Shown: positions 1 through 63,641 of the stretch, piece by piece | Layout: every line of letters begins with the position of its first letter | How positions within the stretch are numbered: position 1 is the first letter of the stretch | From: Bacteroidales bacterium | Lineage (GTDB): Bacteria; Bacteroidota; Bacteroidia; Bacteroidales; P3 | Direction of reading: 5' to 3' | DNA: 63,641 nucleotides | Assembly: GCA_017428115.1 (NCBI GenBank) | Contig: JAFRRK010000032.1 | Location: forward strand, 1-63,641 | Notes under the pieces: model-generated | Seen by the model: the letters and a program-made list of their open reading frames with translations, nothing else | Told to the model about the DNA's origin: nothing | Databases searched by the model: none | Program-made: the position numbers and the translations under genes

Positions 1-205
1 CCCATGGGGGAAAGGGGGTGGTGTATGGATAATTGTCTGTTTGTTTGAAAAATACTGAGACATAAACCTTCTGTTTCGGTCGGACTCACTCTCGAAGACG
101 CATCGGTCGGGTCGTGTGGCAGATTTGCGGAATTGAGGATTATTCAAAACCTATTCAATAATTAAAGATGAAACACCATACTATAGTCCATTGACTTCTA
201 TGCAA

Positions 206-1255
206 CTAGTGCGTTTTATACCACCCAAAGAAGTCGGTGATAGCCTGAGTGATGGTAGTTTGAGGCAACTGCAGATCATGTTGTGCCTGTGTGTTGTCGT
301 AATACTCCTTCACCATCAGCTGACGCACATTACGAGTGGACAGCTGTGTGCGGACACCGCATCGACGCAGCAAGTCGCCACACCAGCCTGCCACAGTCAG
401 CAGCTGATTGGGTAATGGGAGCAGCAACTGCCTATAGCCACACGTGCGAGACTGAATCTTATAGAATTGTTTTAATGAAAGGTTCTGCCCAGTGAGGAGA
501 TAACGCCTTCCACTCCTGCCCATAGTAAGAGCATTAACAATGGCAGTGGCTGCATCAGCCACATGCACAAAACTCTTACCCCCACAAGGGGTTATCATAA
601 TGGGCTTGCGGTAGCCTGCCAGCAACAAAGCACCCGAACTTGGCTTCGTGTCAAACGGTCCTATCATAAAGCCAGGATTAACCACGATTATGTGCCAATT
701 GGCATGAAGACGGGCGGCATTGAGCAAAATCTCCTCACCTTCACGTTTGCTTTGTGCGTAATACGACTGACTGAAAGGGGGTTGCATTGGCGCCTGTTCG
801 TTGGCAGGCTGCAATGGGAGTCCGTAACCAATAGTATTGGCAGTGCTTGTATGCACAAGACAGGCAATATCAATGCGTTCCATCACATTAACAAGTCGAT
901 GACAAAGGTCGCGATTGACGGGCAGATAGTCGTCATAATGCAACAACGACATGTCAGTAACGCCCGCACAATTTATAATAGCTTCACAACCTTGGGCAGC
1001 CCTCAGCAACATGTCGTCATCAAGAAGCGACCCAGAGAAAAGGGTGAATCTAGAATTGGCAATTGAACGAGTTTTTTCCCCATCCTTAACACCCTCCTTT
1101 TTAAGAGATTTCATTTCCCCCATCCCCAGCCACTGCATTGCACCGAGATCTAAAGAAGACCGCAGCAAGGCATGAACCTCATGACCTTGCTGCAGTAATT
1201 GTTTCAATACATTGTGACCCAGCAGCCCGTTGCCGCCAAGTAGTAGTACCTTCAT
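206..1255 (-). CDS. NAD(P)-dependent epimerase/reductase (extended SDR)
   Basis: A 349-residue extended short-chain dehydrogenase resembling dihydroflavonol-4-reductase-like proteins. The N-terminus has a Rossmann glycine motif (GGNGLLG, residues 7-13). A catalytic YxxxK appears as YYAQSK near residue 166, preceded by a Ser/Thr-rich strand (HTSTANT). The start is the ATG at 1253-1255, only 4 bp after the metG stop, so it is probably co-transcribed with metG. The substrate cannot be told from the sequence. Family assignment is firm; function is generic. Confidence 0.85.
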   Translation of the reverse strand: MKVLLLGGNGLLGHNVLKQLLQQGHEVHALLRSSLDLGAMQWLGMGEMKSLKKEGVKDGEKTRSIANSRFTLFSGSLLDDDMLLRAAQGCEAIINCAGVTDMSLLHYDDYLPVNRDLCHRLVNVMERIDIACLVHTSTANTIGYGLPLQPANEQAPMQPPFSQSYYAQSKREGEEILLNAARLHANWHIIVVNPGFMIGPFDTKPSSGALLLAGYRKPIMITPCGGKSFVHVADAATAIVNALTMGRSGRRYLLTGQNLSLKQFYKIQSRTCGYRQLLLPLPNQLLTVAGWCGDLLRRCGVRTQLSTRNVRQLMVKEYYDNTQAQHDLQLPQTTITQAITDFFGWYKTH

Positions 1256-1259
1256 TGCA

Positions 1260-3320
1260 TTAGCCTACATTACAACCTGCTGCAACCAGCTGGCTGGGAG
1301 TAACAAGCACCAGACGACCGTCTTTGTCCTCAGCACTAAGTATCATACCTTGGCTCTCAACCCCCTTAAGCTTGCGGGGTGCAAAGTTGGCGATAAAACA
1401 CACCTGCATCCCAACCAGCCTCTCCGGCTCAGGGTAGTACTTGGCGATGCCGCTAACAATAGTGCGTGTACCCATACCGTCCTCAATCTTAAACTGTAAG
1501 AGCTTATCAGCCTTAGGCACTTTAGAACACTCCAGCACAGTACCCACGCGAATATCCATTTTGCCAAAGTCCTCAAAAGCCACAGTAGGCTTGACCTCGG
1601 CGGGTGTCCATGCGTTCAACTCATTCTGACGTTTGGTTTCCATGAGCTTATTCACCTGTGCCTCAATCGCAGCATCGTCTATCTGCTCAAACAGCAATTC
1701 AGGTTTCTCAATAGTGTGGCCCTTCATCAGGAGGTTGGCACCACCCGCATGCTGCCACCCCATGGCGGGAAGATTCATGATGCGGTGCATCTTGTCGGCA
1801 GTGAAAGGCAAGAAGGGGGCACATAGCACAGCCAAGTTGGCACAAATCTGCAACGAGAGGTTGAGCACGGTAGCTGTGCGCTCCGGATCAGTCTTAATGA
1901 GCTTCCATGGCTCAGTATCGGTAAGATACTTGTTGCCCAAACGGGCAAGGTTCATCATCTCGCTGAGAGCCTCGCGAAAACGGTATGACTCAATACTGCG
2001 ACCCACCCGCTCGGGGAATGTTGCCATCTCTCTAACAACCTCCTGTTCCTGCTCGCCCAGGGGGGCCGCAGCTGGCACCTTACCTCCATAAAACTTATGC
2101 GTCAGCACAAGCGTGCGGTTGACAAAGTTGCCCAATATAGCCACCAACTCCGAATTGTTCTTCAGCTGGAAGTCCTTCCACGTAAAGTCGTTGTCCTTAG
2201 TCTCTGGGGCATTGCTGCACAAGGTGTAGCGCAGCACATCCTGCTTGCCGGGGAAATCCTTTAGATACTCATGCAGCCATACTGCCCAATTGCGGGAAGT
2301 GCTTATCTTGTCCCCCTCCAAATTAAGAAACTCGTTGGCGGGAACATTGGCGGGGAGAATATAGCCACCATCAGCATGGAGCATTGCGGGGAAAATAATA
2401 CAATGGAAGACAATATTATCCTTGCCGATAAAATGCACCAGCTTGGTATCCTTGTCCTTCCACCACTTTTCCCAGTCATCGCCTTTCAGTTGCTTGGTGA
2501 AGCTGATATAGCCAATAGGTGCGTCAAACCATACATACAGCACCTTGCCATCAACTCCTTCGAGGGGCACCTTCACACCCCAATCCAAATCGCGGGTCAC
2601 TGCACGGGGCTGCAATCCGGCATCTATCCACGATTTGCACTGCCCATACACATTCACCTTCCAGTCGCCCTTGTGCTGCTCCAATATCCACTGGCGCAGC
2701 CATGGCTCGTCTTGGTCCAAGGGTAGATACCAATGCTTGGTCTCTTTCATCACAGGTGCGTTGCCGCTGAGAGCCGACTTGGGATTAATCAAGTCTGTAG
2801 CATTGAGCGATGTGCCACAAGCCTCGCATTGATCGCCATAAGCGTGCTCATTGCCACAATGAGGGCATGTGCCCGTAATGTAACGGTCAGCTAAAAACTG
2901 GTGCGCCTCCTCGTCATAGTACTGCATCGAGGTCTTCTCCACAAACTTGCCATCTTCGTACAATTTCTTGAAATACGCCGCTGCCGTCTCATGGTGCTCA
3001 GGACAGGAGGTACGACTATAGATATCGAACGATATGCCCAACTCGGCAAAAGAGTCTTTAATAATCTTATGGTAGCGATCCACAATATCCTGTGGCGTTA
3101 CCCCCTCTTTACGGGCCTTGATAGTGATGGGCACGCCGTGTTCATCACTGCCGCCGATAAACATCACCTCCTCGCCTTGCGCACGGAGGTAACGTACGTA
3201 AATATCGGCCGGCACATACACTCCTGCCAAATGCCCTATGTGCACAGGTCCATTGGCATAAGGTAGTGCCGACGTGACGGTGTAACGCTTAAACTGCTTA
3301 TCTTTTTCGCTATATGTCAT
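1260..3320 (-). CDS. metG: Methionyl-tRNA synthetase
   Basis: Charges tRNA-Met with methionine in the cytoplasm. This is a class I synthetase of 686 residues with the HIGH signature (PVHIGHLAG near residue 25) and a KMSKS-type loop (DKISTSRNW). A zinc knuckle carries two Cys-x2-Cys pairs (CPHC, CEAC near residues 145-170). The C-terminal part is the dimerising EMAP-II-like tRNA-binding domain ([11 protein letters not shown] onward), as in long bacterial MetG. It starts at the ATG 3318-3320. Identification is secure. Confidence 0.98.
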
Positions 3321-3376
3321 ATATATACTTGATTATTTTTATGGTTAAGAATAACTAGTTGTGCTTAGCACCTCAT

Positions 3377-4420
3377 TCAGGGTTTATAAGCATAATCCGT
3401 TTCAACATCGCCACTCACATGCGTAGGATACCTCTTTTCGTTGTACTGATATTGGTATTCAGTATAGTCATCCATAGGATAGCTGTAAAGCGGCAAAATC
3501 TGTCCAAGAAGCGATGCCGTGATGCTGATTGAACCCGTTGTAGTCATTGTCAAAACATTGTTGAGCGATAATACTTGCGGTGACATAATCTCACCCCAGT
3601 TGCAGAACCTAGGGTTGTAATTAGTGTCGTAGGTACAGGCAATAGTGTCACTCATCGTCAACGTAATAGGCAGTCCGCCATTGAACGACATGGCCAGCTG
3701 GATGATAGGAAGGTATTCTGCCGGGATTTCAACAAACCTACTAAGCAAATTGAGGTCGTTGGTGTCAACCAATACCGTGACATTACCCGACACAATCATC
3801 TTCGACACATTGTCGCCCTCCCACTCAAGAGCAGCGTTGATAGCCTTCTCGCCAACCGAAAACTTGGCTCCGCCATTATGCGAAAGCCTCACCATCATAA
3901 TAAGTGCCTCAGCCCCTTGACGACCCAGGAGTTTCTCAAACCCCGTGCCAAATCCGAGCAGGTTACCTGCCAACGACAACAAGAAATTGTCGTCAATAGT
4001 TATATCGGCACCACTCAATTTGCCCGAAGCATTGTGTTCAAACGACAACCCGACAGCCTTTGCGCCACCATAATATAAATCACAAGAGGCAAAGGTGTTG
4101 TTGGCATCATAACTGTAACGTATCTCCTGCGCCTGATCACCAGTGGAAGTAACCTTCGAGATATAGTTGCCCATATAGCTGTAGGCCGTTGTCGAGCCGT
4201 CTACACCTTCAATACGGTCTAGGTTGTCGCCCACCCAGCTCCATTCCTGGGCCAACGAGCCATTCTCACTAACGGTGGCAATTTTCATCACAGGATGATA
4301 CACACCTTCGGCATAGACCGGCACAGGATTCACCTCCTCGGGCTCAATCTTGTCCTTTTTACACGACACAGCACCCACCATCAAGGCAGATGTCAAGAGG
4401 ATAAAAGCAATCTTCTTCAT
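3377..4420 (-). CDS. Putative lipoprotein with YD-repeat-like segments
   Basis: A 347-residue protein with a type II signal peptide (lipobox GAVSC, Cys20, followed by KKDK), so probably an envelope lipoprotein. The mature part has short Tyr-rich strands such as YSYDANNTF and YQYQYNEKRYPT, reminiscent of RHS/YD-type or DUF4595-like Bacteroidales lipoproteins. No catalytic motif is visible. It lies 56 bp upstream of metG on the same strand. Function unknown. Confidence 0.75.
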   Translation of the reverse strand: MKKIAFILLTSALMVGAVSCKKDKIEPEEVNPVPVYAEGVYHPVMKIATVSENGSLAQEWSWVGDNLDRIEGVDGSTTAYSYMGNYISKVTSTGDQAQEIRYSYDANNTFASCDLYYGGAKAVGLSFEHNASGKLSGADITIDDNFLLSLAGNLLGFGTGFEKLLGRQGAEALIMMVRLSHNGGAKFSVGEKAINAALEWEGDNVSKMIVSGNVTVLVDTNDLNLLSRFVEIPAEYLPIIQLAMSFNGGLPITLTMSDTIACTYDTNYNPRFCNWGEIMSPQVLSLNNVLTMTTTGSISITASLLGQILPLYSYPMDDYTEYQYQYNEKRYPTHVSGDVETDYAYKP

Positions 4421-4574
4421 AATAAATAGGTTAAAGATATATAATTATTAATTAAAACAATCTACGCAATGTTTAGACAATTGGCACCCACCAACCCTCT
4501 AAGGGATGGATACAGCCATAATGCGGGCACAACCGTGTTCGCTTCACCCATATCCAGTACCACTATGCCGACTG

Positions 4575-5141
4575 CTAAATTGCCTTCTTTGCGGTAGTAG
4601 TGCGCTTTGGGGCGGCCTTAGCCTGAGTCGTTGCCTTCGGGGCCTGCTGCTTGGGAGCAGCCGCTTTCTTAGGGGCAGCCTTCTTCGCCACAACTTTTTC
4701 CGAGCCAGCCTTCTCTGCAGTGTCCTCACCCGACTCGTTATCTTCCTCCTCTGAAGGGGTCAGTTTACCTGCGTTAAGCAACACATTGTACCATGAAAAC
4801 AGCTTCTTGGCATCTGAGGCGTGCACACGCTCAGTGTCGTAGTCGGGGAGCACCTTGGCCAGCAGGTCGAAAAGTTCGGCATTCTCAGCTTTCTTGGGGT
4901 CGAAAGCAGTGGGTTGGGCTTCCAACAGATTGTATATGTTTTGGAATATTTCCTCCAAAGGCTTCTCGTCGTTGGTGGTGAACATACGTATTTCGCTGAG
5001 CTGGCTAATGCTGTTGCTGGCGAAAACGGGGAATTTCTGACCTGTTACAAGATTCTTAACGATGGCACCATTCTTGGTACGTGAAATCAATTCGTTCAAA
5101 TCGGGTTTGCCCGATACGGCTAAGATGTTAGTAAGATCCAT
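4575..5141 (-). CDS. DUF5606 protein with Lys/Ala-rich tail
   Basis: A 188-residue cytoplasmic protein. Residues 1-130 match my recollection of the Bacteroidota-specific DUF5606 family: an N-terminal ISGKPGL-like segment (here AVSGKPDLNEL), then short strands and helices. Residues 130-188 are low complexity: an acidic stretch (SEEEDNESGED), then many Ala, Lys and Pro residues with repeated KKAAPK units, much like histone H1. The tail suggests nucleic-acid or polyanion binding, which is inference. The start ATG 5139-5141 is the first in frame. Confidence 0.8.
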   Translation of the reverse strand: MDLTNILAVSGKPDLNELISRTKNGAIVKNLVTGQKFPVFASNSISQLSEIRMFTTNDEKPLEEIFQNIYNLLEAQPTAFDPKKAENAELFDLLAKVLPDYDTERVHASDAKKLFSWYNVLLNAGKLTPSEEEDNESGEDTAEKAGSEKVVAKKAAPKKAAAPKQQAPKATTQAKAAPKRTTTAKKAI

Positions 5142-5313
5142 TTGTAGTGATGTTATTATTATTTTAAATGGGTCATTAACGCGAAAAAAGCAATATTATT
5201 ATATCCCAACCGAAAAACTTTTTCCATCTCCACAGCACCATGGCATAAAACCCCACATGATGAACCATTTAAAAGGCCACGCGCCTTTTAGTTCCTACAT
5301 CATAATTCAAAAA

Positions 5314-6939
5314 TTACTCCACCACCAACCGTTTCGTGGCGATGCCTGCGGGCGTGTGGATGGCAACAACGTACACCCCCTTCGCCAACGTGCCCACGTC
5401 GAAAGTGTCCGTCAGCCCCTCGGCCTCCTGCTCCAGCACCACGTTGCCCTTCAGGTCGTACACCACCACGTGGCTCAGCCTGTAGCTCGACAGCACCGTC
5501 ACCTGCCCCCTCGCCGGATTCGGCATCATCTGCGTGAAACGGCCCAGATTGCCTATCCCCACTGGGTCTGGGTCATCGTGGTGCGCGCCCGTGTACACGT
5601 CCAGCCACCCGCTCCATTCGCCATACTCCGTGTCCCACTCGCACATGCCGCGCACCCGAGCCGCGTAGTTCGTCCGCTCACGCAGCCCCGTCAACGTCAC
5701 CATCGGCACGTTCGTCGTCTCCGTCCACACGTCCCAGCCGTTCATCTCCATATACTGCACCTCCCACTGTACGTCGTTGCCCCCGTTCCACGCCAGCGTC
5801 AGCGTCGTGTCCGTCGCGCTGACCAGCCGCACGTCGCTCACCGCATCGCACAGCACCGTGTCAAACTCCGGGTCGATGATAGGGAAGATGACAGGGGCAT
5901 ATAGCCAATCACCCCACACATTTCCAACAATATAAAGAATGGACCACACCCCCCATGGTTCCATCCTTATCCAAGGTACGCTACGATATTTATACCATAG
6001 GATATTCTGTCCAGATGCAATACCCAAATCCGTCTGTACACCTATCACATCGGGGTTATACCAATAGTTTACGCACCAATAGCGGGTCGGTCGCTTGTCC
6101 CACAACCACATCCTTTGAGAAAGATTTTCGTTGCCTGGTGCATATTGTATGGCATAACTGCCCTCGTTGTTGTTAGCGGTACCTGCCACGATAAAGGAGT
6201 CCGTCACCACCTGCGGCTTGTCGAACATCACCTCATACAGTGGTACGACGGGCGCAGAGTCATAAACTATAGATGGATGTACTACCGTGTCAGGAGCATA
6301 AGTTATAGTGTCACCCATCAGTGAGTTAATCCACATGGGCAGGGGCATGTATCGGTGTGCATCTTCCACTCGCCATGGTCCGCCTGCCAAATATGTGGGT
6401 TCATAGGAGGTCGGTTTAAGAAGCATCAGCGAGTCGGTGAATCGTCCCGCCAAAGATACATCGCGCGTATTGGGGAAGAGGTGTGTGGTGGGCGCGCCTG
6501 ACCCCAATTCGTAAAGGTACCATGATAGGGTCGTGTCGTGGGGCTGTTGGGCATACGCGCATGCCGCCACGCCCACAATCTTAATAGGTCGGTCCGTCAC
6601 CATCTGCACACCCCTAATGTCGTTGCCTGCAGAATAGTTGTACCAATCAGATTGGGCATCACTATCATATATGTCTGGTCTCGGTCCTGAGTAGCAAGCC
6701 CGAACACTACTGTTGTTATAATATGCTGCATGAAACAGCACATCCCTAACACCCGATGATGCGTACCACTGTGGAGACTCCGGGTCGTGGTTGGCGCACC
6801 GCCACCAGTCGTAGATATAGTACATGTATGTCGGTTCCATCCCGATAATCGTGTCCCCCACAGGACGCTGCGCCCGCACATGTTGCATCCCCACCAATAG
6901 AGCCACCATCGCTGCTGTAACCATCACTATCTTTTTCAT
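5314..6939 (-). CDS. Secreted fibronectin III protein with T9SS sorting domain
   Basis: A 541-residue exported protein. It has a Sec signal peptide (about residues 1-23, ending HVRA), a long unrecognised N-terminal region rich in Trp and Tyr (24-360), one fibronectin type III domain (about 366-455) and a C-terminal type A sorting domain (about 465-541, with PNPARG and a final KRLVVE). In the type IX system such a domain directs passage across the outer membrane and surface attachment. It starts 10 bp after the upstream gene's stop, so the two form an operon. The part encoding the last two domains (5314 to about 5875) is far richer in G+C than the rest of the gene. Confidence 0.85.
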   Translation of the reverse strand: MKKIVMVTAAMVALLVGMQHVRAQRPVGDTIIGMEPTYMYYIYDWWRCANHDPESPQWYASSGVRDVLFHAAYYNNSSVRACYSGPRPDIYDSDAQSDWYNYSAGNDIRGVQMVTDRPIKIVGVAACAYAQQPHDTTLSWYLYELGSGAPTTHLFPNTRDVSLAGRFTDSLMLLKPTSYEPTYLAGGPWRVEDAHRYMPLPMWINSLMGDTITYAPDTVVHPSIVYDSAPVVPLYEVMFDKPQVVTDSFIVAGTANNNEGSYAIQYAPGNENLSQRMWLWDKRPTRYWCVNYWYNPDVIGVQTDLGIASGQNILWYKYRSVPWIRMEPWGVWSILYIVGNVWGDWLYAPVIFPIIDPEFDTVLCDAVSDVRLVSATDTTLTLAWNGGNDVQWEVQYMEMNGWDVWTETTNVPMVTLTGLRERTNYAARVRGMCEWDTEYGEWSGWLDVYTGAHHDDPDPVGIGNLGRFTQMMPNPARGQVTVLSSYRLSHVVVYDLKGNVVLEQEAEGLTDTFDVGTLAKGVYVVAIHTPAGIATKRLVVE

Positions 6940-6949
6940 AACTACAATT

Positions 6950-8386
6950 TTAATTACAAATCAAACTGTTGATTTCCTGATGTATTTCAGAGTCCATATT
7001 TGGAATAAAGTTCAAAGCAATCCAACCCACCACATTTGACAAGCAATGATATTCCTTGTGCACCTCAACACCGTTTTTCATAACGCTATAGTTAATATAG
7101 TTAGCACAATTATATGCATTTGAGAGGATGGCATCTTGCCAAAAAAAGTAATTATGGTATGATGACCTGTCGAAACCACTTGCCGTATATCTAGAACTCC
7201 CGTCAAGACATATATCACAGAGCAACCCATTGGGGTAGGCTTGTTGATAGGTAGTCTGCGCCCATGATGGGGCAGCCCCAGAAGAGTAGTCCATTGTCAT
7301 AATTCCATCTTCGTCCATCCCAGGTGACACCTCATTGCGAAACAATGTGATATAGTGCTTTGTCAACGGGTCGTATGCCAACTTTCTTATCTGACTTACT
7401 ACTAACGGAAGCGTAACCCGGCTATCAGTAATCATTTGTATGGGGTTGTTGACCAACAACGGATCCAAGTCAAATTCTCTTAGAACTAATAAAAAGTTGT
7501 TATCTATTGAGTAGGTACATCCTGTCATTGGATCTGGCTGAATTGAAAATCCACATCTATAATTGCATACAGCTATTGTATTTTTCTCCTTACATGTAAT
7601 GCCAATGTCCAGATATGGGTCATACGCAATAGGAAGAATGCCTAACCCCGTAACAACGGATTGAAAAAAATATGTGGGGTGCGTCGGCATGGGGAACATA
7701 TTGTCTTTGGGGAAAGGTTCGAGAGTAACCCCAATACCTGTCCCGCATACATTATATTCTTTAGTCACATACACGACAAAGTCGTTGGTCACAGTTAGCT
7801 TAGGCATATTTACCCCTCCGTTCAAGTCGGCAACTCTATACAGCATATTATTGGGGGATGTACCCATGGCCTCAAACGCCTTATAACCAGATGGGACACC
7901 TGATGCAATATGTTGACCTACCCCTGCGATATGGATTCTCCCTGTCCTGTCATAATAGACTTCGATGTTGTCCAACCACTCAATGCCATACAGGCTTAAT
8001 GTCTCGTCGATGTGTGCACGGCCTGAAGTTCCCGTGCTGAAGAAGACATCATGAACATCAAACCAGCCAAGAAAGCCCGACCCCGAAGCGTTGTAACCAC
8101 AGAAAAACACATAGTCATCAAGTATCTCGAAATCTTGTACAAAATATCCGCTGGCGACATGTGCATCAATCATGCTACTATATATGTCCGTTGTAGCAAA
8201 ATTGTTCGCGGTTCCAGCTCCACTCCAGGAATATGTAATGTAACGTCCACTACTATTGTGATACCTAATCATGTTTTGCCATCCGTCTATACCATTTTTA
8301 TACAGATACCCCGTCTGCCCATACGACATACTGCACAGCAGACAGAAACATGCAAAAAACAATGTTTGTGCTACTCTTTTTTTCAT
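6950..8386 (-). CDS. Secreted protein of unknown function
   Basis: A 478-residue protein from the ATG at 8384-8386. I chose this start because it begins a clear signal peptide (MKKRVAQTLFFACF, ending near SYGQ); an upstream in-frame extension would bury it. The mature protein is rich in Tyr, Asn and Gly and has no domain I recognise. Unlike its neighbour it lacks an obvious sorting domain. It is the first gene of a two-gene transcript with 5314-6939. The two may work together at the cell surface, which is inference. Confidence 0.75.
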   Translation of the reverse strand: MKKRVAQTLFFACFCLLCSMSYGQTGYLYKNGIDGWQNMIRYHNSSGRYITYSWSGAGTANNFATTDIYSSMIDAHVASGYFVQDFEILDDYVFFCGYNASGSGFLGWFDVHDVFFSTGTSGRAHIDETLSLYGIEWLDNIEVYYDRTGRIHIAGVGQHIASGVPSGYKAFEAMGTSPNNMLYRVADLNGGVNMPKLTVTNDFVVYVTKEYNVCGTGIGVTLEPFPKDNMFPMPTHPTYFFQSVVTGLGILPIAYDPYLDIGITCKEKNTIAVCNYRCGFSIQPDPMTGCTYSIDNNFLLVLREFDLDPLLVNNPIQMITDSRVTLPLVVSQIRKLAYDPLTKHYITLFRNEVSPGMDEDGIMTMDYSSGAAPSWAQTTYQQAYPNGLLCDICLDGSSRYTASGFDRSSYHNYFFWQDAILSNAYNCANYINYSVMKNGVEVHKEYHCLSNVVGWIALNFIPNMDSEIHQEINSLICN

Positions 8387-8521
8387 ATTGACCAAACTTT
8401 TAAATGTGTAAATACTTATTTTTAAAACATTTATTAATACCCATGCCAATAGTTACGAATACAAATATATACTTTTTTTTTAATACAACAAACATTTTTT
8501 CCATTTTCCTCAACCCGCGTG

Positions 8522-8529
8522 CAAAGGTA
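8522..8529 (-). promoter_or_regulatory. Bacteroidota-type promoter -7 element
   Basis: Read on the minus strand this is TACCTTTG, an exact match to the TAnnTTTG -7 consensus. It lies about 136 bp upstream of the secreted-protein gene ending at 8386 and just downstream of a 10-bp phased repeat array. No convincing -33 TTTG is seen. Confidence 0.6.
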
Positions 8530-8549
8530 CGCACAATTTTTCGCTCCCA

Positions 8550-8609
8550 TACCGCATCCTACCGCTTCTTACGGATTCCTACTGATTTGTACCGATTTTT
8601 ACCGATTGG
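8550..8609. repeat. Six 10-bp direct repeats upstream of a promoter
   Basis: Six head-to-tail degenerate decamers on the plus strand: TACCGCATCC, TACCGCTTCT, TACGGATTCC, TACTGATTTG, TACCGATTTT and TACCGATTGG. The consensus is TACCGATTnn. The period is about one helical turn, and the array sits just upstream of the minus-strand -7 element at 8522-8529. This fits a phased protein-binding array or curved DNA. The rest of the gene-free stretch 8387-8759 shows nothing else. Confidence 0.7.
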
Positions 8610-8759
8610 GAGGCCCTTCAAGGCTGCTAGAGCAAAGAACGACCTATGAACGATTTTTTGAAAGTCGGCGGATGTCGGGAGGCAGGCGGGGGTGGAAATG
8701 GGGTAACCCAGCAGGACGTTACAGGGCTAATCGACTTTTGGATTTACGGACTCGCACAT

Positions 8760-9605
8760 TCACTCGCTCTCGTGATCAAGGTGGGCGGTGTGGTAGCGCA
8801 CGAGACCCATCATGGGGTCGGGCATGAGGGTGCCGAGCGTAACGCAATGCCGCTGGGCCGCACGTTGGATGGCGGAGAGGAACGAGTTGACAATGCCCCC
8901 GGTGAGGCTGAGGGGCAGAAGGCGGTGACAACCGAAATAGCCCAGCTGCTCGAAATAGACATCGAAACAATCGTCGAGCAGGGCGGCAACGTATTCGTCG
9001 TCTTGATGTTGAGCAGCAAAGGAGGCAAAGGAGGCTAGAAATCGATTGGGGCGGGGATGAGAGTAGAGCTGGGAGACCAATTGGTTGGGAGCAATATGGT
9101 AATCATCATAGAACATGGCACTTATATGCGACGGCATGCGTTCTTCGATATAATCCTTTAGCAGACGTTTGCCAATGTGGTTGCCCGACCCCTCGTCGCC
9201 CAAGAGGTATCCTACGGAAATACGCTGTCGGGCAATAGTTTCGCCGTCGTAATAGCAGAGGTTGCTGCCTGTGCCGAGTATTCCCACCATACCCTCGCCC
9301 GTGCCGCACAAGGCCCGACAGGCCCCCAAGAGGTCGCCCTGGCAATGGCAACTTGCTTGTTTGAACACCACTGAAAGCCTGGCAACAAGCGTTTTCTGCA
9401 TTTCAAGAGTGCCACAGCCTGCGCCATAGAAGAAGACTTGGTCGGGGTTGCCAAGGGTTTCCTGCACATGGCGGAAGACATTGATTGTTGGCTGTTCACC
9501 CACAAGACGGGGGTTGAGCCCTTCGGAATATAATTCGTGAACGTCATCGCCGTCCACGCTGCACCAATGAGTCTTGGTGCTGCCACTATCGGCAAGAAGT
9601 ATCAT
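8760..9605 (-). CDS. N-acetylglucosamine kinase-like BadF/BadG ATPase
   Basis: A 281-residue member of the BadF/BadG/BcrA/BcrD ATPase family, which includes eukaryotic-type GlcNAc kinases. Visible motifs are the phosphate-1 loop LADSGSTKTHW at the N-terminus, GTGSNLCYYDG near residue 105 and GDEGSGNHIG near residue 125. The ATG at 9603-9605 overlaps the pyrD stop as ATGA, indicating translational coupling; a longer upstream frame would run inside pyrD. A likely role is phosphorylation of an amino sugar, perhaps from peptidoglycan turnover. Confidence 0.85.
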   Translation of the reverse strand: MILLADSGSTKTHWCSVDGDDVHELYSEGLNPRLVGEQPTINVFRHVQETLGNPDQVFFYGAGCGTLEMQKTLVARLSVVFKQASCHCQGDLLGACRALCGTGEGMVGILGTGSNLCYYDGETIARQRISVGYLLGDEGSGNHIGKRLLKDYIEERMPSHISAMFYDDYHIAPNQLVSQLYSHPRPNRFLASFASFAAQHQDDEYVAALLDDCFDVYFEQLGYFGCHRLLPLSLTGGIVNSFLSAIQRAAQRHCVTLGTLMPDPMMGLVRYHTAHLDHESE

Positions 9606-10507
9606 ATTATACCGATAATGTCGTTGATGTCTTGAATGTTGTGACGTTGACAATAGTCTTCCAAACCCTCCACAATCTTTATTGTGACAGTGGGGTCGAC
9701 AAAGTTGGCAGTGCCCACCTCAACGGCCTTGGCACCAGCCATTAGAAACTCAAGTGCATCGGCTGCGGAAGCTATTCCACCCAAACCCACCACGGGAATC
9801 TGCACGGCGTGCGCCACCTGCCACACCATACGCACTGCCACAGGCTTGACACAGGGACCGCTAAGGCCTCCGGTGATGGTACTGAGATAGGGGCGTTGGC
9901 GCTCCACGTCGATTGCCATGCCCAGCAGGGTGTTGATGAGCGACACACTGTCGGCACCTGCCTGCTCGACCGCCTTGGCAATGTCGACCACGCTGGTGAC
10001 GTTGGGAGTAAGCTTTACTATCAGCGTCTTATGGTATACTTCGCGCACGGCACGCACCACCTGTGCCGCCATGTCGGGGTTGGTGCCGAAGCCCATGCCA
10101 CCCTTTTTAACGTTGGGACAGCTGATATTCAGCTCGATACCAGGGATGTTGTCAAACTCATCAATCATCTCAGCCACGTGGCAGTACTCCTCGATAGAGG
10201 AGCCGCTGACATTGACAAATATCTTGGTATCAATATCCTTGATGCGAGGATAGACCTCGCGGCAGAAGGTTTCCACGCCCACATTCTGCAGTCCCACGGC
10301 ATTGAGCATACCCGACGGGGTTTCCGCCATGCGGGGATAGGGGTTGCCCTGACGGCGCTCGCCAGTAGTGCCTTTGACGATGATACCGCCCAAACGGGAG
10401 AGGTCGATAAAGTCGGCGAACTCCTCGCCATAGCCGAAGGTGCCAGAGGCGGTCATCACGGGATTCTTCAGCGTGATATTGTGAATTTTAGTAGACAAAT
10501 TAACCAT
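9602..10507 (-). CDS. pyrD: Dihydroorotate dehydrogenase, class 1B catalytic subunit
   Basis: Oxidises dihydroorotate to orotate in pyrimidine synthesis. The 301-residue TIM barrel carries the FMN and substrate motifs TASGTFGYG (residues 19-27) and NISCPNVK (127-134). Cys130 is the catalytic base typical of class 1 enzymes; class 2 uses Ser. Class 1B enzymes need the PyrK electron-transfer subunit, encoded one gene upstream. One base separates it from the PH-like gene. Confidence 0.96.
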   Translation of the reverse strand: MVNLSTKIHNITLKNPVMTASGTFGYGEEFADFIDLSRLGGIIVKGTTGERRQGNPYPRMAETPSGMLNAVGLQNVGVETFCREVYPRIKDIDTKIFVNVSGSSIEEYCHVAEMIDEFDNIPGIELNISCPNVKKGGMGFGTNPDMAAQVVRAVREVYHKTLIVKLTPNVTSVVDIAKAVEQAGADSVSLINTLLGMAIDVERQRPYLSTITGGLSGPCVKPVAVRMVWQVAHAVQIPVVGLGGIASAADALEFLMAGAKAVEVGTANFVDPTVTIKIVEGLEDYCQRHNIQDINDIIGII

Positions 10508-10508
10508 A

Positions 10509-11018
10509 CTAACTATGTTTTGCTTTATTTCCTTTTTGACGTTTCTTCAATTCTTTGTTACACTTTTCAAGCAGCTCTTCCATACTCCTACCACTCATGT
10601 CTTCCAAGATAAAATATATGGCACCCGAAAAATCATAGTTTACTCGTGCCAAGAAGCGTCGGAACACTGTGGGCATCTCCTTAATCTCCTTCTCAGTGTC
10701 GCGGGTAAAAACCTTTATTTGATTCTGATACCGGGTTTTCCAGGTGCCAAAGCCCTCAATCCTGCTCCATGGGATAGGGGTCTTTTTACCAAAAACGCCG
10801 ATAATGACAAGATTCTCGTCGGTGAACAAGACTGACTGCGAACCGATGACCACTCGGGCAAAATTCATAAAGAATATTAGCAACCCTAAGGTAAAAAAGG
10901 CGAAGCAAGCCCACGCTTTCCATGTATTATCTTCTACTGCCATCCCAATGGAAACAGCCCAAAAAAGCAGGAAGGCAAGCGTCGCCAAGCCCCATTTCAG
11001 TTTGTTCTTGAGGTTCAT
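10509..11018 (-). CDS. Small membrane protein with PH-like domain
   Basis: A 169-residue protein with two adjacent transmembrane helices (about residues 10-28 and 36-55) and a cytoplasmic beta-rich part resembling bacterial PH-like domains (VLFTDENLVIIG, then PWSRIEGFG). The C-terminus is Lys-rich. It is placed between pyrK and pyrD with gaps of 3 bp and 1 bp, so it is certainly in that operon. I know of no role for such a protein in pyrimidine synthesis; membrane tethering is speculation. Confidence 0.75.
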   Translation of the reverse strand: MNLKNKLKWGLATLAFLLFWAVSIGMAVEDNTWKAWACFAFFTLGLLIFFMNFARVVIGSQSVLFTDENLVIIGVFGKKTPIPWSRIEGFGTWKTRYQNQIKVFTRDTEKEIKEMPTVFRRFLARVNYDFSGAIYFILEDMSGRSMEELLEKCNKELKKRQKGNKAKHS

Positions 11019-11021
11019 AAC

Positions 11022-11792
11022 CTACTTGTTTTCAAGGAAACCGGCCAGTTTGGTCACATCGAACACGGGACCCTCTTTGCAGACGCATTTGTGACCATCG
11101 ACAGTGTCAGTGACACAGCAGAGGCAGGCACCGATGCCACATGCCATCATATTCTCGAGCGACACCTCGCAGGGGATACCCTTCTCCACGGCATAGCGAC
11201 CCACCGCCTTCATCATGGGGGTAGGGCCACAGGTGCAGATGTGGTCGTAAGGAACCGAGAATAAGGGATGCTGGGTGACTAAGCCTTTCTCGCCCAGACT
11301 GCCGTCCTCGGTAGAATAGAGCACCTGGCCGTAGGGCTCAAAGGCTCCGCGCACGGGTATCAGCTCCTTGGTACGCCCACCCAAGAGGATAGTAGGACGC
11401 ACGCCACGGCCATTATAACACTTGGCAAGATACAGCAAGGGGGCAATGCCGGCACCGCCACCAACCAGCAAGGGGGCAGCCCCCTGCACAGAGAAGCCAT
11501 GCCCGAGGGGATAGACAAGGTTGAGCGTGTCGCCCTCATTAAGAGTGGCCAGCTGGCGTGTGCCGTTGCCCACAATTTGGACGAGCAGCGTGAGCGTGTT
11601 GGCAGTGTAGTCGACATCGTGAATGGAAATAGGACGACGCAACATCACCTCGCGACAGCCCTTGACTTCCACCTCTACAAATTGGCCAGCCTGTATGGAG
11701 GGCAGTTGGCCGGGATGGTGGAGGATGAGGGAGAAATAATGACTGCCCAGCTGCTGCCGGCGCAGAATTGTAAAATCGGTTATATGCTTCAT
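11022..11792 (-). CDS. pyrK: Dihydroorotate dehydrogenase electron transfer subunit
   Basis: A 256-residue FAD/[2Fe-2S] subunit passing electrons from PyrD to NAD+. It has a ferredoxin-reductase-type FAD fold (residues 1-100, including RRPISIHD), an NAD-binding segment (VGGGAGIAPLLYLAK) and four C-terminal cysteines (ACGIGACLCC, then CVC) that ligate the cluster. The start is the ATG 11790-11792. The longer open frame upstream would cover its promoter at 11864-11871. First gene of pyrK / PH-like / pyrD / kinase. Confidence 0.95.
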   Translation of the reverse strand: MKHITDFTILRRQQLGSHYFSLILHHPGQLPSIQAGQFVEVEVKGCREVMLRRPISIHDVDYTANTLTLLVQIVGNGTRQLATLNEGDTLNLVYPLGHGFSVQGAAPLLVGGGAGIAPLLYLAKCYNGRGVRPTILLGGRTKELIPVRGAFEPYGQVLYSTEDGSLGEKGLVTQHPLFSVPYDHICTCGPTPMMKAVGRYAVEKGIPCEVSLENMMACGIGACLCCVTDTVDGHKCVCKEGPVFDVTKLAGFLENK

Positions 11793-11863
11793 GTATCCTT
11801 TGGCATTTAGTGTATAGCATTTACCATAGGGTGGCGGATGCAGACATTTCAAATTACAAAATG

Positions 11864-11871
11864 CAAAAATA
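11864..11871 (-). promoter_or_regulatory. -7 element for the pyrK operon
   Basis: The minus strand reads TATTTTTG, matching TAnnTTTG, about 72 bp upstream of pyrK. It lies only 13 bp from the plus-strand -7 element of recR, making a compact divergent promoter pair in an A-rich spacer. Confidence 0.7.
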
Positions 11872-11884
11872 CAAAAAAAAATTG

Positions 11885-11892
11885 TACTTTTG
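11885..11892 (+). promoter_or_regulatory. -7 element for recR
   Basis: TACTTTTG is an exact TAnnTTTG match, 40 bp before the recR ATG. Transcription should start about 7 bp downstream, giving a leader of roughly 30 nt. It excludes the in-frame TTG at 11890, which lies inside the promoter. Confidence 0.7.
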
Positions 11893-11931
11893 CATTTTCG
11901 TTCACAAAAAAACAAGTCTAACATATCAGCA

Positions 11932-12546
11932 ATGCAACTGCCCTCATCCACATTATCTCAAGCCGTAGAAGCCCTTTCCACCCTTCCGGGCGTTGGCAAA
12001 CGCTCGGCCCTGCGCTTTGCGTTGCACCTGCTCAAGCAGCCTGCCAACGAGGTTCTACAGCTGTCGGAATCAATACGCAAACTTGCCACAGACATCCACT
12101 ACTGCCACATCTGCCACTCCATTAGCGACGAGGACACATGCCCCATCTGCGCCAGTCCTAAGAGGGTGCAGAGCATTATATGTGTGGTGGAGAACATACA
12201 GGATGTGATGGCGATAGAGAACACACAGCAGTATCGCGGACTGTACCATGTGCTTGGCGGTGTGATATCGCCGATTGACGGCATAGGCATCCGCGACCTG
12301 AATATAGAGTCGCTCCTGAAACGGGTGCAACAAGGCTACCCCTCGCCAGTGGAAGAGGTTATCCTTGCCCTGCCGACCACCATGGAGGGCGACACCACCA
12401 ACTTTTATCTCAACAGGCAATTGCAGCCTATGGGGGTGAAAGTGACCACCATAGCACGCGGCATTGCCATTGGCGACAACTTGGAATATGCCGATGAGAT
12501 AACCCTGGGGCGCTCAATAGTGCATCGGGTGCCATTTGCAGAATAG
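11932..12546 (+). CDS. recR: Recombination mediator protein
   Basis: A 204-residue RecR that works with RecO and RecF to load RecA on gapped DNA. Visible features are the N-terminal helix-hairpin-helix ([11 protein letters not shown]), a four-cysteine zinc finger (CHIC...CPIC, about residues 57-73) and a Toprim domain ([14 protein letters not shown] and following). The start ATG 11932 follows a mapped -7 element. A strong terminator lies 34 bp after the stop. Confidence 0.97.
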
Positions 12547-12579
12547 GACCCCTTTAAGATAGGTCCTAAAAGTAATCGT

Positions 12580-12617
12580 GTGCCACTTTTTTTTCAAAAG
12601 TGGCACCCTTTTTTTTT
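12580..12617 (+). terminator. Intrinsic terminator after recR
   Basis: A perfect 11-bp stem (GTGCCACTTTT 12580-12590 with AAAAGTGGCAC 12596-12606, 5-nt loop) is followed by CC and nine T residues (12609-12617). A weaker hairpin (AGGACC/GGTCCT, 12545-12567) precedes it at the recR stop. The same stem recurs in repeats near 45.45 and 59.82 kb. Confidence 0.85.
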
Positions 12618-12780
12618 GCATTTTTCGGTATAATAATAGCAGAACGACTACGACATGCATCACCAATCATCCACCTTGCCCTTCTACAGAACGTTGCCGC
12701 ATCTCGGCAAGCGGACTAGCCTTTCGATAAGTTCGTCATGCCTTCGTCGTGCCTTCGCTTCCGGGGACGAAGGGAAGAGG
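12580..12780. repeat. Copy D of a hairpin-bearing intergenic repeat
   Basis: In the 566-bp gene-free stretch 12547-13112, this segment shares ordered blocks with 45320-45465 and 59704-59836 read on their minus strands. The blocks are the GTGCCACT hairpin, a T-rich block ending GGTATAAT, and a CCTTCGTCGTGCCTTCG block (12741-12757). No long coding frame explains it. Clear terminal inverted repeats, present in other copies, are not seen here. Confidence 0.65.
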
Positions 12781-12981
12781 GAGCCAAGGCGGAGGGAAGT
12801 AAGAAATCGGGGGCGGCAGCCAACTATCATTTTCAATTATCGAGGGGAGGGGTGTTTAACTGCGGACTAATGAATGTCTTTTTTAGAACAATTGCAGTGC
12901 CGACACTACTCGGACTAGAGTTATATATTGTTGGATACATGATATTTAATCCTTGGAGGTTACCAATTTAAAAAAAAAATG

Positions 12982-12989
12982 TATTTTTG
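12982..12989 (+). promoter_or_regulatory. -7 element upstream of the GH3 lipoprotein
   Basis: TATTTTTG matches TAnnTTTG, preceded by an A-tract. It lies about 124 bp before the GH3 start, with a 21-codon small frame in between. Confidence 0.6.
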
Positions 12990-13016
12990 CAGTTTGATTA
13001 TAAAAGCTAAAACACC

Positions 13017-13082
13017 ATGAAAAAACGCTTATCTTATTTGTTACATGTTTTTTATGGACACACTAGTCCAGTAGGTGAATAG
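13017..13082 (+). CDS. Possible 21-residue leader peptide
   Basis: A short frame starting MKKRLSYLLHVFYG and ending at TAG 13080-13082, between the promoter at 12982 and the GH3 lipoprotein start at 13113. Its first residues resemble the signal peptide of the next gene (MKRLSNLILT). It could be a decayed 5' fragment of a duplicated lipoprotein gene, a translated leader, or chance. No conservation data are available here. Confidence 0.25.
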   Translation: MKKRLSYLLHVFYGHTSPVGE

Positions 13083-13112
13083 ATAGTACTAATGATACAA
13101 TAGATAATAAAT

Positions 13113-14273
13113 ATGAAGAGACTGTCTAATCTTATCCTAACGCTTGTGATGATGATATGCTCAACAGCATGTGGTCAGAACGTGAGCAGTAAGGGCGATG
13201 TAGTATCACCGAGAGCCGCCGCCACAGAGAGCGACCAACTGCTGCAAGACATCGGCGAGATGCTCCTTGTGGGCTTCCGCGGCACTACGGTTGGTGATAA
13301 CGACCATATTGTGCGCGACATAACGGAATACCATGTGGGCAACATCATCCTATTTGAATATGACGCACCGACGGGCACACGCCACCGCAACATCTCATCA
13401 GCCACACAAGTGAAAGCGCTCTGCCACGACCTTCAGAAATATGCCAAGGGGCATTTGCTGATAGGCATTGACCAAGAGGGCGGCAAAGTCACCCGCCTGC
13501 GCACCCAGGACGGATTTCCCAAAACCCTAAGCGCACAGGCCTCGGCCGAGGCTGGAGAAAAGAGCGTGGTGGAGAATGCCCTTGTGGTGGCCCAAGAACT
13601 AAAGGAGGCCGGCATCAACCTCAACTTCGCACCATGCGTGGATGTGAACGTCAACCCCTCATGCCCTGTCATCGGCAAGATGGGGCGTAGCTTCTCGAGC
13701 GACCCTGACATCGTGAGCCGCTATGCACGCCACTGGATTGAGGTGCAGCAAAAGGCCGGAATCATATCGTGCATTAAACATTTTCCGGGCCATGGCAGCG
13801 CTTCGGGCGACACACACGCTGGCTTGGTAGATGTGACCAAGACTTGGCAGGAGATAGAGCTAAAACCCTATCGTGAACTGATTGAAAGTGGCAGTGTGGA
13901 GATGGTGATGGTAGCCCATGTCATCAACAGGCAGATGGGCGATGAGCTGCCAGCCTCGCTCTCGCCGTCAGTGGTTCGCGGAAAGTTACGCAACGAACTT
14001 GGTTTCAAAGGAGTGGTGGTAACCGACGACCTGGCCATGGGAGCTATCACCAAGCAGTATGGAATGGAGGAGGCTATCAGGATGGCCATTGCCGCGGGGT
14101 GCGACATGCTGTGTCTATCGAATAATGGTAGTGGCAGTTACGACCCTGAGCTGGTGCCTCGTGCCGTCAATGCTATCCAACAGATGGTGGCAAATGGCGA
14201 GATTTCGGCAGAAGACATCCATGCTGCTGCCGAGCGTATCCGCGCCCTCAAGAAAGCCCACTCTATCAAATAA
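13113..14273 (+). CDS. GH3 beta-N-acetylhexosaminidase-like lipoprotein
   Basis: A 386-residue glycoside hydrolase family 3 protein of the NagZ type, which removes beta-linked GlcNAc from peptidoglycan fragments. It carries a lipobox (STAC, Cys20), so it is envelope-anchored, unlike cytosolic E. coli NagZ. The NagZ signature KHFPGHGSASGDTH spans residues 222-235, with the His that serves in acid/base catalysis. The nucleophile strand is VTDDLAMGA (303-311). Substrate binding is suggested by IDQEGGKVTR (119-128). Together with the sugar kinase at 8760 it may serve amino-sugar salvage. Confidence 0.88.
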   Translation: MKRLSNLILTLVMMICSTACGQNVSSKGDVVSPRAAATESDQLLQDIGEMLLVGFRGTTVGDNDHIVRDITEYHVGNIILFEYDAPTGTRHRNISSATQVKALCHDLQKYAKGHLLIGIDQEGGKVTRLRTQDGFPKTLSAQASAEAGEKSVVENALVVAQELKEAGINLNFAPCVDVNVNPSCPVIGKMGRSFSSDPDIVSRYARHWIEVQQKAGIISCIKHFPGHGSASGDTHAGLVDVTKTWQEIELKPYRELIESGSVEMVMVAHVINRQMGDELPASLSPSVVRGKLRNELGFKGVVVTDDLAMGAITKQYGMEEAIRMAIAAGCDMLCLSNNGSGSYDPELVPRAVNAIQQMVANGEISAEDIHAAAERIRALKKAHSIK

Positions 14274-14288
14274 TATATCACCCATTGA

Positions 14289-14744
14289 ATGGAAGAGAAA
14301 AACATTATAGAAATAAAGAACAAACGAGCAGAGTACGAATACTTTCTGCTAGACGACTATACCGCCGGCATTGTGCTGACGGGCACAGAGATTAAGTCAA
14401 TCCGCGACGGCAAGGCCAACCTCACCGACGCTTATTGTGTATTTATCGGTAACGAACTATTTGTACGGCAGATGCATATATCAGAATACCGCTTTGGCTC
14501 GTATCTGAACCATGCCGCCAAACGCGACCGCAAATTGCTGCTCAACAAGCGAGAACTGCACAAACTGCAAAACAAGATAAAGGAACGCGGATTCACCATC
14601 ATTCCTGTCAAGCTCTTTGTCAATCCACAAGGAAGAGCCAAGCTGCTAATCTCACTGGCCAAGGGCAAGAAGTTCTACGACAAGCGTGAAAGCATCAAGG
14701 AGAAAGATACACGTCGCGACATGGAGCGTATTCTTAGGCGATAA
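14289..14744 (+). CDS. smpB: SsrA-binding protein
   Basis: A 151-residue tmRNA partner for rescue of stalled ribosomes. Typical segments are visible: an N-terminal [24 protein letters not shown], and a basic C-terminal tail ending [13 protein letters not shown]. Length and order match the family. It starts 15 bp after the GH3 stop. No tmRNA gene is seen in the window. Confidence 0.97.
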
Positions 14745-14769
14745 TAATAAACCTATATTCTCTACATCA

Positions 14770-16020
14770 GTGAAAGTCTTTAAATTCGGCGGGGCATCCG
14801 TCAACAGCGCAACAGCTGTGCGCAACATGGCTGAAATAGTGAGGCAATACACAAAGGAGCCGCTAGTGGTGGTGGTATCGGCCATGGGTAAGACCACCAA
14901 TATGCTCGAACAGCTAGTGCCAGGCGTACGGCCACCCGAGGAACATAACAGCCTGATAAAGGAAGTTACCGACTACCATCTGCAAATCATACGGGAACTA
15001 TTTGCTGAAGCAGACCATATTGTTTACAAGGACTTTGACCAACTTATTGACCAACTTAGAGAACAGGTTGCCCAACCGCCGACGCACTATAGCTACGACT
15101 ATGACCAGACAGTTTGCTACGGTGAACTGATTTCTACTACCATTATCAGCCACTATCTAAACAGCATCGGGCTGATTAACAAATGGGTTGACATACGCAG
15201 TGTGGTGCGGACCGACAATAACTACCGTGAGGGCATTGTCGACTTTGAAACAACAAAAAGGGCAAGTAGCGCGTTTGATACAGCTGATTCTATGCTGTTT
15301 GTGACGCAAGGATTCATTGCAGGGACTGCCGACGGCCATACCACAACCCTTGGGCGAGAAGGAAGCGACTACAGTGCAGCCATACTCTCCTATTGCCTTG
15401 ATGCTGAGAGCATGACTATTTGGAAAGATGTACCAGGATTCCTTAATGCAGACCCTAAGTATTTTGCTGACACCGTCAAAATAGAACAAATACCATACAA
15501 TGAGGCACTAGAGCTTGCATACTATGGTGCCAGCGTTATCCACCCCAAAACTATCAAACCTATTCAGAACAAGAATATTTCATTATACATCAAATCGTTT
15601 CTTTCCCCTAATGCCAAGGGATCGGTTATTGGCCCCTTTGCTACAATAAAACCCCTTACACCGCTTTACATTTTTAAGAACAATCAGACCCTACTATCGG
15701 TACTGCCCAAAGACTTCAGCTTTATCGCCGAGGACAACCTACGGGTCATCTTTGCCACCCTTGCCGAACTGAATATTCGGGTGAACCTAATGCAGAATTC
15801 TGCCCTCAGCTTTTCACTTTGCATCGATGATAACAAACTACTTCTCAACCAATTAATCGAACGGCTGTCTTGCCAGTTTCATCTACGTTACAACCGTGGT
15901 TTACAGCTTATCACCATCCGATACTATACCCAACAGATAATAGATACCATTGTTGCACAACGTCCAATCCTGCTTCAGCAACGTTCACGTACCACCACAC
16001 AACTCTTAGTACAACCATGA
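14770..16020 (+). CDS. lysC: Aspartate kinase
   Basis: First step of the aspartate-family pathway (Lys, Thr, Met, diaminopimelate): phosphorylation of aspartate. The start is probably GTG 14770-14772, which places KVFKFGGASV at the N-terminus as in the family; an upstream GTG at 14686 would overlap smpB. This gives 416 residues. Motifs are KFGGAS, GREGSDYSAA and VPGFLNADP. The C-terminal 120 residues correspond to ACT-type regulatory domains but are divergent. The stop overlaps aroB as ATGA. Confidence 0.9.
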   Translation: MKVFKFGGASVNSATAVRNMAEIVRQYTKEPLVVVVSAMGKTTNMLEQLVPGVRPPEEHNSLIKEVTDYHLQIIRELFAEADHIVYKDFDQLIDQLREQVAQPPTHYSYDYDQTVCYGELISTTIISHYLNSIGLINKWVDIRSVVRTDNNYREGIVDFETTKRASSAFDTADSMLFVTQGFIAGTADGHTTTLGREGSDYSAAILSYCLDAESMTIWKDVPGFLNADPKYFADTVKIEQIPYNEALELAYYGASVIHPKTIKPIQNKNISLYIKSFLSPNAKGSVIGPFATIKPLTPLYIFKNNQTLLSVLPKDFSFIAEDNLRVIFATLAELNIRVNLMQNSALSFSLCIDDNKLLLNQLIERLSCQFHLRYNRGLQLITIRYYTQQIIDTIVAQRPILLQQRSRTTTQLLVQP

Positions 16021-17081
16021 CGAACACCCAAACCATCCTCCCCTCTCGCACATCATCGCTCAGCAGACTCAGCCGCACACTATCGGGCAAAACCTACAGC
16101 AATGCGAGATATTATATACTTGTAGACGAGAACACATATAACCACTGCCTGCCCCAACTGGTATCGCAAGTGGCACAGCTGCAGGAGGCCGAGTTTATGG
16201 AAGTACCCATTGGCGAAGAATGCAAGGACATAGCCATCGCCACCCAGCTATGGCAAACACTGATGGAGAGTGGTGCCGACCGCAACAGCATATTGGTCAA
16301 CCTAGGGGGGGGATGTGTGAGCGACCTAGGGGGCTTTGTGGCATCCAGCTACTTACGCGGAATTAGATACATCAACATACCTACCACACTCATCGGCATG
16401 GTGGATGCAGCCATAGGGGGTAAGAGTGCCCTCAATCTGAACGGCTGCAAGAACCAGGTCGGGTTCTTCAACGCGCCCAACATCGTCTGCCTACACCCAG
16501 AATTCCTCAACACACTACCCGACGAAGAACTCTTCAACGGAGTGTTTGAGATGCTCAAAACCTTTATGATTGGCGACCCTGGACAGTACCACCGCCTTTG
16601 TGATATGCTGCTCAAGGGGACATTTGAAATAGAAGCAGAGATGATATCAACGTGCGCAAGTATTAAGGCTGCTGTGGTAAAGGAAGACCCCACAGACAAA
16701 GGTATCCGCCACATCCTTAACCTAGGACACACATTTGGCCATGCTATCGAAGCCTACAGCCAACAGAGTGCAAAATCATTCTCGCACGGCACCTCAGTGG
16801 GGATAGGGATGCTTTGTGCACTCTATCTGTCCGTCCATAAACTCGGGCTGCCACAAGAACAGCTTGACCTATACCGGAAAGTGGTGCTACAACTCATAGA
16901 ACCACCACACTACACCCTCAAGGACACCGAAGAAATCCTCACCTACATGCGCCACGACAAGAAGAATGCCCAAAGCGAAATACGCTGTGTGCTACTGCAG
17001 GAGCTCGGAGCGCCCGTCATCGATATATCTGTTGATGAAAACGAAATTCGTGATGCCCTACTAAAGATTTCCAAGTCATGA
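16017..17081 (+). CDS. aroB: 3-dehydroquinate synthase
   Basis: Second step of the shikimate pathway: cyclises DAHP to 3-dehydroquinate using NAD+ and a divalent metal. The 354 residues begin at the ATG overlapping the lysC stop. Visible motifs are LGGGCVSDLGGFVASSYLRG (nucleotide binding), TTLIGMVDAAIGGKSALN, and the metal-binding segments LNLGHTFGHAIE and SHGTSVGIGM. The ATGA overlaps at both ends suggest translational coupling with lysC and the next gene. Confidence 0.96.
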   Translation: MTNTQTILPSRTSSLSRLSRTLSGKTYSNARYYILVDENTYNHCLPQLVSQVAQLQEAEFMEVPIGEECKDIAIATQLWQTLMESGADRNSILVNLGGGCVSDLGGFVASSYLRGIRYINIPTTLIGMVDAAIGGKSALNLNGCKNQVGFFNAPNIVCLHPEFLNTLPDEELFNGVFEMLKTFMIGDPGQYHRLCDMLLKGTFEIEAEMISTCASIKAAVVKEDPTDKGIRHILNLGHTFGHAIEAYSQQSAKSFSHGTSVGIGMLCALYLSVHKLGLPQEQLDLYRKVVLQLIEPPHYTLKDTEEILTYMRHDKKNAQSEIRCVLLQELGAPVIDISVDENEIRDALLKISKS

Positions 17082-17764
17082 AACGCCTCTCTCACCTCTT
17101 CATCGCCCTATGCCTGCTTGCAACAGTATCATGCCGCACATACCAACTATCTCCACTGCCACCAACTAGTCCATTCTTTGGCCTGTGCGACTTCGAGACA
17201 GGCAACCTTATCTTCATCTACGACACCGCAGGCATGGGCAGTGCCATACAATCTGCTACAGCATGGGACACACTACGTCCCGCATACACTCATGTGGCCA
17301 TAACCGAATGTACTGATAGCGGGGTATTTGTTATTGATGCCACACCAGCCTCGGGCGTGGCACGAAGGCCATTGAACGATTTCATTCTATCGGTATATGA
17401 CACCAACTCAGCCTACAGCTTTGTAGGCATGGCAGACTATTATTATGTCGCTGTTCCATACGATACCGCCTTCTTGATAGAACGGATGCACAGCCTCATC
17501 GGACAGCCCTACGACCCCTACTTCCTGCCCAACAATGGGCGGCTCTACTGCAGCGAACTGGTGCAAGAATGCTTCATTGACCAAAAGGGCCACCACCTCT
17601 TCCCCTCCAAACCCATGAACTTCTACGCCTCTGACGGCACCCTACCTGCCTACTGGCAGCATCATTTCGACAGCCTCGGCACAAGCGTCCCACAAGACAT
17701 GCCCGGCACCAACCCAACAGACATGTCGCACTCACCCATATTGCATTCTTTCAGAATAGAATAA
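17078..17764 (+). CDS. YiiX-like permuted papain-fold lipoprotein
   Basis: A 228-residue lipoprotein (lipobox TVSC, Cys19). It resembles the YiiX/YebB branch of NlpC/P60-like peptidases, with a circularly permuted papain fold. A candidate catalytic His is H72 in THVAI and a candidate Cys is C158 in LYCSELVQE. Such proteins may cleave peptide or lipid amide/ester bonds in the envelope; the substrate is unknown. The start overlaps the aroB stop (ATGA), an unusual pairing of a shikimate enzyme with an envelope hydrolase. Confidence 0.8.
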   Translation: MKRLSHLFIALCLLATVSCRTYQLSPLPPTSPFFGLCDFETGNLIFIYDTAGMGSAIQSATAWDTLRPAYTHVAITECTDSGVFVIDATPASGVARRPLNDFILSVYDTNSAYSFVGMADYYYVAVPYDTAFLIERMHSLIGQPYDPYFLPNNGRLYCSELVQECFIDQKGHHLFPSKPMNFYASDGTLPAYWQHHFDSLGTSVPQDMPGTNPTDMSHSPILHSFRIE

Positions 17765-17801
17765 GCAGCAAATTGGTATTATTTCTGAGAGTCTATTCGT
17801 T

Positions 17802-18182
17802 CTAATACGGGCGATTGCATACCCAAAACTCGGAGACCAGACTATTCTCTTGGAACCCATCGTTATAGGTCAGCGTAAAATAATGCTGTCCTATATGCAT
17901 GAAATTAATCTGGAACTTTTTACTCCATGGGAAAGTGTCGATAGAATCAACAACGACACCGTCGATAGCGAGGGTCACAGGATTCTGCACATCATCAGTC
18001 GTACTGATTGACACTTTTGCATTTATTGAAAAAGAATAATCTATTTCTAACGAGACCGGGCCCACCTTGGCGGAGTAATCCTCGTTGCTAAAGAAAGAAC
18101 ATCTTGTGGGTTTAGTTTTTTGGCAAGACGAAATACCCAGCAAAAGCAATAGTGAGGTTACTATAAAAAAAATTCTTTTCAT
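17802..18182 (-). CDS. Small lipoprotein, last gene of the caspase-like operon
   Basis: A 126-residue lipoprotein (lipobox GISSC, Cys20). The mature part is all-beta in pattern, with an Ig-like segment (NPVTLAIDGVVVDSIDTFPW and HYFTLTYNDGF). No known family recognised. It is 14 bp downstream of the beta-barrel gene and ends 37 bp from the convergent YiiX-like gene, with no clear terminator between. Confidence 0.7.
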   Translation of the reverse strand: MKRIFFIVTSLLLLLGISSCQKTKPTRCSFFSNEDYSAKVGPVSLEIDYSFSINAKVSISTTDDVQNPVTLAIDGVVVDSIDTFPWSKKFQINFMHIGQHYFTLTYNDGFQENSLVSEFWVCNRPY

Positions 18183-18196
18183 TGTAATATTATAAT

Positions 18197-19096
18197 TTAG
18201 AGTCCAAATTGATAACCTATTGTAACACTACCCCATGTGTTACTAAATCCAGCAAAGGGCTGGGTTCCATCGGGAGCCGTATAATCTGGATTAAAGAACG
18301 TGAATGTGTCCCATGCATAGCGAAGAAACAAACTAGCACTTAGTGTTTTAGAATCGAATTTCGCATATCCTACTCCAAGTGTATATCTTATACCGCTATT
18401 GGTGGCTTCAACATCATATAAACCATAGGCATTCTTATACTTAATATTATGAACGTCGGAAAGCATACCCTCTAAAACAATGTTCCAATTATGCATTGCC
18501 CCGAACCTATTGCCCAATAACTTCCAACGGACACCCACAGAAGGTATAATCGAGGATACCCGATGAACGCCTGTCAGAGGAATATCAAAATCCATTATAT
18601 TTATTCCTCTTCTCTCTAAATCCATTGAAACAAAAAGGCTCATCGGTAATATGCGCTTAATATCCAACGACAATTCATAACCAATAGATTGCACATGAGG
18701 GGATACCCAATCATTGTCAAAAGGATTTCTCCATTGAAATGGTTGTGCATAGTTTAAGTCAACTGGATTGCCATAGTAACCAAACTCTTTCAGTTTGGGG
18801 TTCGCATTCCAATAAAAAGATTGGTTTGCTCCAAACTGATAAGAAGGATAAATAAGCGTCCACCATTGATAGCCCCCATCGTTTGTATTTTCTTTCTGCA
18901 CCTCGTCTACCACTTTCCAGTATGCTTTATTTATCCACGTATACAAAATCCTAGTCCCGATACTCTCAAACGTTACGGTGCCTTCACCTTGATACTTCAG
19001 TCGTCCATTCGGGACGGCAAATTTAAAAGATGACTGTGCCGACACTAACGGGATGGTCACCGCTAATATTAATATTGTTACAAATGCTTTTTTCAT
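18197..19096 (-). CDS. Probable outer-membrane beta-barrel protein
   Basis: A 299-residue exported protein with a signal peptide (about 1-20, ending VSAQ). It has alternating hydrophobic and polar strands with many aromatic residues, and a final strand GSVTIGYQFGL ending in a hydrophobic residue, as outer-membrane barrels do. Segments such as YTLGVGYAKFD and SLFLRYAWDTFTFF are typical strands. It lies between the TPR gene (22 bp) and the small lipoprotein. Family not identified. Confidence 0.65.
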   Translation of the reverse strand: MKKAFVTILILAVTIPLVSAQSSFKFAVPNGRLKYQGEGTVTFESIGTRILYTWINKAYWKVVDEVQKENTNDGGYQWWTLIYPSYQFGANQSFYWNANPKLKEFGYYGNPVDLNYAQPFQWRNPFDNDWVSPHVQSIGYELSLDIKRILPMSLFVSMDLERRGINIMDFDIPLTGVHRVSSIIPSVGVRWKLLGNRFGAMHNWNIVLEGMLSDVHNIKYKNAYGLYDVEATNSGIRYTLGVGYAKFDSKTLSASLFLRYAWDTFTFFNPDYTAPDGTQPFAGFSNTWGSVTIGYQFGL

Positions 19097-19118
19097 TGCG
19101 AATCTTATTACAATCTAC

Positions 19119-19958
19119 TTAACCATTATAAATATCTGGATTTTTGCCACTTGAATAATAATCCAAAACTTTCAGTCCCTTATAGGAGAGCATAAACAGA
19201 CTTTCTGCCTTAGCCAAACGTTCCTTTCTAGAATGTTGTTTCTTGCCGTATTTACCATGAAGATACATTACGGCAAGATTGTATGATGCCTCTTCTTGCT
19301 TGGGTTCTTTCTTTAGAATACTTTCATATATCCTCCCCGCCTCCTCATATTTCCTTTGATTATATAGCATATTGGCACGAGCCAATAATTGGTCAATAGA
19401 CAAGTCTGAAATCGTATGGGATGAAGATTCGTTATATACGCACGGAAAAGTCATTGTAGATAGCTTGACTGACAAAGTATCCCACATGATCCTGTTCTTC
19501 CCGGCAACGGTGAATACTTTTTTTATAATTGCTCTAGCAAATTTTGGCTCTTTGTCTTCTTTTAGCACCTCTAGATTCTTCGCATAATCGATTGATTTAA
19601 GTTCATAGTCAAACTTTTGTATTATTCCCTTCTCACAAAATTCTTGAAATTTTGAAAAATACTTATACGGTGTAAATTTTTGAATCAATGGATTATCCCA
19701 TATCCCCAACCATTGAAAATCATTTGCCCACACCCACGCTTGGGCAAATCCACTACCATTACTACTAATACCAAAGAAATGATTTAGATTACTCTCATTA
19801 CAAATGTACACAGCTTGATCGCTAGTTGGGTCTAAACTAATTTTTTTGAGATTGTCGTAATAATCTACCACTTTCGCTCTCGCCTGACTCAACATATCCG
19901 CTTGTGCAACCCCAATAATACTGAGTAAGAAAAATAATAAAGATATCTTTTTAATCAT
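19119..19958 (-). CDS. Exported TPR-containing protein
   Basis: A 279-residue protein with a signal peptide (about 1-20, ending AQA). The N-terminal 180 residues are unrecognised. About residues 193-260 form two tetratricopeptide-like units (ARANMLYNQRKYEEAGRIYE and ASYNLAVMYLHGKYG). TPRs normally mediate protein contacts, so it may scaffold the products of this operon. The coding region is A+T-rich. Confidence 0.7.
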   Translation of the reverse strand: MIKKISLLFFLLSIIGVAQADMLSQARAKVVDYYDNLKKISLDPTSDQAVYICNESNLNHFFGISSNGSGFAQAWVWANDFQWLGIWDNPLIQKFTPYKYFSKFQEFCEKGIIQKFDYELKSIDYAKNLEVLKEDKEPKFARAIIKKVFTVAGKNRIMWDTLSVKLSTMTFPCVYNESSSHTISDLSIDQLLARANMLYNQRKYEEAGRIYESILKKEPKQEEASYNLAVMYLHGKYGKKQHSRKERLAKAESLFMLSYKGLKVLDYYSSGKNPDIYNG

Positions 19959-19974
19959 ATTCAGGAAATGTTTA

Positions 19975-20784
19975 TTAATGATTTCTTCCTAAAAATGAGC
20001 CAATAACTGACTGCCGATCGGCAGGTGTTACTTCCACGACATCGGAAATCAGCCAACCAGAATTAGTATCAATCCTATTCTTTAAAGTTACTATAAAGAG
20101 ATAGTTCGGAACAGAGAAAAAATAATATCTATGATACTCACAATATTTATATTGAAGTACGTTTTTCTCCACCAATGCCTGCAAATATGACAACTGGTCA
20201 GGACGATAGTCGTGTTTGCAGTAGGCACTCATATGAGGAAACGCTTTCTTCAATTCTGCAAAATGAAATTCATGTTGCACTGGACTGATATAACCTTCCT
20301 CTTGTGGAGGGAGTAGACCGGCCTCGTCCAAACCATTCGCACCGACTATCGACCACTTATAATAATCCTCTCTTATTTTCTCATACTGCAACACAACATT
20401 CAAGCCCACATCCTTGCCTTTATAAACAAATATGCAACGAGCCTCGGCATAGCAATTGGAATCATACATGTCAATCTGATGATTGTTAAAAACCACAGCC
20501 GACACAAATTCATCAACAGTTGTATTCTTCTCTCGATTTGCATTTGGATAAAAAACCGTATCAAACAATGCACTGACGTATGTCTTACGGGTTTGGGGTG
20601 CCGAACTCTTCTTTATAAAGTCCGGCACCTCTGTACCGTTAAACCGATTAACAAACTCGTCCAAACTCTTAACCCTACAGTCTTGCAACTGGTTTAATGG
20701 ATTTGTGAATCCAGGGCTTTGGGCTCTATGCTGTGCAGGCAACAACAATAAAGCGACAACACATATGTGAATCCTCTTTACCAT
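19975..20784 (-). CDS. Exported protein of unknown function
   Basis: A 269-residue protein with an N-terminal signal peptide (about 1-21, ending HRAQ). It has no recognised domain. The pattern alternates helices and strands with conserved-looking aromatic stretches (EYHRYYFFSVPNYLF). Its start overlaps the stop of the upstream 215-residue gene by 7 bp, so the two are probably translated together. Confidence 0.65.
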   Translation of the reverse strand: MVKRIHICVVALLLLPAQHRAQSPGFTNPLNQLQDCRVKSLDEFVNRFNGTEVPDFIKKSSAPQTRKTYVSALFDTVFYPNANREKNTTVDEFVSAVVFNNHQIDMYDSNCYAEARCIFVYKGKDVGLNVVLQYEKIREDYYKWSIVGANGLDEAGLLPPQEEGYISPVQHEFHFAELKKAFPHMSAYCKHDYRPDQLSYLQALVEKNVLQYKYCEYHRYYFFSVPNYLFIVTLKNRIDTNSGWLISDVVEVTPADRQSVIGSFLGRNH

Positions 20785-21425
20785 ATCTGTTCTGCTTCTA
20801 CATCACCAAGTTTAATTTCCCAAAATGTCAAAATAGACCCGTCTGGTAGTTCTTGTTCCAATTTATCAATATAGATTGTAACTCGTTTCGCTGTAGTATC
20901 ATAATAAGTCACCTTCCCTTCCGAATTATACCTAACAAACCCTTGCAAAATATGGGCAACTGCAACATACCTACCATCACTTACCTTGTTGAAAGAATCA
21001 ACCCGCACCGCATCAGACTGCGTTATGTCTATCCGACTATATTGAGATTGTCTAATCAGCGAACTCAGATAGTTCTTCATAGCAATATGTCTTCGCTGAC
21101 CACTATATTTGGATGTAATTATACCCATTGTTACAGCTGGCTGTAGCTTGTCAACAAAACCATTTGCAGTCGGCTCCTTTATCCAATACTTTTCTCCTTT
21201 ACCAATGAATAAGTTTAACGTTGACACCATTCTAGACTGTTTGGCAGACAAAGAATTACCATTTCTGCCAGCCAGTATTTGTAGGTCTGACTGAAAATCG
21301 TCTAACTTTTCAACTACCCTTAATTTCAATTCTTCTTTGTCAGAGTCCGACAAATCATGCTGTGCATTTGCACCAAACGATAATAGGACAAAAAACACAA
21401 ATAAAACTCGTGTAATCTTTTTCAT
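20778..21425 (-). CDS. Exported protein of unknown function
   Basis: A 215-residue protein with a clear signal peptide (about 1-21, ending ANAQ). The mature N-terminus is helical and charged (LSDSDKEELKLRVVEKLDDF); the C-terminal half is mostly beta. No family recognised. It lies 9 bp downstream of the caspase-like gene and overlaps the following gene. Confidence 0.65.
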   Translation of the reverse strand: MKKITRVLFVFFVLLSFGANAQHDLSDSDKEELKLRVVEKLDDFQSDLQILAGRNGNSLSAKQSRMVSTLNLFIGKGEKYWIKEPTANGFVDKLQPAVTMGIITSKYSGQRRHIAMKNYLSSLIRQSQYSRIDITQSDAVRVDSFNKVSDGRYVAVAHILQGFVRYNSEGKVTYYDTTAKRVTIYIDKLEQELPDGSILTFWEIKLGDVEAEQIW

Positions 21426-21434
21426 GATTATTAA

Positions 21435-22559
21435 CTATTTGTTTCTAATTTCTCTTACTGTCATGGAATTAATCTTACCGCTGCTGTCGCGCGACACCTT
21501 TAGGACGATAACCTCTCGAATAAAGGTCGACAGCGCGATTCGGTCAAGGTATTGCTTAGCATCCTCAACATCCACGACCGTTGTGCCATTACGCCCCATT
21601 GTGACTACCTTGGCCTTTGCAGCAAACTTCGTTCTCAATAGGTCTGAAGCAATCGACAGCCGATAGTCGCTCGACAAGTTGTGGTTCATCAACGGTTTCA
21701 ACGCTTCGCCCACCTGACCATCTGTAGAAATTACATGAGTAACATTATTCGCATTCGTACTGACACTGTTCCCCACAGACTGCCCTGGAAGCGTGTAATA
21801 GGGTTCCTGCTTACCTACCAAATCACTCTTTATGTTGGAAAAGATAGACTCCCACGAAGCCTTTTTCTTCCCTATACCTGCAAGATGTAAGTTTTCATAA
21901 AAGACATAGGAGAAGAAACCTCCCACCAAAACATTGCAACCCGATGTTTGCCCTATCATACTACTAGTTGCAACAATGGTACCAGATTGTTCTAAAAACA
22001 ATTTTCGATAGTTGACAGCATACGACTCCTCGTATTTACTGATACCTTTCGCTGAAGCCAGCAGACTCTTGCTTGATACCATTTCCGACTCTGAATTACA
22101 ACAATCAGTCAGAACAAGTGTCAGATGGGCATTCTTCTTCTCTAACATCTCTACGACCGTGTGTACTGCCACGAACTTTGCCTCATCATAAGCCCCATAC
22201 TTCAGGCACATCTGAGGAAAAGGGCTCTCATCCTTTGGGTTACGAACGCCGTGTCCTGAATAATAAAAGATAATTATATCATTCGACGAACAGCGCATGT
22301 TTTTTATCGTATTGAGAAGATTCTCTCTCGAGCAATCCTCTCCTGCGTAGGTGTAGAACTCAACATTATAGTCAATATACGTTGCAATCTCAGCAACCTC
22401 ATTGTTGAACCGATTGTAGTCAACCTCACATGACTTCCCAATATTCCGATCTATTGTGTTGGCAAAGTTAATGGCATGCAACGTCTGTCCGTTCAACGAA
22501 GAGGCAGTAACAAATAATGGTGCTAAAAGCAATAAAAACTTCCTTCTCATAACATTCAT
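21435..22559 (-). CDS. Exported caspase-like (C14) peptidase
   Basis: A 374-residue protein with a signal peptide (about 1-25) and a caspase/metacaspase fold. The catalytic His is H103 in FYYSGHG. The Cys lies in VLTDCCNSE, with C154 at the position of the usual D-x-C. Clan CD enzymes usually cut after Arg/Lys or Asp; specificity here is unknown. The C-terminal 150 residues are unrecognised. The ATG overlaps the previous stop (ATGA 22556-22559); a second ATG at 22550 is also possible. It is the only recognisable enzyme of the operon. Confidence 0.85.
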   Translation of the reverse strand: MNVMRRKFLLLLAPLFVTASSLNGQTLHAINFANTIDRNIGKSCEVDYNRFNNEVAEIATYIDYNVEFYTYAGEDCSRENLLNTIKNMRCSSNDIIIFYYSGHGVRNPKDESPFPQMCLKYGAYDEAKFVAVHTVVEMLEKKNAHLTLVLTDCCNSESEMVSSKSLLASAKGISKYEESYAVNYRKLFLEQSGTIVATSSMIGQTSGCNVLVGGFFSYVFYENLHLAGIGKKKASWESIFSNIKSDLVGKQEPYYTLPGQSVGNSVSTNANNVTHVISTDGQVGEALKPLMNHNLSSDYRLSIASDLLRTKFAAKAKVVTMGRNGTTVVDVEDAKQYLDRIALSTFIREVIVLKVSRDSSGKINSMTVREIRNK

Positions 22560-23086
22560 TCATTAGGGTTAAAATACATTTTGCAAAATTTCTCAACCAC
22601 TTCTTTGTTAGCAAAATTGAAGTGAGCAAACTCCTTGCCGTCGTACATCACCGTCCATGTATAATCTTGGAGCGAGATGATAACATGAACCACAGCATTT
22701 TTCTTCACAAACTCAAACTCATACCTCGGCATGTATGGGCTTTTTACTTTCACGGAATCATCTTTATAGCAATCCTTATCAAAAACAAGGACAAATTGCA
22801 AAATACCTATCTCTTTATTCGACAGATTTGCCAATAACGAGTCTCTCACATAGTGAGGTTCCACCTCAACATCCTCTTTCGCAACTTCCGACTTGCCCTT
22901 CAATAAATAGCAGTTGACCTTTGAGGGCGACAACAAAATGTCTGTTACGGTACGCCCCAAAGTAACGTACACGATTGAATCAACTATAGGGAATCTCGGT
23001 TCTTTGGTTTTCCCATTAACACATGCGGCTTCACACATAAGGCATGGTACTAATAAACAAATTAAAATAAATGTTTTTGCTTTCAT
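22556..23086 (-). CDS. Exported protein, first gene of the caspase-like operon
   Basis: A 177-residue protein from the ATG 23084-23086, chosen because it starts a signal peptide (MKAKTFILICLLVPCLM, ending CEA). An upstream frame would add a polar extension. The mature region is unrecognised. It is coupled to the caspase-like gene by an ATGA overlap and preceded by a leader of about 430 nt from the promoter at 23521. Confidence 0.65.
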   Translation of the reverse strand: MKAKTFILICLLVPCLMCEAACVNGKTKEPRFPIVDSIVYVTLGRTVTDILLSPSKVNCYLLKGKSEVAKEDVEVEPHYVRDSLLANLSNKEIGILQFVLVFDKDCYKDDSVKVKSPYMPRYEFEFVKKNAVVHVIISLQDYTWTVMYDGKEFAHFNFANKEVVEKFCKMYFNPNE

Positions 23087-23475
23087 AAATCTAACACATT
23101 TTTGCCAGCAAGTTCTCTTATTGTTGGCAGTCATAATAGTTAAACATCTGGCATGAGAACCTCGACTTCATAAAAAAGTCATGCCATATTTCATTCATTA
23201 ACAGTTACTATCATGCACATACCATAGGCAGACAATCCTTCCCCCTGACTCTAGGAGACCATTAAAAGTTATAAGGAAGCGGAGCCATCCATTTCACCCG
23301 TCTTCTTCGATGTAGGGTCTGGACTCCCTGAAAATTTAAAAAACAAAGGTCAATGAACTGCTCCACTATGGAAGTATTCATTGACTAAATGGATACAAAC
23401 CAACGGAAGCCTTCATGCCTTTATCCTAAAATTTTCATTGCGAATTGTCCAGATTCACATCGAATAGGATAAAGT

Positions 23476-23514
23476 GAGAACGCACTTCTCTATCAAACCA
23501 CACCTTTCGGTTTG
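23476..23514 (-). promoter_or_regulatory. Two 5' hairpins in the caspase operon leader
   Basis: At the predicted 5' end of the transcript are CAAACC/GGTTTG (23494-23499 with 23509-23514) and, next, GAGAA/TTCTC around a 5-nt loop (23476-23490). They could stabilise or regulate the mRNA. The remainder of the leader (23087-23475) holds only tiny frames and no recognised riboswitch. Confidence 0.4.
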
Positions 23515-23520
23515 ACGGTG

Positions 23521-23528
23521 CAAAAATA
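23521..23528 (-). promoter_or_regulatory. -7 element for the caspase-like operon
   Basis: The minus strand reads TATTTTTG (TAnnTTTG match). It is the only good match between the first gene of the operon and the divergent U32 gene. Confidence 0.6.
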
Positions 23529-23697
23529 AGATATTTTTCGAAAATAATGACTTTTTTCGTCATTTATTTTACAATTCATTCATTTATAGTAAAATAAATT
23601 TCATTATTCCCAAGCCAGATCATCCCTGGAACCTGAAATACAGATTTCGTATTCCAAAAAAAGGCCATGAACTGTACGCTGTGTCGTAAAATATGTG

Positions 23698-23705
23698 TAC
23701 CTTTG
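23698..23705 (+). promoter_or_regulatory. -7 element almost abutting the U32 gene start
   Basis: TACCTTTG matches TAnnTTTG and lies 14 bp before the ATG at 23720. With the usual start about 7 bp downstream, the 5' leader would be under 10 nt, too short for a normal ribosome-binding site. Confidence 0.6.
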
Positions 23706-23719
23706 CAAAAAATATCGCC

Positions 23720-25594
23720 ATGAAACTAGAGTTGCTCTCACCCGCCAAAAATCTTGAGCAAGGTCGCGAAGCCATCAAGCATGGAGCCGATGCAGTTTAT
23801 ATAGGTGCACCCGCCTTCGGGGCTCGCACCGCAGCAGGCAACAGCATTGCCGACATTGAGGCTCTGGCACGCTATGCACACCTTTACCACGCCAAAGTCT
23901 TTGCCACTGTCAACACCCTGCTTTTTGACGACGAAATAGAAGATGCCGTGAAAATGCTGCACCAACTCTACAATGCCGGTGTAGATGCTGCCATTATACA
24001 AGATCTTGGGCTTTTGGAGTGCGACCTACCTCCTATTGAACTGCATGCCAGCACTCAGACTCACAATGCCTCAATCGAACGAATTCAATTTCTCGAACAG
24101 GTGGGCTTTAGCCGTATTATTCTTGCCCGCGAGACCTCGTTGCAACAAATGGCCAAGATACGTCAACACACTCACGCCGAGCTTGAAGCCTTCGTACAAG
24201 GGGCATTATGTGTATCATACAGCGGCCAATGCTACCTAAGCCAGTACATCAACGACCGTAGCGGCAACCGCGGATGCTGCTCACAGCCCTGCCGCTCGGC
24301 ATACAATCTCTACAACGAAAAGGGTACATTGCTGCGCCAAGACAAACACCTGCTGTCACTAAAGGACTTCTCGGCCGCCAAATACCTACGCCAGATGGTC
24401 GAGGCAGGCATCACCTCATTCAAGATAGAGGGACGACTGAAAGGACTTGACTACGTGAAAAACGTAACAGCATACTATCGACAACTACTTGACCAACTTA
24501 TAGAAGGAAGCAACCACACTCCCTCTTCTTCAGGTCGATGCAAGTTTTATTTCGTCCCCGACTTGGAGAAAACATTCAACAGAGGATTTACAGACTATTT
24601 CTTAGTCAACCGCCAACCCATGGCGACCCTTAGCACACAGAAATCCATTGGCAAACGCTTAGGCAAAGTGACGCGACTAGACCGCAAAAGCATTACCCTC
24701 GACAGCCATGAGGTCCTTACCCCCGGCGATGGTCTATGCTTTATCAACAGCCAAGGCCAGTGGGAAGGATTCTTGGTAAACCGGGTGGACAGCAATACCA
24801 TCTATCCCAATCGTATGCCAAACACAATCACCGTTGGAACAATCCTTTGGCGTAACAATGACCATGCTTTTGAACACCTGCTGCAAGGCGATAGTGCCAC
24901 ACGTAAGATAGACTTGTTGATGAAGCTGTCCGAGACTGTGAACGGAATCCAACTACAAATGGTCGATAGTGATGGATGCCAAAGTTCTGTTGCAGTTGCA
25001 TGTGCAAAAGAACTATCCCTCAATCCAACAAAGGCCACAGAACAAACCAAGCGGCAACTAGAAAAATTGGGCGATAGCGTATTCAATGCCATCAAGATAG
25101 ATATTGATTTTGCCCAACCCCTCTTCCTACCCGCATCCACCATTAACCAAATCCGCCGCCAAGCTGTGGCACAACTAGAGGAAACACGCATAGAACAACA
25201 TTTGGCCAACCGTGGCAAAAGCCCCACCCAAACAGAGCGTAAGGCGAACACTACGACCTATTATGACAAAACGGTGGATTATCGAGCCAATATCATCAAC
25301 GAACACTGCCGACAATTCTACCTCCGGCATGGTGCCGAGATAAAAGAATATGGCCTAGAGAAGACTCATGACTATAAAGACAAAGCACTGATGACCGCCC
25401 GCTACTGCATAAGATACGAATTGGGCTGCTGCCTCAGAATAGATTACCGGAAATGGCGTGTTCCCAATCCCGAAGCCTATAAAGGACATCTATACCTGCG
25501 CAATGGTGGCAACTGCTTCAGCCTACAGTTTGATTGTAACAATTGCCAAATGAGCGTCCTCAGCACTGATTATCCCCACATAAATAGCAATTGA
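23720..25594 (+). CDS. U32-family RNA hydroxylation protein (RlhA/TrhP-like)
   Basis: A 624-residue member of the peptidase U32 family; characterised bacterial members hydroxylate rRNA (RlhA) or tRNA uridine-34 (TrhP) rather than cut protein. It begins with the family motif ELLSPAKNLEQG and contains ADAVYIGAPAFGAR and the cysteine cluster GCCSQPCRSAYN, thought to hold an iron-sulfur cluster. A C-terminal segment (LMTARYCIRYELGCC) adds more cysteines. The length is nearer RlhA than TrhP. The start is the ATG beginning MKLELLSP; the upstream frame overlaps the promoter. Confidence 0.88.
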   Translation: MKLELLSPAKNLEQGREAIKHGADAVYIGAPAFGARTAAGNSIADIEALARYAHLYHAKVFATVNTLLFDDEIEDAVKMLHQLYNAGVDAAIIQDLGLLECDLPPIELHASTQTHNASIERIQFLEQVGFSRIILARETSLQQMAKIRQHTHAELEAFVQGALCVSYSGQCYLSQYINDRSGNRGCCSQPCRSAYNLYNEKGTLLRQDKHLLSLKDFSAAKYLRQMVEAGITSFKIEGRLKGLDYVKNVTAYYRQLLDQLIEGSNHTPSSSGRCKFYFVPDLEKTFNRGFTDYFLVNRQPMATLSTQKSIGKRLGKVTRLDRKSITLDSHEVLTPGDGLCFINSQGQWEGFLVNRVDSNTIYPNRMPNTITVGTILWRNNDHAFEHLLQGDSATRKIDLLMKLSETVNGIQLQMVDSDGCQSSVAVACAKELSLNPTKATEQTKRQLEKLGDSVFNAIKIDIDFAQPLFLPASTINQIRRQAVAQLEETRIEQHLANRGKSPTQTERKANTTTYYDKTVDYRANIINEHCRQFYLRHGAEIKEYGLEKTHDYKDKALMTARYCIRYELGCCLRIDYRKWRVPNPEAYKGHLYLRNGGNCFSLQFDCNNCQMSVLSTDYPHINSN

Positions 25595-25845
25595 TAAGAA
25601 TATTGTATCCAATACAAAATGAAGGCATCTGACGTTTGCCCTCAATGATAAGACACACAAACGACACAACCCAAAATCGGTCGTTAGGGTCTATGCCCGA
25701 TTATAGAGGAAGAGAGGCCGAGATGGCATAAAGAGACCTGATAAAAAGAAAATTAGAGCCGACAATCGGCACAATGACCTATTTGAGTTCTCTTTTTTCT
25801 GGAAAAATAGAGCAAAAAGAAGGATTTTTCCTAAAAAAAAGATAG
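25595..25845. other. Gene-free stretch before the low-complexity protein gene
   Basis: No coding frame of note. It has one small palindrome just after the U32 stop (TTGTAT/ATACAA, near 25603-25618) without a T-tract, and A-rich sequence leading into the promoter at 25846. Confidence 0.5.
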
Positions 25846-25853
25846 TACTTTTG
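25846..25853 (+). promoter_or_regulatory. -7 element for the Ser/Gly/His-rich protein
   Basis: TACTTTTG is an exact TAnnTTTG match, 48 bp before the ATG. The start is supported by an unusually clear Shine-Dalgarno, AAAGGAG ending at 25894, seven bases from the ATG at 25902. Confidence 0.7.
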
Positions 25854-25901
25854 CATCGTGAAACAGAATAATAATCAAACAAAGAAGAAAGGAGTAATAA
25901 A

Positions 25902-27002
25902 ATGAAAATGTCTCGTTTATTTAGCATTGCCCTATTAGGTGTGGCTTTGGCTGTAACTCCAGTATATGCCCAACGTGGAGGCGGAGGCGGCCGTAGCGGA
26001 GGCGGTCACAGCGGAGGAAGTGTAGGTAGCAGCCGTGGTGGCGGAGGCTTCTCAAGCAGCAGCCGTAGCAGTGGCAGTAGTTTTTCTAGCAGCCGTAGCA
26101 GCAGCTCCAGCAGCTATTCTAGCAGCCGTAGCAGCTCCAGCAGTCCCAGCCACTATAGCAGCAGCCGTAGTAGCTCGAGCTACAGCTCACCCAGCAGCAA
26201 TCGTGCAGGCTCCACGTCCTCATACTCGGGCTCAAGCTCAAGTTATCGTTCTGGATCATCCAGTAGTTCTGGAAGCCGATATGATGGCGGAGCGGCAGTA
26301 TCGCGCGGCACCAGCCAACAACAGTCGCGCACAGGTAGTGTTCCCTCACAAATTCGTAGCCGCCAAAACGCCGCCATGCGCAATGGAGGGCGTAACACTG
26401 ACGGTGCCCTGCGTGGCGGAGAAGGTCGTAGAGGCGACACTCCCACAGGCGGCGTAACCAATGGTAGACCTAGAGGTGTGGCTCCAACACCTGCTGGCGG
26501 TTATGCCCATCCCGGCAATCCCGGAGGTCCCATGCCTCCATCGCACCGCCCCATGCATCCAGCACCATATTTCATGCATCCACACCACCATCACATGGTG
26601 CACTGCCACCTACTGTTCTGGGATCCCATACCCCCACGCCCATACTTCTGGCCAGGATTCTGGTACTACTGCAACAATTACTGGTATGATTATCATGTGA
26701 CCGATGTAGTCGTAGTAAGAGAATACGCCCGAGAGACCTACAACATGGACCTTATCACCTATGCTATGGCAGGCGACTATATGTATGCTCTCGTTAACGA
26801 TCCCGACGGCCACACCTACCTCCAGATTTACGACAAGAACGATAAACTACTTGCCGAGCAACAAGTGAGCCGTAAATACTGCAAGATGCAAATCGACCCC
26901 GAAAATGGAGGATGCTGGATAATGAAGAAACGCGACAGAGACCCCTTGCTGTTCCTATACACGCCCGAAGGAAAACTTCTTATCTACGAAGCTGACAAAT
27001 AA
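25902..27002 (+). CDS. Secreted Ser/Gly/His-rich low-complexity protein
   Basis: A 366-residue protein with a signal peptide (about 1-24, ending VYAQ). Next come a Gly/Arg-rich segment (25-55), about 90 residues of SSSRSS-type repeats (55-145), a basic Arg/Gly region (150-200), a Pro/His-rich segment with HPHHHHM (about 215-240) and an aromatic cluster (PRPYFWPGFWYYCNNYW). It ends in a compact C-terminal domain of about 110 residues (ALVNDPDGHTYLQIYD). The Ser codons AGC/AGT dominate, giving DNA repeats. The role may be structural or metal-binding; nothing proves either. Confidence 0.8.
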   Translation: MKMSRLFSIALLGVALAVTPVYAQRGGGGGRSGGGHSGGSVGSSRGGGGFSSSSRSSGSSFSSSRSSSSSSYSSSRSSSSSPSHYSSSRSSSSYSSPSSNRAGSTSSYSGSSSSYRSGSSSSSGSRYDGGAAVSRGTSQQQSRTGSVPSQIRSRQNAAMRNGGRNTDGALRGGEGRRGDTPTGGVTNGRPRGVAPTPAGGYAHPGNPGGPMPPSHRPMHPAPYFMHPHHHHMVHCHLLFWDPIPPRPYFWPGFWYYCNNYWYDYHVTDVVVVREYARETYNMDLITYAMAGDYMYALVNDPDGHTYLQIYDKNDKLLAEQQVSRKYCKMQIDPENGGCWIMKKRDRDPLLFLYTPEGKLLIYEADK

Positions 27003-27137
27003 TAACATCTCTTTGATTATATACTAGGTTTTGTGCTAAAGAGGGTGTCAATACGATGCCCTCTTTAATTGTTTGGTTGCTAGTCATACAACATAGTTAT
27101 CCAATAACGAAAACACAAATAACAGCTCGGCTGAAAA

Positions 27138-27175
27138 ACAAAAAAGCCGCAAGATGCAAAAGCTTCTTGCGGCTT
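27138..27175 (-). terminator. Terminator of the polysaccharide operon
   Basis: An 11-bp stem (27144-27154 with 27165-27175, sequence AAGCCGCAAGA) is followed on the minus strand by a T-run (six A residues on the plus strand at the left edge). It lies 20 bp past the stop of the last operon gene. It may also slow plus-strand transcripts from 25902. Confidence 0.8.
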
Positions 27176-27195
27176 AATAATGATAGTTATTCGGG

Positions 27196-28290
27196 TTATC
27201 TTACAATAACTTCGAGGACACGGTCAACATCGTCATTTGTCAACTCATGATGAATGGGCAAACAAATAACCTCATTGGCAATGCGGGTAGCATTGGGTAG
27301 GTTTTCGGTAGTGGCACTGGGCAAACCCCGATAAGTGCTAAAAGTGCTTATTAAGGGATAAAAATAACGTCGGCTCATGATGCCATTATCTCGCAAAAGA
27401 TAAAAAAGTTCGTCACGCGTCATGCCATACTCTTCGGCATTGACAAAAATAGGGAAGTAGCTATAATTGTGTCTTACACCAGGCATATCATCGAAGAATC
27501 TAATACCTTTCACCGTACGCAGTGCCTCTCGATAACGCACTGCCACCTGATGGCGCGCCTCGATTGCGGCATCTACCTGACGGAGATTCAAAAGGCCATA
27601 AATGGCGCGCACCTCGTCGAGCTTACTATTGATACCTGGGGCTATCACCTCGGTCTCACTCTCAAAGCCAAAGTTTTTCAAATAGTCAATACGCTGCTTG
27701 GTGGCGGCATCGTGCATCACCATAGCACCTCCCTCCACTGTGTTATATACCTTAGTAGCATGAAAACTGAGAGTGGAAATGTCGCCATACTCCAAGATAG
27801 ACCTCCCGTCAACCTCTACTCCAAAACAATGAGCAGCATCATAGATCACCTTAAGCCCATATTTGTCAGCTATCTGCTGTATACGAACTATATCGCATGG
27901 CTTGCCATAGCAATGCACAGGCATCAATGCCGTAGTACGTGGCGTTATAGCTGCTTCAATCTTGTCGGGGTCCATGCCGCAATTGGCAGGGTCGATATCA
28001 ACAAAGACAGGCTTCAACCCATTCCACCATATACTATGCGTAGTAGCAACAAAACTATAAGGAGTAGTAATCACCTCTCCACTGACACGCAGTGCCTGAA
28101 GAGCAGTCAATAGAGGAAGAGTACCATTAGTGAAAAGGCTGATATATGGAACCTTAAGGTAAGCACACAAAGCCTTCTCCAGCTGCTGGTGAAACTGACC
28201 GTTATTGGTAATCCAGCGGCTCTCCCAAATCTGTTTCAGCATCTGGGTGAATTCGCCCAAGTCAGGCATCAATGGAGAGGTGACGTTCAT
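27196..28290 (-). CDS. DegT/DnrJ/EryC1-type sugar aminotransferase
   Basis: A 364-residue PLP enzyme that transfers an amino group to a keto-sugar nucleotide. The PLP lysine is K180 in SFHATKVYNT, and D151 in YDAAHCFG contacts the cofactor. TNGTLPLLTAL (55-65) is the phosphate-binding part. It resembles the WecE/FdtB branch acting on dTDP-4- or dTDP-3-keto-6-deoxyhexose, but neither a dTDP-sugar dehydratase nor an isomerase is visible in this window. Last gene of the polysaccharide operon, 24 bp from the BY-kinase gene. Confidence 0.9.
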   Translation of the reverse strand: MNVTSPLMPDLGEFTQMLKQIWESRWITNNGQFHQQLEKALCAYLKVPYISLFTNGTLPLLTALQALRVSGEVITTPYSFVATTHSIWWNGLKPVFVDIDPANCGMDPDKIEAAITPRTTALMPVHCYGKPCDIVRIQQIADKYGLKVIYDAAHCFGVEVDGRSILEYGDISTLSFHATKVYNTVEGGAMVMHDAATKQRIDYLKNFGFESETEVIAPGINSKLDEVRAIYGLLNLRQVDAAIEARHQVAVRYREALRTVKGIRFFDDMPGVRHNYSYFPIFVNAEEYGMTRDELFYLLRDNGIMSRRYFYPLISTFSTYRGLPSATTENLPNATRIANEVICLPIHHELTNDDVDRVLEVIVR

Positions 28291-28314
28291 CTTTATAGTA
28301 GAGTGAATTGATGT

Positions 28315-30819
28315 CTATTTACGTTTCCTCGATTTCTTATCGGAGTCACTGTCAGATCCTTCTTCGGCGTCATCGCCATCTTTGCTCATAGTCTCACCGT
28401 AGCCATAACCATAGCCGTAACCGTAGCCATAGCCGTAGCCGTAGCCATAGCCGTAACCGTAACCGTAACCGTAGTTGCGACCATATAGCGGTTGCTTGTC
28501 ATATTTCACATCGTTGAGAATAATGCACATATTGGGGAAGGCACCATCTTTATACAGGCGCTCCACATCAAGCAACATACGCTTGTCGAAATGTCTTGCT
28601 CTAACCATAAAGACGGTATGGTCGGCCACATGTTTCACAATGTCGGTATCAACCACCATGCCGGCAGGCGTGCTGTCGAGAATGATATAATCATAACGGT
28701 CGCGGAGATAGTCCATCAACCTATCGAAAAGTGGTGTGCCCAGCAGTTCGGCAGGGTTGGGGGGCAGCGGTCCCGAGAAGATGGAATCGACACCGCTTGC
28801 TACCACATCGTGCTGAATAAGGCTGTCGATATCCGTCACCTTTTCAGTTAGATAGTTCACAATACCCGGCTTCTTGCGGGAATAGAACAAACGAGTAAGA
28901 GAACCCTTGCGGAGGTCGAGATCCATAATCAGAATCTTCTTATTAGTCAATCCGATACTTGCAGCCAGATTGCTAGTGGTAAACGTTTTACCAGAGCCAG
29001 GCACCAACGAGGAGAATAGCAGCACCTTTGCTTTCCCCGGTTGGCCACCTCCCAAAAATTCAATTTTCGCCCTCAAATGCCTAAAGGATTCTGCAATTCC
29101 GTCATGTTCTTTCTCCGTAATAATAATATGGCGGTCGTCGTCATCAGGAAGGGCAGGAATCTCCGACAGGAACGGCACCGTGGTAGCCGACTCGATATCG
29201 GCATAAGTTTTCACCTGAGTGTCAAACAGTTTCTTCAATAAATAATAAGCAACTGGCACCAGCAGTCCGATAATAGCACCTATAAAAGTCATGTGAGAAG
29301 TATTGGGCGAAACAGGAGTGCGATTGACCGGTGCCGGGTCGATAATCTTGGCATAACCCTCCAGCGACGGTTTGCTAATCATCAGCTCCTCACGACGTGT
29401 AAGCAACGACACATACAATTCCTCTTTGATTTTCTGATTACGCTGCAGCTCGTCAAGATGCAACTGTTGTAGTGGCGCCGTGCGGACCTTTGCTGATGCC
29501 TCGCTAGCGATATTGCGTTCGTTAACAATACGCTGCTCCAACGATGCAATATAGCCCTCCGTCATACTGATAAGGTCCTCGCGCTGCTGGTTCTGGTTTT
29601 CAATAGCACGTGCTGCCGATGGGTTATTCACCGTACCCATCTCCTTATAACGCGCCACAGTCTGCGCATGGCTATTATACTTGCTCAAATAAGAGGCCAC
29701 AACGCCGTTCGAAATCGACCCCATCGGCACCACCTCGGTACCATCACTAGCCTTAATATTCGACAGCAGGTCGCGAGCCATACCCAGCTCGTTCTGCAGA
29801 CGGACAGCCTCATTATCCGAACGCAAACTAGTACTCACATACCCCTGGCCAAAAGAACTTGCCGCCATAAGGTTCGAACTGCTCCGATAGGCAGCAATGG
29901 CCGACTCCTGAGCACCGAGGTCGTTACTTATCACACTGATACGCTCATTGATATAATTGTACGTATCATTAATAATGCGTTTCTTGTCATTCACCGCACC
30001 ATCGTTATAAACCCTAATCACCGTATTAATAAAATCGGCACAACGTTGGGGCGAATAGTCCTTCATATACAAGTTCAAAATAGTGTTACGCTCATCATTG
30101 CGCTTAACAATCAATTTCGAGCGATAGTAGTCAGTCACGGCAGACACATCGCGATGCTCCACAAAAATCACCTGGCCGACCGACTTATCCTCGAACGTCC
30201 AAGTCTTATGAGCCACCAACCTGCCCATCGGAGTCATCACCGGCTTATCATAAGGTATCAGCAGAGAGTGGTGGTTAGGACGACGCAACAGCGCATGATC
30301 CTTGTCCACAATCTTAATCTCGAGATAGTCTGGCAACATAAAGGCAGCCGAGTCAAACTCCAATTCAATTGGAGATATAGCATACAGATTTTTAGTGCGT
30401 TTCAGAAAACGAGTCTCCGTGCTATACACCACATTCAATTTCAACTCCTCTACCGCCTTTTGAATAGTCGATTTAGAGGTGAGAATCATCATCTCATTGT
30501 TGATCGTACTAGAATAGAACGAACGCAAGCCCAAAGCATTTTTTATTGACAACTCACGTGTATCATTATCACTAATACCCAAATCATTGCCACTACGGAT
30601 TAATATTTTGGCCTGACTCTGATAAATCTTATCTTGACGGCGCGCCACAAAGTTGGCAATCAGACCGCCCACAACAGCAAAGATCAATAGCCAGTGGATA
30701 TTGCGCAACAATAGGAACACCAAGTCCTTGATGTGAAAAGAAACTGACTGTTTCTCATCCAAAAACGACAGATTTGTGTAATTCGGTGTCGGATTAGCGT
30801 TGTTAGAAGTACTGTCCAT
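28315..30819 (-). CDS. Polysaccharide co-polymerase / BY-kinase (Wzc-like)
   Basis: An 834-residue inner-membrane protein controlling chain export. A Wzz domain follows the first membrane helix (about 38-58). Next is a long periplasmic coiled-coil region, a second helix (about 508-528) and a cytoplasmic tyrosine autokinase with Walker A VPGSGKTFTTS (about 604-614), Walker A' MDLDLRKGSL and Walker B YIILDSTP. The C-terminus carries 13 consecutive Tyr-Gly pairs and then an acidic/basic tail. Such Tyr clusters are the autophosphorylation sites of BY-kinases. It works with the OPX lipoprotein encoded just upstream. Confidence 0.93.
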   Translation of the reverse strand: MDSTSNNANPTPNYTNLSFLDEKQSVSFHIKDLVFLLLRNIHWLLIFAVVGGLIANFVARRQDKIYQSQAKILIRSGNDLGISDNDTRELSIKNALGLRSFYSSTINNEMMILTSKSTIQKAVEELKLNVVYSTETRFLKRTKNLYAISPIELEFDSAAFMLPDYLEIKIVDKDHALLRRPNHHSLLIPYDKPVMTPMGRLVAHKTWTFEDKSVGQVIFVEHRDVSAVTDYYRSKLIVKRNDERNTILNLYMKDYSPQRCADFINTVIRVYNDGAVNDKKRIINDTYNYINERISVISNDLGAQESAIAAYRSSSNLMAASSFGQGYVSTSLRSDNEAVRLQNELGMARDLLSNIKASDGTEVVPMGSISNGVVASYLSKYNSHAQTVARYKEMGTVNNPSAARAIENQNQQREDLISMTEGYIASLEQRIVNERNIASEASAKVRTAPLQQLHLDELQRNQKIKEELYVSLLTRREELMISKPSLEGYAKIIDPAPVNRTPVSPNTSHMTFIGAIIGLLVPVAYYLLKKLFDTQVKTYADIESATTVPFLSEIPALPDDDDRHIIITEKEHDGIAESFRHLRAKIEFLGGGQPGKAKVLLFSSLVPGSGKTFTTSNLAASIGLTNKKILIMDLDLRKGSLTRLFYSRKKPGIVNYLTEKVTDIDSLIQHDVVASGVDSIFSGPLPPNPAELLGTPLFDRLMDYLRDRYDYIILDSTPAGMVVDTDIVKHVADHTVFMVRARHFDKRMLLDVERLYKDGAFPNMCIILNDVKYDKQPLYGRNYGYGYGYGYGYGYGYGYGYGYGYGYGETMSKDGDDAEEGSDSDSDKKSRKRK
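28396..28473. repeat. Hexanucleotide repeat encoding (Tyr-Gly)13
   Basis: Thirteen 6-bp units, each a variant of (A/G)CC-(G/A)TA on the plus strand, encode alternating Gly and Tyr in the BY-kinase tail. Third-position variation shows it is not a perfect microsatellite. Gain or loss of units would keep the frame and change the number of phosphorylatable tyrosines. Confidence 0.9.
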
Positions 30820-30855
30820 ATCGATATCCTTTCTTATTAGTTACTCTATTATAAA

Positions 30856-31635
30856 TTAATCTTTCGGTTTGAGATAACCCACTACGGTAACAAAAAATGT
30901 CAACGTAGACAAACCCACCGACAGCCAGGAAGCGAAATTTCTTGCCTCACGTCGTGGAGTTTCCTTTGTATAGTTCTGAGTGATAATAAAGTCGTTTTGC
31001 TGCAACATAAAGAACGGATCTTGGAACACCGACGACGAACGTGGGTCCAAATAACGCATCACCATCTTACCATCCACTTCGCGCATAACACCTATCTTAT
31101 TGCGGCTAGTGTACGCATTCAAACCGCCAGCCAAAGCCAAAGCCTCCAAAAAGGTGCAACGCTCGTTGCTGATAGTGATAGCCTTACCTCCCTCTGCACC
31201 AAGGAAGAATATCTTAAAGTTTGAAAACCGAACCACCACCACAGCATCGGTCAGCAAACTATTGTTTACCAACATATGGCTGATGCTATCCTGCAGCTCC
31301 AATCGTGTCAGACCCGACACATGTAGCGTTCCCAACACGGGAAACTGAATATTGCCGTTCACGTCCACCAAGTAAGCACCACGGCGATATGAGGTATACG
31401 AACTAGTAGAGAATGAGCTTAGATTAAAAGGTTTCGCCAACTCCTCTTCAGATGAGAATACATAAATATCCAACTCATCATAGGGGCAGATACGCGCCTG
31501 GAATGCATTCTCAAGCTCAATTTGAGTCCCGTGCCGCATGTCCTGAAGATAGTTCACCTCGCCTGGTGTAAGGCATGAGGCGAACAGCAACACCGCCAAC
31601 AACGCGGCAGATAGTAACTTACATACTCTTTTCAT
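30856..31635 (-). CDS. Polysaccharide export lipoprotein (Wza-like OPX)
   Basis: A 259-residue outer-membrane lipoprotein (lipobox LFASC, Cys21) with a Poly_export domain (YDELDIYVFSSEEELAKPFN) and an SLBB domain (FPVLGTLHVSGLTRLELQDS). The C-terminal hydrophobic helix (SVGLSTLTFFVTVVGYL) fits the short Bacteroidota form. It forms the exit channel for the polymer with the BY-kinase as partner. The gene lies 36 bp upstream of the kinase gene. Confidence 0.92.
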   Translation of the reverse strand: MKRVCKLLSAALLAVLLFASCLTPGEVNYLQDMRHGTQIELENAFQARICPYDELDIYVFSSEEELAKPFNLSSFSTSSYTSYRRGAYLVDVNGNIQFPVLGTLHVSGLTRLELQDSISHMLVNNSLLTDAVVVVRFSNFKIFFLGAEGGKAITISNERCTFLEALALAGGLNAYTSRNKIGVMREVDGKMVMRYLDPRSSSVFQDPFFMLQQNDFIITQNYTKETPRREARNFASWLSVGLSTLTFFVTVVGYLKPKD

Positions 31636-31704
31636 AATATAATAATAAGATTGATTAATAACGAATAATTAGTTTTTTTATTGTTTTTTAAGCCAGGTTT
31701 TTTA

Positions 31705-31909
31705 CAAAAGTTTGACAAGTCATTGCCTTCAAGATAACACTCCATCACTTCTTTCTTCCCCCCATTGGACTTCATTGAGTGACAATGGTCTAAATGTCTG
31801 TTTGAAGTTTGTTCTACGATTTTCAGACGGAGAGCAAACAATCAACAAATGGATAAGGAGAATAGTAATTACGGAGCTTCATGGTTTTATCTTAGCTGTC
31901 AAACCTAAA
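31705..31909. repeat. Terminal-inverted-repeat element A
   Basis: This fills most of the 327-bp gap between the OPX and NodB-like genes. The left end CAAAAGTTTGACAAGT and a right end containing TGTCAAAC (31897-31904) form inverted ends, with an 8-bp perfect core GTTTGACA/TGTCAAAC. The interior resembles 59999-60204 along most of its length (shared TTGTTCTACGAT, CATGG-TTTA and related blocks). No intact coding frame is present; it looks like a small non-autonomous element or a decayed remnant. Confidence 0.65.
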
Positions 31910-31962
31910 TAATAAGAAATAGCCAAAACGATGAGAACGACCGTCAAGTTGAGAGGTCATTA

Positions 31963-32712
31963 TTACTCTCTATTTCGCCCTACAAGCACTCGTTTTACAC
32001 AATTTTTTACGGTCTGGGTGCAATATTCCTGTATGTAGCCAAAACCAAAGGGTTCCCACCGCTGGGGATGAGTAGTTATAAGCATTGCGTATTGCGAAGT
32101 GAGAAGGGGTGAACGTGGATTGTCCAACTGAGCAATAATGTCATCAGTAGAATGGAATACCAATCCCTGCCGTTCCCATTGCTCCTGAAAGTTTGGTACC
32201 TTGTCGCGCACACTCACTCGATAGCCGTCCCATCGCCTGCCAGTGTCTGTAATATATAGCGTTCGACTAAAATCGGTATCGAGATAAGGTTCGTATACTA
32301 TACCTAGTGCATGATAGTCATAGTGTTTCCATAAATCTTTGCTATCATAGGGACTGCGAGGGGAGCCATGCATGCAGATAGTATCGACAGGTACCAATAA
32401 TCGTAGTTTTGCCAAATTGTCGCAAAAATCACGATATGCCGCCTCCATATTTCCCCCGCAAGTGGTGAGCGACTCATAATGATACCCAATCGTATGCCCC
32501 ATGCCTGCTATCTCCTTGATGATATGCTCGTCAAAGCTTTCTGGCACCATTCGAAAATAATAGGTGGCCTTCAGCTGCAGCCCATGTTCAATACGGGCTG
32601 TACGCAACGAATTTTGAGGTTTCAGATCCACATCGTGACGTAGCTGAAAGTGAATTCCACTACGCTTCAAGGCGGTCAGCAACTGGACATATTTTTGAAT
32701 AGTAAAATCCAT
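31963..32712 (-). CDS. NodB-like polysaccharide deacetylase-fold protein
   Basis: A 249-residue protein with a divergent polysaccharide-deacetylase barrel. Candidate metal ligands are Asp in LRHDVDLKP (about 24-32) and His in GHTIGYHYES (about 80-90), with a further MHGSPRSPYDS. It may remove N- or O-acetyl groups from sugar residues of the polymer or its precursors. It starts 6 bp after the DUF354 stop. A second NodB-type gene is at 42448. Confidence 0.7.
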   Translation of the reverse strand: MDFTIQKYVQLLTALKRSGIHFQLRHDVDLKPQNSLRTARIEHGLQLKATYYFRMVPESFDEHIIKEIAGMGHTIGYHYESLTTCGGNMEAAYRDFCDNLAKLRLLVPVDTICMHGSPRSPYDSKDLWKHYDYHALGIVYEPYLDTDFSRTLYITDTGRRWDGYRVSVRDKVPNFQEQWERQGLVFHSTDDIIAQLDNPRSPLLTSQYAMLITTHPQRWEPFGFGYIQEYCTQTVKNCVKRVLVGRNRE

Positions 32713-32718
32713 AGTCCA

Positions 32719-33741
32719 TCAAATATTCTCTAATAGGTCAACTATCTGCGCATTAATATCACCCACCTGATTGTAATATGCCTCACGCTTCTGTAGCCAT
32801 TCGTTCTTCTGGGAGTGTTGCGCGAATTGACGTGCCAGAACTATCGCATCGGTTGGGGAGGCTATATTGCGCAACAGGCCGTAACGATCTTGCAGTACAA
32901 CAAAGTTAGACATATCGTTCGGTCCCACAAACGAATTGGAGCGGATGGCCGGGGTGCCTAAGAGGGCTGCCTCGGCTGCCATAGTCTGCGAATCTCCCAC
33001 ATATAAGTCGGCAAAACTCAACACATCGTGAATCAATGAAGCGGGAGTGGGTAGTTTATACTTCTTCAAATGGTCTGGAAGCTCTTTCTCGGACGATATA
33101 TATACCGTCATACTCTTTGCAATTTCCTCCACCAACACCTGTTTCTCTTCGCTGCTGAAACCGCTATTGCCAACATCGTGATTGGCGAACCAACCCACAA
33201 AACGCAACACTGCATAAGGGCGCTTCAATCCATACTCTTCTACGACAGAGGGGTTGGGGGTGAATACTTGTGGGGCTAAATAGCAATCCTCAAATATACC
33301 TGCCACACGGAGATGCTTCTTGCCATAGTCCAACTGAAACGACTGAGGGGTGACCACCTTGGTACATAGCGGAACCACATATCTGTTGGTCAATTTAACC
33401 ACCTCAGAGTCAGGAAAGATGACCGACTTCCTATGTGTGAGCCAAGCAATGAACGTTCCATACCAAGAGCCTTTCGACACAATGACATCCGGATGGAAAT
33501 GACGCACGATAGAGAGGTAATTCTTAAGAATCCCGAATGTCCCCAATATCTTGGCCAACATTTTCTTACTATGTTTTCCAAAGATAGTGTAATCGACGCC
33601 TTCTTCCTTCAAGACTTGAAGCAGCACATCTTTGTCCCGAGCCAATACCAACAGGCTATGACCGTCTGCAGCCAATGTATGCATAACGCTCCTAAACTGA
33701 TAGTAATGCTTAGGATGGTTGAGCTCAAAAATATATCTCAT
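32719..33741 (-). CDS. DUF354 glycosyltransferase-fold protein
   Basis: A 340-residue protein of the DUF354 family, related in fold to UDP-GlcNAc 2-epimerases and GT-B glycosyltransferases and common in capsule loci. It starts MRYIFELNHPKHYYQF, with a histidine-rich N-terminal strand, and has a GDSQTMAAEAALLGTPAIRS segment typical of the nucleotide-binding side. The start overlaps the stop of the acetyltransferase gene (ATGA, 33738-33741). The exact reaction is unknown. Confidence 0.8.
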   Translation of the reverse strand: MRYIFELNHPKHYYQFRSVMHTLAADGHSLLVLARDKDVLLQVLKEEGVDYTIFGKHSKKMLAKILGTFGILKNYLSIVRHFHPDVIVSKGSWYGTFIAWLTHRKSVIFPDSEVVKLTNRYVVPLCTKVVTPQSFQLDYGKKHLRVAGIFEDCYLAPQVFTPNPSVVEEYGLKRPYAVLRFVGWFANHDVGNSGFSSEEKQVLVEEIAKSMTVYISSEKELPDHLKKYKLPTPASLIHDVLSFADLYVGDSQTMAAEAALLGTPAIRSNSFVGPNDMSNFVVLQDRYGLLRNIASPTDAIVLARQFAQHSQKNEWLQKREAYYNQVGDINAQIVDLLENI

Positions 33742-34238
33742 TGTTTGTTCTGTTCCTTGTCCCCAAATGTTCTAATCACTTTTGCAGGCGAGCCTACGGC
33801 CACACAATAAGGGGGTATGTCGTGAGTGACAACGCTGTGGGCACCGATCACTGCGCCCTCGCCTATTGTAACGCCGGGCATAATAATGGCACCAATGCCG
33901 ATGTGAGCCCCATCCTTAATCACCACACGGCCCAACTTGAAGGGGCAGTCGATGGCATACATTCCCGGCCGATAATTGGTGAGGTCACGCTGGTGGCAGA
34001 TGATTACCACACCTTGCGTTATGCCTACACCCTTACCAATCTCTATTAGCTGGGGGCTATGGTCGTCCAAGTAGGCGCCTCTACAGATATGTGTTTTTTT
34101 ACCCACCTTCACACCCCGCATACGGTGGCACGCCACAGTGACAAAATAGGGGAATGTGAAATTGGTCAAAATGGATAGGAAACGAATCCAGACACCCTTG
34201 ATTATCGCTAAGGGTGAGCGTTGGTCAAAATTTGGCAT
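33738..34238 (-). CDS. Hexapeptide-repeat O-acetyltransferase (WcaF/LacA-type)
   Basis: A 166-residue left-handed beta-helix acyltransferase, probably acetyl-CoA-dependent. Hexapeptide turns are seen in IEIGKGVGITQGVVI, VVIKDGAHIGIGAIIMPG and VTIGEGAVIGAHSVV, with the C-terminal signature VAVGSPAKVIR. A His in the loop ICHQRD is a candidate catalytic residue. It likely O-acetylates a sugar of the polymer. It overlaps DUF354. Confidence 0.87.
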   Translation of the reverse strand: MPNFDQRSPLAIIKGVWIRFLSILTNFTFPYFVTVACHRMRGVKVGKKTHICRGAYLDDHSPQLIEIGKGVGITQGVVIICHQRDLTNYRPGMYAIDCPFKLGRVVIKDGAHIGIGAIIMPGVTIGEGAVIGAHSVVTHDIPPYCVAVGSPAKVIRTFGDKEQNKQ

Positions 34239-34298
34239 AGTACAATGTATGAATAATTAAAATAGTTTGTTACAATAAACACATCGTTAACTAGGGGG

Positions 34299-35699
34299 TC
34301 ATCCTTCCCGCCTGTAATCCGACACACAATAATCCTCCTTGCCCGAGGGCAGGCATGGGATGTCATCCACCAGCCTTAATTCCACCTTTGAGCCTACAAA
34401 ATGATTCTGATAATTGGTCACCACATAGTCGAACTGCTCCTTAGGCTCCGAGGGGTCTTTGAGTTTCAATAGTATGCAGATATCTCCATTAGCGTCTTGT
34501 CTGATCTGAAATTTGTCTATCTTGTTGTATATCTTCTGATATTCAACATTATGATAGTCCAATTCAGGATAGAACATCATAGGAAGTACCGTTGGCGATA
34601 TGGGCACCCCCTGCTTATTATACATCAGTTTGCCTGCCCTTCCCATCACCTCACCAATCAGTCTGGTTTGACGTCCGCACGAGCACTTCTCACTTTTCAT
34701 GTATGCCATATCACCCACAGAGTAACGAAGAAACGGGAAGACATAGTTGTCCAAGTCAGTCGAGCACACAAACCCCGTTTCACCCACCGGCAGAGGGTTG
34801 CCCTCTTTGTCGGTTATCTCTATTATGCAAGACTCCTCAGTGATATGGAAGCCCTCTCTCTTGGAACACTCGTGCGACAGTATGCCACCGTCTCCTGCTC
34901 CGTAAGCATCATATACTGGTGCTTGGAACACCTCCTCCAGCTTGCGCCTATATTCGGGCATCAGCACTTCGCCAGTGGTAAGTACAACCTTAATGGGGCA
35001 TACTGGAAGTCCCATTTTTTCGATATATCTTGCTAAGATATAGAGCGAAGAGCCATACCCTCTTATCGCCTGAGGTTTCAACTTCATCAGTTCCACATAA
35101 TTGCGATGCATACCCTCGTCAGTGACATCTGCGCTACTATACTTATAATTGCGCATAATCACGCGATCGTAGAGCCCTTTAAACGACAGCAACTGTTTTT
35201 TCTTATTAATAGAACTTCCCCCGAGCGAAAAAATCTTGTCGCCAAGATGCAGCCCATACCATTCCCAAGCACGAAGGGTAGAAGCCTTCCAGCTGCTCCA
35301 CTCGTCCCAGTCGGTACAGAACTTCAGCGGCATACCCGTACTACCCCCAGTCGAAGACTTACGTATGCGCTTGCTACTGATTGCCGTACTAAAGAGGTCG
35401 TCGTAGTTGTCACGAATAATCTGCTTGGTGAGCACTGGCAGCCGCACCAAGTCATCGCGTGTTTTAATCTGCTCAGGGCTGATAGCATGTGAGTCGAACA
35501 GACGTTTATAGTACGGCACTGTATTGTAACAATGCTTCACCAGCCGTTGCAACTTACTGTCCTGAATAGCCCGTATTTCCAATTCTGAAAGCATGTCGCG
35601 GCTACGCATCTCCTTATACTTCGCCACCACGCTGCTGCCATACACTAGGTCGCCGAGTGGTAGGAAAAGGTATCGGTCAAGGTAATTATAGAGAGTCAT
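34299..35699 (-). CDS. CapK/PaaK-like adenylate-forming ligase
   Basis: A 466-residue protein of the phenylacetate-CoA ligase (PaaK) family, of which CapK-type members occur in capsule loci. The ATP-binding loop is SSTGGSTGMPLKF (about 115-127). Other motifs are YDAYGAGDGGILSHEC and a C-terminal acidic region. It should activate a carboxylic acid as acyl-adenylate for transfer to a thiol or sugar. Its partner may be one of the two carrier proteins of this locus, which is inference. It overlaps the GT4 gene by 14 bp. Confidence 0.85.
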   Translation of the reverse strand: MTLYNYLDRYLFLPLGDLVYGSSVVAKYKEMRSRDMLSELEIRAIQDSKLQRLVKHCYNTVPYYKRLFDSHAISPEQIKTRDDLVRLPVLTKQIIRDNYDDLFSTAISSKRIRKSSTGGSTGMPLKFCTDWDEWSSWKASTLRAWEWYGLHLGDKIFSLGGSSINKKKQLLSFKGLYDRVIMRNYKYSSADVTDEGMHRNYVELMKLKPQAIRGYGSSLYILARYIEKMGLPVCPIKVVLTTGEVLMPEYRRKLEEVFQAPVYDAYGAGDGGILSHECSKREGFHITEESCIIEITDKEGNPLPVGETGFVCSTDLDNYVFPFLRYSVGDMAYMKSEKCSCGRQTRLIGEVMGRAGKLMYNKQGVPISPTVLPMMFYPELDYHNVEYQKIYNKIDKFQIRQDANGDICILLKLKDPSEPKEQFDYVVTNYQNHFVGSKVELRLVDDIPCLPSGKEDYCVSDYRREG

Positions 35700-36615
35700 A
35701 TATCGTCTTTATTTTTTCTGCTACATCATGGGTTGTCAGTCCTAGCGACACAATTCTTTCTCTTCCTTTCGTACGGTCACCAAATGCTATCGCCGAGCGT
35801 ATGCCTTCGCTTAGCGCATCCACATCGCCAAATGGTGCCACCACGGTGCCAGGAATGCCACCCGTCACCCACTGCACATCGCCCACATCTGTGGTGACTA
35901 CCGGGCAGTTGCACGCCATAGCTTCTTTCACTACATTAGGTGATCCCTCGCATACCGATGTCAACAACAACAAATCAGCGGCACACATATATTCCACCAT
36001 CTCATCGTGACTCTTATCAAACACCGGATATAATATCACATGCTCATCATCCAAACGTTCAACCGCTTTTTGGGCTAATGGGAATCTCTTCTCGCTACGT
36101 GACGGATTCGAACACCATATCACATACTTCTTGCCATCCTCAAATCCGCAATGCTCACGCGCCGTCTTATTGTCGACCAACGCAAACTGTTCTAGGTTCA
36201 CACCGTTAGGCACTATGGGCAAATCCATACCCAATTGGCTGGCGGTACGCTGTGATTTCACCAGGGTCGCGTCCCACACATGTTTGATAAAGAAACGCAC
36301 CCACCTCAATTTAAACGAAGGTCTTGGGAAACTCCCCAATATCGAGACCACCACCTTGCTCCTAGTCCCACACGTTGCCAAGGCGGCAACAACTCCACAC
36401 ACTGAATAATGGGCATGCACCACCTCGGGGCGCTCTTTACGTACCAGCTTGTGCAATTGAACTATTGCCTTAGCGTAGGCCTTCCAGCCTTTGCCCTTCA
36501 CTGGAAAAAGAAGCATGTCAAGCCCTTCGCGACGCAACGACTCATACTGCGAGCGAACAAAGGGACTCACCGTCCCTACCGACTTGTTGCCACTAGCCAC
36601 AAAAATAACCTTCAT
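35686..36615 (-). CDS. GT4-family glycosyltransferase
   Basis: A 309-residue GT-B enzyme. The N-terminal strand is MKVIFVASGN; the C-terminal domain has the GT4 signature VCEGSPNVVKEAMACNCPVV with Glu residues that bind the donor nucleotide. The start ATG 36613-36615 is favoured because GGAGG lies 8 bases upstream; an ATG four codons earlier would place that site inside the gene. It adds one sugar of the repeat unit; donor unknown. Confidence 0.9.
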   Translation of the reverse strand: MKVIFVASGNKSVGTVSPFVRSQYESLRREGLDMLLFPVKGKGWKAYAKAIVQLHKLVRKERPEVVHAHYSVCGVVAALATCGTRSKVVVSILGSFPRPSFKLRWVRFFIKHVWDATLVKSQRTASQLGMDLPIVPNGVNLEQFALVDNKTAREHCGFEDGKKYVIWCSNPSRSEKRFPLAQKAVERLDDEHVILYPVFDKSHDEMVEYMCAADLLLLTSVCEGSPNVVKEAMACNCPVVTTDVGDVQWVTGGIPGTVVAPFGDVDALSEGIRSAIAFGDRTKGRERIVSLGLTTHDVAEKIKTIYDSL

Positions 36616-36640
36616 GATAACCTCCAATGGTTGTTAGTTG

Positions 36641-37654
36641 TTATCGCAGGTGGGTCCAATACCATTCGCACGCCTGCTCAAAGCCACTCAATGCATCATA
36701 CTTAGGATTATAGCCGAGCACCCTCTGTGCTTTGATAATAGAGGCCTGCGAGTGGGGGATGTCGCCTGGACGATTCTCACGATAGATGGGTTTGATGTCG
36801 GCTATTGCCTGGTCATATTGCGCCAGGTTGGTACGCAGGCAGGCAAAGAGATCATTCAGCGTAGTGTTGCCACCATAGGCCACATTAAACACCATGTCGA
36901 TAGGGGCATCGGCTGGAAGTGTCTTATTATATAGCGATGCCCTTTCACGTATCACCTCTGAAGACACTGTAGCCGCCAACTCGTTGGCTTGTATCACATT
37001 GTCGATATATGTAAAATCGCGTGAATAGCTACCGTCGCCATTGATGTAAGGAGAATGGTGACTAATCAAAGCCTTCACCCATAGGGGAATCACAGCAGCA
37101 TAGGCACCGTTGGGGTCTTGCCTACGGCCAAAAACGTTGAAATAGCGCAACCCGATGGTCTCAATGCCATAGAGCGATGAAAACACATTGGCATACAATT
37201 CGTTTACATACTTGGTGATGGCATAGGGCGAAAGGGGCCTACCGATGTTGTGTTCTGTCTTTGGCAGCTGCTTGCTGTCGCCGTAAGTGGAACTGCTGGC
37301 TGCGTAGACAAATCTGTGCACACCCGCATCGCGTGCGGCGACCAACATGTTGAGAAATCCGTCTATGTTGTTGGCATTAGTGTTGATGGGGTCGTTGATA
37401 CTCCTAGGAACACTTCCCAGGGCGGCCTCATGGAGCACCACATCGCACCCATCTACCACCTGCCTACAGGTGTCGATGCTGCGGATGTCTCCTTCCACAA
37501 AATGAAAATTAGACTTCGATAGTAGCGGCTCGATGTTATGGCGAAAGCCCGTCGACAGATTATCGAGGCAGGTAACCTCATAGCCCTTGCCCACAAAATA
37601 TTCACATAGGTTTGACCCTATAAATCCAGCACCACCGGTGATTGTCAGCTTCAT
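36641..37654 (-). CDS. UDP-sugar 4-epimerase (WbpP/TviC-like SDR)
   Basis: A 337-residue extended SDR with GGAGFIGSNL (7-16), a catalytic Ser in YAASSSTYGDS and YAITK (Tyr-x3-Lys near residue 155). N-terminal and substrate-loop features (ALGSVPRSINDP, LRYFNVFGRRQDP) match the WbpP/TviC group of UDP-GlcNAc/UDP-GlcNAcA C4-epimerases. It would supply UDP-GalNAc or its uronic form to the polymer. The upstream gap (37655-38002) holds a tandem repeat. Confidence 0.9.
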   Translation of the reverse strand: MKLTITGGAGFIGSNLCEYFVGKGYEVTCLDNLSTGFRHNIEPLLSKSNFHFVEGDIRSIDTCRQVVDGCDVVLHEAALGSVPRSINDPINTNANNIDGFLNMLVAARDAGVHRFVYAASSSTYGDSKQLPKTEHNIGRPLSPYAITKYVNELYANVFSSLYGIETIGLRYFNVFGRRQDPNGAYAAVIPLWVKALISHHSPYINGDGSYSRDFTYIDNVIQANELAATVSSEVIRERASLYNKTLPADAPIDMVFNVAYGGNTTLNDLFACLRTNLAQYDQAIADIKPIYRENRPGDIPHSQASIIKAQRVLGYNPKYDALSGFEQACEWYWTHLR

Positions 37655-37744
37655 GTATATGCGTTAGTTATTTCTTTATATTGTTCTTTATATTGTTAGA
37701 TTGACTGATGATATGTTCGTTTTTCATCATACGTTTTCACGCTT

Positions 37745-37923
37745 CTCCATTCATGCTAGCTTGTCTGGATTCGGCTTAACGAAAACGTTACTTAGTGACG
37801 TTCTCTCGCCTCACCATACATGCTAGCTTGTCTGGATTCGGCTTAACGAAAACGTTACTTCGTGACGTTTTCTCGCCTCACCATACATGCTAACTTGTCT
37901 GGATTCGGCTTAACGAAAACGTT
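37745..37923. repeat. 67-bp tandem repeat, about 2.6 copies
   Basis: Units start at 37752, 37819 and 37886 (exact 67-bp period) and are nearly identical; the third stops after CTTAACGAAAACGTT. Each junction contains a hairpin: GAAAACGTTAC and GTGACGTTTTC around TTC (one G-T pair), clearest at 37848-37872. The core TCGGCTTAACGAAAA recurs at 40472-40486 and, altered, at 45604-45618. No coding frame spans it. It occupies the 348-bp gap between two operon genes. Confidence 0.85.
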
Positions 37924-38002
37924 GGAGCAGCCATGTCTAATTGCTAATCATCCGTCATTCATCTCGGTGCGACTCCTACCCTCTGCGGTGTTCTCTTTAC
38001 CT

Positions 38003-38962
38003 CTATCTACCCTGAAAATCGATGATACGATGGTCAAGGATAGCTCCTTGTTCGAAGTTGTGACAACCACGCAACACTTCATTATCTAACGGATGGTCCT
38101 CAATGAAGTGGTCGGCATACTTCACAAATTCGGCACTGAGGGTCTCAGTTGCGGTCTTCCAAAAAAGCGAAGGGGTGTGGTCGACGACATAGTGGGTAAT
38201 ACCGTCTACAACGTAGGTAGGCTGTTCGATAGTGGTGGGGACGCTGGTCTCCACTCCCCCGTTACGATCGCACGAGATGTCTATAATAAGCGCATTGCGT
38301 TTCATGCGCTGCAAGTCGCTGCGGTAGATAATGTGGTCGCGACGCGAGGTGTCCCAAAGAATGGCATTTACCACCACATCAAATTGGTCTAATTCCTGTT
38401 GGAATAGTTTTTCGGTCTTACGGTCATATTGTATTACCTCAGCACCCATATAATTGAGTGTTTTAATGGCGCCGCGGGCTATGTTGCCTCGTCCCAAGAC
38501 GGCAGCCTTGGTGTTGTAAGGGAAAATACCGTGGCACATATAGGCATGGAAAACAGCAGCTTCACCTGCTATCTCGTTGTTGCGCCAAAAGCTATGCCTA
38601 CCCTGCTCATACATGTCTTCCCACGCAAACGAAGTAAGTTCACGGGCAATAATGCGGTCGGTGATATCGCGGTTTTGTACGGCATGGACCCACCCAAAGA
38701 TAGATTGGCGATAGAGTTGGCCAAGATATTCGGCATCGCCTATCTTGGGGTCGACAATAACGTCCATCGACAGGACCTGCTCACGATGAGCCACATTGAC
38801 TCCCCTACTCCGATAGTCGTCGTCGGAATAGCCCAGCACATCACCGTAGCCTGCCTCAATCCAAATTTGTTGTGGATGTGTTATTTGTGCAATATCGGCA
38901 GGCACCAAGGCACGCCTGCGCTCATTTTCCTTGTGCGATATGGGCAATCCGATTGTTTTCAT
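38003..38962 (-). CDS. N5-(carboxyethyl)ornithine synthase-like dehydrogenase
   Basis: A 319-residue protein of the alanine dehydrogenase/PNT fold. The whole chain resembles N5-(1-carboxyethyl)ornithine synthase, which joins pyruvate to the side-chain amine of ornithine or lysine using NADPH. Visible are the N-terminal LPISHKENERRRALVP (substrate site) and the Rossmann loop AVLGRGNIARGA (154-165). In a polysaccharide operon the product could be an opine-type amino acid linked to the polymer, as known for carboxyethyl-lysine in some O-antigens. That role is inference. Confidence 0.85.
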   Translation of the reverse strand: MKTIGLPISHKENERRRALVPADIAQITHPQQIWIEAGYGDVLGYSDDDYRSRGVNVAHREQVLSMDVIVDPKIGDAEYLGQLYRQSIFGWVHAVQNRDITDRIIARELTSFAWEDMYEQGRHSFWRNNEIAGEAAVFHAYMCHGIFPYNTKAAVLGRGNIARGAIKTLNYMGAEVIQYDRKTEKLFQQELDQFDVVVNAILWDTSRRDHIIYRSDLQRMKRNALIIDISCDRNGGVETSVPTTIEQPTYVVDGITHYVVDHTPSLFWKTATETLSAEFVKYADHFIEDHPLDNEVLRGCHNFEQGAILDHRIIDFQGR

Positions 38963-39032
38963 CTGATTATGATTATTTGATTGTTTTTATTTGTTGATAA
39001 GTTGAACTGCCAATTACCAATCACTGTTTTAT

Positions 39033-40430
39033 TTACAGAATGCCTCTAGTACCCAGCTTAAAGAAAGACCATGCGAAGGCTAGGATGGGCACTACCCAAT
39101 ACCATATTTTCACCCAACGGTAATTACGGCCCGATACAAGCGACACGCCATACGCCGCCATCACCAACAATATGGGTACACCTGGTAGTAGAAATCGTTC
39201 GGCATTGGCATATCCGCTCATGGCGATAATGCCAAGGTAAGCCACTTCGAATGCACCCATTAACGACAAGTCGCGCCAATTGCGCGTTCGGAACAAGGCA
39301 TCGAAAAGGGCAATAAGAACAAATACACCCAAGAAGTTTCTCACATAGTTGCCACCATGCATCATCTGCTGGTTATACTGCTGGTCGACATCCACCATCG
39401 TAGGGAATGGCAAGACAAATATCATAGGTGCCATCACAGCGCCTGTGGCATACTCGGCCCACTTATACCCCTTGTACACCTGATAGCTTCGTTTTGCCGA
39501 CTGGTTGTCTGCACGTGTATCCCACAGGCCTTTTGCCTCGGTAGCAATAGTGCCGCCCGCCAGCACAGCCATTCCAATCACAGCCCATGATATAAGCACC
39601 ACACGGTTCCAGTTGCCCACCAGACGGTTGGTGGTGAATACCAGTGCAGAAAAGATGGCAAATATCACGGCTGCACCTATCACATTGCGGAAAGTGAAAA
39701 GGCTCACCACCAACAACACCTCGACTATCACGTCCAGCAACTTGAGTTTGTTTTTATGCAACATACTATCTGCCTGGGCTAGGCTGGCGATGGTGAGAAA
39801 TATCATCTCGGTCTCTTTCAAGTGCAATCCGCAATAGATTATCAAGTTGGGCATCAGGCAGCAGAATATTCCTGCCATTCTGCCAACTTCTTCAGAGATG
39901 TTGCGCTTTGTCATCCGATAGATCATCACACACATCCACGAACTAAGCAGGCATTTAATGACACGGGTAAGGTAGACATTGGGACCGATGATAGAATAGA
40001 GGACTGTGAGATATATAGGGTAGCCGCGATCGCCAAACGACCGATGGTTGAGGTAGTCCATTGTCACATCCCAACCGACCTCTCTAAACCACACAGCCGC
40101 GTCGTGGTATGAAGCAGCATCGCTAGAACCGAACTCAAATGGGATACCCGTCTTAAGAAGATAGTAAAAATAAGAGAACGTCACCCACACAAGACGGAGC
40201 ACCAACGCAGTAAAGAAAAGCTTTCGAACAAACTTGCCCTCACTGGGGTAGTTCCAATGAGTGGTAAAACGATGTGACAAGAGGAAAAACAGGAGCACCC
40301 ATACCACACCGATAATGATAAATTCGAGTTTCATTATATGGCGGTAGAATACTATCGACACTGCCGCCAATGTTGCAAGGTAGATAAGAATTGCCCTAGT
40401 AGAGAACTGTTTTGGGAAAAAGGGTATCAT
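39033..40430 (-). CDS. Polytopic GT-C-type glycosyltransferase
   Basis: A 465-residue integral membrane protein with about 10-12 hydrophobic helices. Between helices 3 and 4 is a loop with acidic residues (EFGSSDAASYHDAAVW), resembling the Asp-containing first periplasmic loop of GT39/ArnT-like lipid-linked sugar transferases. It would use a polyprenyl-phosphate sugar on the periplasmic side. A Wzy-type polymerase is an alternative, but no Wzy signature can be recognised. It is the only multi-spanning glycosyltransferase of the locus. Confidence 0.7.
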   Translation of the reverse strand: MIPFFPKQFSTRAILIYLATLAAVSIVFYRHIMKLEFIIIGVVWVLLFFLLSHRFTTHWNYPSEGKFVRKLFFTALVLRLVWVTFSYFYYLLKTGIPFEFGSSDAASYHDAAVWFREVGWDVTMDYLNHRSFGDRGYPIYLTVLYSIIGPNVYLTRVIKCLLSSWMCVMIYRMTKRNISEEVGRMAGIFCCLMPNLIIYCGLHLKETEMIFLTIASLAQADSMLHKNKLKLLDVIVEVLLVVSLFTFRNVIGAAVIFAIFSALVFTTNRLVGNWNRVVLISWAVIGMAVLAGGTIATEAKGLWDTRADNQSAKRSYQVYKGYKWAEYATGAVMAPMIFVLPFPTMVDVDQQYNQQMMHGGNYVRNFLGVFVLIALFDALFRTRNWRDLSLMGAFEVAYLGIIAMSGYANAERFLLPGVPILLVMAAYGVSLVSGRNYRWVKIWYWVVPILAFAWSFFKLGTRGIL

Positions 40431-40471
40431 GCTAAGCGTAACATTAATTATTCAGAGTAATTGGTATCAAC

Positions 40472-40486
40472 TCGGCTTAACGAAAA
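40472..40486. repeat. Isolated copy of the tandem-repeat core
   Basis: TCGGCTTAACGAAAA, identical to the core of the 67-bp tandem repeats near 37.8 kb and in the same orientation. It overlaps the stop codon and last codons of the downstream GT2 gene, so part of the repeat has become coding. Confidence 0.6.
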
Positions 40487-41433
40487 ACATTTGACAATGC
40501 GTTTTTAATAAAAGAACCGCTGGTGCGCACACCCAAACTCAGTCGCTGCCACCATAGGGGCGAATGGTATATGCGGTAGGTACGCGAAGAGATATGATTC
40601 CAGTCCACCTTCTGCAACTGTTCTACAGCTGCCAAATGGTACTGTCTGGACAGATAATAACGATGCAGACCACTAGCTCTGAGTCTATCAAGGAGCAGCT
40701 TTAGATCGGGGTTTCGCTGCTCTTCTTCAGCCAGATAGTCAAGGTTCCACAACATGTGACTTTCAGGGTTATGAAGTCGACGAGTGGCTCGTCGCTGTGA
40801 GGGAAGGTCTTGAAAATAGTTTGCCAACGGCTTGTTCACCAACGCACAGCGGTGCTTCAGCGCAATTCTGATCCATAGATCAAAATCCTCACCCAGCGAC
40901 AAACCCTCTCTGAACCCACCCGTTGCAACAAATAGCTGACGGGGTATAGCCACCGAACTTGATGATATAGGCATACACAAGCTACGGGCATATGTTTGGC
41001 AATAGTCAAAATAACCCATCTCAAACTGATTCCCCACTCCAATAGGTGCCACACGCCTGCGTCCGTTTTTTACTATATAATATCCAGTACCAAACAACCC
41101 TGCATCAGGGCAGGCATCTACTAGCCGATTCATCTCCTCCAAGAAAGTGGGTTCCCACCAATCGTCGGCATCTAAAAAACAGACATACTCACCCTGCGAC
41201 AGCTCCACCCCATGATTGCGCGCAGCTGCCACACCGGCGTTATCCTGTCGCACAATACAACAGTGGGCGTGCTGGTTCGCTATCTGTTCTGCCAATTCCG
41301 CAGAGCCGTCGGTACTACCATCATCAATCACCACAATCTCAAAATCAGTAAACGTCTGAGCAAACAAACTTTCTAGCGTACGCCGCACATACTCCACCTT
41401 ATTATAAAGAGGCACAATTACCGAGTATCTCAT
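40477..41433 (-). CDS. GT2-family glycosyltransferase
   Basis: A 318-residue GT-A enzyme with the family N-terminus VIVPLYNKVEYVRRTLESL, the nucleotide-binding VVIDDGSTDGS and the metal-binding CFLDADDWW. The C-terminal tail is basic and probably contacts the membrane. The start ATG overlaps the preceding stop (ATGA 41430-41433). It transfers a sugar in repeat-unit assembly; donor not predictable. Confidence 0.92.
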   Translation of the reverse strand: MRYSVIVPLYNKVEYVRRTLESLFAQTFTDFEIVVIDDGSTDGSAELAEQIANQHAHCCIVRQDNAGVAAARNHGVELSQGEYVCFLDADDWWEPTFLEEMNRLVDACPDAGLFGTGYYIVKNGRRRVAPIGVGNQFEMGYFDYCQTYARSLCMPISSSSVAIPRQLFVATGGFREGLSLGEDFDLWIRIALKHRCALVNKPLANYFQDLPSQRRATRRLHNPESHMLWNLDYLAEEEQRNPDLKLLLDRLRASGLHRYYLSRQYHLAAVEQLQKVDWNHISSRTYRIYHSPLWWQRLSLGVRTSGSFIKNALSNVFR

Positions 41434-42413
41434 CGCACACCTCCTTTCTTATTCCTCCAAGGCAGCCACGACCCCTCATGATGAAACAGCCGTTTTAGTC
41501 GGCGATTCATCCTATAGGGCCAATTCTTCCATCCAACGCGACCATAGCTGTTGGGGTCGAAATAAGTGCGTTGGAAGTCATCGTCAGCCTCTTTACATAT
41601 GGAACTATCACTGGGATGACGCAACGGCATAATGGAATGAGTGGGCAACGCAGCAGCAGGCGAATGGGAGTTCCACGTGTGCGTGGCACCCTTACAAAAA
41701 CCTATATTTGAGCACAAGTTTACATTAGGAATGATTCCCTTGCCCCCATTGCGCCATATCGACATCCAAAACTGTTGGTCCCAACTTGAATTGTGAAGGC
41801 CATCCAAATGAATCTCATCCAATCGGGCACACCAATACTCCCGCTCACGAAGTCCTGCACCATAACGCAGCAATATCTTGTTCAGATCACGTCGCGACAT
41901 ATCAGCCAACTTGATGTCGAACAGCTGCCAAGCCCTCCGCCAAGAGGCCCAGGCACACAGCGTATGGTTCATTTTAGAAAAATAGTACGACCCATCGCCA
42001 TAATGCCTGCCTTCGAGCTGCATGCTGCCTATGGCCATCACGCTCTCGTCTGTACGGTAACGTTTGAGCAGCTCAGTAGCAAAGGCAAAGAAATCGGGAT
42101 GAGCCACAGCGTCGTCCTCCAATATGATACCCTCTTCGAAATGGCTGAAAAACCATGTAATAGCACTTGCAGGTCCCGGCCCGCAACCCAGATTTACCGA
42201 TGAGTAATTCTTGCTGACATCGCAGGGCCAGTCCACCATCTCGTCCACCACCCTCCTCACTGCCTCACAACCCAAGCTGTCGGCATGGTTACCTTCGCGA
42301 GGACCGTCCTGAAACACAAAGAGATTCTCTGGCCTATAGCTGCGCAGCGACCTCAACACCTCGCGCGTCTGCTCGGGTCGATTAAAGGTTATTAGCAATA
42401 CAGGGGTTGTCAT
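41430..42413 (-). CDS. Glycosyltransferase, GNT-I / HlpA-like
   Basis: A 327-residue GT-A-fold protein. Motifs include PVLLITFNRPEQTREVL at the N-terminus and the acidic metal site GIILEDDAVAHPDFF (about 94-108). This arrangement matches the group labelled hemolytic protein HlpA-like or GNT-I-like glycosyltransferases in capsule loci. The C-terminal end is strongly basic. Translationally coupled to the following GT2. Confidence 0.83.
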   Translation of the reverse strand: MTTPVLLITFNRPEQTREVLRSLRSYRPENLFVFQDGPREGNHADSLGCEAVRRVVDEMVDWPCDVSKNYSSVNLGCGPGPASAITWFFSHFEEGIILEDDAVAHPDFFAFATELLKRYRTDESVMAIGSMQLEGRHYGDGSYYFSKMNHTLCAWASWRRAWQLFDIKLADMSRRDLNKILLRYGAGLREREYWCARLDEIHLDGLHNSSWDQQFWMSIWRNGGKGIIPNVNLCSNIGFCKGATHTWNSHSPAAALPTHSIMPLRHPSDSSICKEADDDFQRTYFDPNSYGRVGWKNWPYRMNRRLKRLFHHEGSWLPWRNKKGGVR

Positions 42414-42447
42414 GTTTTAATAATTGTAGATTGAAAACCACATTTCA

Positions 42448-43176
42448 CTACACACCAAACTTCAATCGTTTCCAATAGTAACTATCAATAGGCTTGCGCC
42501 CTATGCCCTGACGATAACGATAATTGGGCTCGCCATCCGTAAGCACCGGCACAATACCCTTCTCTTCAAGTATACGCTGTGTGTCATCGTTGTATCGCCC
42601 CCAGGTATATGCAAAATAAGGGATATAACTGGGATGAGATGTCAATAGTTCAATACACCTGTCCACTGACTCTTGAAACTGCTGCTGACTCTGGGTGGTG
42701 GCATCATCATGCTCATAGCCATGCATTCCAACAGTTACCCATGGGCGATGCAAACTCCACAGCTGTTCTCGGGTGATATACTGTGGAGCCTCGGCATAAC
42801 CCTCCCTGCGGCTCACCCCGTCGAGATATTTGGGGTTGACAAACAACGTCACTGGAACCTCCTCTCTCTCCAAAAAGGGCAGCACCTCCAACACCGAAGC
42901 ATAACCGTCATCGCAGGTTAGAACCGCATACCGCTGCCTACGACACCATTGGCGGCGCAACTTACTATAAGCCTCCTCGAGCGAGATAAATTCATATCGC
43001 TCTTTCAGCCATCGAATATGGCTCTCAAACACCTCCCTCTGAGACCAATCTACCCGCTTGTTACGACGCTCGTCAAAACAATCCGACACTGCGTGAAACA
43101 CAAAGACCTCTATCGGCCTATAACGCAGCCTCAGCAGTCGGCGGGATATTTTCTTAGCGATTGCGGAATAGCGCAT
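42448..43176 (-). CDS. Polysaccharide deacetylase (NodB domain)
   Basis: A 242-residue carbohydrate esterase 4-type protein. Metal and catalytic motifs are intact: LTCDDGYASV (NodB motif 1), GMHGYEHDD (motif 2, His-x3-His) and a downstream YFAYTWGRYND (motif 3 position). No signal peptide is seen, so it may act on cytoplasmic lipid-linked intermediates or on a small precursor. It overlaps the DUF1919 gene by 23 bp. Confidence 0.85.
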   Translation of the reverse strand: MRYSAIAKKISRRLLRLRYRPIEVFVFHAVSDCFDERRNKRVDWSQREVFESHIRWLKERYEFISLEEAYSKLRRQWCRRQRYAVLTCDDGYASVLEVLPFLEREEVPVTLFVNPKYLDGVSRREGYAEAPQYITREQLWSLHRPWVTVGMHGYEHDDATTQSQQQFQESVDRCIELLTSHPSYIPYFAYTWGRYNDDTQRILEEKGIVPVLTDGEPNYRYRQGIGRKPIDSYYWKRLKFGV

Positions 43177-43804
43177 TGTTTCTTATCTCTCCTGTGTTAA
43201 AGAAATGTACAAAGTCGAACAGCTCATACCATCTGGCCCCTCCATGCAGCAACCCATATTCCAATATGTCGCCCTGCGGATAGTCCTTTCGCTTGATGGC
43301 AAAAACCGACTTGCACTGAGGGAACTCCTTCATGGTCAGTATCACCTTGCGGTCCATCGGCAGGCGGTCGAAAGCCTCTACATGATAGTCGAGGCAGTTG
43401 TCACCATCCATCATCACCACCAAATTGTCGTACCGCACCCTCGCCCTGCGCTCCATCCATTTGCTTCGGGCTTCCTCTACCGAGTGATAATGAGTAAAAT
43501 AGACCCACACATCACCTGGGTCGCCATGCAAGATACCCACTGGGTATTTCCACTTGGACTGGACAAAATCAATATCCAAGGACAGATAATGCTCCAGATG
43601 AGCGCAAAACAGCAAGTACTCGTCGTGGTCGCGTATGCCGCAATTGATGGTTGGCGAGCAGAAGCGAAGCTTCAGTTCATGGAAAATAATCCCCCCCATG
43701 CAGGTGTTGGTAATCAAGGTAAAATCTCTGTTCCTCAATCTCGTACGGTTATACCAACCCAACACATTCCTCACATCGCGTGTCAGACGCTCCCTAATCT
43801 TCAT
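43154..43804 (-). CDS. DUF1919 capsule-locus protein
   Basis: A 216-residue protein matching the DUF1919 family found in capsule and LPS loci, with the N-terminal FTLITNTCMGGIIFHELKL and the central WKYPVGILHGDPGDVWVYF. Its biochemical role is unknown; a transferase of the exostosin or phosphotransferase kind has been suggested only by context. I prefer ATG 43804. A TTG at 43822 would create a TTGA overlap with the GNAT stop and is a real alternative. Confidence 0.78.
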   Translation of the reverse strand: MKIRERLTRDVRNVLGWYNRTRLRNRDFTLITNTCMGGIIFHELKLRFCSPTINCGIRDHDEYLLFCAHLEHYLSLDIDFVQSKWKYPVGILHGDPGDVWVYFTHYHSVEEARSKWMERRARVRYDNLVVMMDGDNCLDYHVEAFDRLPMDRKVILTMKEFPQCKSVFAIKRKDYPQGDILEYGLLHGGARWYELFDFVHFFNTGEIRNNALFRNR

Positions 43805-43818
43805 ACTGAAAAAAGTGG

Positions 43819-44883
43819 TCAAGTTATATTGTCACCCTCACCCGCCTGGATACGCAGGTGACTGTCATAAACGAAATTGGCAGGATATGCAAACGATTTC
43901 TGATAGACCTCCTCAACTGCATAAAGTCTATACTGTGCGACATAGTCGTGCAACTGCTTGTCGGCAGTGCAGAAACGCTGCCTGGGTTCAGCCAGCAAAT
44001 GCTCTGCAACCGCCAGATAGACATCCTCTGCAGCCTGCTGATCATAATAAATATATTTCACAGCCCATTCATCTTTCATGGCTCGCAACACCACAAAGCC
44101 TATCATCACCTCCTGCTTTCTTATCACGATACCATACATCCTAAATTGTGATACCGCCGATGAGAAACGGCAACGCCTTCTCACCCTGCGCCGCAGAGGA
44201 GCCTCTTGCATAAATGGATGCTGCAATATCCAGTCAAACGTTTCCCTTCTCCTAAGAAACAGATCCTCATGGGCATGCGCCTTAATGAAAGCATATATCT
44301 CGTCATCCACAAAACTGACATACTGCAACCTATAGTCACTCTGTGCCAGATGGCGACGCAATTCCTTCTCTTTTGAGTTCAACACCCCGCAAAGCCTCTC
44401 CCAAGCACGGGAAAGAGATGCCTTGAGACCCTTGCTCTGCGTAGCCTTGTGTCTAAGTATGTACTGGGGAAGATATTCCACCTTCAGCCCTTGGTATTTT
44501 AGATTCTCTACCGAGGCATCGGCAGCATCTAAATCAAAATAGTCGTCGCCATACAACTCGCATATGGCAGCAATCACACAATAGGCATACCCCCTCCCTT
44601 CATATTTGGGATTGACATATAGGGTGGTGTTCCAATAGATGGTCCTACCCGCGGGCTTCTCCATTTTGTCGGGAAAGGCATAGGTGTATGCTGCCACCTT
44701 GCCGTCAACAAATAGCGACGACACAATCGTCACGTCATCAGTCACATACGGATTAGTGACCAAGGCGTATGCCCTTGTCTTGTCAATCAGCACCTCCGAG
44801 AGCCCCTCCACAGCATCGCCATGGAGCAGCCAGCCCTTGAGCTGTGAAGCCGTGTACAAACGTAAATCAACCTTCTCCGCCAT
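43819..44883 (-). CDS. GNAT-family acyltransferase, probably two-domain
   Basis: A 354-residue protein starting at the ATG 44881-44883. The N-terminal half has the acetyl-CoA loop of GNATs (NPKYEGRGYAYCVIAAICE, about 92-110). The second half, with ETFDWILQHPFM and VMIGFVVLRAMKDEWAVKYIY, looks like a second divergent GNAT-like lobe, as in FemAB-type aminoacyl transferases. It might acylate an amino sugar or an amino acid. It lies directly after the second carrier-protein gene, so the acyl donor could be carrier-bound, which is inference. Confidence 0.7.
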   Translation of the reverse strand: MAEKVDLRLYTASQLKGWLLHGDAVEGLSEVLIDKTRAYALVTNPYVTDDVTIVSSLFVDGKVAAYTYAFPDKMEKPAGRTIYWNTTLYVNPKYEGRGYAYCVIAAICELYGDDYFDLDAADASVENLKYQGLKVEYLPQYILRHKATQSKGLKASLSRAWERLCGVLNSKEKELRRHLAQSDYRLQYVSFVDDEIYAFIKAHAHEDLFLRRRETFDWILQHPFMQEAPLRRRVRRRCRFSSAVSQFRMYGIVIRKQEVMIGFVVLRAMKDEWAVKYIYYDQQAAEDVYLAVAEHLLAEPRQRFCTADKQLHDYVAQYRLYAVEEVYQKSFAYPANFVYDSHLRIQAGEGDNIT

Positions 44884-44900
44884 CACTATTTATGTTGTGC

Positions 44901-45155
44901 CTACTGGTTACTGTCGCTCAAACGCTTCAATATAGCAGCGACCAAATCGCCCATATTGTGGATGCCTACCAATTCGAAGATTTTAAACTTAAAACCGAAC
45001 TCCCCCTCAATACGTGCCAACAGCTGCATAAAAGACAACGAAGTCCATCCTTCCACAGTATCGGGACCCATTGTGTCGACAATTTCCAACTGGGCATTGT
45101 CAAACACCTCACGCACCAAAGGAGTTAATTTGGCAATTATTTCTTCTCTATCCAT
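44901..45155 (-). CDS. Acyl carrier protein (second of the locus)
   Basis: An 84-residue carrier protein. The phosphopantetheine attachment Ser is S39 in GWTSLSFMQLL, followed by the typical helix and FGFKF strand. It starts at ATG 45153-45155; an upstream in-frame extension runs into repeat element C. It is close in form to the 82-residue carrier at 48553 but separated from it by four genes, so the two may serve different ligases. Confidence 0.88.
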   Translation of the reverse strand: MDREEIIAKLTPLVREVFDNAQLEIVDTMGPDTVEGWTSLSFMQLLARIEGEFGFKFKIFELVGIHNMGDLVAAILKRLSDSNQ

Positions 45156-45172
45156 AATCTGCTTAAATATTA

Positions 45173-45717
45173 CTATAGTTTGACAAGTAAAACAAGTTTG
45201 TATTCTATTCACCCCGAACCGATTTCAGCCATACTCTTTCGTCTCCCTTTTCCCTATCCCTAGTCGTGTTGCTTAGTGGTGGTTGCGCTTTGCCTAGTAG
45301 CTGAGTTCGTCTTTCCTCCGTCTCCGGAAACGAAGGCACGACGTAAACACGACGAAGGCATGGCGTGTGATTGGAGCAAGTGCTGTCGGCCGGTCATCTA
45401 ATATTATAATTATACCCAAAAAGGCAAAAAATAGGGTGCCACTTTTAGAAATAAAAAAGCGGCACAAATGGGACACGATGACGATGACAATGACAACGAG
45501 GATGAATGCATGTATCACCCCTTGGTGGGATAAGTTAGATTACTTATGTTTGATTATCATCAGCCGTTTTCTCGCCTCGGCATACTAGCAAGCTTGTCTG
45601 CGCTTGGCTTTACGAAAACTGTGGTTACTCTCTGAACTTTATTGCAAATAACACTAAAAAAAACTATTTGAAGAAAAATATCATTTTTTGAAGAAAAACG
45701 ACTTGTCAAGCTTTAGG
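45173..45717. mobile_element. Terminal-inverted-repeat element C inside the polysaccharide operon
   Basis: A 545-bp non-coding insert between the VOC and carrier-protein genes. The ends are CTATAGTTTGACAAGT (45173-45188) and ACTTGTCAAGCTTTAG (45701-45716), inverted at 14 of 16 positions. TATTA flanks both sides (45168-45172 and 45718-45722), a likely 5-bp target duplication. Inside are the hairpin core shared with 12.6 and 59.8 kb and a segment like the 67-bp repeat (45560-45618). There is no transposase, so it is MITE-like or moved in trans. Confidence 0.65.
45426..45466 (-). terminator. Terminator-like hairpin within the operon
   Basis: On the minus strand the stem GTGCCGCTTTT/AAAAGTGGCAC (one mismatch) is followed by CCCTATTTTTTG. 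It resembles the recR terminator and points in the direction of operon transcription, between the VOC and second carrier genes. Full expression of downstream genes would need read-through or antitermination. Confidence 0.5.
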
Positions 45718-45719
45718 TA

Positions 45720-46136
45720 TTATTGTCTGTCCGCCTCTGCCTCGACCAGTTCTATCAGTCCCACCTGCATATTATAAAGGTAGCATATCTTTCTATTTTC
45801 CATCGCCACCGACTCAACTGGAAAGAATAGTGGCTTGAAATCTTCCTCATACAAGTCCTCTACTGCCTGCTCGATATCGTCTACCACATAGCAGACATGG
45901 TAAGTGGAACATCCCACCTGCTTTAAGATATTGTCCACCGGCGACTTACCTTCGAGTGGCGATACCAGTTCGATGGTAGTAAAACCCTCCTTGCGAAGGA
46001 ACGCTATGCGTGTGTTCTGCACTCGTTCTTCAAACACTTCGGACAATTGCCACCCTGCCGCGGTGTAGTAGGCAGCTGTAGACGCAATGTCACGCACTGC
46101 ATAGCCAATATGGTCAATCGATTTCAGATGCTTCAT
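45720..46136 (-). CDS. VOC-superfamily protein (methylmalonyl-CoA epimerase-like)
   Basis: A 138-residue vicinal-oxygen-chelate protein. It has two beta-alpha-beta units with candidate metal ligands His9 (DHIGYAV), Glu in TTIELVSP, His in STYHVCYVV and Glu in VGLIELVE, the pattern of methylmalonyl-CoA epimerases. In a capsule locus it may epimerise or isomerise a carrier- or CoA-bound acyl group. Similar genes accompany FkbH-type acyl-ACP blocks, but no FkbH is present. The start overlaps the DltD-like stop (ATGA). Confidence 0.78.
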   Translation of the reverse strand: MKHLKSIDHIGYAVRDIASTAAYYTAAGWQLSEVFEERVQNTRIAFLRKEGFTTIELVSPLEGKSPVDNILKQVGCSTYHVCYVVDDIEQAVEDLYEEDFKPLFFPVESVAMENRKICYLYNMQVGLIELVEAEADRQ

Positions 46137-47092
46137 TTTTTATATAGATTATGGTCTGCAATATATTTCGCCAAATCACGTGTGTATACATCCGACATAC
46201 GTTTGTTAAGATGGTTGGGCGATTCGAAATGGTTTGTATCCATAGACATCCAGTGAGGTGCCACATAGCGGATGCACTCGTATCCGTATTTGTCGGCCAA
46301 TGAATCGTATACGGCATATACCTCCTCTTCGTTTTCCACTCTGTCGGACAGTTCGTACACAATGGGGGGCAACACTAATAACAACTCGGTGCCACTCTGC
46401 TTACATTGCTTCATGAAATCATCGAGCATCGTCACAACCTCAGGCTCAATGGGCTGCTCAAACGACCCATCGAACCATTCGCGATGGGCGTTATAAGGCT
46501 CGTCCAATCCCTGATAACCTTTATAGTGCTCGGGACTGCCAGCATATTTCTTCATCCCTAGGAAATTGAATATTCCATATCGAATGCGTTTGTGATGCCC
46601 AAAATAGCGATAGCAGGGCACGTATGCATCCAACCAGCTGTAGCCGCCATAGCGCATCAAAAAATGGCGGGCGTCGCTGTCATGCATCAACGCCAGAAAT
46701 TGTTCGTTCTCCATATTGGTCTTGGCCTCGCGGCAGCACATGTCGCTATAGTCCAATGCAAGCACAACCAACTTGGGATTCTTCTTTTGCTGTTTTTTCA
46801 ACATATTCCACATAAAATTGTGGTATGGAAAGGTGAGGTTGCTCATGGCAAAAACATACGAATCAGACCCCAACACAGAATCAAGTATCCGGGGGTTGTG
46901 GTCGTGTGCAGCCACACAGTTTCCCAACACCACAAGGTCGGGGTTGACCGTGGTGTCATATACATCGTTCCACACTTCTTGCACATAGTCGGTGCGCTTA
47001 TGCAGACCATGTGTGATAGCACAATCAAGCATATAACCCAATAGTGCAACCACTATTAAAAAAACAGCTATGTTGATTAAGAATTTCTTCAA
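46133..47092 (-). CDS. DltD-like SGNH-fold membrane-anchored protein
   Basis: About 319 residues with an N-terminal signal anchor (KKFLINIAVFLIVVALLGYML) and an extracytoplasmic SGNH-like domain. The first block reads VVLGNCVAAHDHNP (about residues 60-70), where relatives usually have GNSR; the nucleophile Ser is replaced by Cys (TGT) and the next Arg by Val. DltD-type proteins pair with MBOAT acyltransferases to place acyl groups on polymers. The TTG at 47090-47092 fits the anchor; an alternative GTG at 47158 would overlap the MBOAT gene. Confidence 0.72.
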   Translation of the reverse strand: MKKFLINIAVFLIVVALLGYMLDCAITHGLHKRTDYVQEVWNDVYDTTVNPDLVVLGNCVAAHDHNPRILDSVLGSDSYVFAMSNLTFPYHNFMWNMLKKQQKKNPKLVVLALDYSDMCCREAKTNMENEQFLALMHDSDARHFLMRYGGYSWLDAYVPCYRYFGHHKRIRYGIFNFLGMKKYAGSPEHYKGYQGLDEPYNAHREWFDGSFEQPIEPEVVTMLDDFMKQCKQSGTELLLVLPPIVYELSDRVENEEEVYAVYDSLADKYGYECIRYVAPHWMSMDTNHFESPNHLNKRMSDVYTRDLAKYIADHNLYKK

Positions 47093-47120
47093 TGTTGATT
47101 TATTGATTGTTAATATAATC

Positions 47121-48563
47121 CTAAAACACCTGATAGATGAAACTGGTGGTCTCTCCACCGTAAATGAAGATGACTAACACCAACAGCAGATAGACACCCC
47201 AACGCAACACCGTGCTGCGCATGGATGACATCTCAAGACCGTGGTCGCGGTGGCGTTGACACCATTCTACTATGAGCATCGCAACAACAAACAGCCAGTT
47301 GGCGGCAGCTCCTATGTCAGGCAGTGTTAGAAGACCATGGCGGAGGGTGCCCAACTCATGTGCAAACTGTGCCATAGTGGTACAACGAAATATGAGCATG
47401 CCGAAAACCACCAACACAAAGGTGAACAACATCCGCATGAAATCTTTTATCACGGGCAATCCTAACCGATTGGTGGTGACCTCACCAGAGGTGTTCATCT
47501 TGCCCATGAGTATGAGTGGCACAAAGAGCAGGCCATGGTACAGGCCATAGATGACATAGTTCCAGCTAGCCCCATGCCAAAGACCAACGATAAGGAAGTT
47601 GATGATAATGGCAGCAATCATGCCCCACTGGCGGTTTTTGCGGAAGCTGAAGCATAGCGGAGTAAAGACATAGTCGGTCACCCATGTGGTGAGAGACATG
47701 TGCCACCTTCTCCAGAAATCGGCTATATTGAGAGCAAAGAAGGGATAGTTGAAATTCTTTGCCACTTTTATGTTTAGCACCTTGCCCACACCGATGGCCA
47801 TATCGGAGTAGCCTGAAAAGTCGGCATATATCTGGAATGTGTAGGCAAGGGCTACCACTATGGTAGTGCTGCCCGAGGCGGTGACTCCACCACTGCCCAG
47901 ATAGAGGTCTACAAATTGCGCCAGCCCGTCGGCCACCACCATTTTTTTAAACAATCCCCAAAGTATCTGGCGTAATCCATCAGTGGCAGTATTATTGTCA
48001 AATAGGCGTGCTTGACCTAGTTGTGGAATGAAGATGTTGGGACGGTCGATTGGGCCCGAGAGCATACATGGGAAAAAGGCCACATAGGTGGCAAAAGCGA
48101 TAAAGTCGTGGGTGGCTGACATCATGCCGCGGTGTACCTCGATGACGTAACTCACAAGTCGGAAAGTGAAGAAACTGATGCCTAACGGTACGATTATCTT
48201 GAGCGAATGCCAGTTGGTGGGCAGGCCAAAACAGCCTAACAGGTTGCCAAACGATTGGATGAAGAAGTTGGTATATTTGAAATAGACCAGCATGCCCACG
48301 CCCGCCACAATACCCAATAGCAGCAGGCGGTCGGCCCATGGCTTATCCTCATTCCGCTCGATGCCTATGCCTATGAAGTAGAACACCACCGTCGCCGCCA
48401 ACAGCAAAGGCAGCATACGTAGGTCGGCATAGCCATAAAAGAAGTAGCTCGCCAACAGCAGCACCACATTCTGATACAAGCCGCTTTGCCTGCGAATAGG
48501 CAGGTAGTAGAGAGCAAAGACTACTACAAAGAAAGCCAGAAAAGGTAGCGAATTAATTGCCAT
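47121..48563 (-). CDS. MBOAT acyltransferase (DltB/AlgI-like)
   Basis: A 480-residue polytopic membrane O-acyltransferase. The MBOAT hallmarks are present: DFWRRWHMSLTTWV with His288 and GLWHGASWNYVIYGLYHG with the invariant catalytic-site His330. About 11 membrane helices can be drawn. DltB-type proteins move an acyl or aminoacyl group from a carrier protein across the membrane. The gene overlaps the carrier-protein gene by 11 bp, tying the two together. Confidence 0.92.
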   Translation of the reverse strand: MAINSLPFLAFFVVVFALYYLPIRRQSGLYQNVVLLLASYFFYGYADLRMLPLLLAATVVFYFIGIGIERNEDKPWADRLLLLGIVAGVGMLVYFKYTNFFIQSFGNLLGCFGLPTNWHSLKIIVPLGISFFTFRLVSYVIEVHRGMMSATHDFIAFATYVAFFPCMLSGPIDRPNIFIPQLGQARLFDNNTATDGLRQILWGLFKKMVVADGLAQFVDLYLGSGGVTASGSTTIVVALAYTFQIYADFSGYSDMAIGVGKVLNIKVAKNFNYPFFALNIADFWRRWHMSLTTWVTDYVFTPLCFSFRKNRQWGMIAAIIINFLIVGLWHGASWNYVIYGLYHGLLFVPLILMGKMNTSGEVTTNRLGLPVIKDFMRMLFTFVLVVFGMLIFRCTTMAQFAHELGTLRHGLLTLPDIGAAANWLFVVAMLIVEWCQRHRDHGLEMSSMRSTVLRWGVYLLLVLVIFIYGGETTSFIYQVF

Positions 48564-48801
48564 TTACTTTTTTGTTGATGGTCTGTACCATATCCCCTAC
48601 CTTTTGCCACGACATCATGTCCTTCAGTTTGACAGTGAAGCCAAAGGCCTGCTCTATCTCAAAGACAAGATTCATATAGGTGAGGGAGGTCCACTCGGGG
48701 ATGTCGGCAGCAGAGGTGTCGGCAGTGATAACGAGCCCCTCGCGTTTGAAGGTCTTGCAAAACAATTCGGTAAGACGTTGGTAGATTTCTTCTTGGGTCA
48801 T
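48553..48801 (-). CDS. Acyl carrier protein (DltC-like)
   Basis: An 82-residue carrier with the phosphopantetheine Ser at S39 (PEWTSLTYMNLVFEIE). Its start overlaps the stop of the adenylating ligase (ATGA 48798-48801) and its end overlaps the MBOAT gene, giving the ligase-carrier-MBOAT order. This matches the logic of dltA-dltC-dltB, although the canonical dlt order is ABCD. Confidence 0.9.
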   Translation of the reverse strand: MTQEEIYQRLTELFCKTFKREGLVITADTSAADIPEWTSLTYMNLVFEIEQAFGFTVKLKDMMSWQKVGDMVQTINKKVNGN

Positions 48802-50300
48802 TGTATTTCTGATTTGAGTTGAGTTCGATTAATTTTATCGCTGGCATTTAGCGGGAAGCTGTCGCAATAATAAATACGCGTAGGCACCATGTATCCAGGG
48901 AGCTTAGAACGCAGGTATGCCAGCAAGGAGGCAGGGTCCTCTTCGGGGTGCTCCACAAAGAGGGCTATCTCAGTGAGTGCAGAGGCATTCTGGAAAGCAA
49001 TAGCCACAGCACGGTGCTTACGTTCGAAGAACTCTCGGGCATGATATTCTATTTCGCCTAGTTCCACACGGAAACCCTGTATCTTGGCCTGCTGGTCTAT
49101 TCGCCCGCAATACATAATGTTGCCACTGCTATGGCGATAGCAAAGGTCGCCCGTATGGTAATAGCGACGAAGAGTGCCGTCAACTTCTTTCTCGAAAAAT
49201 GCCTCAGCATTTTTGACCGCATTGTTCCAATAGCCTTGCGTCACTTGGTCGCCACTGACGCATAGTTCTCCTTTGTCCTGGCCAGTAACCAAAGAGCCGT
49301 CTTCTGCCAGAATGATGGCGTGGATGTTGGCTAGAGGTTTGCCAATAGAAATAATGCCATTCTCAGAAAGATTGTGTGCCTGGCGTGAAAGCTTGTAGTA
49401 TGTACAATATATAGTGGCCTCTGTTGGGCCATAAAAGTCATAGATATCAGTATTGGAGGCACAGCGGAACCAGTCCTCCATAAGGTCTGTGGGACATGCT
49501 TCGGCAGTAAGTATGCAAGCTCGCAGGGTGGAGGCATCCAACTCGTCGAAATAGGGTCGAAGATAGGTCAGCATTGAGGGCGCCATGGCTCCAAAGGTGA
49601 TACCCTCGTCTTGAATGAGCTGGGCAACATAAAGGTATTTGACCATACCATAGGGCACTGTGTAGAGACTGGCACCACGGGTGAGGGCAACAAGAAAAGA
49701 CTGCACACTGACATCAAAAGTGAGGTCGAACGCCTGCAGGCAACGGTCGGTATGGTCAATATGGATACCCGTCTGCCAAAACGAGTCCATAAAGGCAGCT
49801 ACATTTCTTCGACTGATAGTCACCCCTTTGGGTACACCAGTGCTACCCGAAGTAAACAGTATATATGCCAACTGATCATCGTCGGTAGGCACCCAGCTGA
49901 CCAACATTTCGTCGCCGCCCACTTCTTTCAACTCGTGGGTATTGAGGGCCTGGTAGGGCGAATTGTCGACTGAGTCAAGTATCAACTCTGTCCCCACCTG
50001 ACTGACAATACCTTGGTTGCGTTCTAGCGGCTGATTGGGATGAAGGGGTACGTATGCCATGCCCTCCATCCAAAGGGCAAAAATGGCGGCATAGGTATCA
50101 ATATCGTCGTGGATGGCAAGAGCAGCTATTTTGTCTTTACCTCCCAGCTGCTGTAGACCTTGGCGTATGGCAACTACACGACAGGCTAGTTGATGATAGG
50201 TATAAACTGTTCCAGAAATGTTCAGTGCGGCACGCTGGGCATAATCTCTGAGCCCCTGCGTGAATGGAGTCAATATGAAGGAGGAAAATCTACTTTCCAT
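48798..50300 (-). CDS. Amino-acid adenylating ligase (DltA-like)
   Basis: A 500-residue ANL enzyme related to D-alanine-carrier ligase and NRPS adenylation domains. Motifs: LFTSGSTGVPKG (148-159), FDVSV (195-199, with Asp196 at the position that binds the amino group of amino acids), YGPTEAT (290-296), YHTGD (381-385) and a catalytic Lys489 (NASDKINRTQL). The Asp argues for an amino-acid substrate, identity unknown. It should load the DltC-like carrier encoded next. It overlaps the upstream GT2 gene by 11 bp. Confidence 0.9.
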   Translation of the reverse strand: MESRFSSFILTPFTQGLRDYAQRAALNISGTVYTYHQLACRVVAIRQGLQQLGGKDKIAALAIHDDIDTYAAIFALWMEGMAYVPLHPNQPLERNQGIVSQVGTELILDSVDNSPYQALNTHELKEVGGDEMLVSWVPTDDDQLAYILFTSGSTGVPKGVTISRRNVAAFMDSFWQTGIHIDHTDRCLQAFDLTFDVSVQSFLVALTRGASLYTVPYGMVKYLYVAQLIQDEGITFGAMAPSMLTYLRPYFDELDASTLRACILTAEACPTDLMEDWFRCASNTDIYDFYGPTEATIYCTYYKLSRQAHNLSENGIISIGKPLANIHAIILAEDGSLVTGQDKGELCVSGDQVTQGYWNNAVKNAEAFFEKEVDGTLRRYYHTGDLCYRHSSGNIMYCGRIDQQAKIQGFRVELGEIEYHAREFFERKHRAVAIAFQNASALTEIALFVEHPEEDPASLLAYLRSKLPGYMVPTRIYYCDSFPLNASDKINRTQLKSEIQ

Positions 50301-51207
50301 TGATGATGCGGATTATGTTTTTCCCGAAGGTTTTGTATTGTCTGTTGACGGTGAATTCGAGGGCGGCATAATATACCGCCTTGCATCGGTTGGTGCCGGC
50401 ATATACGTTAACGCAGTTTTGCAACGTTTCGGCATAGATACGACGTGCTTGAGGATGATGGGTCTTATGGTAGAACTCACGGTCCATGGGTAGCGACACC
50501 TTGCAATATTCCGCCTGCGAAATCTGTGAAGCTATGCCTCCGGAATGAAGCCGGTAGATGCCGCCAAAAAAGGCGAAAAGATAGCCTTTTCCAGCACCTA
50601 GGAGGTGGTATATCTCGTGCATGTCGCGATAGTGGCGGTAGCGTTGCTGCCAGCGGGGGTCGAAAGCGTCGCGACGGAATAGCATCGTGAGCGGCTGTGT
50701 AATCCAGCTGCTCAAATACATGTCCACAGTGATATCGGTGCCCTCCTGTCCCTTGGCAAGGTAGCGCCAGCAACGGTCGTTGATGGTTTTACCAGTGGTG
50801 GTGTTTAGACGTTTGCAACGATGGAAACATACCGAATAATCGGGATGTGCCTCCATAAAGTCAACCTGTTTCTGCAGTTTAAGTGGGTCGGTCCAGTAAT
50901 CGTCACCTTCGCAATAGGCTATATATTTGCCACGCGCTCGAGAGTAATTGAATACTATGTCCATCTTGCCCGAAAAGCCACGGGAGTACTGGTTTTCGGT
51001 TTCGAAGAGTGGGAATATGATGTCAGGATGCTGGGCAGCATAGTGGCGGATGATATCGTCGGTGCCGTCGGTAGAAGCATCGTCGTGAATCAATATCTCA
51101 ATGGGGAAGTGAGTCTGCTGCATCAGAAAGCCGTCGAGGCAGTCGCTGATAAAGGCTGCATGGTTGTAGCTGAGGCAACAGATGCTGACGAGCGGCGGGG
51201 GAGTCAT
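50290..51207 (-). CDS. GT2-family glycosyltransferase
   Basis: A 305-residue GT-A enzyme: VSICCLSYNHAAFISDCL at the N-terminus, ILIHDDASTDGTDD for nucleotide binding and IAYCEGDDYWTDP for the metal site. The closing region is basic. It follows the WbqC gene with a 12-bp gap and overlaps the ligase gene. Sugar donor unknown. Confidence 0.92.
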   Translation of the reverse strand: MTPPPLVSICCLSYNHAAFISDCLDGFLMQQTHFPIEILIHDDASTDGTDDIIRHYAAQHPDIIFPLFETENQYSRGFSGKMDIVFNYSRARGKYIAYCEGDDYWTDPLKLQKQVDFMEAHPDYSVCFHRCKRLNTTTGKTINDRCWRYLAKGQEGTDITVDMYLSSWITQPLTMLFRRDAFDPRWQQRYRHYRDMHEIYHLLGAGKGYLFAFFGGIYRLHSGGIASQISQAEYCKVSLPMDREFYHKTHHPQARRIYAETLQNCVNVYAGTNRCKAVYYAALEFTVNRQYKTFGKNIIRIINGK

Positions 51208-51219
51208 GATAAAAGTGGG

Positions 51220-51990
51220 CTAAACTATGGTATACTGCGTGAGAAGCGAACGGGTGGCATCGCGACCATTGTTCATCAACACATCAATAATAGAAAGGTT
51301 GGGCACAAACTCGCCTGTCTTGGTATCCTGCCGATAGCTGATAGGGTTAGTCTGCACAAAGTCCAGACGTATGCCATACTGGACGAATTCTTCTTTGGAA
51401 TAGAGCTGTTGGCCTCCAATGGCGTTGAGGAAGTGATCGGCTCCCTCTTGACGGCACATCTCAATGACACGTGCCACTTTGCGTATGGGGCGTGTTCGCT
51501 CAAGATAGGGCAATGGCGAGTAGTCGCTCTCTATCTCCTGCAACAGTTGTTCCATGGGCAGATAGCGGCTATTGTCGCTCTCTATTTGAGTGGTGATACC
51601 TAGGTATCGAGCCAAGCCTATGATGGTGGCCGCATTCAAATCCTTCAGCAGGGTGTAGTCGGGCTTCAGTAGGTCTTCAATCAAAGGATAGACCTCTTCA
51701 TAATAGGGTTTGCGGCTGTAGCACATCTGTACAGTGCGCAAAAACTTATTCTTCCATGGCTGGGCGTTGTCAATCTCCACATCGTATATCATGGTATAGG
51801 AGCTCTTGCTTCGCAGCGGCACTGTGGTGAGAACCACATTGCCATCGCGCATCAACAGACGGTTGCGGTTCATCCATGCCTCTTTGATAAAGTTGAGGTT
51901 GCTGTAGAGAATATATTTATCTACAGCAGCTATAGCCTGAAAATAGCCTATATAGGGCATGAAATAGGGCTGCATTATGGCCAGGCGCAT
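51220..51990 (-). CDS. WbqC-family protein
   Basis: A 256-residue WbqC-like protein, beginning MRLAIMQPYFMPYIGYFQ with the family's MQPYxxPYIGYFQ motif, followed by WMNRNRLLMRDG and a C-terminal GGQQLYSKEEF. Members are common in O-antigen and capsule loci; a part in making modified amino sugars is suspected but not established. It lies among glycosyltransferase genes 18 bp from the next GT2. Confidence 0.88.
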   Translation of the reverse strand: MRLAIMQPYFMPYIGYFQAIAAVDKYILYSNLNFIKEAWMNRNRLLMRDGNVVLTTVPLRSKSSYTMIYDVEIDNAQPWKNKFLRTVQMCYSRKPYYEEVYPLIEDLLKPDYTLLKDLNAATIIGLARYLGITTQIESDNSRYLPMEQLLQEIESDYSPLPYLERTRPIRKVARVIEMCRQEGADHFLNAIGGQQLYSKEEFVQYGIRLDFVQTNPISYRQDTKTGEFVPNLSIIDVLMNNGRDATRSLLTQYTIV

Positions 51991-52007
51991 AGGTGGGAAA
52001 GTTTTAG

Positions 52008-53057
52008 TTATCGTACTAGCAGTGAATAGAGGCGTTCGGCCGACTGGTCCTTGGTAGAGGGGTGCCTATGTATGGCACGGTAGCGAAGCAGGGCTTTGGC
52101 AATGCGTATACGCGAAGCCACACCGCGCTGCCCCTTGGCAAAGTACTGGTAAATAAAGGCATCGAACTGGCCACAGTATGCCGCAGTAGCTGCGCTTATA
52201 GGCACCCTCCGCAACATACACTGACGGAGGAGAGTGGCAAGTTCGCGATTGTATTGAGTAAGGAATAGTTTGCGAAAACGGGGTATGAGCAAAGCATGCT
52301 GTAGTGGCAACAGGGCATAGAGCAATTGGCGGTCAAAGCCATGGTCGGAATTACTTATGCTGGCTCCATACTGCACCCACACATAGTCGGCTCGGTCGAT
52401 AAATATCACCTTGCCAAACTGGAGATGATAATAGGTAATGATGGTGTCGTCAAAAAGTTTGCCAAACAGCTCGGCAGGATTCTCGCCCACGGGGTTGCGG
52501 CGTATCATATAGGTAGGGTTGAGGCCGCAAAGCCCCCGCACAATCAGGTCAGTGGCTGTTAGTTTCGCGCCCTCTTTCAGACGCGGATGCTTAGGCCACG
52601 CATATCCGGTAGTGAGGGGAGCACCGTCACGCACCTGCCACACACGCTGCTGGCACATGGCACAATCTGGATTTGCCAACAAGGCATCGAGCTGCAGCTG
52701 GTATATGTCGTCGCTCCTAAGGTAGTCGTCAGCATCAATGTTTACAAAAAACTCACCACGGGCGTGACGATAAGCATTAGCCTTGTTCCATCCACATCGC
52801 TCGCTACGCCCCGAAGGGTTGCAGAGGTCTGAGTTGCACTTAACGCCATGCACTATGCCTGGATGCTGCTGCTGATATTGTTGTATCAACTCCCAGGTGC
52901 CATCGGTCGAACGGTCGTCTGATACAACAACCTCGTAGGGCACACTAAGACGCTGTGCCAATATGCTCTCCAAACAACGGGCCAGTAAGTGGCACTGATT
53001 GTGCGACACCACCAACACGCTGAGCACTACAGATGGGGTTGGATTGTCTACTGCCAT
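52008..53057 (-). CDS. GT2-family glycosyltransferase
   Basis: A 349-residue GT-A enzyme with VVSHNQCHLLARCLESIL, VVVSDDRSTDGTWEL and the metal site FVNIDADDYLRSDD. It has a longer C-terminal helical region than its neighbours (about 100 residues, basic). It overlaps the stop of the Wzt gene by 10 bp, so it is probably expressed in step with the transporter. Confidence 0.92.
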   Translation of the reverse strand: MAVDNPTPSVVLSVLVVSHNQCHLLARCLESILAQRLSVPYEVVVSDDRSTDGTWELIQQYQQQHPGIVHGVKCNSDLCNPSGRSERCGWNKANAYRHARGEFFVNIDADDYLRSDDIYQLQLDALLANPDCAMCQQRVWQVRDGAPLTTGYAWPKHPRLKEGAKLTATDLIVRGLCGLNPTYMIRRNPVGENPAELFGKLFDDTIITYYHLQFGKVIFIDRADYVWVQYGASISNSDHGFDRQLLYALLPLQHALLIPRFRKLFLTQYNRELATLLRQCMLRRVPISAATAAYCGQFDAFIYQYFAKGQRGVASRIRIAKALLRYRAIHRHPSTKDQSAERLYSLLVR

Positions 53058-54286
53058 CGCGATTGCAGTACAACTTTCGAGGCGCGATCGTAAGGGGTGA
53101 TGCGCTTAATGAAGGTTTCATTCTGAGTGACACGGAAACGGATGCAGCTATATACCATGTCGAAAGTAGTATAGGGATTGCCCAACCAAATACTGGAGTT
53201 GTAGCATCCAGGGGCAAAGTTGACACCCAGCATACGGCAACGCACAGTGGCCTTCTCGCCCTGCGACATGTGGGGAATGTGGTAATCGTCATCATAGTTA
53301 GAAACGTGGCATATCTGCTTGCCCAGCTCGTCAGTGATATCGAAACTGATGTCGACCATATCGGCATCGTGCACTGCCTCTATATCAACCTCTACAGTGA
53401 TGTCCTCGCCCAGAGTAACAGTACCGCTCGACAAGCGAAAGTCGCGTACACGGACAGCACCGTTACCGCGGCGGTTAAAGTCACCCACATTCTTCATGCC
53501 ACCCAGATAGTAGTCAACCACTTCGCCCACCTCACCAGTCATCTCCACCATGCCATTCTTTAACAATATGCCGTGGCGGCACAACTGCTGAATACTGGCC
53601 ATATTATGGCTGACGAAAAGAACTGTGCGTCCTTCGGAGCTACTTACATCCTGCATCTTGCCGATAGCCTTCTTCTGAAACTCGGCATCGCCGACAGCCA
53701 GCACCTCATCAACCACCAATATTTCAGGCTCAAGAAAAGCTGCAACGGCAAAACCCAAGCGCACAGTCATACCCGAACTGTATCGCTTGACAGGCGTGTC
53801 GATATAACGTTCACAACCACTGAAGTCAACAATCTCGTCAAGCTTGCGCCCAATCTCCGCTTTGCTCATTCCTAATATGGCGCCGTTGAGGAAGATGTTC
53901 TCTCGTCCGGTCATCTCTGAGTGGAAGCCCGTACCCACCTCAAGCAGCGAACCGATGCGGCCACGCGCCTTGATAGTTCCCGTTGTGGGACCAGTAACTT
54001 TGGAAAGAATCTTGAGCAAAGTGCTCTTACCAGCACCGTTACGGCCAATAATGCCAATAACGTCGCCTTGTTCCACTTTAAAATCGATGTCGCGCAAAGC
54101 CCACACATATTCGCTGTCGGCCTTCTTGGAACGGTCGTTGATTGAACCCACCTTCAGGTAGGGGTCTTCCTTACCCCTGACGTTGACGGTCCACCAACGG
54201 TTCAGGTCGTGACTAAGGGTACGCGTAGATACCAAGCCCAACCTATATTGCTTAGAAACATTGTTAAATTCGATTGCTGTAGCCAT
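53048..54286 (-). CDS. wzt: Polysaccharide ABC transporter ATPase (Wzt-like)
   Basis: A 412-residue ATP-binding subunit. The ABC domain (about 1-250) has Walker A IGRNGAGKSTLLK, the signature YSSGMTVRLGF, Walker B EILVVDEVLAVGDAEF and the H-loop FVSHN. The remaining 160 residues form a beta-rich C-terminal domain like that of Wzt proteins that recognise a modified chain end (as in E. coli O9a). This suggests export depends on a terminal modification. It works with the permease at 56438. Confidence 0.93.
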   Translation of the reverse strand: MATAIEFNNVSKQYRLGLVSTRTLSHDLNRWWTVNVRGKEDPYLKVGSINDRSKKADSEYVWALRDIDFKVEQGDVIGIIGRNGAGKSTLLKILSKVTGPTTGTIKARGRIGSLLEVGTGFHSEMTGRENIFLNGAILGMSKAEIGRKLDEIVDFSGCERYIDTPVKRYSSGMTVRLGFAVAAFLEPEILVVDEVLAVGDAEFQKKAIGKMQDVSSSEGRTVLFVSHNMASIQQLCRHGILLKNGMVEMTGEVGEVVDYYLGGMKNVGDFNRRGNGAVRVRDFRLSSGTVTLGEDITVEVDIEAVHDADMVDISFDITDELGKQICHVSNYDDDYHIPHMSQGEKATVRCRMLGVNFAPGCYNSSIWLGNPYTTFDMVYSCIRFRVTQNETFIKRITPYDRASKVVLQSRWQ

Positions 54287-54290
54287 AATA

Positions 54291-55232
54291 TTATCTTTCA
54301 GCCCTGGTGGGCGAATGTAAAAAATCTTCGTATGCCAAACGGATGCCCTCTTCCAATTCAGTGGTATAGGTCCAACCTAGACGTGTTGCCTTACTCACAT
54401 CCAACAGCTTGCGTGGGGTGCCATTGGGTCGGGTGGCATCCCAGCGTATCACGCCTTGGTAACCCACTATTTGCGCCACCATCTCGGCCAATGCCTTGAT
54501 GGTAATCTCTTTGCCTGTGCCTGCATTCACAGTCTCATTGCCACTATAGTTGTTCATCAGAAACACACAGAGGTTGGCAAGATCATCCACATAAAGGAAT
54601 TCACGCAACGGTGACCCATCGCCCCAGCAAACCACCTCGGCCACACCAGCCTCTTTCGCCTCGTGAAAACGGCGTATCATGGCGGGCAGCACATGGCTGT
54701 GCTCGGGATGATAGTTATCGTTGGGACCATATAGATTAGTGGGCATCACGCTAATGTAGTCGGTACCATACTGGCGGTTTAAATACTCGCAATATTTCAA
54801 TCCCGATATCTTGGCAAGGGCATAAGCCTCGTTTGTCATCTCCAACTCCGAAGTGAGCAGGCAACTCTCCGGCATTGGCTGCGGAGCCATGCGTGGATAG
54901 ATACAACTAGAGCCTAAAAACTCCAATTTCTTGCATCCATTCTTCCATGCCGAATGGATGACATTCATCTCCAACACCATATTCTCGTACATAAAGTCTG
55001 CCAAAGCATTCTGATTGGCAACAATGCCTCCCACCTTGGCGGCAGCAAGAAAGACATACTCGGGCTTCTCCTCCTCAAAGAAAAGCTCCACCTCGGCCTG
55101 ACGTGTGAGGTCTAGTTGTGCATGAGTGCGCGTCACAATATTACTATAACCCAATCGCTGCAACTCTCGCACTATAGCCGACCCCACCATCCCGCGGTGT
55201 CCTGCCACATATATTTTGGAGTCTTTTTCCAA
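54291..55232 (-). CDS. fcl: GDP-L-fucose synthase
   Basis: A 313-residue epimerase/reductase converting GDP-4-keto-6-deoxymannose to GDP-L-fucose with NADPH. Motifs: [33 protein letters not shown] and [20 protein letters not shown]. No ATG fits; the TTG at 55230-55232 gives the family N-terminus [14 protein letters not shown]. It follows gmd after a 93-bp gap. GDP-fucose is therefore a likely donor for this polymer. Confidence 0.96.
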
Positions 55233-55325
55233 TGGTAAATATATTAAAGAAAGTAAAAATGTACAATACAGAATTCACAAGCTCACCATCTCCTAACAAA
55301 TATGGAAACAAGCAAGATAACTCTT

Positions 55326-56414
55326 CTATTTCACTATTCCTTTCTCAAGAAATTCGGCCAAGTTGCAACGCACTTTTGCCGCTGCCTCGTCACTTGCCAC
55401 CTTCCCCATGTCGTTCTCCACCATCAGCTTCACCAATTGGTCAAAGGAGGTTTTTGAGGGATTCCATCCCAAGAGCCTTTTGGCTTTTGAGGGGTCTCCC
55501 AGCAGGTTCACCACATCGGTGGGACGGTAAAAGTCGGGACTCACCTCCACCAGCACCTTTCCTGTGGCACAGTCAATACCCTTCTCGTCAATACCTTCGC
55601 CTTCCCAACGCAGCTCAATGCCTGCATAATGGAATGCCAACTGACAAAACTCACGAACACTGTGCTGCTCACCTGTGGCTATTACGAAATCCTCGGGCTT
55701 CTCATACTGCAATATCATCCACATACACTCCACATAGTCCTTGGCATAGCCCCAGTCGCGCAAAGATGACAGGTTGCCCAACCGCAGTTTTTGCTGCTTC
55801 CCTTGACGGATGCGCGCTGCTGCCAACGTAATCTTACGAGTCACAAAAGTCTCTCCCCTCCTCTCGCTTTCATGGTTAAACAAAATACCATTGCAGCAAA
55901 ACATATCATATGCCTCACGATATTCCTTCACAATCCAATACCCATACAGTTTCGCCACAGCATAGGGACTGTACGGATAGAAGGGGGTATCCTCGTTTTG
56001 CGGCACCGACATCACACGCCCATACAGTTCCGAGGTACTCGCCTGATAAATACGGCAACTATGCTCCAAACCACACTGCCGCACCGCCTCCAGTATGCGC
56101 AACACCCCGGTGGCATCCACATTGGCAGTATACTCAGGAGCATCAAAACTGACCTGAACATGGCTCTGCGCCGCCAAATTGTATATCTCGTCGGGCCGTA
56201 TACGTCCCACAACCTGAATCAGGCTCAGCGTATCGCCCATGTCGCCATAATGCAGATGAAAACGCTCATGGCCCTCAAGGTGGGCTATACGCTCGCGATA
56301 GTCGACCGACGAACGACGTATGATACCATGCACATCGTACCCCTTCGTCAAAAGAAACTCGGCAAGATAACTCCCATCCTGCCCAGTAATACCTGTGATA
56401 AGCGCCGACTTCAT
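55326..56414 (-). CDS. gmd: GDP-mannose 4,6-dehydratase
   Basis: A 362-residue SDR producing GDP-4-keto-6-deoxymannose, the substrate of Fcl. Family motifs are [51 protein letters not shown] and [16 protein letters not shown]. Length and motif order are standard. Supply of GDP-mannose must come from genes outside the window. Confidence 0.97.
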
Positions 56415-56437
56415 AACTATCTGAATATCTCTATATA

Positions 56438-57307
56438 TTACACAGTGTCCATAAAACTCTTCTGAGTCTTATTAAAGACCACCACACCTAAAGCAAGCAA
56501 CACAACCATAAACACAAAGCTATACGCCAGCCAACCCCAGCCTATAAACTCGCCTGCACCCAGGGCTCCGTACTTGAAGGTCTCCAACACTGGCGTCACC
56601 GGGTTGAGACGCATAATAGTATACAGGTCAAAACCTGCAGCCATCTTTCCCTTGACCAAACTAAGAGGGTACACAATAGGGGTGGCATACATCCACAGCG
56701 ACACCACAAACGAGAACAATATCTGCAAATCTCTATACTTAGTGGTCATACTCGAAATCAAAATGCCGAAACCCAGTGCCAACCCTGCCATCATCAACAC
56801 CAACAAGGGGAACAGCAATATATACCACGTCAAATGAGCATTGCAACCACCAATGGCGTAAATGGCATACACCACCACAAACAGCCCTAACTGGATGCCA
56901 AAACGCAGCAGATTAGACGTTACCGTCGACAGAGGAGTTATCAACCGTGGGAAATAAACCTTGCCAAACAAGCCACTATTGCTCACAAATGTGTTGGAGG
57001 TACGGTTCAGGCAGTCAGAAAAATAATGCCACATACATGTACCCGCCAGATAGAACAGCGGCTGCGGGATGCCATCGGTAGCAATACCGGCAATGCCACC
57101 AAACACCACCATATACATAATAACCGTCAACACTGGCTGAATCACAAACCACAGCGGACCCAACACAGTCTGCTTATACTGAGTGATAATATTGCGTTTC
57201 ACAAACAGAGTATAAAGGTCTCTATACCTCCACAACTCCTTAAAATCAACCGACAGCAACTTGTCTTTCGGTTTGATGACGGTTGTCCATTCTTGTGTTT
57301 CGTTCAT
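56438..57307 (-). CDS. wzm: Polysaccharide ABC transporter permease (Wzm-like)
   Basis: A 289-residue ABC-2 type permease with six membrane helices. Characteristic segments are the N-terminal [39 protein letters not shown] and SRTSNTFV-type loops, and a C-terminal pair of helices. With Wzt it moves the lipid-linked polymer across the inner membrane. It is separated from wzt by gmd and fcl, so the two transporter genes flank the fucose pathway. Confidence 0.93.
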
Positions 57308-57341
57308 ATTATATTTTTACTATTAATTACTTCAACTAGAA

Positions 57342-58529
57342 CTAGTGCGAGTGTTTGTGATGGAGAAAGATATTCCCCACAATACCCCAAAAATATTTCC
57401 AATCGGTACGAAAAGGATGTTTCAAGTAAGCCTCTATATACCTGCGTTCCGACTCCTGAATGCCCTCCAACGTCTCAGGCTGCACCTTCTCATAATACAA
57501 CGGCGGTAGCAAGCCAGGCTTAGTCTTTATTCGCAACTCCTGCATCTCGGGCGTATACAAGCTAAAAAACTGCCTAGACAACGGCCTCACCCCCACCAAC
57601 TTCATCTCCCCTTTCAACATATTCACCACCATAGGCAGCTCGTCGAGCCACGTCTTGCGCAAAAAGGCACCCATAGTATTCACCCTATAGTCGTGATAAA
57701 ACTTGCCACTCTTGTCCAAACGACGATGCTGATATACATATTCTTGCAAATACTCGCTATAAGAATACATTGTGCGGAACTTAAACACCGTTATCATCTT
57801 TCCGCCCTTACCCACACGGCGAAGCTTGGCAATAGGCGACGAACTCGGTATACCCTCCCTCACAGGCTCCTTCGCCTTACGGGCTATCACCCTCAACTCT
57901 CCATAAGCAGTGTTCTCATACACCACCTCAAACCCTGCATGATACAGCCTTCCCAATATCTCCACACGGTGGAATGTCCTGTTCCTACCCTTAGTAATGG
58001 CAAAATAGATATTCTTCAACCCCGCCACCTTCGGAAACACTCTATGCCACAAATAGTGAAAGCCATAATACAACCTGTTAATCCCTTTCGGATAGCGGCT
58101 ATAAATGACAGCCTTCTTCACCGACGAAGTGCGGCAGCAACATACCAAATACCCCCCCTTGACCAAATTTTCGTTGGCATTAAACAGAAACTTGTCCAAC
58201 TCATATATGGTGTGCAACGGACGCTTCACAAATATTGCCTCATACAATCCCCCCTCCGCCTCACACTTTGGCAACGGGTCGCCGCCATTGTTCTTCATAC
58301 CCCACAACAACGACGTAGGGTTAAAATCCCCCCTATGGTCCCCAAACCAACGATAGACTTGCTTGATAGGCTCCTTCTCCACCTTCATAAACGCCATACG
58401 CACATCGGCATTCTCAATCTCCTCAGCCTTCAGCTCGTCACAGCCCTCGCTACCCACCTCGACAAAATTGCCCGACGGCAGGTACGTCTGCTCCTTCAAA
58501 GGATCTAATGGAAACAATGGCCTTCTCAT
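57342..58529 (-). CDS. Sugar (phosphoglycosyl) transferase with N-terminal extra domain
   Basis: A 395-residue protein. The C-terminal part (about 235-395) carries the polyprenyl-phosphate sugar-1-phosphate transferase signatures RRVGKGGKMITVFKFRTM, WLDELPMVVNMLKGEMKLVG (Asp-Glu dyad) and KPGLLPP. The usual hydrophobic re-entrant helix before the first signature is missing. Instead, residues 1-230 look like a soluble methyltransferase-like fold (VKGGYLVCCC, GRLYHAGFEVV). Presumed to start the repeat unit on undecaprenyl phosphate. It overlaps upxY (ATGA). Confidence 0.83.
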   Translation of the reverse strand: MRRPLFPLDPLKEQTYLPSGNFVEVGSEGCDELKAEEIENADVRMAFMKVEKEPIKQVYRWFGDHRGDFNPTSLLWGMKNNGGDPLPKCEAEGGLYEAIFVKRPLHTIYELDKFLFNANENLVKGGYLVCCCRTSSVKKAVIYSRYPKGINRLYYGFHYLWHRVFPKVAGLKNIYFAITKGRNRTFHRVEILGRLYHAGFEVVYENTAYGELRVIARKAKEPVREGIPSSSPIAKLRRVGKGGKMITVFKFRTMYSYSEYLQEYVYQHRRLDKSGKFYHDYRVNTMGAFLRKTWLDELPMVVNMLKGEMKLVGVRPLSRQFFSLYTPEMQELRIKTKPGLLPPLYYEKVQPETLEGIQESERRYIEAYLKHPFRTDWKYFWGIVGNIFLHHKHSH

Positions 58530-59011
58530 TTACTTATCGTTTCTAAAAATTGTGGAGGAATATAGGCCGTGGCAACCGCAGCCACCCCCCTGATACTGAC
58601 TATCAAACGCCTATCCTTCTTGATTCTTTTAATATAACCCTCGGCACCCTTAAACTGCCCCTCCGTCACCCTCACACGGTCGCCCTTATGGTATTCGGGT
58701 TTGTCATCACCCAAATAGCTCAACCCCTGCTGACCCGCCGTACACACAAAGATAAACACCTCCATCTCCCTATCAGGTATCGCCGAAGGCTTGTTGCTCA
58801 CCAAATCGCGATACACCCACAATCTGTCGTGGTATACATCCACAAACTGCGTCAGATAACTGGTTGTCGTATGCACAAACAGCAGCGATGTTATCATACT
58901 CGGTATAAAAAACTCCACTCCGTCCACCGTCAGCTGCTCTCGCAGCAACGTCATCCGGTTGTAATACACCTTCACCGCATACCACCTCACCTCTTCCGAC
59001 ATCGCCTCCAT
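58526..59011 (-). CDS. UpxY-type transcription antiterminator (NusG paralogue)
   Basis: A 161-residue NusG-like protein: an NGN domain starting RWYAVKVYYNRM and a KOW domain (KGDRVRVTEGQFKGAEGYIK, then RLIVSIRGV). Specialised NusG paralogues placed first in Bacteroides capsule operons (UpxY) stop premature termination in their own operon. Position and domains fit exactly. No UpxZ-like partner follows. It likely loads at the leader just upstream and lets polymerase cross the 31-kb operon. Confidence 0.92.
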   Translation of the reverse strand: MEAMSEEVRWYAVKVYYNRMTLLREQLTVDGVEFFIPSMITSLLFVHTTTSYLTQFVDVYHDRLWVYRDLVSNKPSAIPDREMEVFIFVCTAGQQGLSYLGDDKPEYHKGDRVRVTEGQFKGAEGYIKRIKKDRRLIVSIRGVAAVATAYIPPQFLETISK

Positions 59012-59219
59012 CAGAGAACTCTATTTTTCTAACTAGCTATTTGTAACCAAATGTCAACAACTCAACAGCACAAATCTTCCCCTCCCCCTGTACATAAGCA
59101 CGGGGATGCTGGTTGATTCAAGGCATGTAACAAACCTTTTTTACGGCCGCCCCTATCCAAGGGCATATCCGTAATCAACCTTGCTTGTGAATATTGCAAC
59201 GAATATCCACACCTGTTTC
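59012..59219 (-). promoter_or_regulatory. Structured operon leader upstream of upxY
   Basis: About 208 nt between the predicted start and upxY. On the plus strand GGTTGATT (59111-59118) pairs with AATCAACC (59173-59180). Inside, TTACGG (59141-59146) pairs with CCGTAA (59169-59174) and GCCC (59149-59152) with GGGC (59161-59164). The outer and inner pairings share two bases, so they may be alternatives. This is the natural place for UpxY recruitment. No T-tract follows on the minus strand. Confidence 0.5.
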
Positions 59220-59225
59220 AAAATG

Positions 59226-59233
59226 CAAATATA
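59226..59233 (-). promoter_or_regulatory. -7 element of the polysaccharide operon
   Basis: The minus strand reads TATATTTG (TAnnTTTG match), 215 bp upstream of upxY. No invertible-promoter repeats are seen flanking it, so phase variation by inversion is not evident. The adjoining 59234-59568 is A+T-rich and holds nothing I recognise. Confidence 0.65.
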
Positions 59234-59568
59234 CGACTTTTTATAAAACCATAAAGTTTTTTTTATAAAATTATATTTCACATTCAAACCTTTACCGCCC
59301 CCATTCCCACCACTGAATCAACAACCTAAAAGGTAGAAAGCAACCACCTGTAGCACCATAAAAACACTAGAAGACACAAACCCCTCATACCCTTACCGCT
59401 GAAATTCAGGCAATTGAACACAAATAGTCCTTCACCCTAAAAGCTTAGCCTCTAACCCTCTGCTCCATAGACAGCCTTTTACCCAATGCTGCCGTTGTAC
59501 ACCATTTACCCACACACCCTGTCACACCATTCCAGAATCCACGGCATAACACCTCATCATTCCTAAAT

Positions 59569-59991
59569 CTAAAGCATGACAAGCAAAAACAGGCTTATGC
59601 CCCTAGTCGATTTTGGCCATACGCCTTCGTTTTCCCCTTATTCCGGTCCTTAGGTTGATTAGTGGTGGAGGCTTTATGTCTTGTCCCTGCCTTCGCCCTG
59701 TTTTCGTTTCCTGAAACGAAGGCACGACGAAGACATGACGCAAGTACTAGGAGTGGGCGCTATCGTCCTTCAGATACAATTATACCGAACAAAGGCAAAA
59801 AACAGGGTGCCACTTCTAAAAATAAAAAAGTGGCACTATGTTGTACAACTCTAAAGCTAAGAAATCCACCCGCTTTCTATGCCGAGCCTTAGCAGCGTCG
59901 CGAAGTAAAATGGGACATGATGACGATGACAATGACAATGGGGATGGATGCACGTATCACTTTTTGAAGATAATAGACTGTCATACTTTAG
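59569..59991. mobile_element. Terminal-inverted-repeat element B1
   Basis: 423 bp with ends CTAAAGCATGACAAGC (59569-59584) and GACTGTCATACTTTAG (59976-59991), inverted at about 12 of 16 positions. It contains the CCTTCG block (59704-59740) and a perfect GTGCCACTT/AAGTGGCAC hairpin (59807-59836) shared with 12.6 and 45.4 kb, plus a GATGACGATGACAATGACAA segment also in element C. No intact gene is present. Confidence 0.6.
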
Positions 59992-59998
59992 TTTACAG

Positions 59999-60204
59999 CT
60001 AAGGTCAGACAGTCCATTACCTTCCAAAAAAAGAGATGGCCACCTCCTCCCTTCCTTCATCAGACTTCACTGAGAGGCAAGAGTTTAGCAGTATTGCCAT
60101 CACTTGTTCTACGATAATAAGTCGGAGAACAGAGCGAGGACAGACGGTTGACGAATAAAGAATTAATGGAATTTCATGGCTTTAACCTACTTGTCATACT
60201 TTAG
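59999..60204. mobile_element. Terminal-inverted-repeat element B2
   Basis: 206 bp, 7 bp from B1. Ends are CTAAGGTCAGACAGTC and ACTTGTCATACTTTAG, inverted with several mismatches. The interior is homologous to element A at 31.7 kb. B1 and B2 right ends share a 13-bp identical string, TGTCATACTTTAG (59979-59991 and 60192-60204). Adjacent insertion of two related elements is the simplest reading. Confidence 0.55.
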
Positions 60205-60226
60205 CCATTAGCGAAGCAAGGTTAAC

Positions 60227-60260
60227 AAAAAAAGGGGCACCGCCCACGTGCGGATGCCCC
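60227..60260 (-). terminator. Intrinsic terminator after the zinc peptidase gene
   Basis: The stem GGGGCA/TGCCCC (60234-60239 with 60255-60260) continues inward with CCGC/GCGG and is followed on the minus strand by seven T residues. It lies 22 bp past the stop of the downstream-facing peptidase gene. Confidence 0.88.
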
Positions 60261-60282
60261 TATTGGCCAAGATGGACAAAGG

Positions 60283-61920
60283 CTACTTTGCCAAGCCGAG
60301 GGCGGCAAGGCCCTGATTGTAGCGAATGTCGCGAGGGATATTGTTAGTGGCTATCATGTCAAGGTCCTTCTGGAGGTCGGCACGGATAGTGCCATTCTTG
60401 GCTGCATAGCTGGCAGCAAACTCTATATCGCCTTCACCCTCCACCTGAAGGATGAGGGCAGCCCATCCGCGCATGGCCTCTTCTGCCTTTTCGACATTGA
60501 CCACATACTTGCCCTGCTCGTTGCGAGTGAAGGCGCCATGGTCCTGAAGATAGTTGAAGCACATCATGTTGGCGATGCCATGTGCCTCGGTGGCACCGAA
60601 ACGTACGCTGCGCAGGATACCGGCGATAAAGGTGACGAAGGCATCCTCTTTGGTGCAGTTGGTAATCTCGCCCATCTCGATGAGCTTGGTGGTGAGGAAG
60701 AGGCCACAGATGTCGGCCTTGGCTTCTTCCCACTTGCTGTACTCTTTACCGAGGGCTTCGCGCATGCTCTTGCCGTCGGTGACGGTATTTTTGATGCCGA
60801 GGCCGTGAGCCACTTCGTGGAAGCAGACATTGCTGAAGAAGGCGTTGAAGTTGACATTGTCGAGCTGCTCGTCGCATACTAGGAGGTTGGCAATGGGCAT
60901 GAGGATGGTTTCGAACTTTGCCTGCATGGCGTTTTTGAGCTGCAGGCGGCGTGCACCCATGGTCTTGTGGATGCGCTCGTCGTTGGGCAGGTTGATGGCG
61001 ATGGTCTTCGAGCCGGCATTGCAGTCGCCTGCATAGTAGATGACGTCATAGACGTTGAGGTCGCTGGCAGCGCCCTGCATGGCGGGTTTGTATTTGGGGT
61101 CGCAGGGCAGTTCCTGCTGCAGCATGGGCAGCATGCCCACGAACTTGGCAAGGTCGTTGCTCCATTTCTCATCCTTGACGAGGATGAAGGCTTCGTATGA
61201 GGTCTTGTTGCCATAGAGACCGTCGTCGTAGTTCTCGATGGGGCCTACCACAAAGTCGAGCTTGCTCTGCTTCATATTCATCCAGGCAACGTCACTGTTA
61301 TAGTAGTCATCGGTCAGAAGGGCCTTACGGCGTTCTACCAGATAGTTCTTCAGGCCGGGGTCCTCGGCGAGGTCGATGGCAAGGCCAAAGAGGCTGTCGG
61401 CCTTGGCAAGGCGGTCGGCATATTCCACATGGTAGGGAACTACCTTGAGGGCGCCGTTCTCGTCGCGACGGATGACGGTGTACTGGCTGCTCTTTTCGGG
61501 GTCGGCAAGGGCGTTGTACTCATCGGCTGTCATGTCGATGGGGTAGAAGTTGCAGCCTGCGGGCCGCTCGCCATATCCGGGGATGAAGGGTTTCTCTTCG
61601 CCCAGACGGTCCCAAGCGCCATACTGGATGAGGGCAAAGGCCTTCATGGCAGGGTCGCTGATGGTGTCGAGACTGGCACGGTTTTCAGCTCCGAAATACT
61701 GTTCCCAGTATAGTTCATCCATGATGTCTGCTATCTGGATGAAGATGGGGAGGAGTTGTTTTTCTTTTTCGCTGAGCACGCTTAGATCTGTGGTCAAAGT
61801 GAACTCGGCATACTCGTCAACTTTTTGTTGGAGGGGGGATTTTTCTTCCGTTTTGTTGGACTTGCATCCCACCGCTGCAAGCATTGAGATGGCCATAATT
61901 ACAGTAGTTAATTTCTTCAT
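60283..61920 (-). CDS. M49-like zinc metallopeptidase lipoprotein
   Basis: A 545-residue lipoprotein (start ATG 61918-61920, lipobox AAVGC). The zinc site reads HEVAHGLGIKN (about residue 368) and, some 30 residues later, EEAKADICGLF (about 398). This corresponds to the HExxGH/EExxAE pair of the dipeptidyl-peptidase III (M49) family, with a five-residue HExxH instead of the usual six. It probably cleaves short peptides at the envelope. The longer upstream frame reaches almost to the promoter at 61963 and was rejected as start. Confidence 0.82.
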   Translation of the reverse strand: MKKLTTVIMAISMLAAVGCKSNKTEEKSPLQQKVDEYAEFTLTTDLSVLSEKEKQLLPIFIQIADIMDELYWEQYFGAENRASLDTISDPAMKAFALIQYGAWDRLGEEKPFIPGYGERPAGCNFYPIDMTADEYNALADPEKSSQYTVIRRDENGALKVVPYHVEYADRLAKADSLFGLAIDLAEDPGLKNYLVERRKALLTDDYYNSDVAWMNMKQSKLDFVVGPIENYDDGLYGNKTSYEAFILVKDEKWSNDLAKFVGMLPMLQQELPCDPKYKPAMQGAASDLNVYDVIYYAGDCNAGSKTIAINLPNDERIHKTMGARRLQLKNAMQAKFETILMPIANLLVCDEQLDNVNFNAFFSNVCFHEVAHGLGIKNTVTDGKSMREALGKEYSKWEEAKADICGLFLTTKLIEMGEITNCTKEDAFVTFIAGILRSVRFGATEAHGIANMMCFNYLQDHGAFTRNEQGKYVVNVEKAEEAMRGWAALILQVEGEGDIEFAASYAAKNGTIRADLQKDLDMIATNNIPRDIRYNQGLAALGLAK

Positions 61921-61962
61921 TTTTAATTGGTTTAATAATACTTTCGAGAAAAACTTTGTTTG

Positions 61963-61970
61963 CAAAAATA
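61963..61970 (-). promoter_or_regulatory. -7 element for the zinc peptidase gene
   Basis: The minus strand reads TATTTTTG (TAnnTTTG match), 43 bp before the ATG. It lies back to back with the plus-strand tRNA promoter at 62002. Confidence 0.7.
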
Positions 61971-62001
61971 CGTTTTTTTTTGCTATTACAGAAAAAAGTA
62001 G

Positions 62002-62009
62002 TACTTTTG
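62002..62009 (+). promoter_or_regulatory. -7 element for tRNA-Ser
   Basis: TACTTTTG is an exact TAnnTTTG match, 54 bp upstream of the mature tRNA 5' end. Confidence 0.7.
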
Positions 62010-62062
62010 CAGCCGATTTCGTTGAGGTGAAGGTACCGAAAACGACATTGAAAACAACCCAC

Positions 62063-62153
62063 GGAAAGGTGCTCGAGTGGTTGAAGAGGCCCGCCTGGAA
62101 AGCGAGTAAGCGTTAAAAGCGCTTCAAGGGTTCGAATCCCTTCCTTTCCGCCA
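62063..62153 (+). tRNA. tRNA-Ser (anticodon GGA), CCA encoded
   Basis: The acceptor stem GGAAAGG (62063-62069) pairs with CCTTTCC (62143-62149), discriminator G62150 and encoded CCA 62151-62153. The anticodon loop CTGGAAA (62095-62101) gives GGA at 62097-62099. A long variable arm (AAGCG/CGCTT) marks a serine tRNA, and the T arm is AAGGG-TTCGAAT-CCCTT. The anticodon stem has a C-A mismatch (C62091 against A62105, positions 28 and 42). An integrase gene follows 116 bp downstream, so the 3' end is the likely attachment site. Confidence 0.95.
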
Positions 62154-62230
62154 AATCGCTCTATGATGTTGAAAATAGGGAATTTGCGAAAAAACCGATA
62201 AAAATCGGCACAAAAACGGCACACATTTAT

Positions 62231-62262
62231 TCTTTGGCGGGGACGGAAAGACCTGCCAAAGA
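62231..62262 (+). promoter_or_regulatory. Hairpin just upstream of the integrase start
   Basis: The 11-bp stem TCTTTGGCGGG/CCTGCCAAAGA (one G-T pair, 10-nt loop) is followed by an A-tract and the integrase ATG at 62270. It could control translation of the integrase or mark a binding site. A smaller CCGAT/ATCGG hairpin lies at 62195-62208. Confidence 0.45.
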
Positions 62263-62269
62263 AAAAAAA

Positions 62270-63400
62270 ATGTCTCAATACAGCAAGCAGGGGTCGAACA
62301 GAAATTTGGCAGAGTATATTCCGGCCCAGATATCCAACAAAAAGATTGTCCGAGTGTTCTACTACGCAAAGGATCCGCTCACCGGAGAGCTGCGCCGTGT
62401 GGTGGTGAAGTGCAACCGTCCCCGCCTGAAGCGTGACCGGCTGGCGATGGCACGGCAGCTGTGCGCCGCCATCAACGAGCGGCTGAGGCGCGGGTGGAAC
62501 CCTTTCGTGGAGGAGATGAAGGAGTCGGGCGGGGTGTGCTTCGAGATGGCGCTGCAGTGGTACATGGGGGAGAAAGAACAGGAGCTGCGGCCCGACAGCC
62601 TGCGCTGCTACCGCTCATATGTGCGGGTGCTGAGGCAGTGGCTGGAGGGGGAGGGGTACTGGCAGTCGCCGGTGTGCCTCTGGCAGCTGTCGCACACCGA
62701 GCGCTTCATGGCGGCGGCGGGGAGCGGGATTGCCAACAAGACGTATAACGGCTACGTGAGCTTCTACCGCTCGCTGTGGAACTGGTTCGTGGAGCAGGGC
62801 TACGCCGTGGAGAACCCGTTCGACAGGGTGAAGACGAAGCGGGTGGATACCAAGTTTCGCGACGTGATACCGCCCGAGGTGCGCGACCAGATACGCGACT
62901 ACCTGCTGGGGCGTGGCGACACGGGCTTCTACCAGGTGTGCCAGCTCTGCTACCGGATGCTGATACGCCCGAAGGAAATACTGATGCTGCGGGTGGAGGA
63001 TGTGCGGGGCGATATCATACGCATACGCCCTGAGGTGGCGAAGAACCACAACGAGCGCGAGGCGGCCATACCGGAAGATCTGAGGGGATGGTTCGGATGC
63101 CTGAAGGGAGTGCCGGGCAGCCACTATATCTTTTCAAAGGGGTACCGTCCGGGCAAGGTGCTGCTGAGTAGCCGTGACATCGGCCGATCGTGGTCCAACA
63201 TGCGAAAAGCATTGGGCTTCAGCGACCGCTACACCTTCTATTCGCTCAAGGATACCGGCATCACCGAGATGCTGGAGCGGGGCGTGCCTGCCAAGCTGGT
63301 GAAGGAACTAGCCGACCACAGCAGCCTGGAGATGACGGAGCGGTACACCCACAGGAGCAACGCTCATGCGATCTTGAAGTACGACGTGCTGAAGTTCTGA
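62270..63400 (+). CDS. Tyrosine recombinase/integrase
   Basis: A 376-residue site-specific recombinase with an N-terminal arm-binding region, a SAM-like core-binding domain (about 95-190) and a catalytic domain. Candidate catalytic residues are R233 (LIRPKEIL), K258, H350 (ADHSSLEMT) and the nucleophile Y359 (ERYTH). Box II, usually HxxR, reads Y324-S-L-K327. The gene is strikingly G+C-rich compared with its flanks. Its place right after tRNA-Ser marks the edge of an integrated element. The ATG is preferred over an upstream TTG inside a hairpin. Confidence 0.93.
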   Translation: MSQYSKQGSNRNLAEYIPAQISNKKIVRVFYYAKDPLTGELRRVVVKCNRPRLKRDRLAMARQLCAAINERLRRGWNPFVEEMKESGGVCFEMALQWYMGEKEQELRPDSLRCYRSYVRVLRQWLEGEGYWQSPVCLWQLSHTERFMAAAGSGIANKTYNGYVSFYRSLWNWFVEQGYAVENPFDRVKTKRVDTKFRDVIPPEVRDQIRDYLLGRGDTGFYQVCQLCYRMLIRPKEILMLRVEDVRGDIIRIRPEVAKNHNEREAAIPEDLRGWFGCLKGVPGSHYIFSKGYRPGKVLLSSRDIGRSWSNMRKALGFSDRYTFYSLKDTGITEMLERGVPAKLVKELADHSSLEMTERYTHRSNAHAILKYDVLKF

Positions 63401-63427
63401 AATAGGTGTTTCAAGTATTTCAAAAAT

Positions 63428-63461
63428 AAAAAAAACGCCGACGGTTTCACAACCATCGGCG
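63428..63461 (-). terminator. Terminator between the integrase and a convergent gene
   Basis: The stem CGCCGACGGTT/AACCATCGGCG (63436-63446 with 63451-63461, one mismatch) is followed on the minus strand by eight T residues. It suits the minus-strand gene entering from the right edge. The plus strand has A rather than T after the hairpin. Confidence 0.8.
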
Positions 63462-63496
63462 CAAAAAAAAAATGTCTTCAGCTTAGTTGTACCCTA

Positions 63497-63641
63497 TCAT
63501 GACGCACCACCTTCCCTGATGGTGATGTGCAGGACTTCGTCCATCTCGACCATGGTGAGAATCACGTTGAGGTATAGATCGATCACATCCTCGGTGGGGC
63601 TACCGCCGACTAGCGGGGTGAGGATTATTCCCATCAATTCC
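63497..63641 (-). CDS. Partial hypothetical gene at the right edge
   Basis: An open minus-strand frame runs from the window edge to a TGA at 63497-63499, encoding at least 47 C-terminal residues ending VLHITIREGGAS. It has a terminator just beyond. The amino end lies outside the window, and the product is not recognised. It is probably the first cargo gene of the integrated element. Confidence 0.45.
   Translation of the reverse strand, partial: ELMGIILTPLVGGSPTEDVIDLYLNVILTMVEMDEVLHITIREGGAS

Follow-up and report, generated by a model that had tools for sequence, protein, structure and literature searches.

A candidate two-branch, carrier-based aminoacylation module in a surface-polysaccharide locus of a Bacteroidales bacterium

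On balance, we favor the view that a set of minus-strand genes in a Bacteroidales bacterium encodes a two-branch, carrier-based aminoacylation module, in which one ligase serves two carrier-transferase branches. The window, i.e., the whole stretch of DNA that was analyzed, comprises 63,641 nt of contig JAFRRK010000032.1 (assembly GCA_017428115.1), and to judge from its sequence the locus is probably a surface-polysaccharide gene cluster (O-antigen or capsule) of gut Bacteroidales. Open reading frames of at least 60 aa were listed for the window, and the genes of interest are as follows.

48798..50300, minus strand: LIG, amino-acid-adenylating ligase (PF00501, E 1.2e-58)
48553..48801, minus strand: ACP1, carrier protein, Ser39, MBOAT-branch type (PF00550, PP-binding)
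47121..48563, minus strand: MBOAT acyltransferase, His288 and His330, C-terminal FIYQVF (PF03062, E 2e-20)
46133..47158, minus strand: SGNH/DltD-like protein, N-terminal helix, Cys81, His316 (structure model)
45720..46136, minus strand: VOC protein, methylmalonyl-CoA epimerase-like (profile matches, PDB alignment)
44901..45155, minus strand: ACP2, carrier protein, GNAT-branch type (PF00550)
43819..44886, minus strand: GNATbig, tandem-GNAT acyltransferase (structure model)
43154..43822, minus strand: DUF1919 protein (PF08942)
42448..43176, minus strand: polysaccharide-deacetylase-like protein, TCDDG (87), HGYEH (152) (PF01522, motifs)
53048..54286, minus strand: Wzt-type exporter ATPase with Wzt C-terminal domain, context (PF00005, PF14524)
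56438..57307, minus strand: Wzm-type exporter membrane protein, context (PF01061)

The original prediction described a ligase (D196, K489), a carrier (S39), an MBOAT with both key His residues, and a DltD-like protein as consecutive genes with overlaps, all of which was confirmed on the minus strand, the MBOAT residues being H288 and H330. The coordinates give overlaps of 4 nt (ligase/ACP1), 11 nt (ACP1/MBOAT), and 4 nt (SGNH/VOC), and the MBOAT/SGNH overlap is 38 nt with an uncertain GTG start for SGNH. The range assigned to the block, 44901..50300, rightly took in ACP2, but it ended before the GNAT and deacetylase genes that go with this carrier. The ligase pocket consists of D196 V197 Q200 A238 I263 T265 F289 I297 Y298 K489, in which D196 and K489 align with what we take to be positions 235 and 517 of GrsA. 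Against the amino-acid adenylation domain model the ligase scored 309 bits, slightly below the cut-off of 317, and it stayed under the DltA equivalog cut-offs (TIGR01734, 226 bits vs. 560; PRK04813, 233 bits vs. 476). The predicted amino-acid specificity is supported in that all 81 ligases compared (the window's plus the best 80 of 462 relatives) have Asp at the site that binds the amino group. The pocket string DVQAITFIYK is not known to match any specificity code well, the nearest being that for proline. In the host assembly, the ligase gene was the single match at E ≤ 0.001; since that assembly (103 contigs) is only 80% complete, a second ligase could be missing. One AcpS-family match was found there.

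To place the cassette among its relatives, HMMs seeded with proteins from the window and from relatives were used to label the loci of the 80 best out of 462 relatives of the ligase, and genes were counted on the ligase strand within 7 kb downstream unless stated otherwise; the 80 include contigs also present as G-numbered loci as well as near-copies (L105/L108 and L142/L147). Within this set, 27 loci had a tandem GNAT, 33 an MBOAT only, and 20 neither. A deacetylase gene lay downstream in 25 of the 27 GNAT loci (the exceptions, without a labeled deacetylase, being L073 and L079) vs. none of the 33 MBOAT-only loci, or one of the 33 if the entire locus is considered. One ligase clade accounts for most of this GNAT/deacetylase association, so the 27 loci do not count as independent cases. 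A DUF1919 gene occurred in 8/27 GNAT loci, and 12/80 loci carried a VOC gene inside the ligase cassette. The DVQ-type pocket was found in all 28 GNAT loci, the window included, and in 21/33 MBOAT-only loci of the same best 80; other MBOAT loci have a second pocket class, mostly DLMLLCVIFK, with residues in common with DltA, a Cys among them.

Nine of ten same-genus loci whose ligases share at least 47% identity with that of the window contain ligase, ACP2-type carrier, and GNAT, with no MBOAT labeled in the 20-kb stretch (a count that excludes the more distant ligases, 27–41%, of L023, L026, L027, and L028; of the 17 stretches retrieved, L029 is a further part of the G037 contig). The ligase tree agrees, placing the window and L143 within a 31-row, mostly GNAT clade (SH-aLRT 100), and in the carrier tree ACP2 falls within a 26-row set drawn mostly from GNAT loci (SH-aLRT 97); both trees were computed quickly, with SH-aLRT values but without bootstrap, and the carrier tree is based on few columns and drew a long-branch warning. 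These same-genus loci and the ligase tree suggest that ligase-ACP2-GNAT-deacetylase is the older core, to which ACP1-MBOAT-SGNH was added. The view of the ligase, carrier, MBOAT, and DltD-like genes as an original unit is therefore not supported, and the genes earlier regarded as extras (second carrier, VOC, and GNAT) belong more to the core than to the accessories. The ligase-carrier-MBOAT-DltD order recurs: L143, another record, has a nine-gene order identical to that of the window, with 68–92% identity over the eight proteins compared, and the carrier-MBOAT-SGNH set recurs beside this ligase family.

Both carriers have a Ser39, counted in its own sequence for ACP1 and from the ATG at 45155 for ACP2. 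ACP1 has the PP-binding domain but matched general acyl-carrier models only, below their cut-offs, and no Dlt model. Since PDB sequence searches with the SGNH and GNAT proteins gave nothing useful, their structures were modeled. The GNATbig model (pLDDT 88.6) contains two GNAT folds per chain and resembles tandem GNAT and N-myristoyltransferase folds; its orthologues keep company with the ligase in relatives, and we propose that GNATbig is an aminoacyl-ACP:amino-sugar N-transferase. The MBOAT is related to solved DltB (PDB search) and retains both His residues, but at 201 bits it does not reach the cut-off of the DltB equivalog TIGR04091 (375). Its C-terminal FIYQVF fits the FxYxxF acyl-shuttle motif. 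At E 0.1, neither Pfam nor NCBIfam gave a match for the SGNH protein; its model (pLDDT 89) adopts an SGNH fold, Foldseek matched it to DltD structures among others, and the N-terminal helix may be a membrane anchor, as in a DltD-like protein. At the nucleophile position, 47 of the 50 SGNH sequences compared have Ser, and the window and L143 alone have Cys (Cys81 in the window). His316 is retained and the Asp position is occupied by Ser; together, the Cys and this Ser imply that the SGNH step may be altered or lost.

The VOC protein is a candidate epimerase of a carrier-bound acyl group, as its sequence suggests. It scored 59.9 bits against the methylmalonyl-CoA epimerase model TIGR03081 (cut-off 115, not reached), and its HIGY, IELV, YHVCY, and LIEL stretches, which we take to be the VOC His/Glu metal-site motifs holding the metal ligands, align with 2qh0/3hdp. 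A housekeeping methylmalonyl-CoA epimerase is not favored, with matches in just 5 of 61 genomes at E ≤ 1e-8, the window's own included; the window copy is the single match in the host assembly, and the four from other genomes are at most 35% identical. An AlaDH-like gene, considered as a conceivable carboxyethyl-amino-acid synthase gene, leans weakly to alanine dehydrogenase in NCBIfam and the PDB.

In the two-branch module, the ligase would adenylate one amino acid and load the phosphopantetheine arms of both ACP2 and ACP1. In the older branch, where GNAT and deacetylase are co-conserved, the deacetylase would act on an N-acetylated sugar to free its amino group, and the tandem GNAT would move the aminoacyl group in the cytoplasm from ACP2 to this amine, forming an amide. 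In the added branch, by analogy with PatA/PatB and Dlt, the MBOAT would take the acyl group from ACP1 and park it on the Tyr of FIYQVF, from which the SGNH protein, carrying Cys in place of Ser, would transfer it onto the exported chain, esterifying a hydroxyl. The acyl-Tyr shuttle is published for PatA/PatB, and O-antigens contain amino sugars with aminoacyl or N-acetyl-aminoacyl amides, as far as these sources describe them (PMC12148441; PMC10609480; PMC3210612). Least certain of all, the VOC protein, as kin of an epimerase acting on thioester alpha-carbons, might determine the configuration of the amino acid while it is on the carrier.

The group transferred may not be a simple aminoacyl, i.e., the starter supplied by the ligase could first acquire a cap or an extension while on the carrier (N-acetyl, N-formyl, or hydroxyacyl) and then be transferred, a reading that we regard as possible while leaning against it. 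A likely N-capping enzyme is encoded downstream of the ligase in 23 of the 33 MBOAT-only loci among the best 80 of 462 relatives (small GNAT, 21/33; formyltransferase, 3/33), relatives insert FabH-like, reductase, or dehydratase genes, so that the transferred group may exceed a plain aminoacyl, and outside the 80 a tandem GNAT is combined with a small GNAT in G065 and with a formyltransferase (identified by eye) in G093. Outside the 80, these two loci blur any division into capless GNAT loci and capped MBOAT loci. Chemical precedent comes from O-antigens described with N-acetylalanyl, N-acetylglycyl, and N-hydroxybutyryl-alanyl groups (PMC10609480; PMC3210612) and from the proposal that a carrier and ketoacyl-ACP synthases give rise to a dihydroxyhexanoyl group of the F. 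psychrophilum O-polysaccharide (PMC6519341). However, the interval from ligase to deacetylase in the window holds no such genes, VOC being the sole candidate. These capping genes also bear on a Dlt-like block acting alone, in which the ligase would load ACP1, the MBOAT and DltD-like protein would esterify the polysaccharide with an uncapped, positively charged amino acid, and ACP2 and GNAT would serve some other function. Gene order and overlaps fit such a block, the window's pocket is also found in MBOAT-only loci, and L137, L148, and L149 have ligase-carrier-MBOAT-SGNH without a labeled capping gene, though all with the second pocket class. Considering the ancestry of the ligase with ACP2 and GNAT, the frequency of capping enzymes in MBOAT-only loci, and the unreached Dlt equivalog cut-offs, we judge this block unlikely. 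The added positive charge that the original prediction attached to it is unproven, because those 23 loci encode a possible amino-group cap; the window cassette itself has no capping gene.

A quite improbable alternative is ordinary O-acetylation from acetyl-CoA by MBOAT and SGNH, with a carrier gene next to this pair by chance. MBOAT matches are common (91/99 genomes), and the shuttle motif was present in all 73 MBOATs compared (proteins of at least 380 aa; the L039 carrier assigned by hand), with and without an upstream carrier. A carrier gene is absent from directly upstream of 40 of these 73, including, L143 aside, the four closest to the window's (L090, L091, L138, and L134; 52–56%), each of which adjoins a ligase gene within a set that was itself chosen by ligase. 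Against coincidence, the ACP1 gene overlaps both the ligase and MBOAT genes, 33/73 MBOATs do have a carrier gene directly upstream, and, L143 aside, most of the closest kin of ACP1 are carriers from MBOAT loci, in a weak grouping. Among 20 MBOAT loci taken from relatives solely for their MBOAT similarity, a carrier of this kind was found in just three (window, G036, and G019), so the carrier-MBOAT pairing is not simply usual. A chimeric assembly of two loci might be suspected from the 103 contigs and incompleteness of the host assembly, but since L143 repeats the combined order at the identities given above, an assembly error can practically be dismissed.

The module resembles Dlt (DltA, DltC, DltB, DltD, and DltX, acting on teichoic acids) in combining an amino-acid ligase, a stand-alone carrier, a catalytic-His MBOAT, and an SGNH partner in one operon. 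It differs in that ligase and MBOAT are below Dlt equivalog cut-offs, no Dlt model matches the carrier or the SGNH protein, the shuttle motif forms part of the MBOAT chain (as in PatA, unlike DltB), the SGNH has Cys for Ser, and a second carrier with a GNAT is added, all within a Gram-negative polysaccharide locus. Dlt-like genes in a Gram-negative are also known from the dra locus of Bordetella. With MBOAT-SGNH pairs of the PatA/PatB type, the module shares catalytic His and C-terminal FxYxxF on the MBOAT and an SGNH partner (PMC12148441), but its SGNH protein is without the catalytic Ser (Cys81). As far as that account goes, MBOAT-SGNH pathways other than Dlt work without a carrier protein (PMC12148441), whereas the window has both carrier and ligase, with the carrier gene overlapping the MBOAT gene. 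The wfp N-acylation system of F. psychrophilum, also a member of the Bacteroidota, is described with an O-polysaccharide-dedicated carrier proposed to feed an N-acyltransferase, but the enzymes proposed are ketoacyl-ACP synthases and a PglD homologue in place of an amino-acid ligase and tandem GNAT (PMC6519341). AlmEFG of Vibrio cholerae is similar by description, in that the ligase AlmE loads glycine on the carrier AlmF in a Gram-negative, but the acceptor is lipid A and the transferase AlmG (PMC12930378). In the open-access literature searched, no paper was found on a ligase-carrier route to O-antigen amino-acid groups or on this gene set.

Amino acids and N-acylated amino acids are described as side groups of many bacterial O-antigens (PMC10609480), and the present gene set points to a possible route by which these bacteria decorate their surface polysaccharide with amino acids. 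Quite tentatively, the parts might act jointly: two carriers charged by one ligase would supply two transferases, one on each side of the membrane, so that a single polysaccharide would bear amino acid in both amide and ester linkage, with VOC epimerizing the carrier-bound amino acid, SGNH working via a Cys thioester, and the ligase-carrier core serving as a Bacteroidota-wide plug-in platform (capping, formylating, extending, epimerizing) for side groups. A carrier-fed MBOAT with a built-in shuttle would unite Dlt and PatA/PatB traits that are held separate in the account of PMC12148441. The Cys-form SGNH partner and the ligase-linked VOC are oddities that can be checked, and the ligase and carrier, together with a tandem GNAT and deacetylase or an MBOAT-SGNH pair, provide a concrete, testable gene set for how such groups may be attached.

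The window, contig C25, belongs to an assembly of 103 contigs that is 80% complete. On its minus strand lies a polysaccharide locus encoding a NusG-like protein, a sugar transferase (PF02397), Wzm, GDP-sugar enzymes, Wzt with a Wzt_C domain, glycosyltransferases and WbqC, i.e., a locus of the ABC-exported O-antigen or capsule type. Next, the cassette runs in this order:

48798..50300, minus strand, ligase
48553..48801, minus strand, carrier ACP1
47121..48563, minus strand, MBOAT
46133..47158, minus strand, SGNH (DltD-like) protein
45720..46136, minus strand, VOC protein
44901..45155, minus strand, carrier ACP2
43819..44886, minus strand, tandem GNAT
43154..43822, minus strand, DUF1919 protein
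42448..43176, minus strand, polysaccharide deacetylase

The ~560 nt between VOC and ACP2 (45156-45719; GC 0.41) hold no obvious gene, and blastn of this interval against ligase loci L143 and L070 returned no similarity; the equivalent interval in L143 is 53 nt. The same region encodes a second AMP-forming enzyme, of the PaaK/coenzyme F390 synthetase kind (34299-35699), adjoined by a hexapeptide acetyltransferase-like protein (33738-34238), a TviC-resembling sugar epimerase (36641-37654; 363 bits vs. a cut-off of 760) followed by a glycosyltransferase, and a 319-aa alanine-dehydrogenase-like protein (38003-38962) whose NCBIfam score is far under cut-off. A gene of the latter kind also occurs at the far locus end in relatives, e.g., L070, L086, L103 and L120. 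A tRNA-Ser (GGA) lies close to the window's right end (62063-62153).

With the ligase as query, 56 of 99 genomes showed some match at E<=0.001, many weak and partial, and 10 same-genus genomes carried a ligase of at least 47% identity. In nine of these loci (L013-L021) the ligase was accompanied by a GNAT related to the window's tandem one and by a carrier (by HMM, 9/9), and an MBOAT was labelled in none of the nine 20-kb stretches. The tenth ligase (genome G036, 47%) belongs to another locus type, comprising ligase, formyltransferase, carrier, MBOAT and SGNH. The window's ligase belongs first with ACP2 and GNAT. The original prediction described a Dlt-like block of ligase, carrier, MBOAT and DltD-like protein that esterifies a surface polysaccharide with an amino acid; all four genes are present with matching key residues, and its interpretation stands in part, the ligase being tied first to the ACP2/GNAT branch. 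Outside the genus, G093 (L024) encodes, all on one strand, MBOAT, SGNH, ligase, formyltransferase, one carrier and tandem GNAT (partly read by eye); therefore, both transferases can share a locus with one ligase outside the genus too. G065 combines ligase, small GNAT, carrier and tandem GNAT. In both genomes a possible capping enzyme accompanies the tandem GNAT, unlike in the best 80 of 462 ligase relatives.

These 462 ligase relatives came from a one-genome-per-species scan, and the best 80, with record titles naming Bacteroidales, Bacteroides species, Flavobacteriaceae, Chitinophagaceae and others, were annotated by HMM for genes on the ligase's strand within 7 kb downstream of it. Tandem GNAT was found in 27 of these 80, MBOAT without GNAT in 33 and neither in 20. 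Deacetylase was present in 25/27 GNAT loci, 0/33 MBOAT-only loci (1/33 anywhere in the locus) and 1/20 of the remainder, and SGNH in 28/33 MBOAT-only loci. A small GNAT or formyltransferase, likely an N-capping step, occurred in 0/27 GNAT loci vs. 23/33 MBOAT-only loci, and small GNAT also in 10/20 loci of neither type. Since the loci of the 80 are mutually related, these counts represent association rather than independent events. The window's two-branch order recurs in L143; in L073, an MBOAT lies ~5 kb past the ligase.

Several ligase loci showed further arrangements. Extra FabH-like synthase and short-chain reductase genes (L071, L075, L078, L092, L094, L098) or a MaoC gene (L093) perhaps amount to small assembly lines, within polysaccharide loci, for carrier-bound acyl groups. 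L142, L146 and L147 have a tandem pair of ligase genes, then carrier, MBOAT and SGNH, and L115 of Bacteroides clarus encodes, between ligase and carrier, a 608-aa protein (10493-12319) with ferredoxin-like Cys motifs, seen by eye. L099, L102 and L127 each have two tandem-GNAT genes with DUF1919 and carrier in between, perhaps for two acceptors.

The ten ligase pocket positions (GrsA numbering) read DVQAITFIYK in the window, and the Asp was kept in 81/81 ligases. Among the best 80 of 462 plus the window, the DVQ type occurred in 28/28 GNAT-bearing loci (window included) and 21/33 MBOAT-only loci; of the other MBOAT-only loci, 11/33 had a different class (DL-LLCVIFK or near variants) and 1/33 read DLQPLGFIYK. 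Since the DVQ pocket spans GNAT and MBOAT-only loci, the amino acid supplied to the two branches appears to be the same in many loci.

In a quick-method ligase tree (81 rows), the window and L143 joined L070, a GNAT-only locus (SH-aLRT 100), within a 31-row set (SH-aLRT 100) of 25 GNAT loci, 3 with both transferases and 3 others. In the carrier tree, ACP2 fell inside a 26-row set (SH-aLRT 97) in which GNAT follows in 20/26; ACP1 paired with L143 and was nearest, beyond it, to MBOAT-locus carriers, its wider placement being weak. Best blastp matches were to GNAT-locus carriers for ACP2 and mostly to MBOAT-locus carriers for ACP1, the two sharing 38% identity. On the simplest account, ACP1, MBOAT and SGNH were later additions beside the ligase. 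This account does not fit neatly with the MBOATs closest to the window's after L143 (L090, L091, L138, L134; 52-56%), which lack an immediately upstream carrier gene. In L134 and L138 the MBOAT-SGNH pair comes before ligase and carrier, and in L090 and L091 it is oriented away from the ligase.

A VOC gene occurred within the ligase cassette in 12/80 loci (best 80 of 462) of GNAT, MBOAT and other types, downstream of the ligase in 11 and upstream in one (L088). L074, L087 and L133 have it between the ligase and carrier genes, L083 has it behind the carrier, and none was labelled by HMM in L070; VOC may have been present before ACP1, MBOAT and SGNH arrived. Among 61 genomes searched, the only close copy was the window's own. 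Since its kin perform alpha-carbon chemistry on thioesters, we propose the VOC protein as an epimerase, despite a score under the methylmalonyl-CoA epimerase cut-off.

Searches of an open-access library for this gene set turned up no description of it, which is weak evidence that none exists. Several O-antigens are recorded with amino sugars bearing aminoacyl or N-acyl-aminoacyl amides (PMC10609480, PMC3210612), a carrier is proposed to feed an N-acyltransferase in F. psychrophilum (PMC6519341), and AlmE/AlmF is a ligase-carrier pair of a Gram-negative (PMC12930378). The data establish the enzyme classes, the gene order and the co-conservation; the likeliest mechanism would be one ligase serving two carriers and two transferases, with ACP2 and GNAT putatively forming an amide and ACP1, MBOAT and SGNH an ester, each on its own presumed acceptor.
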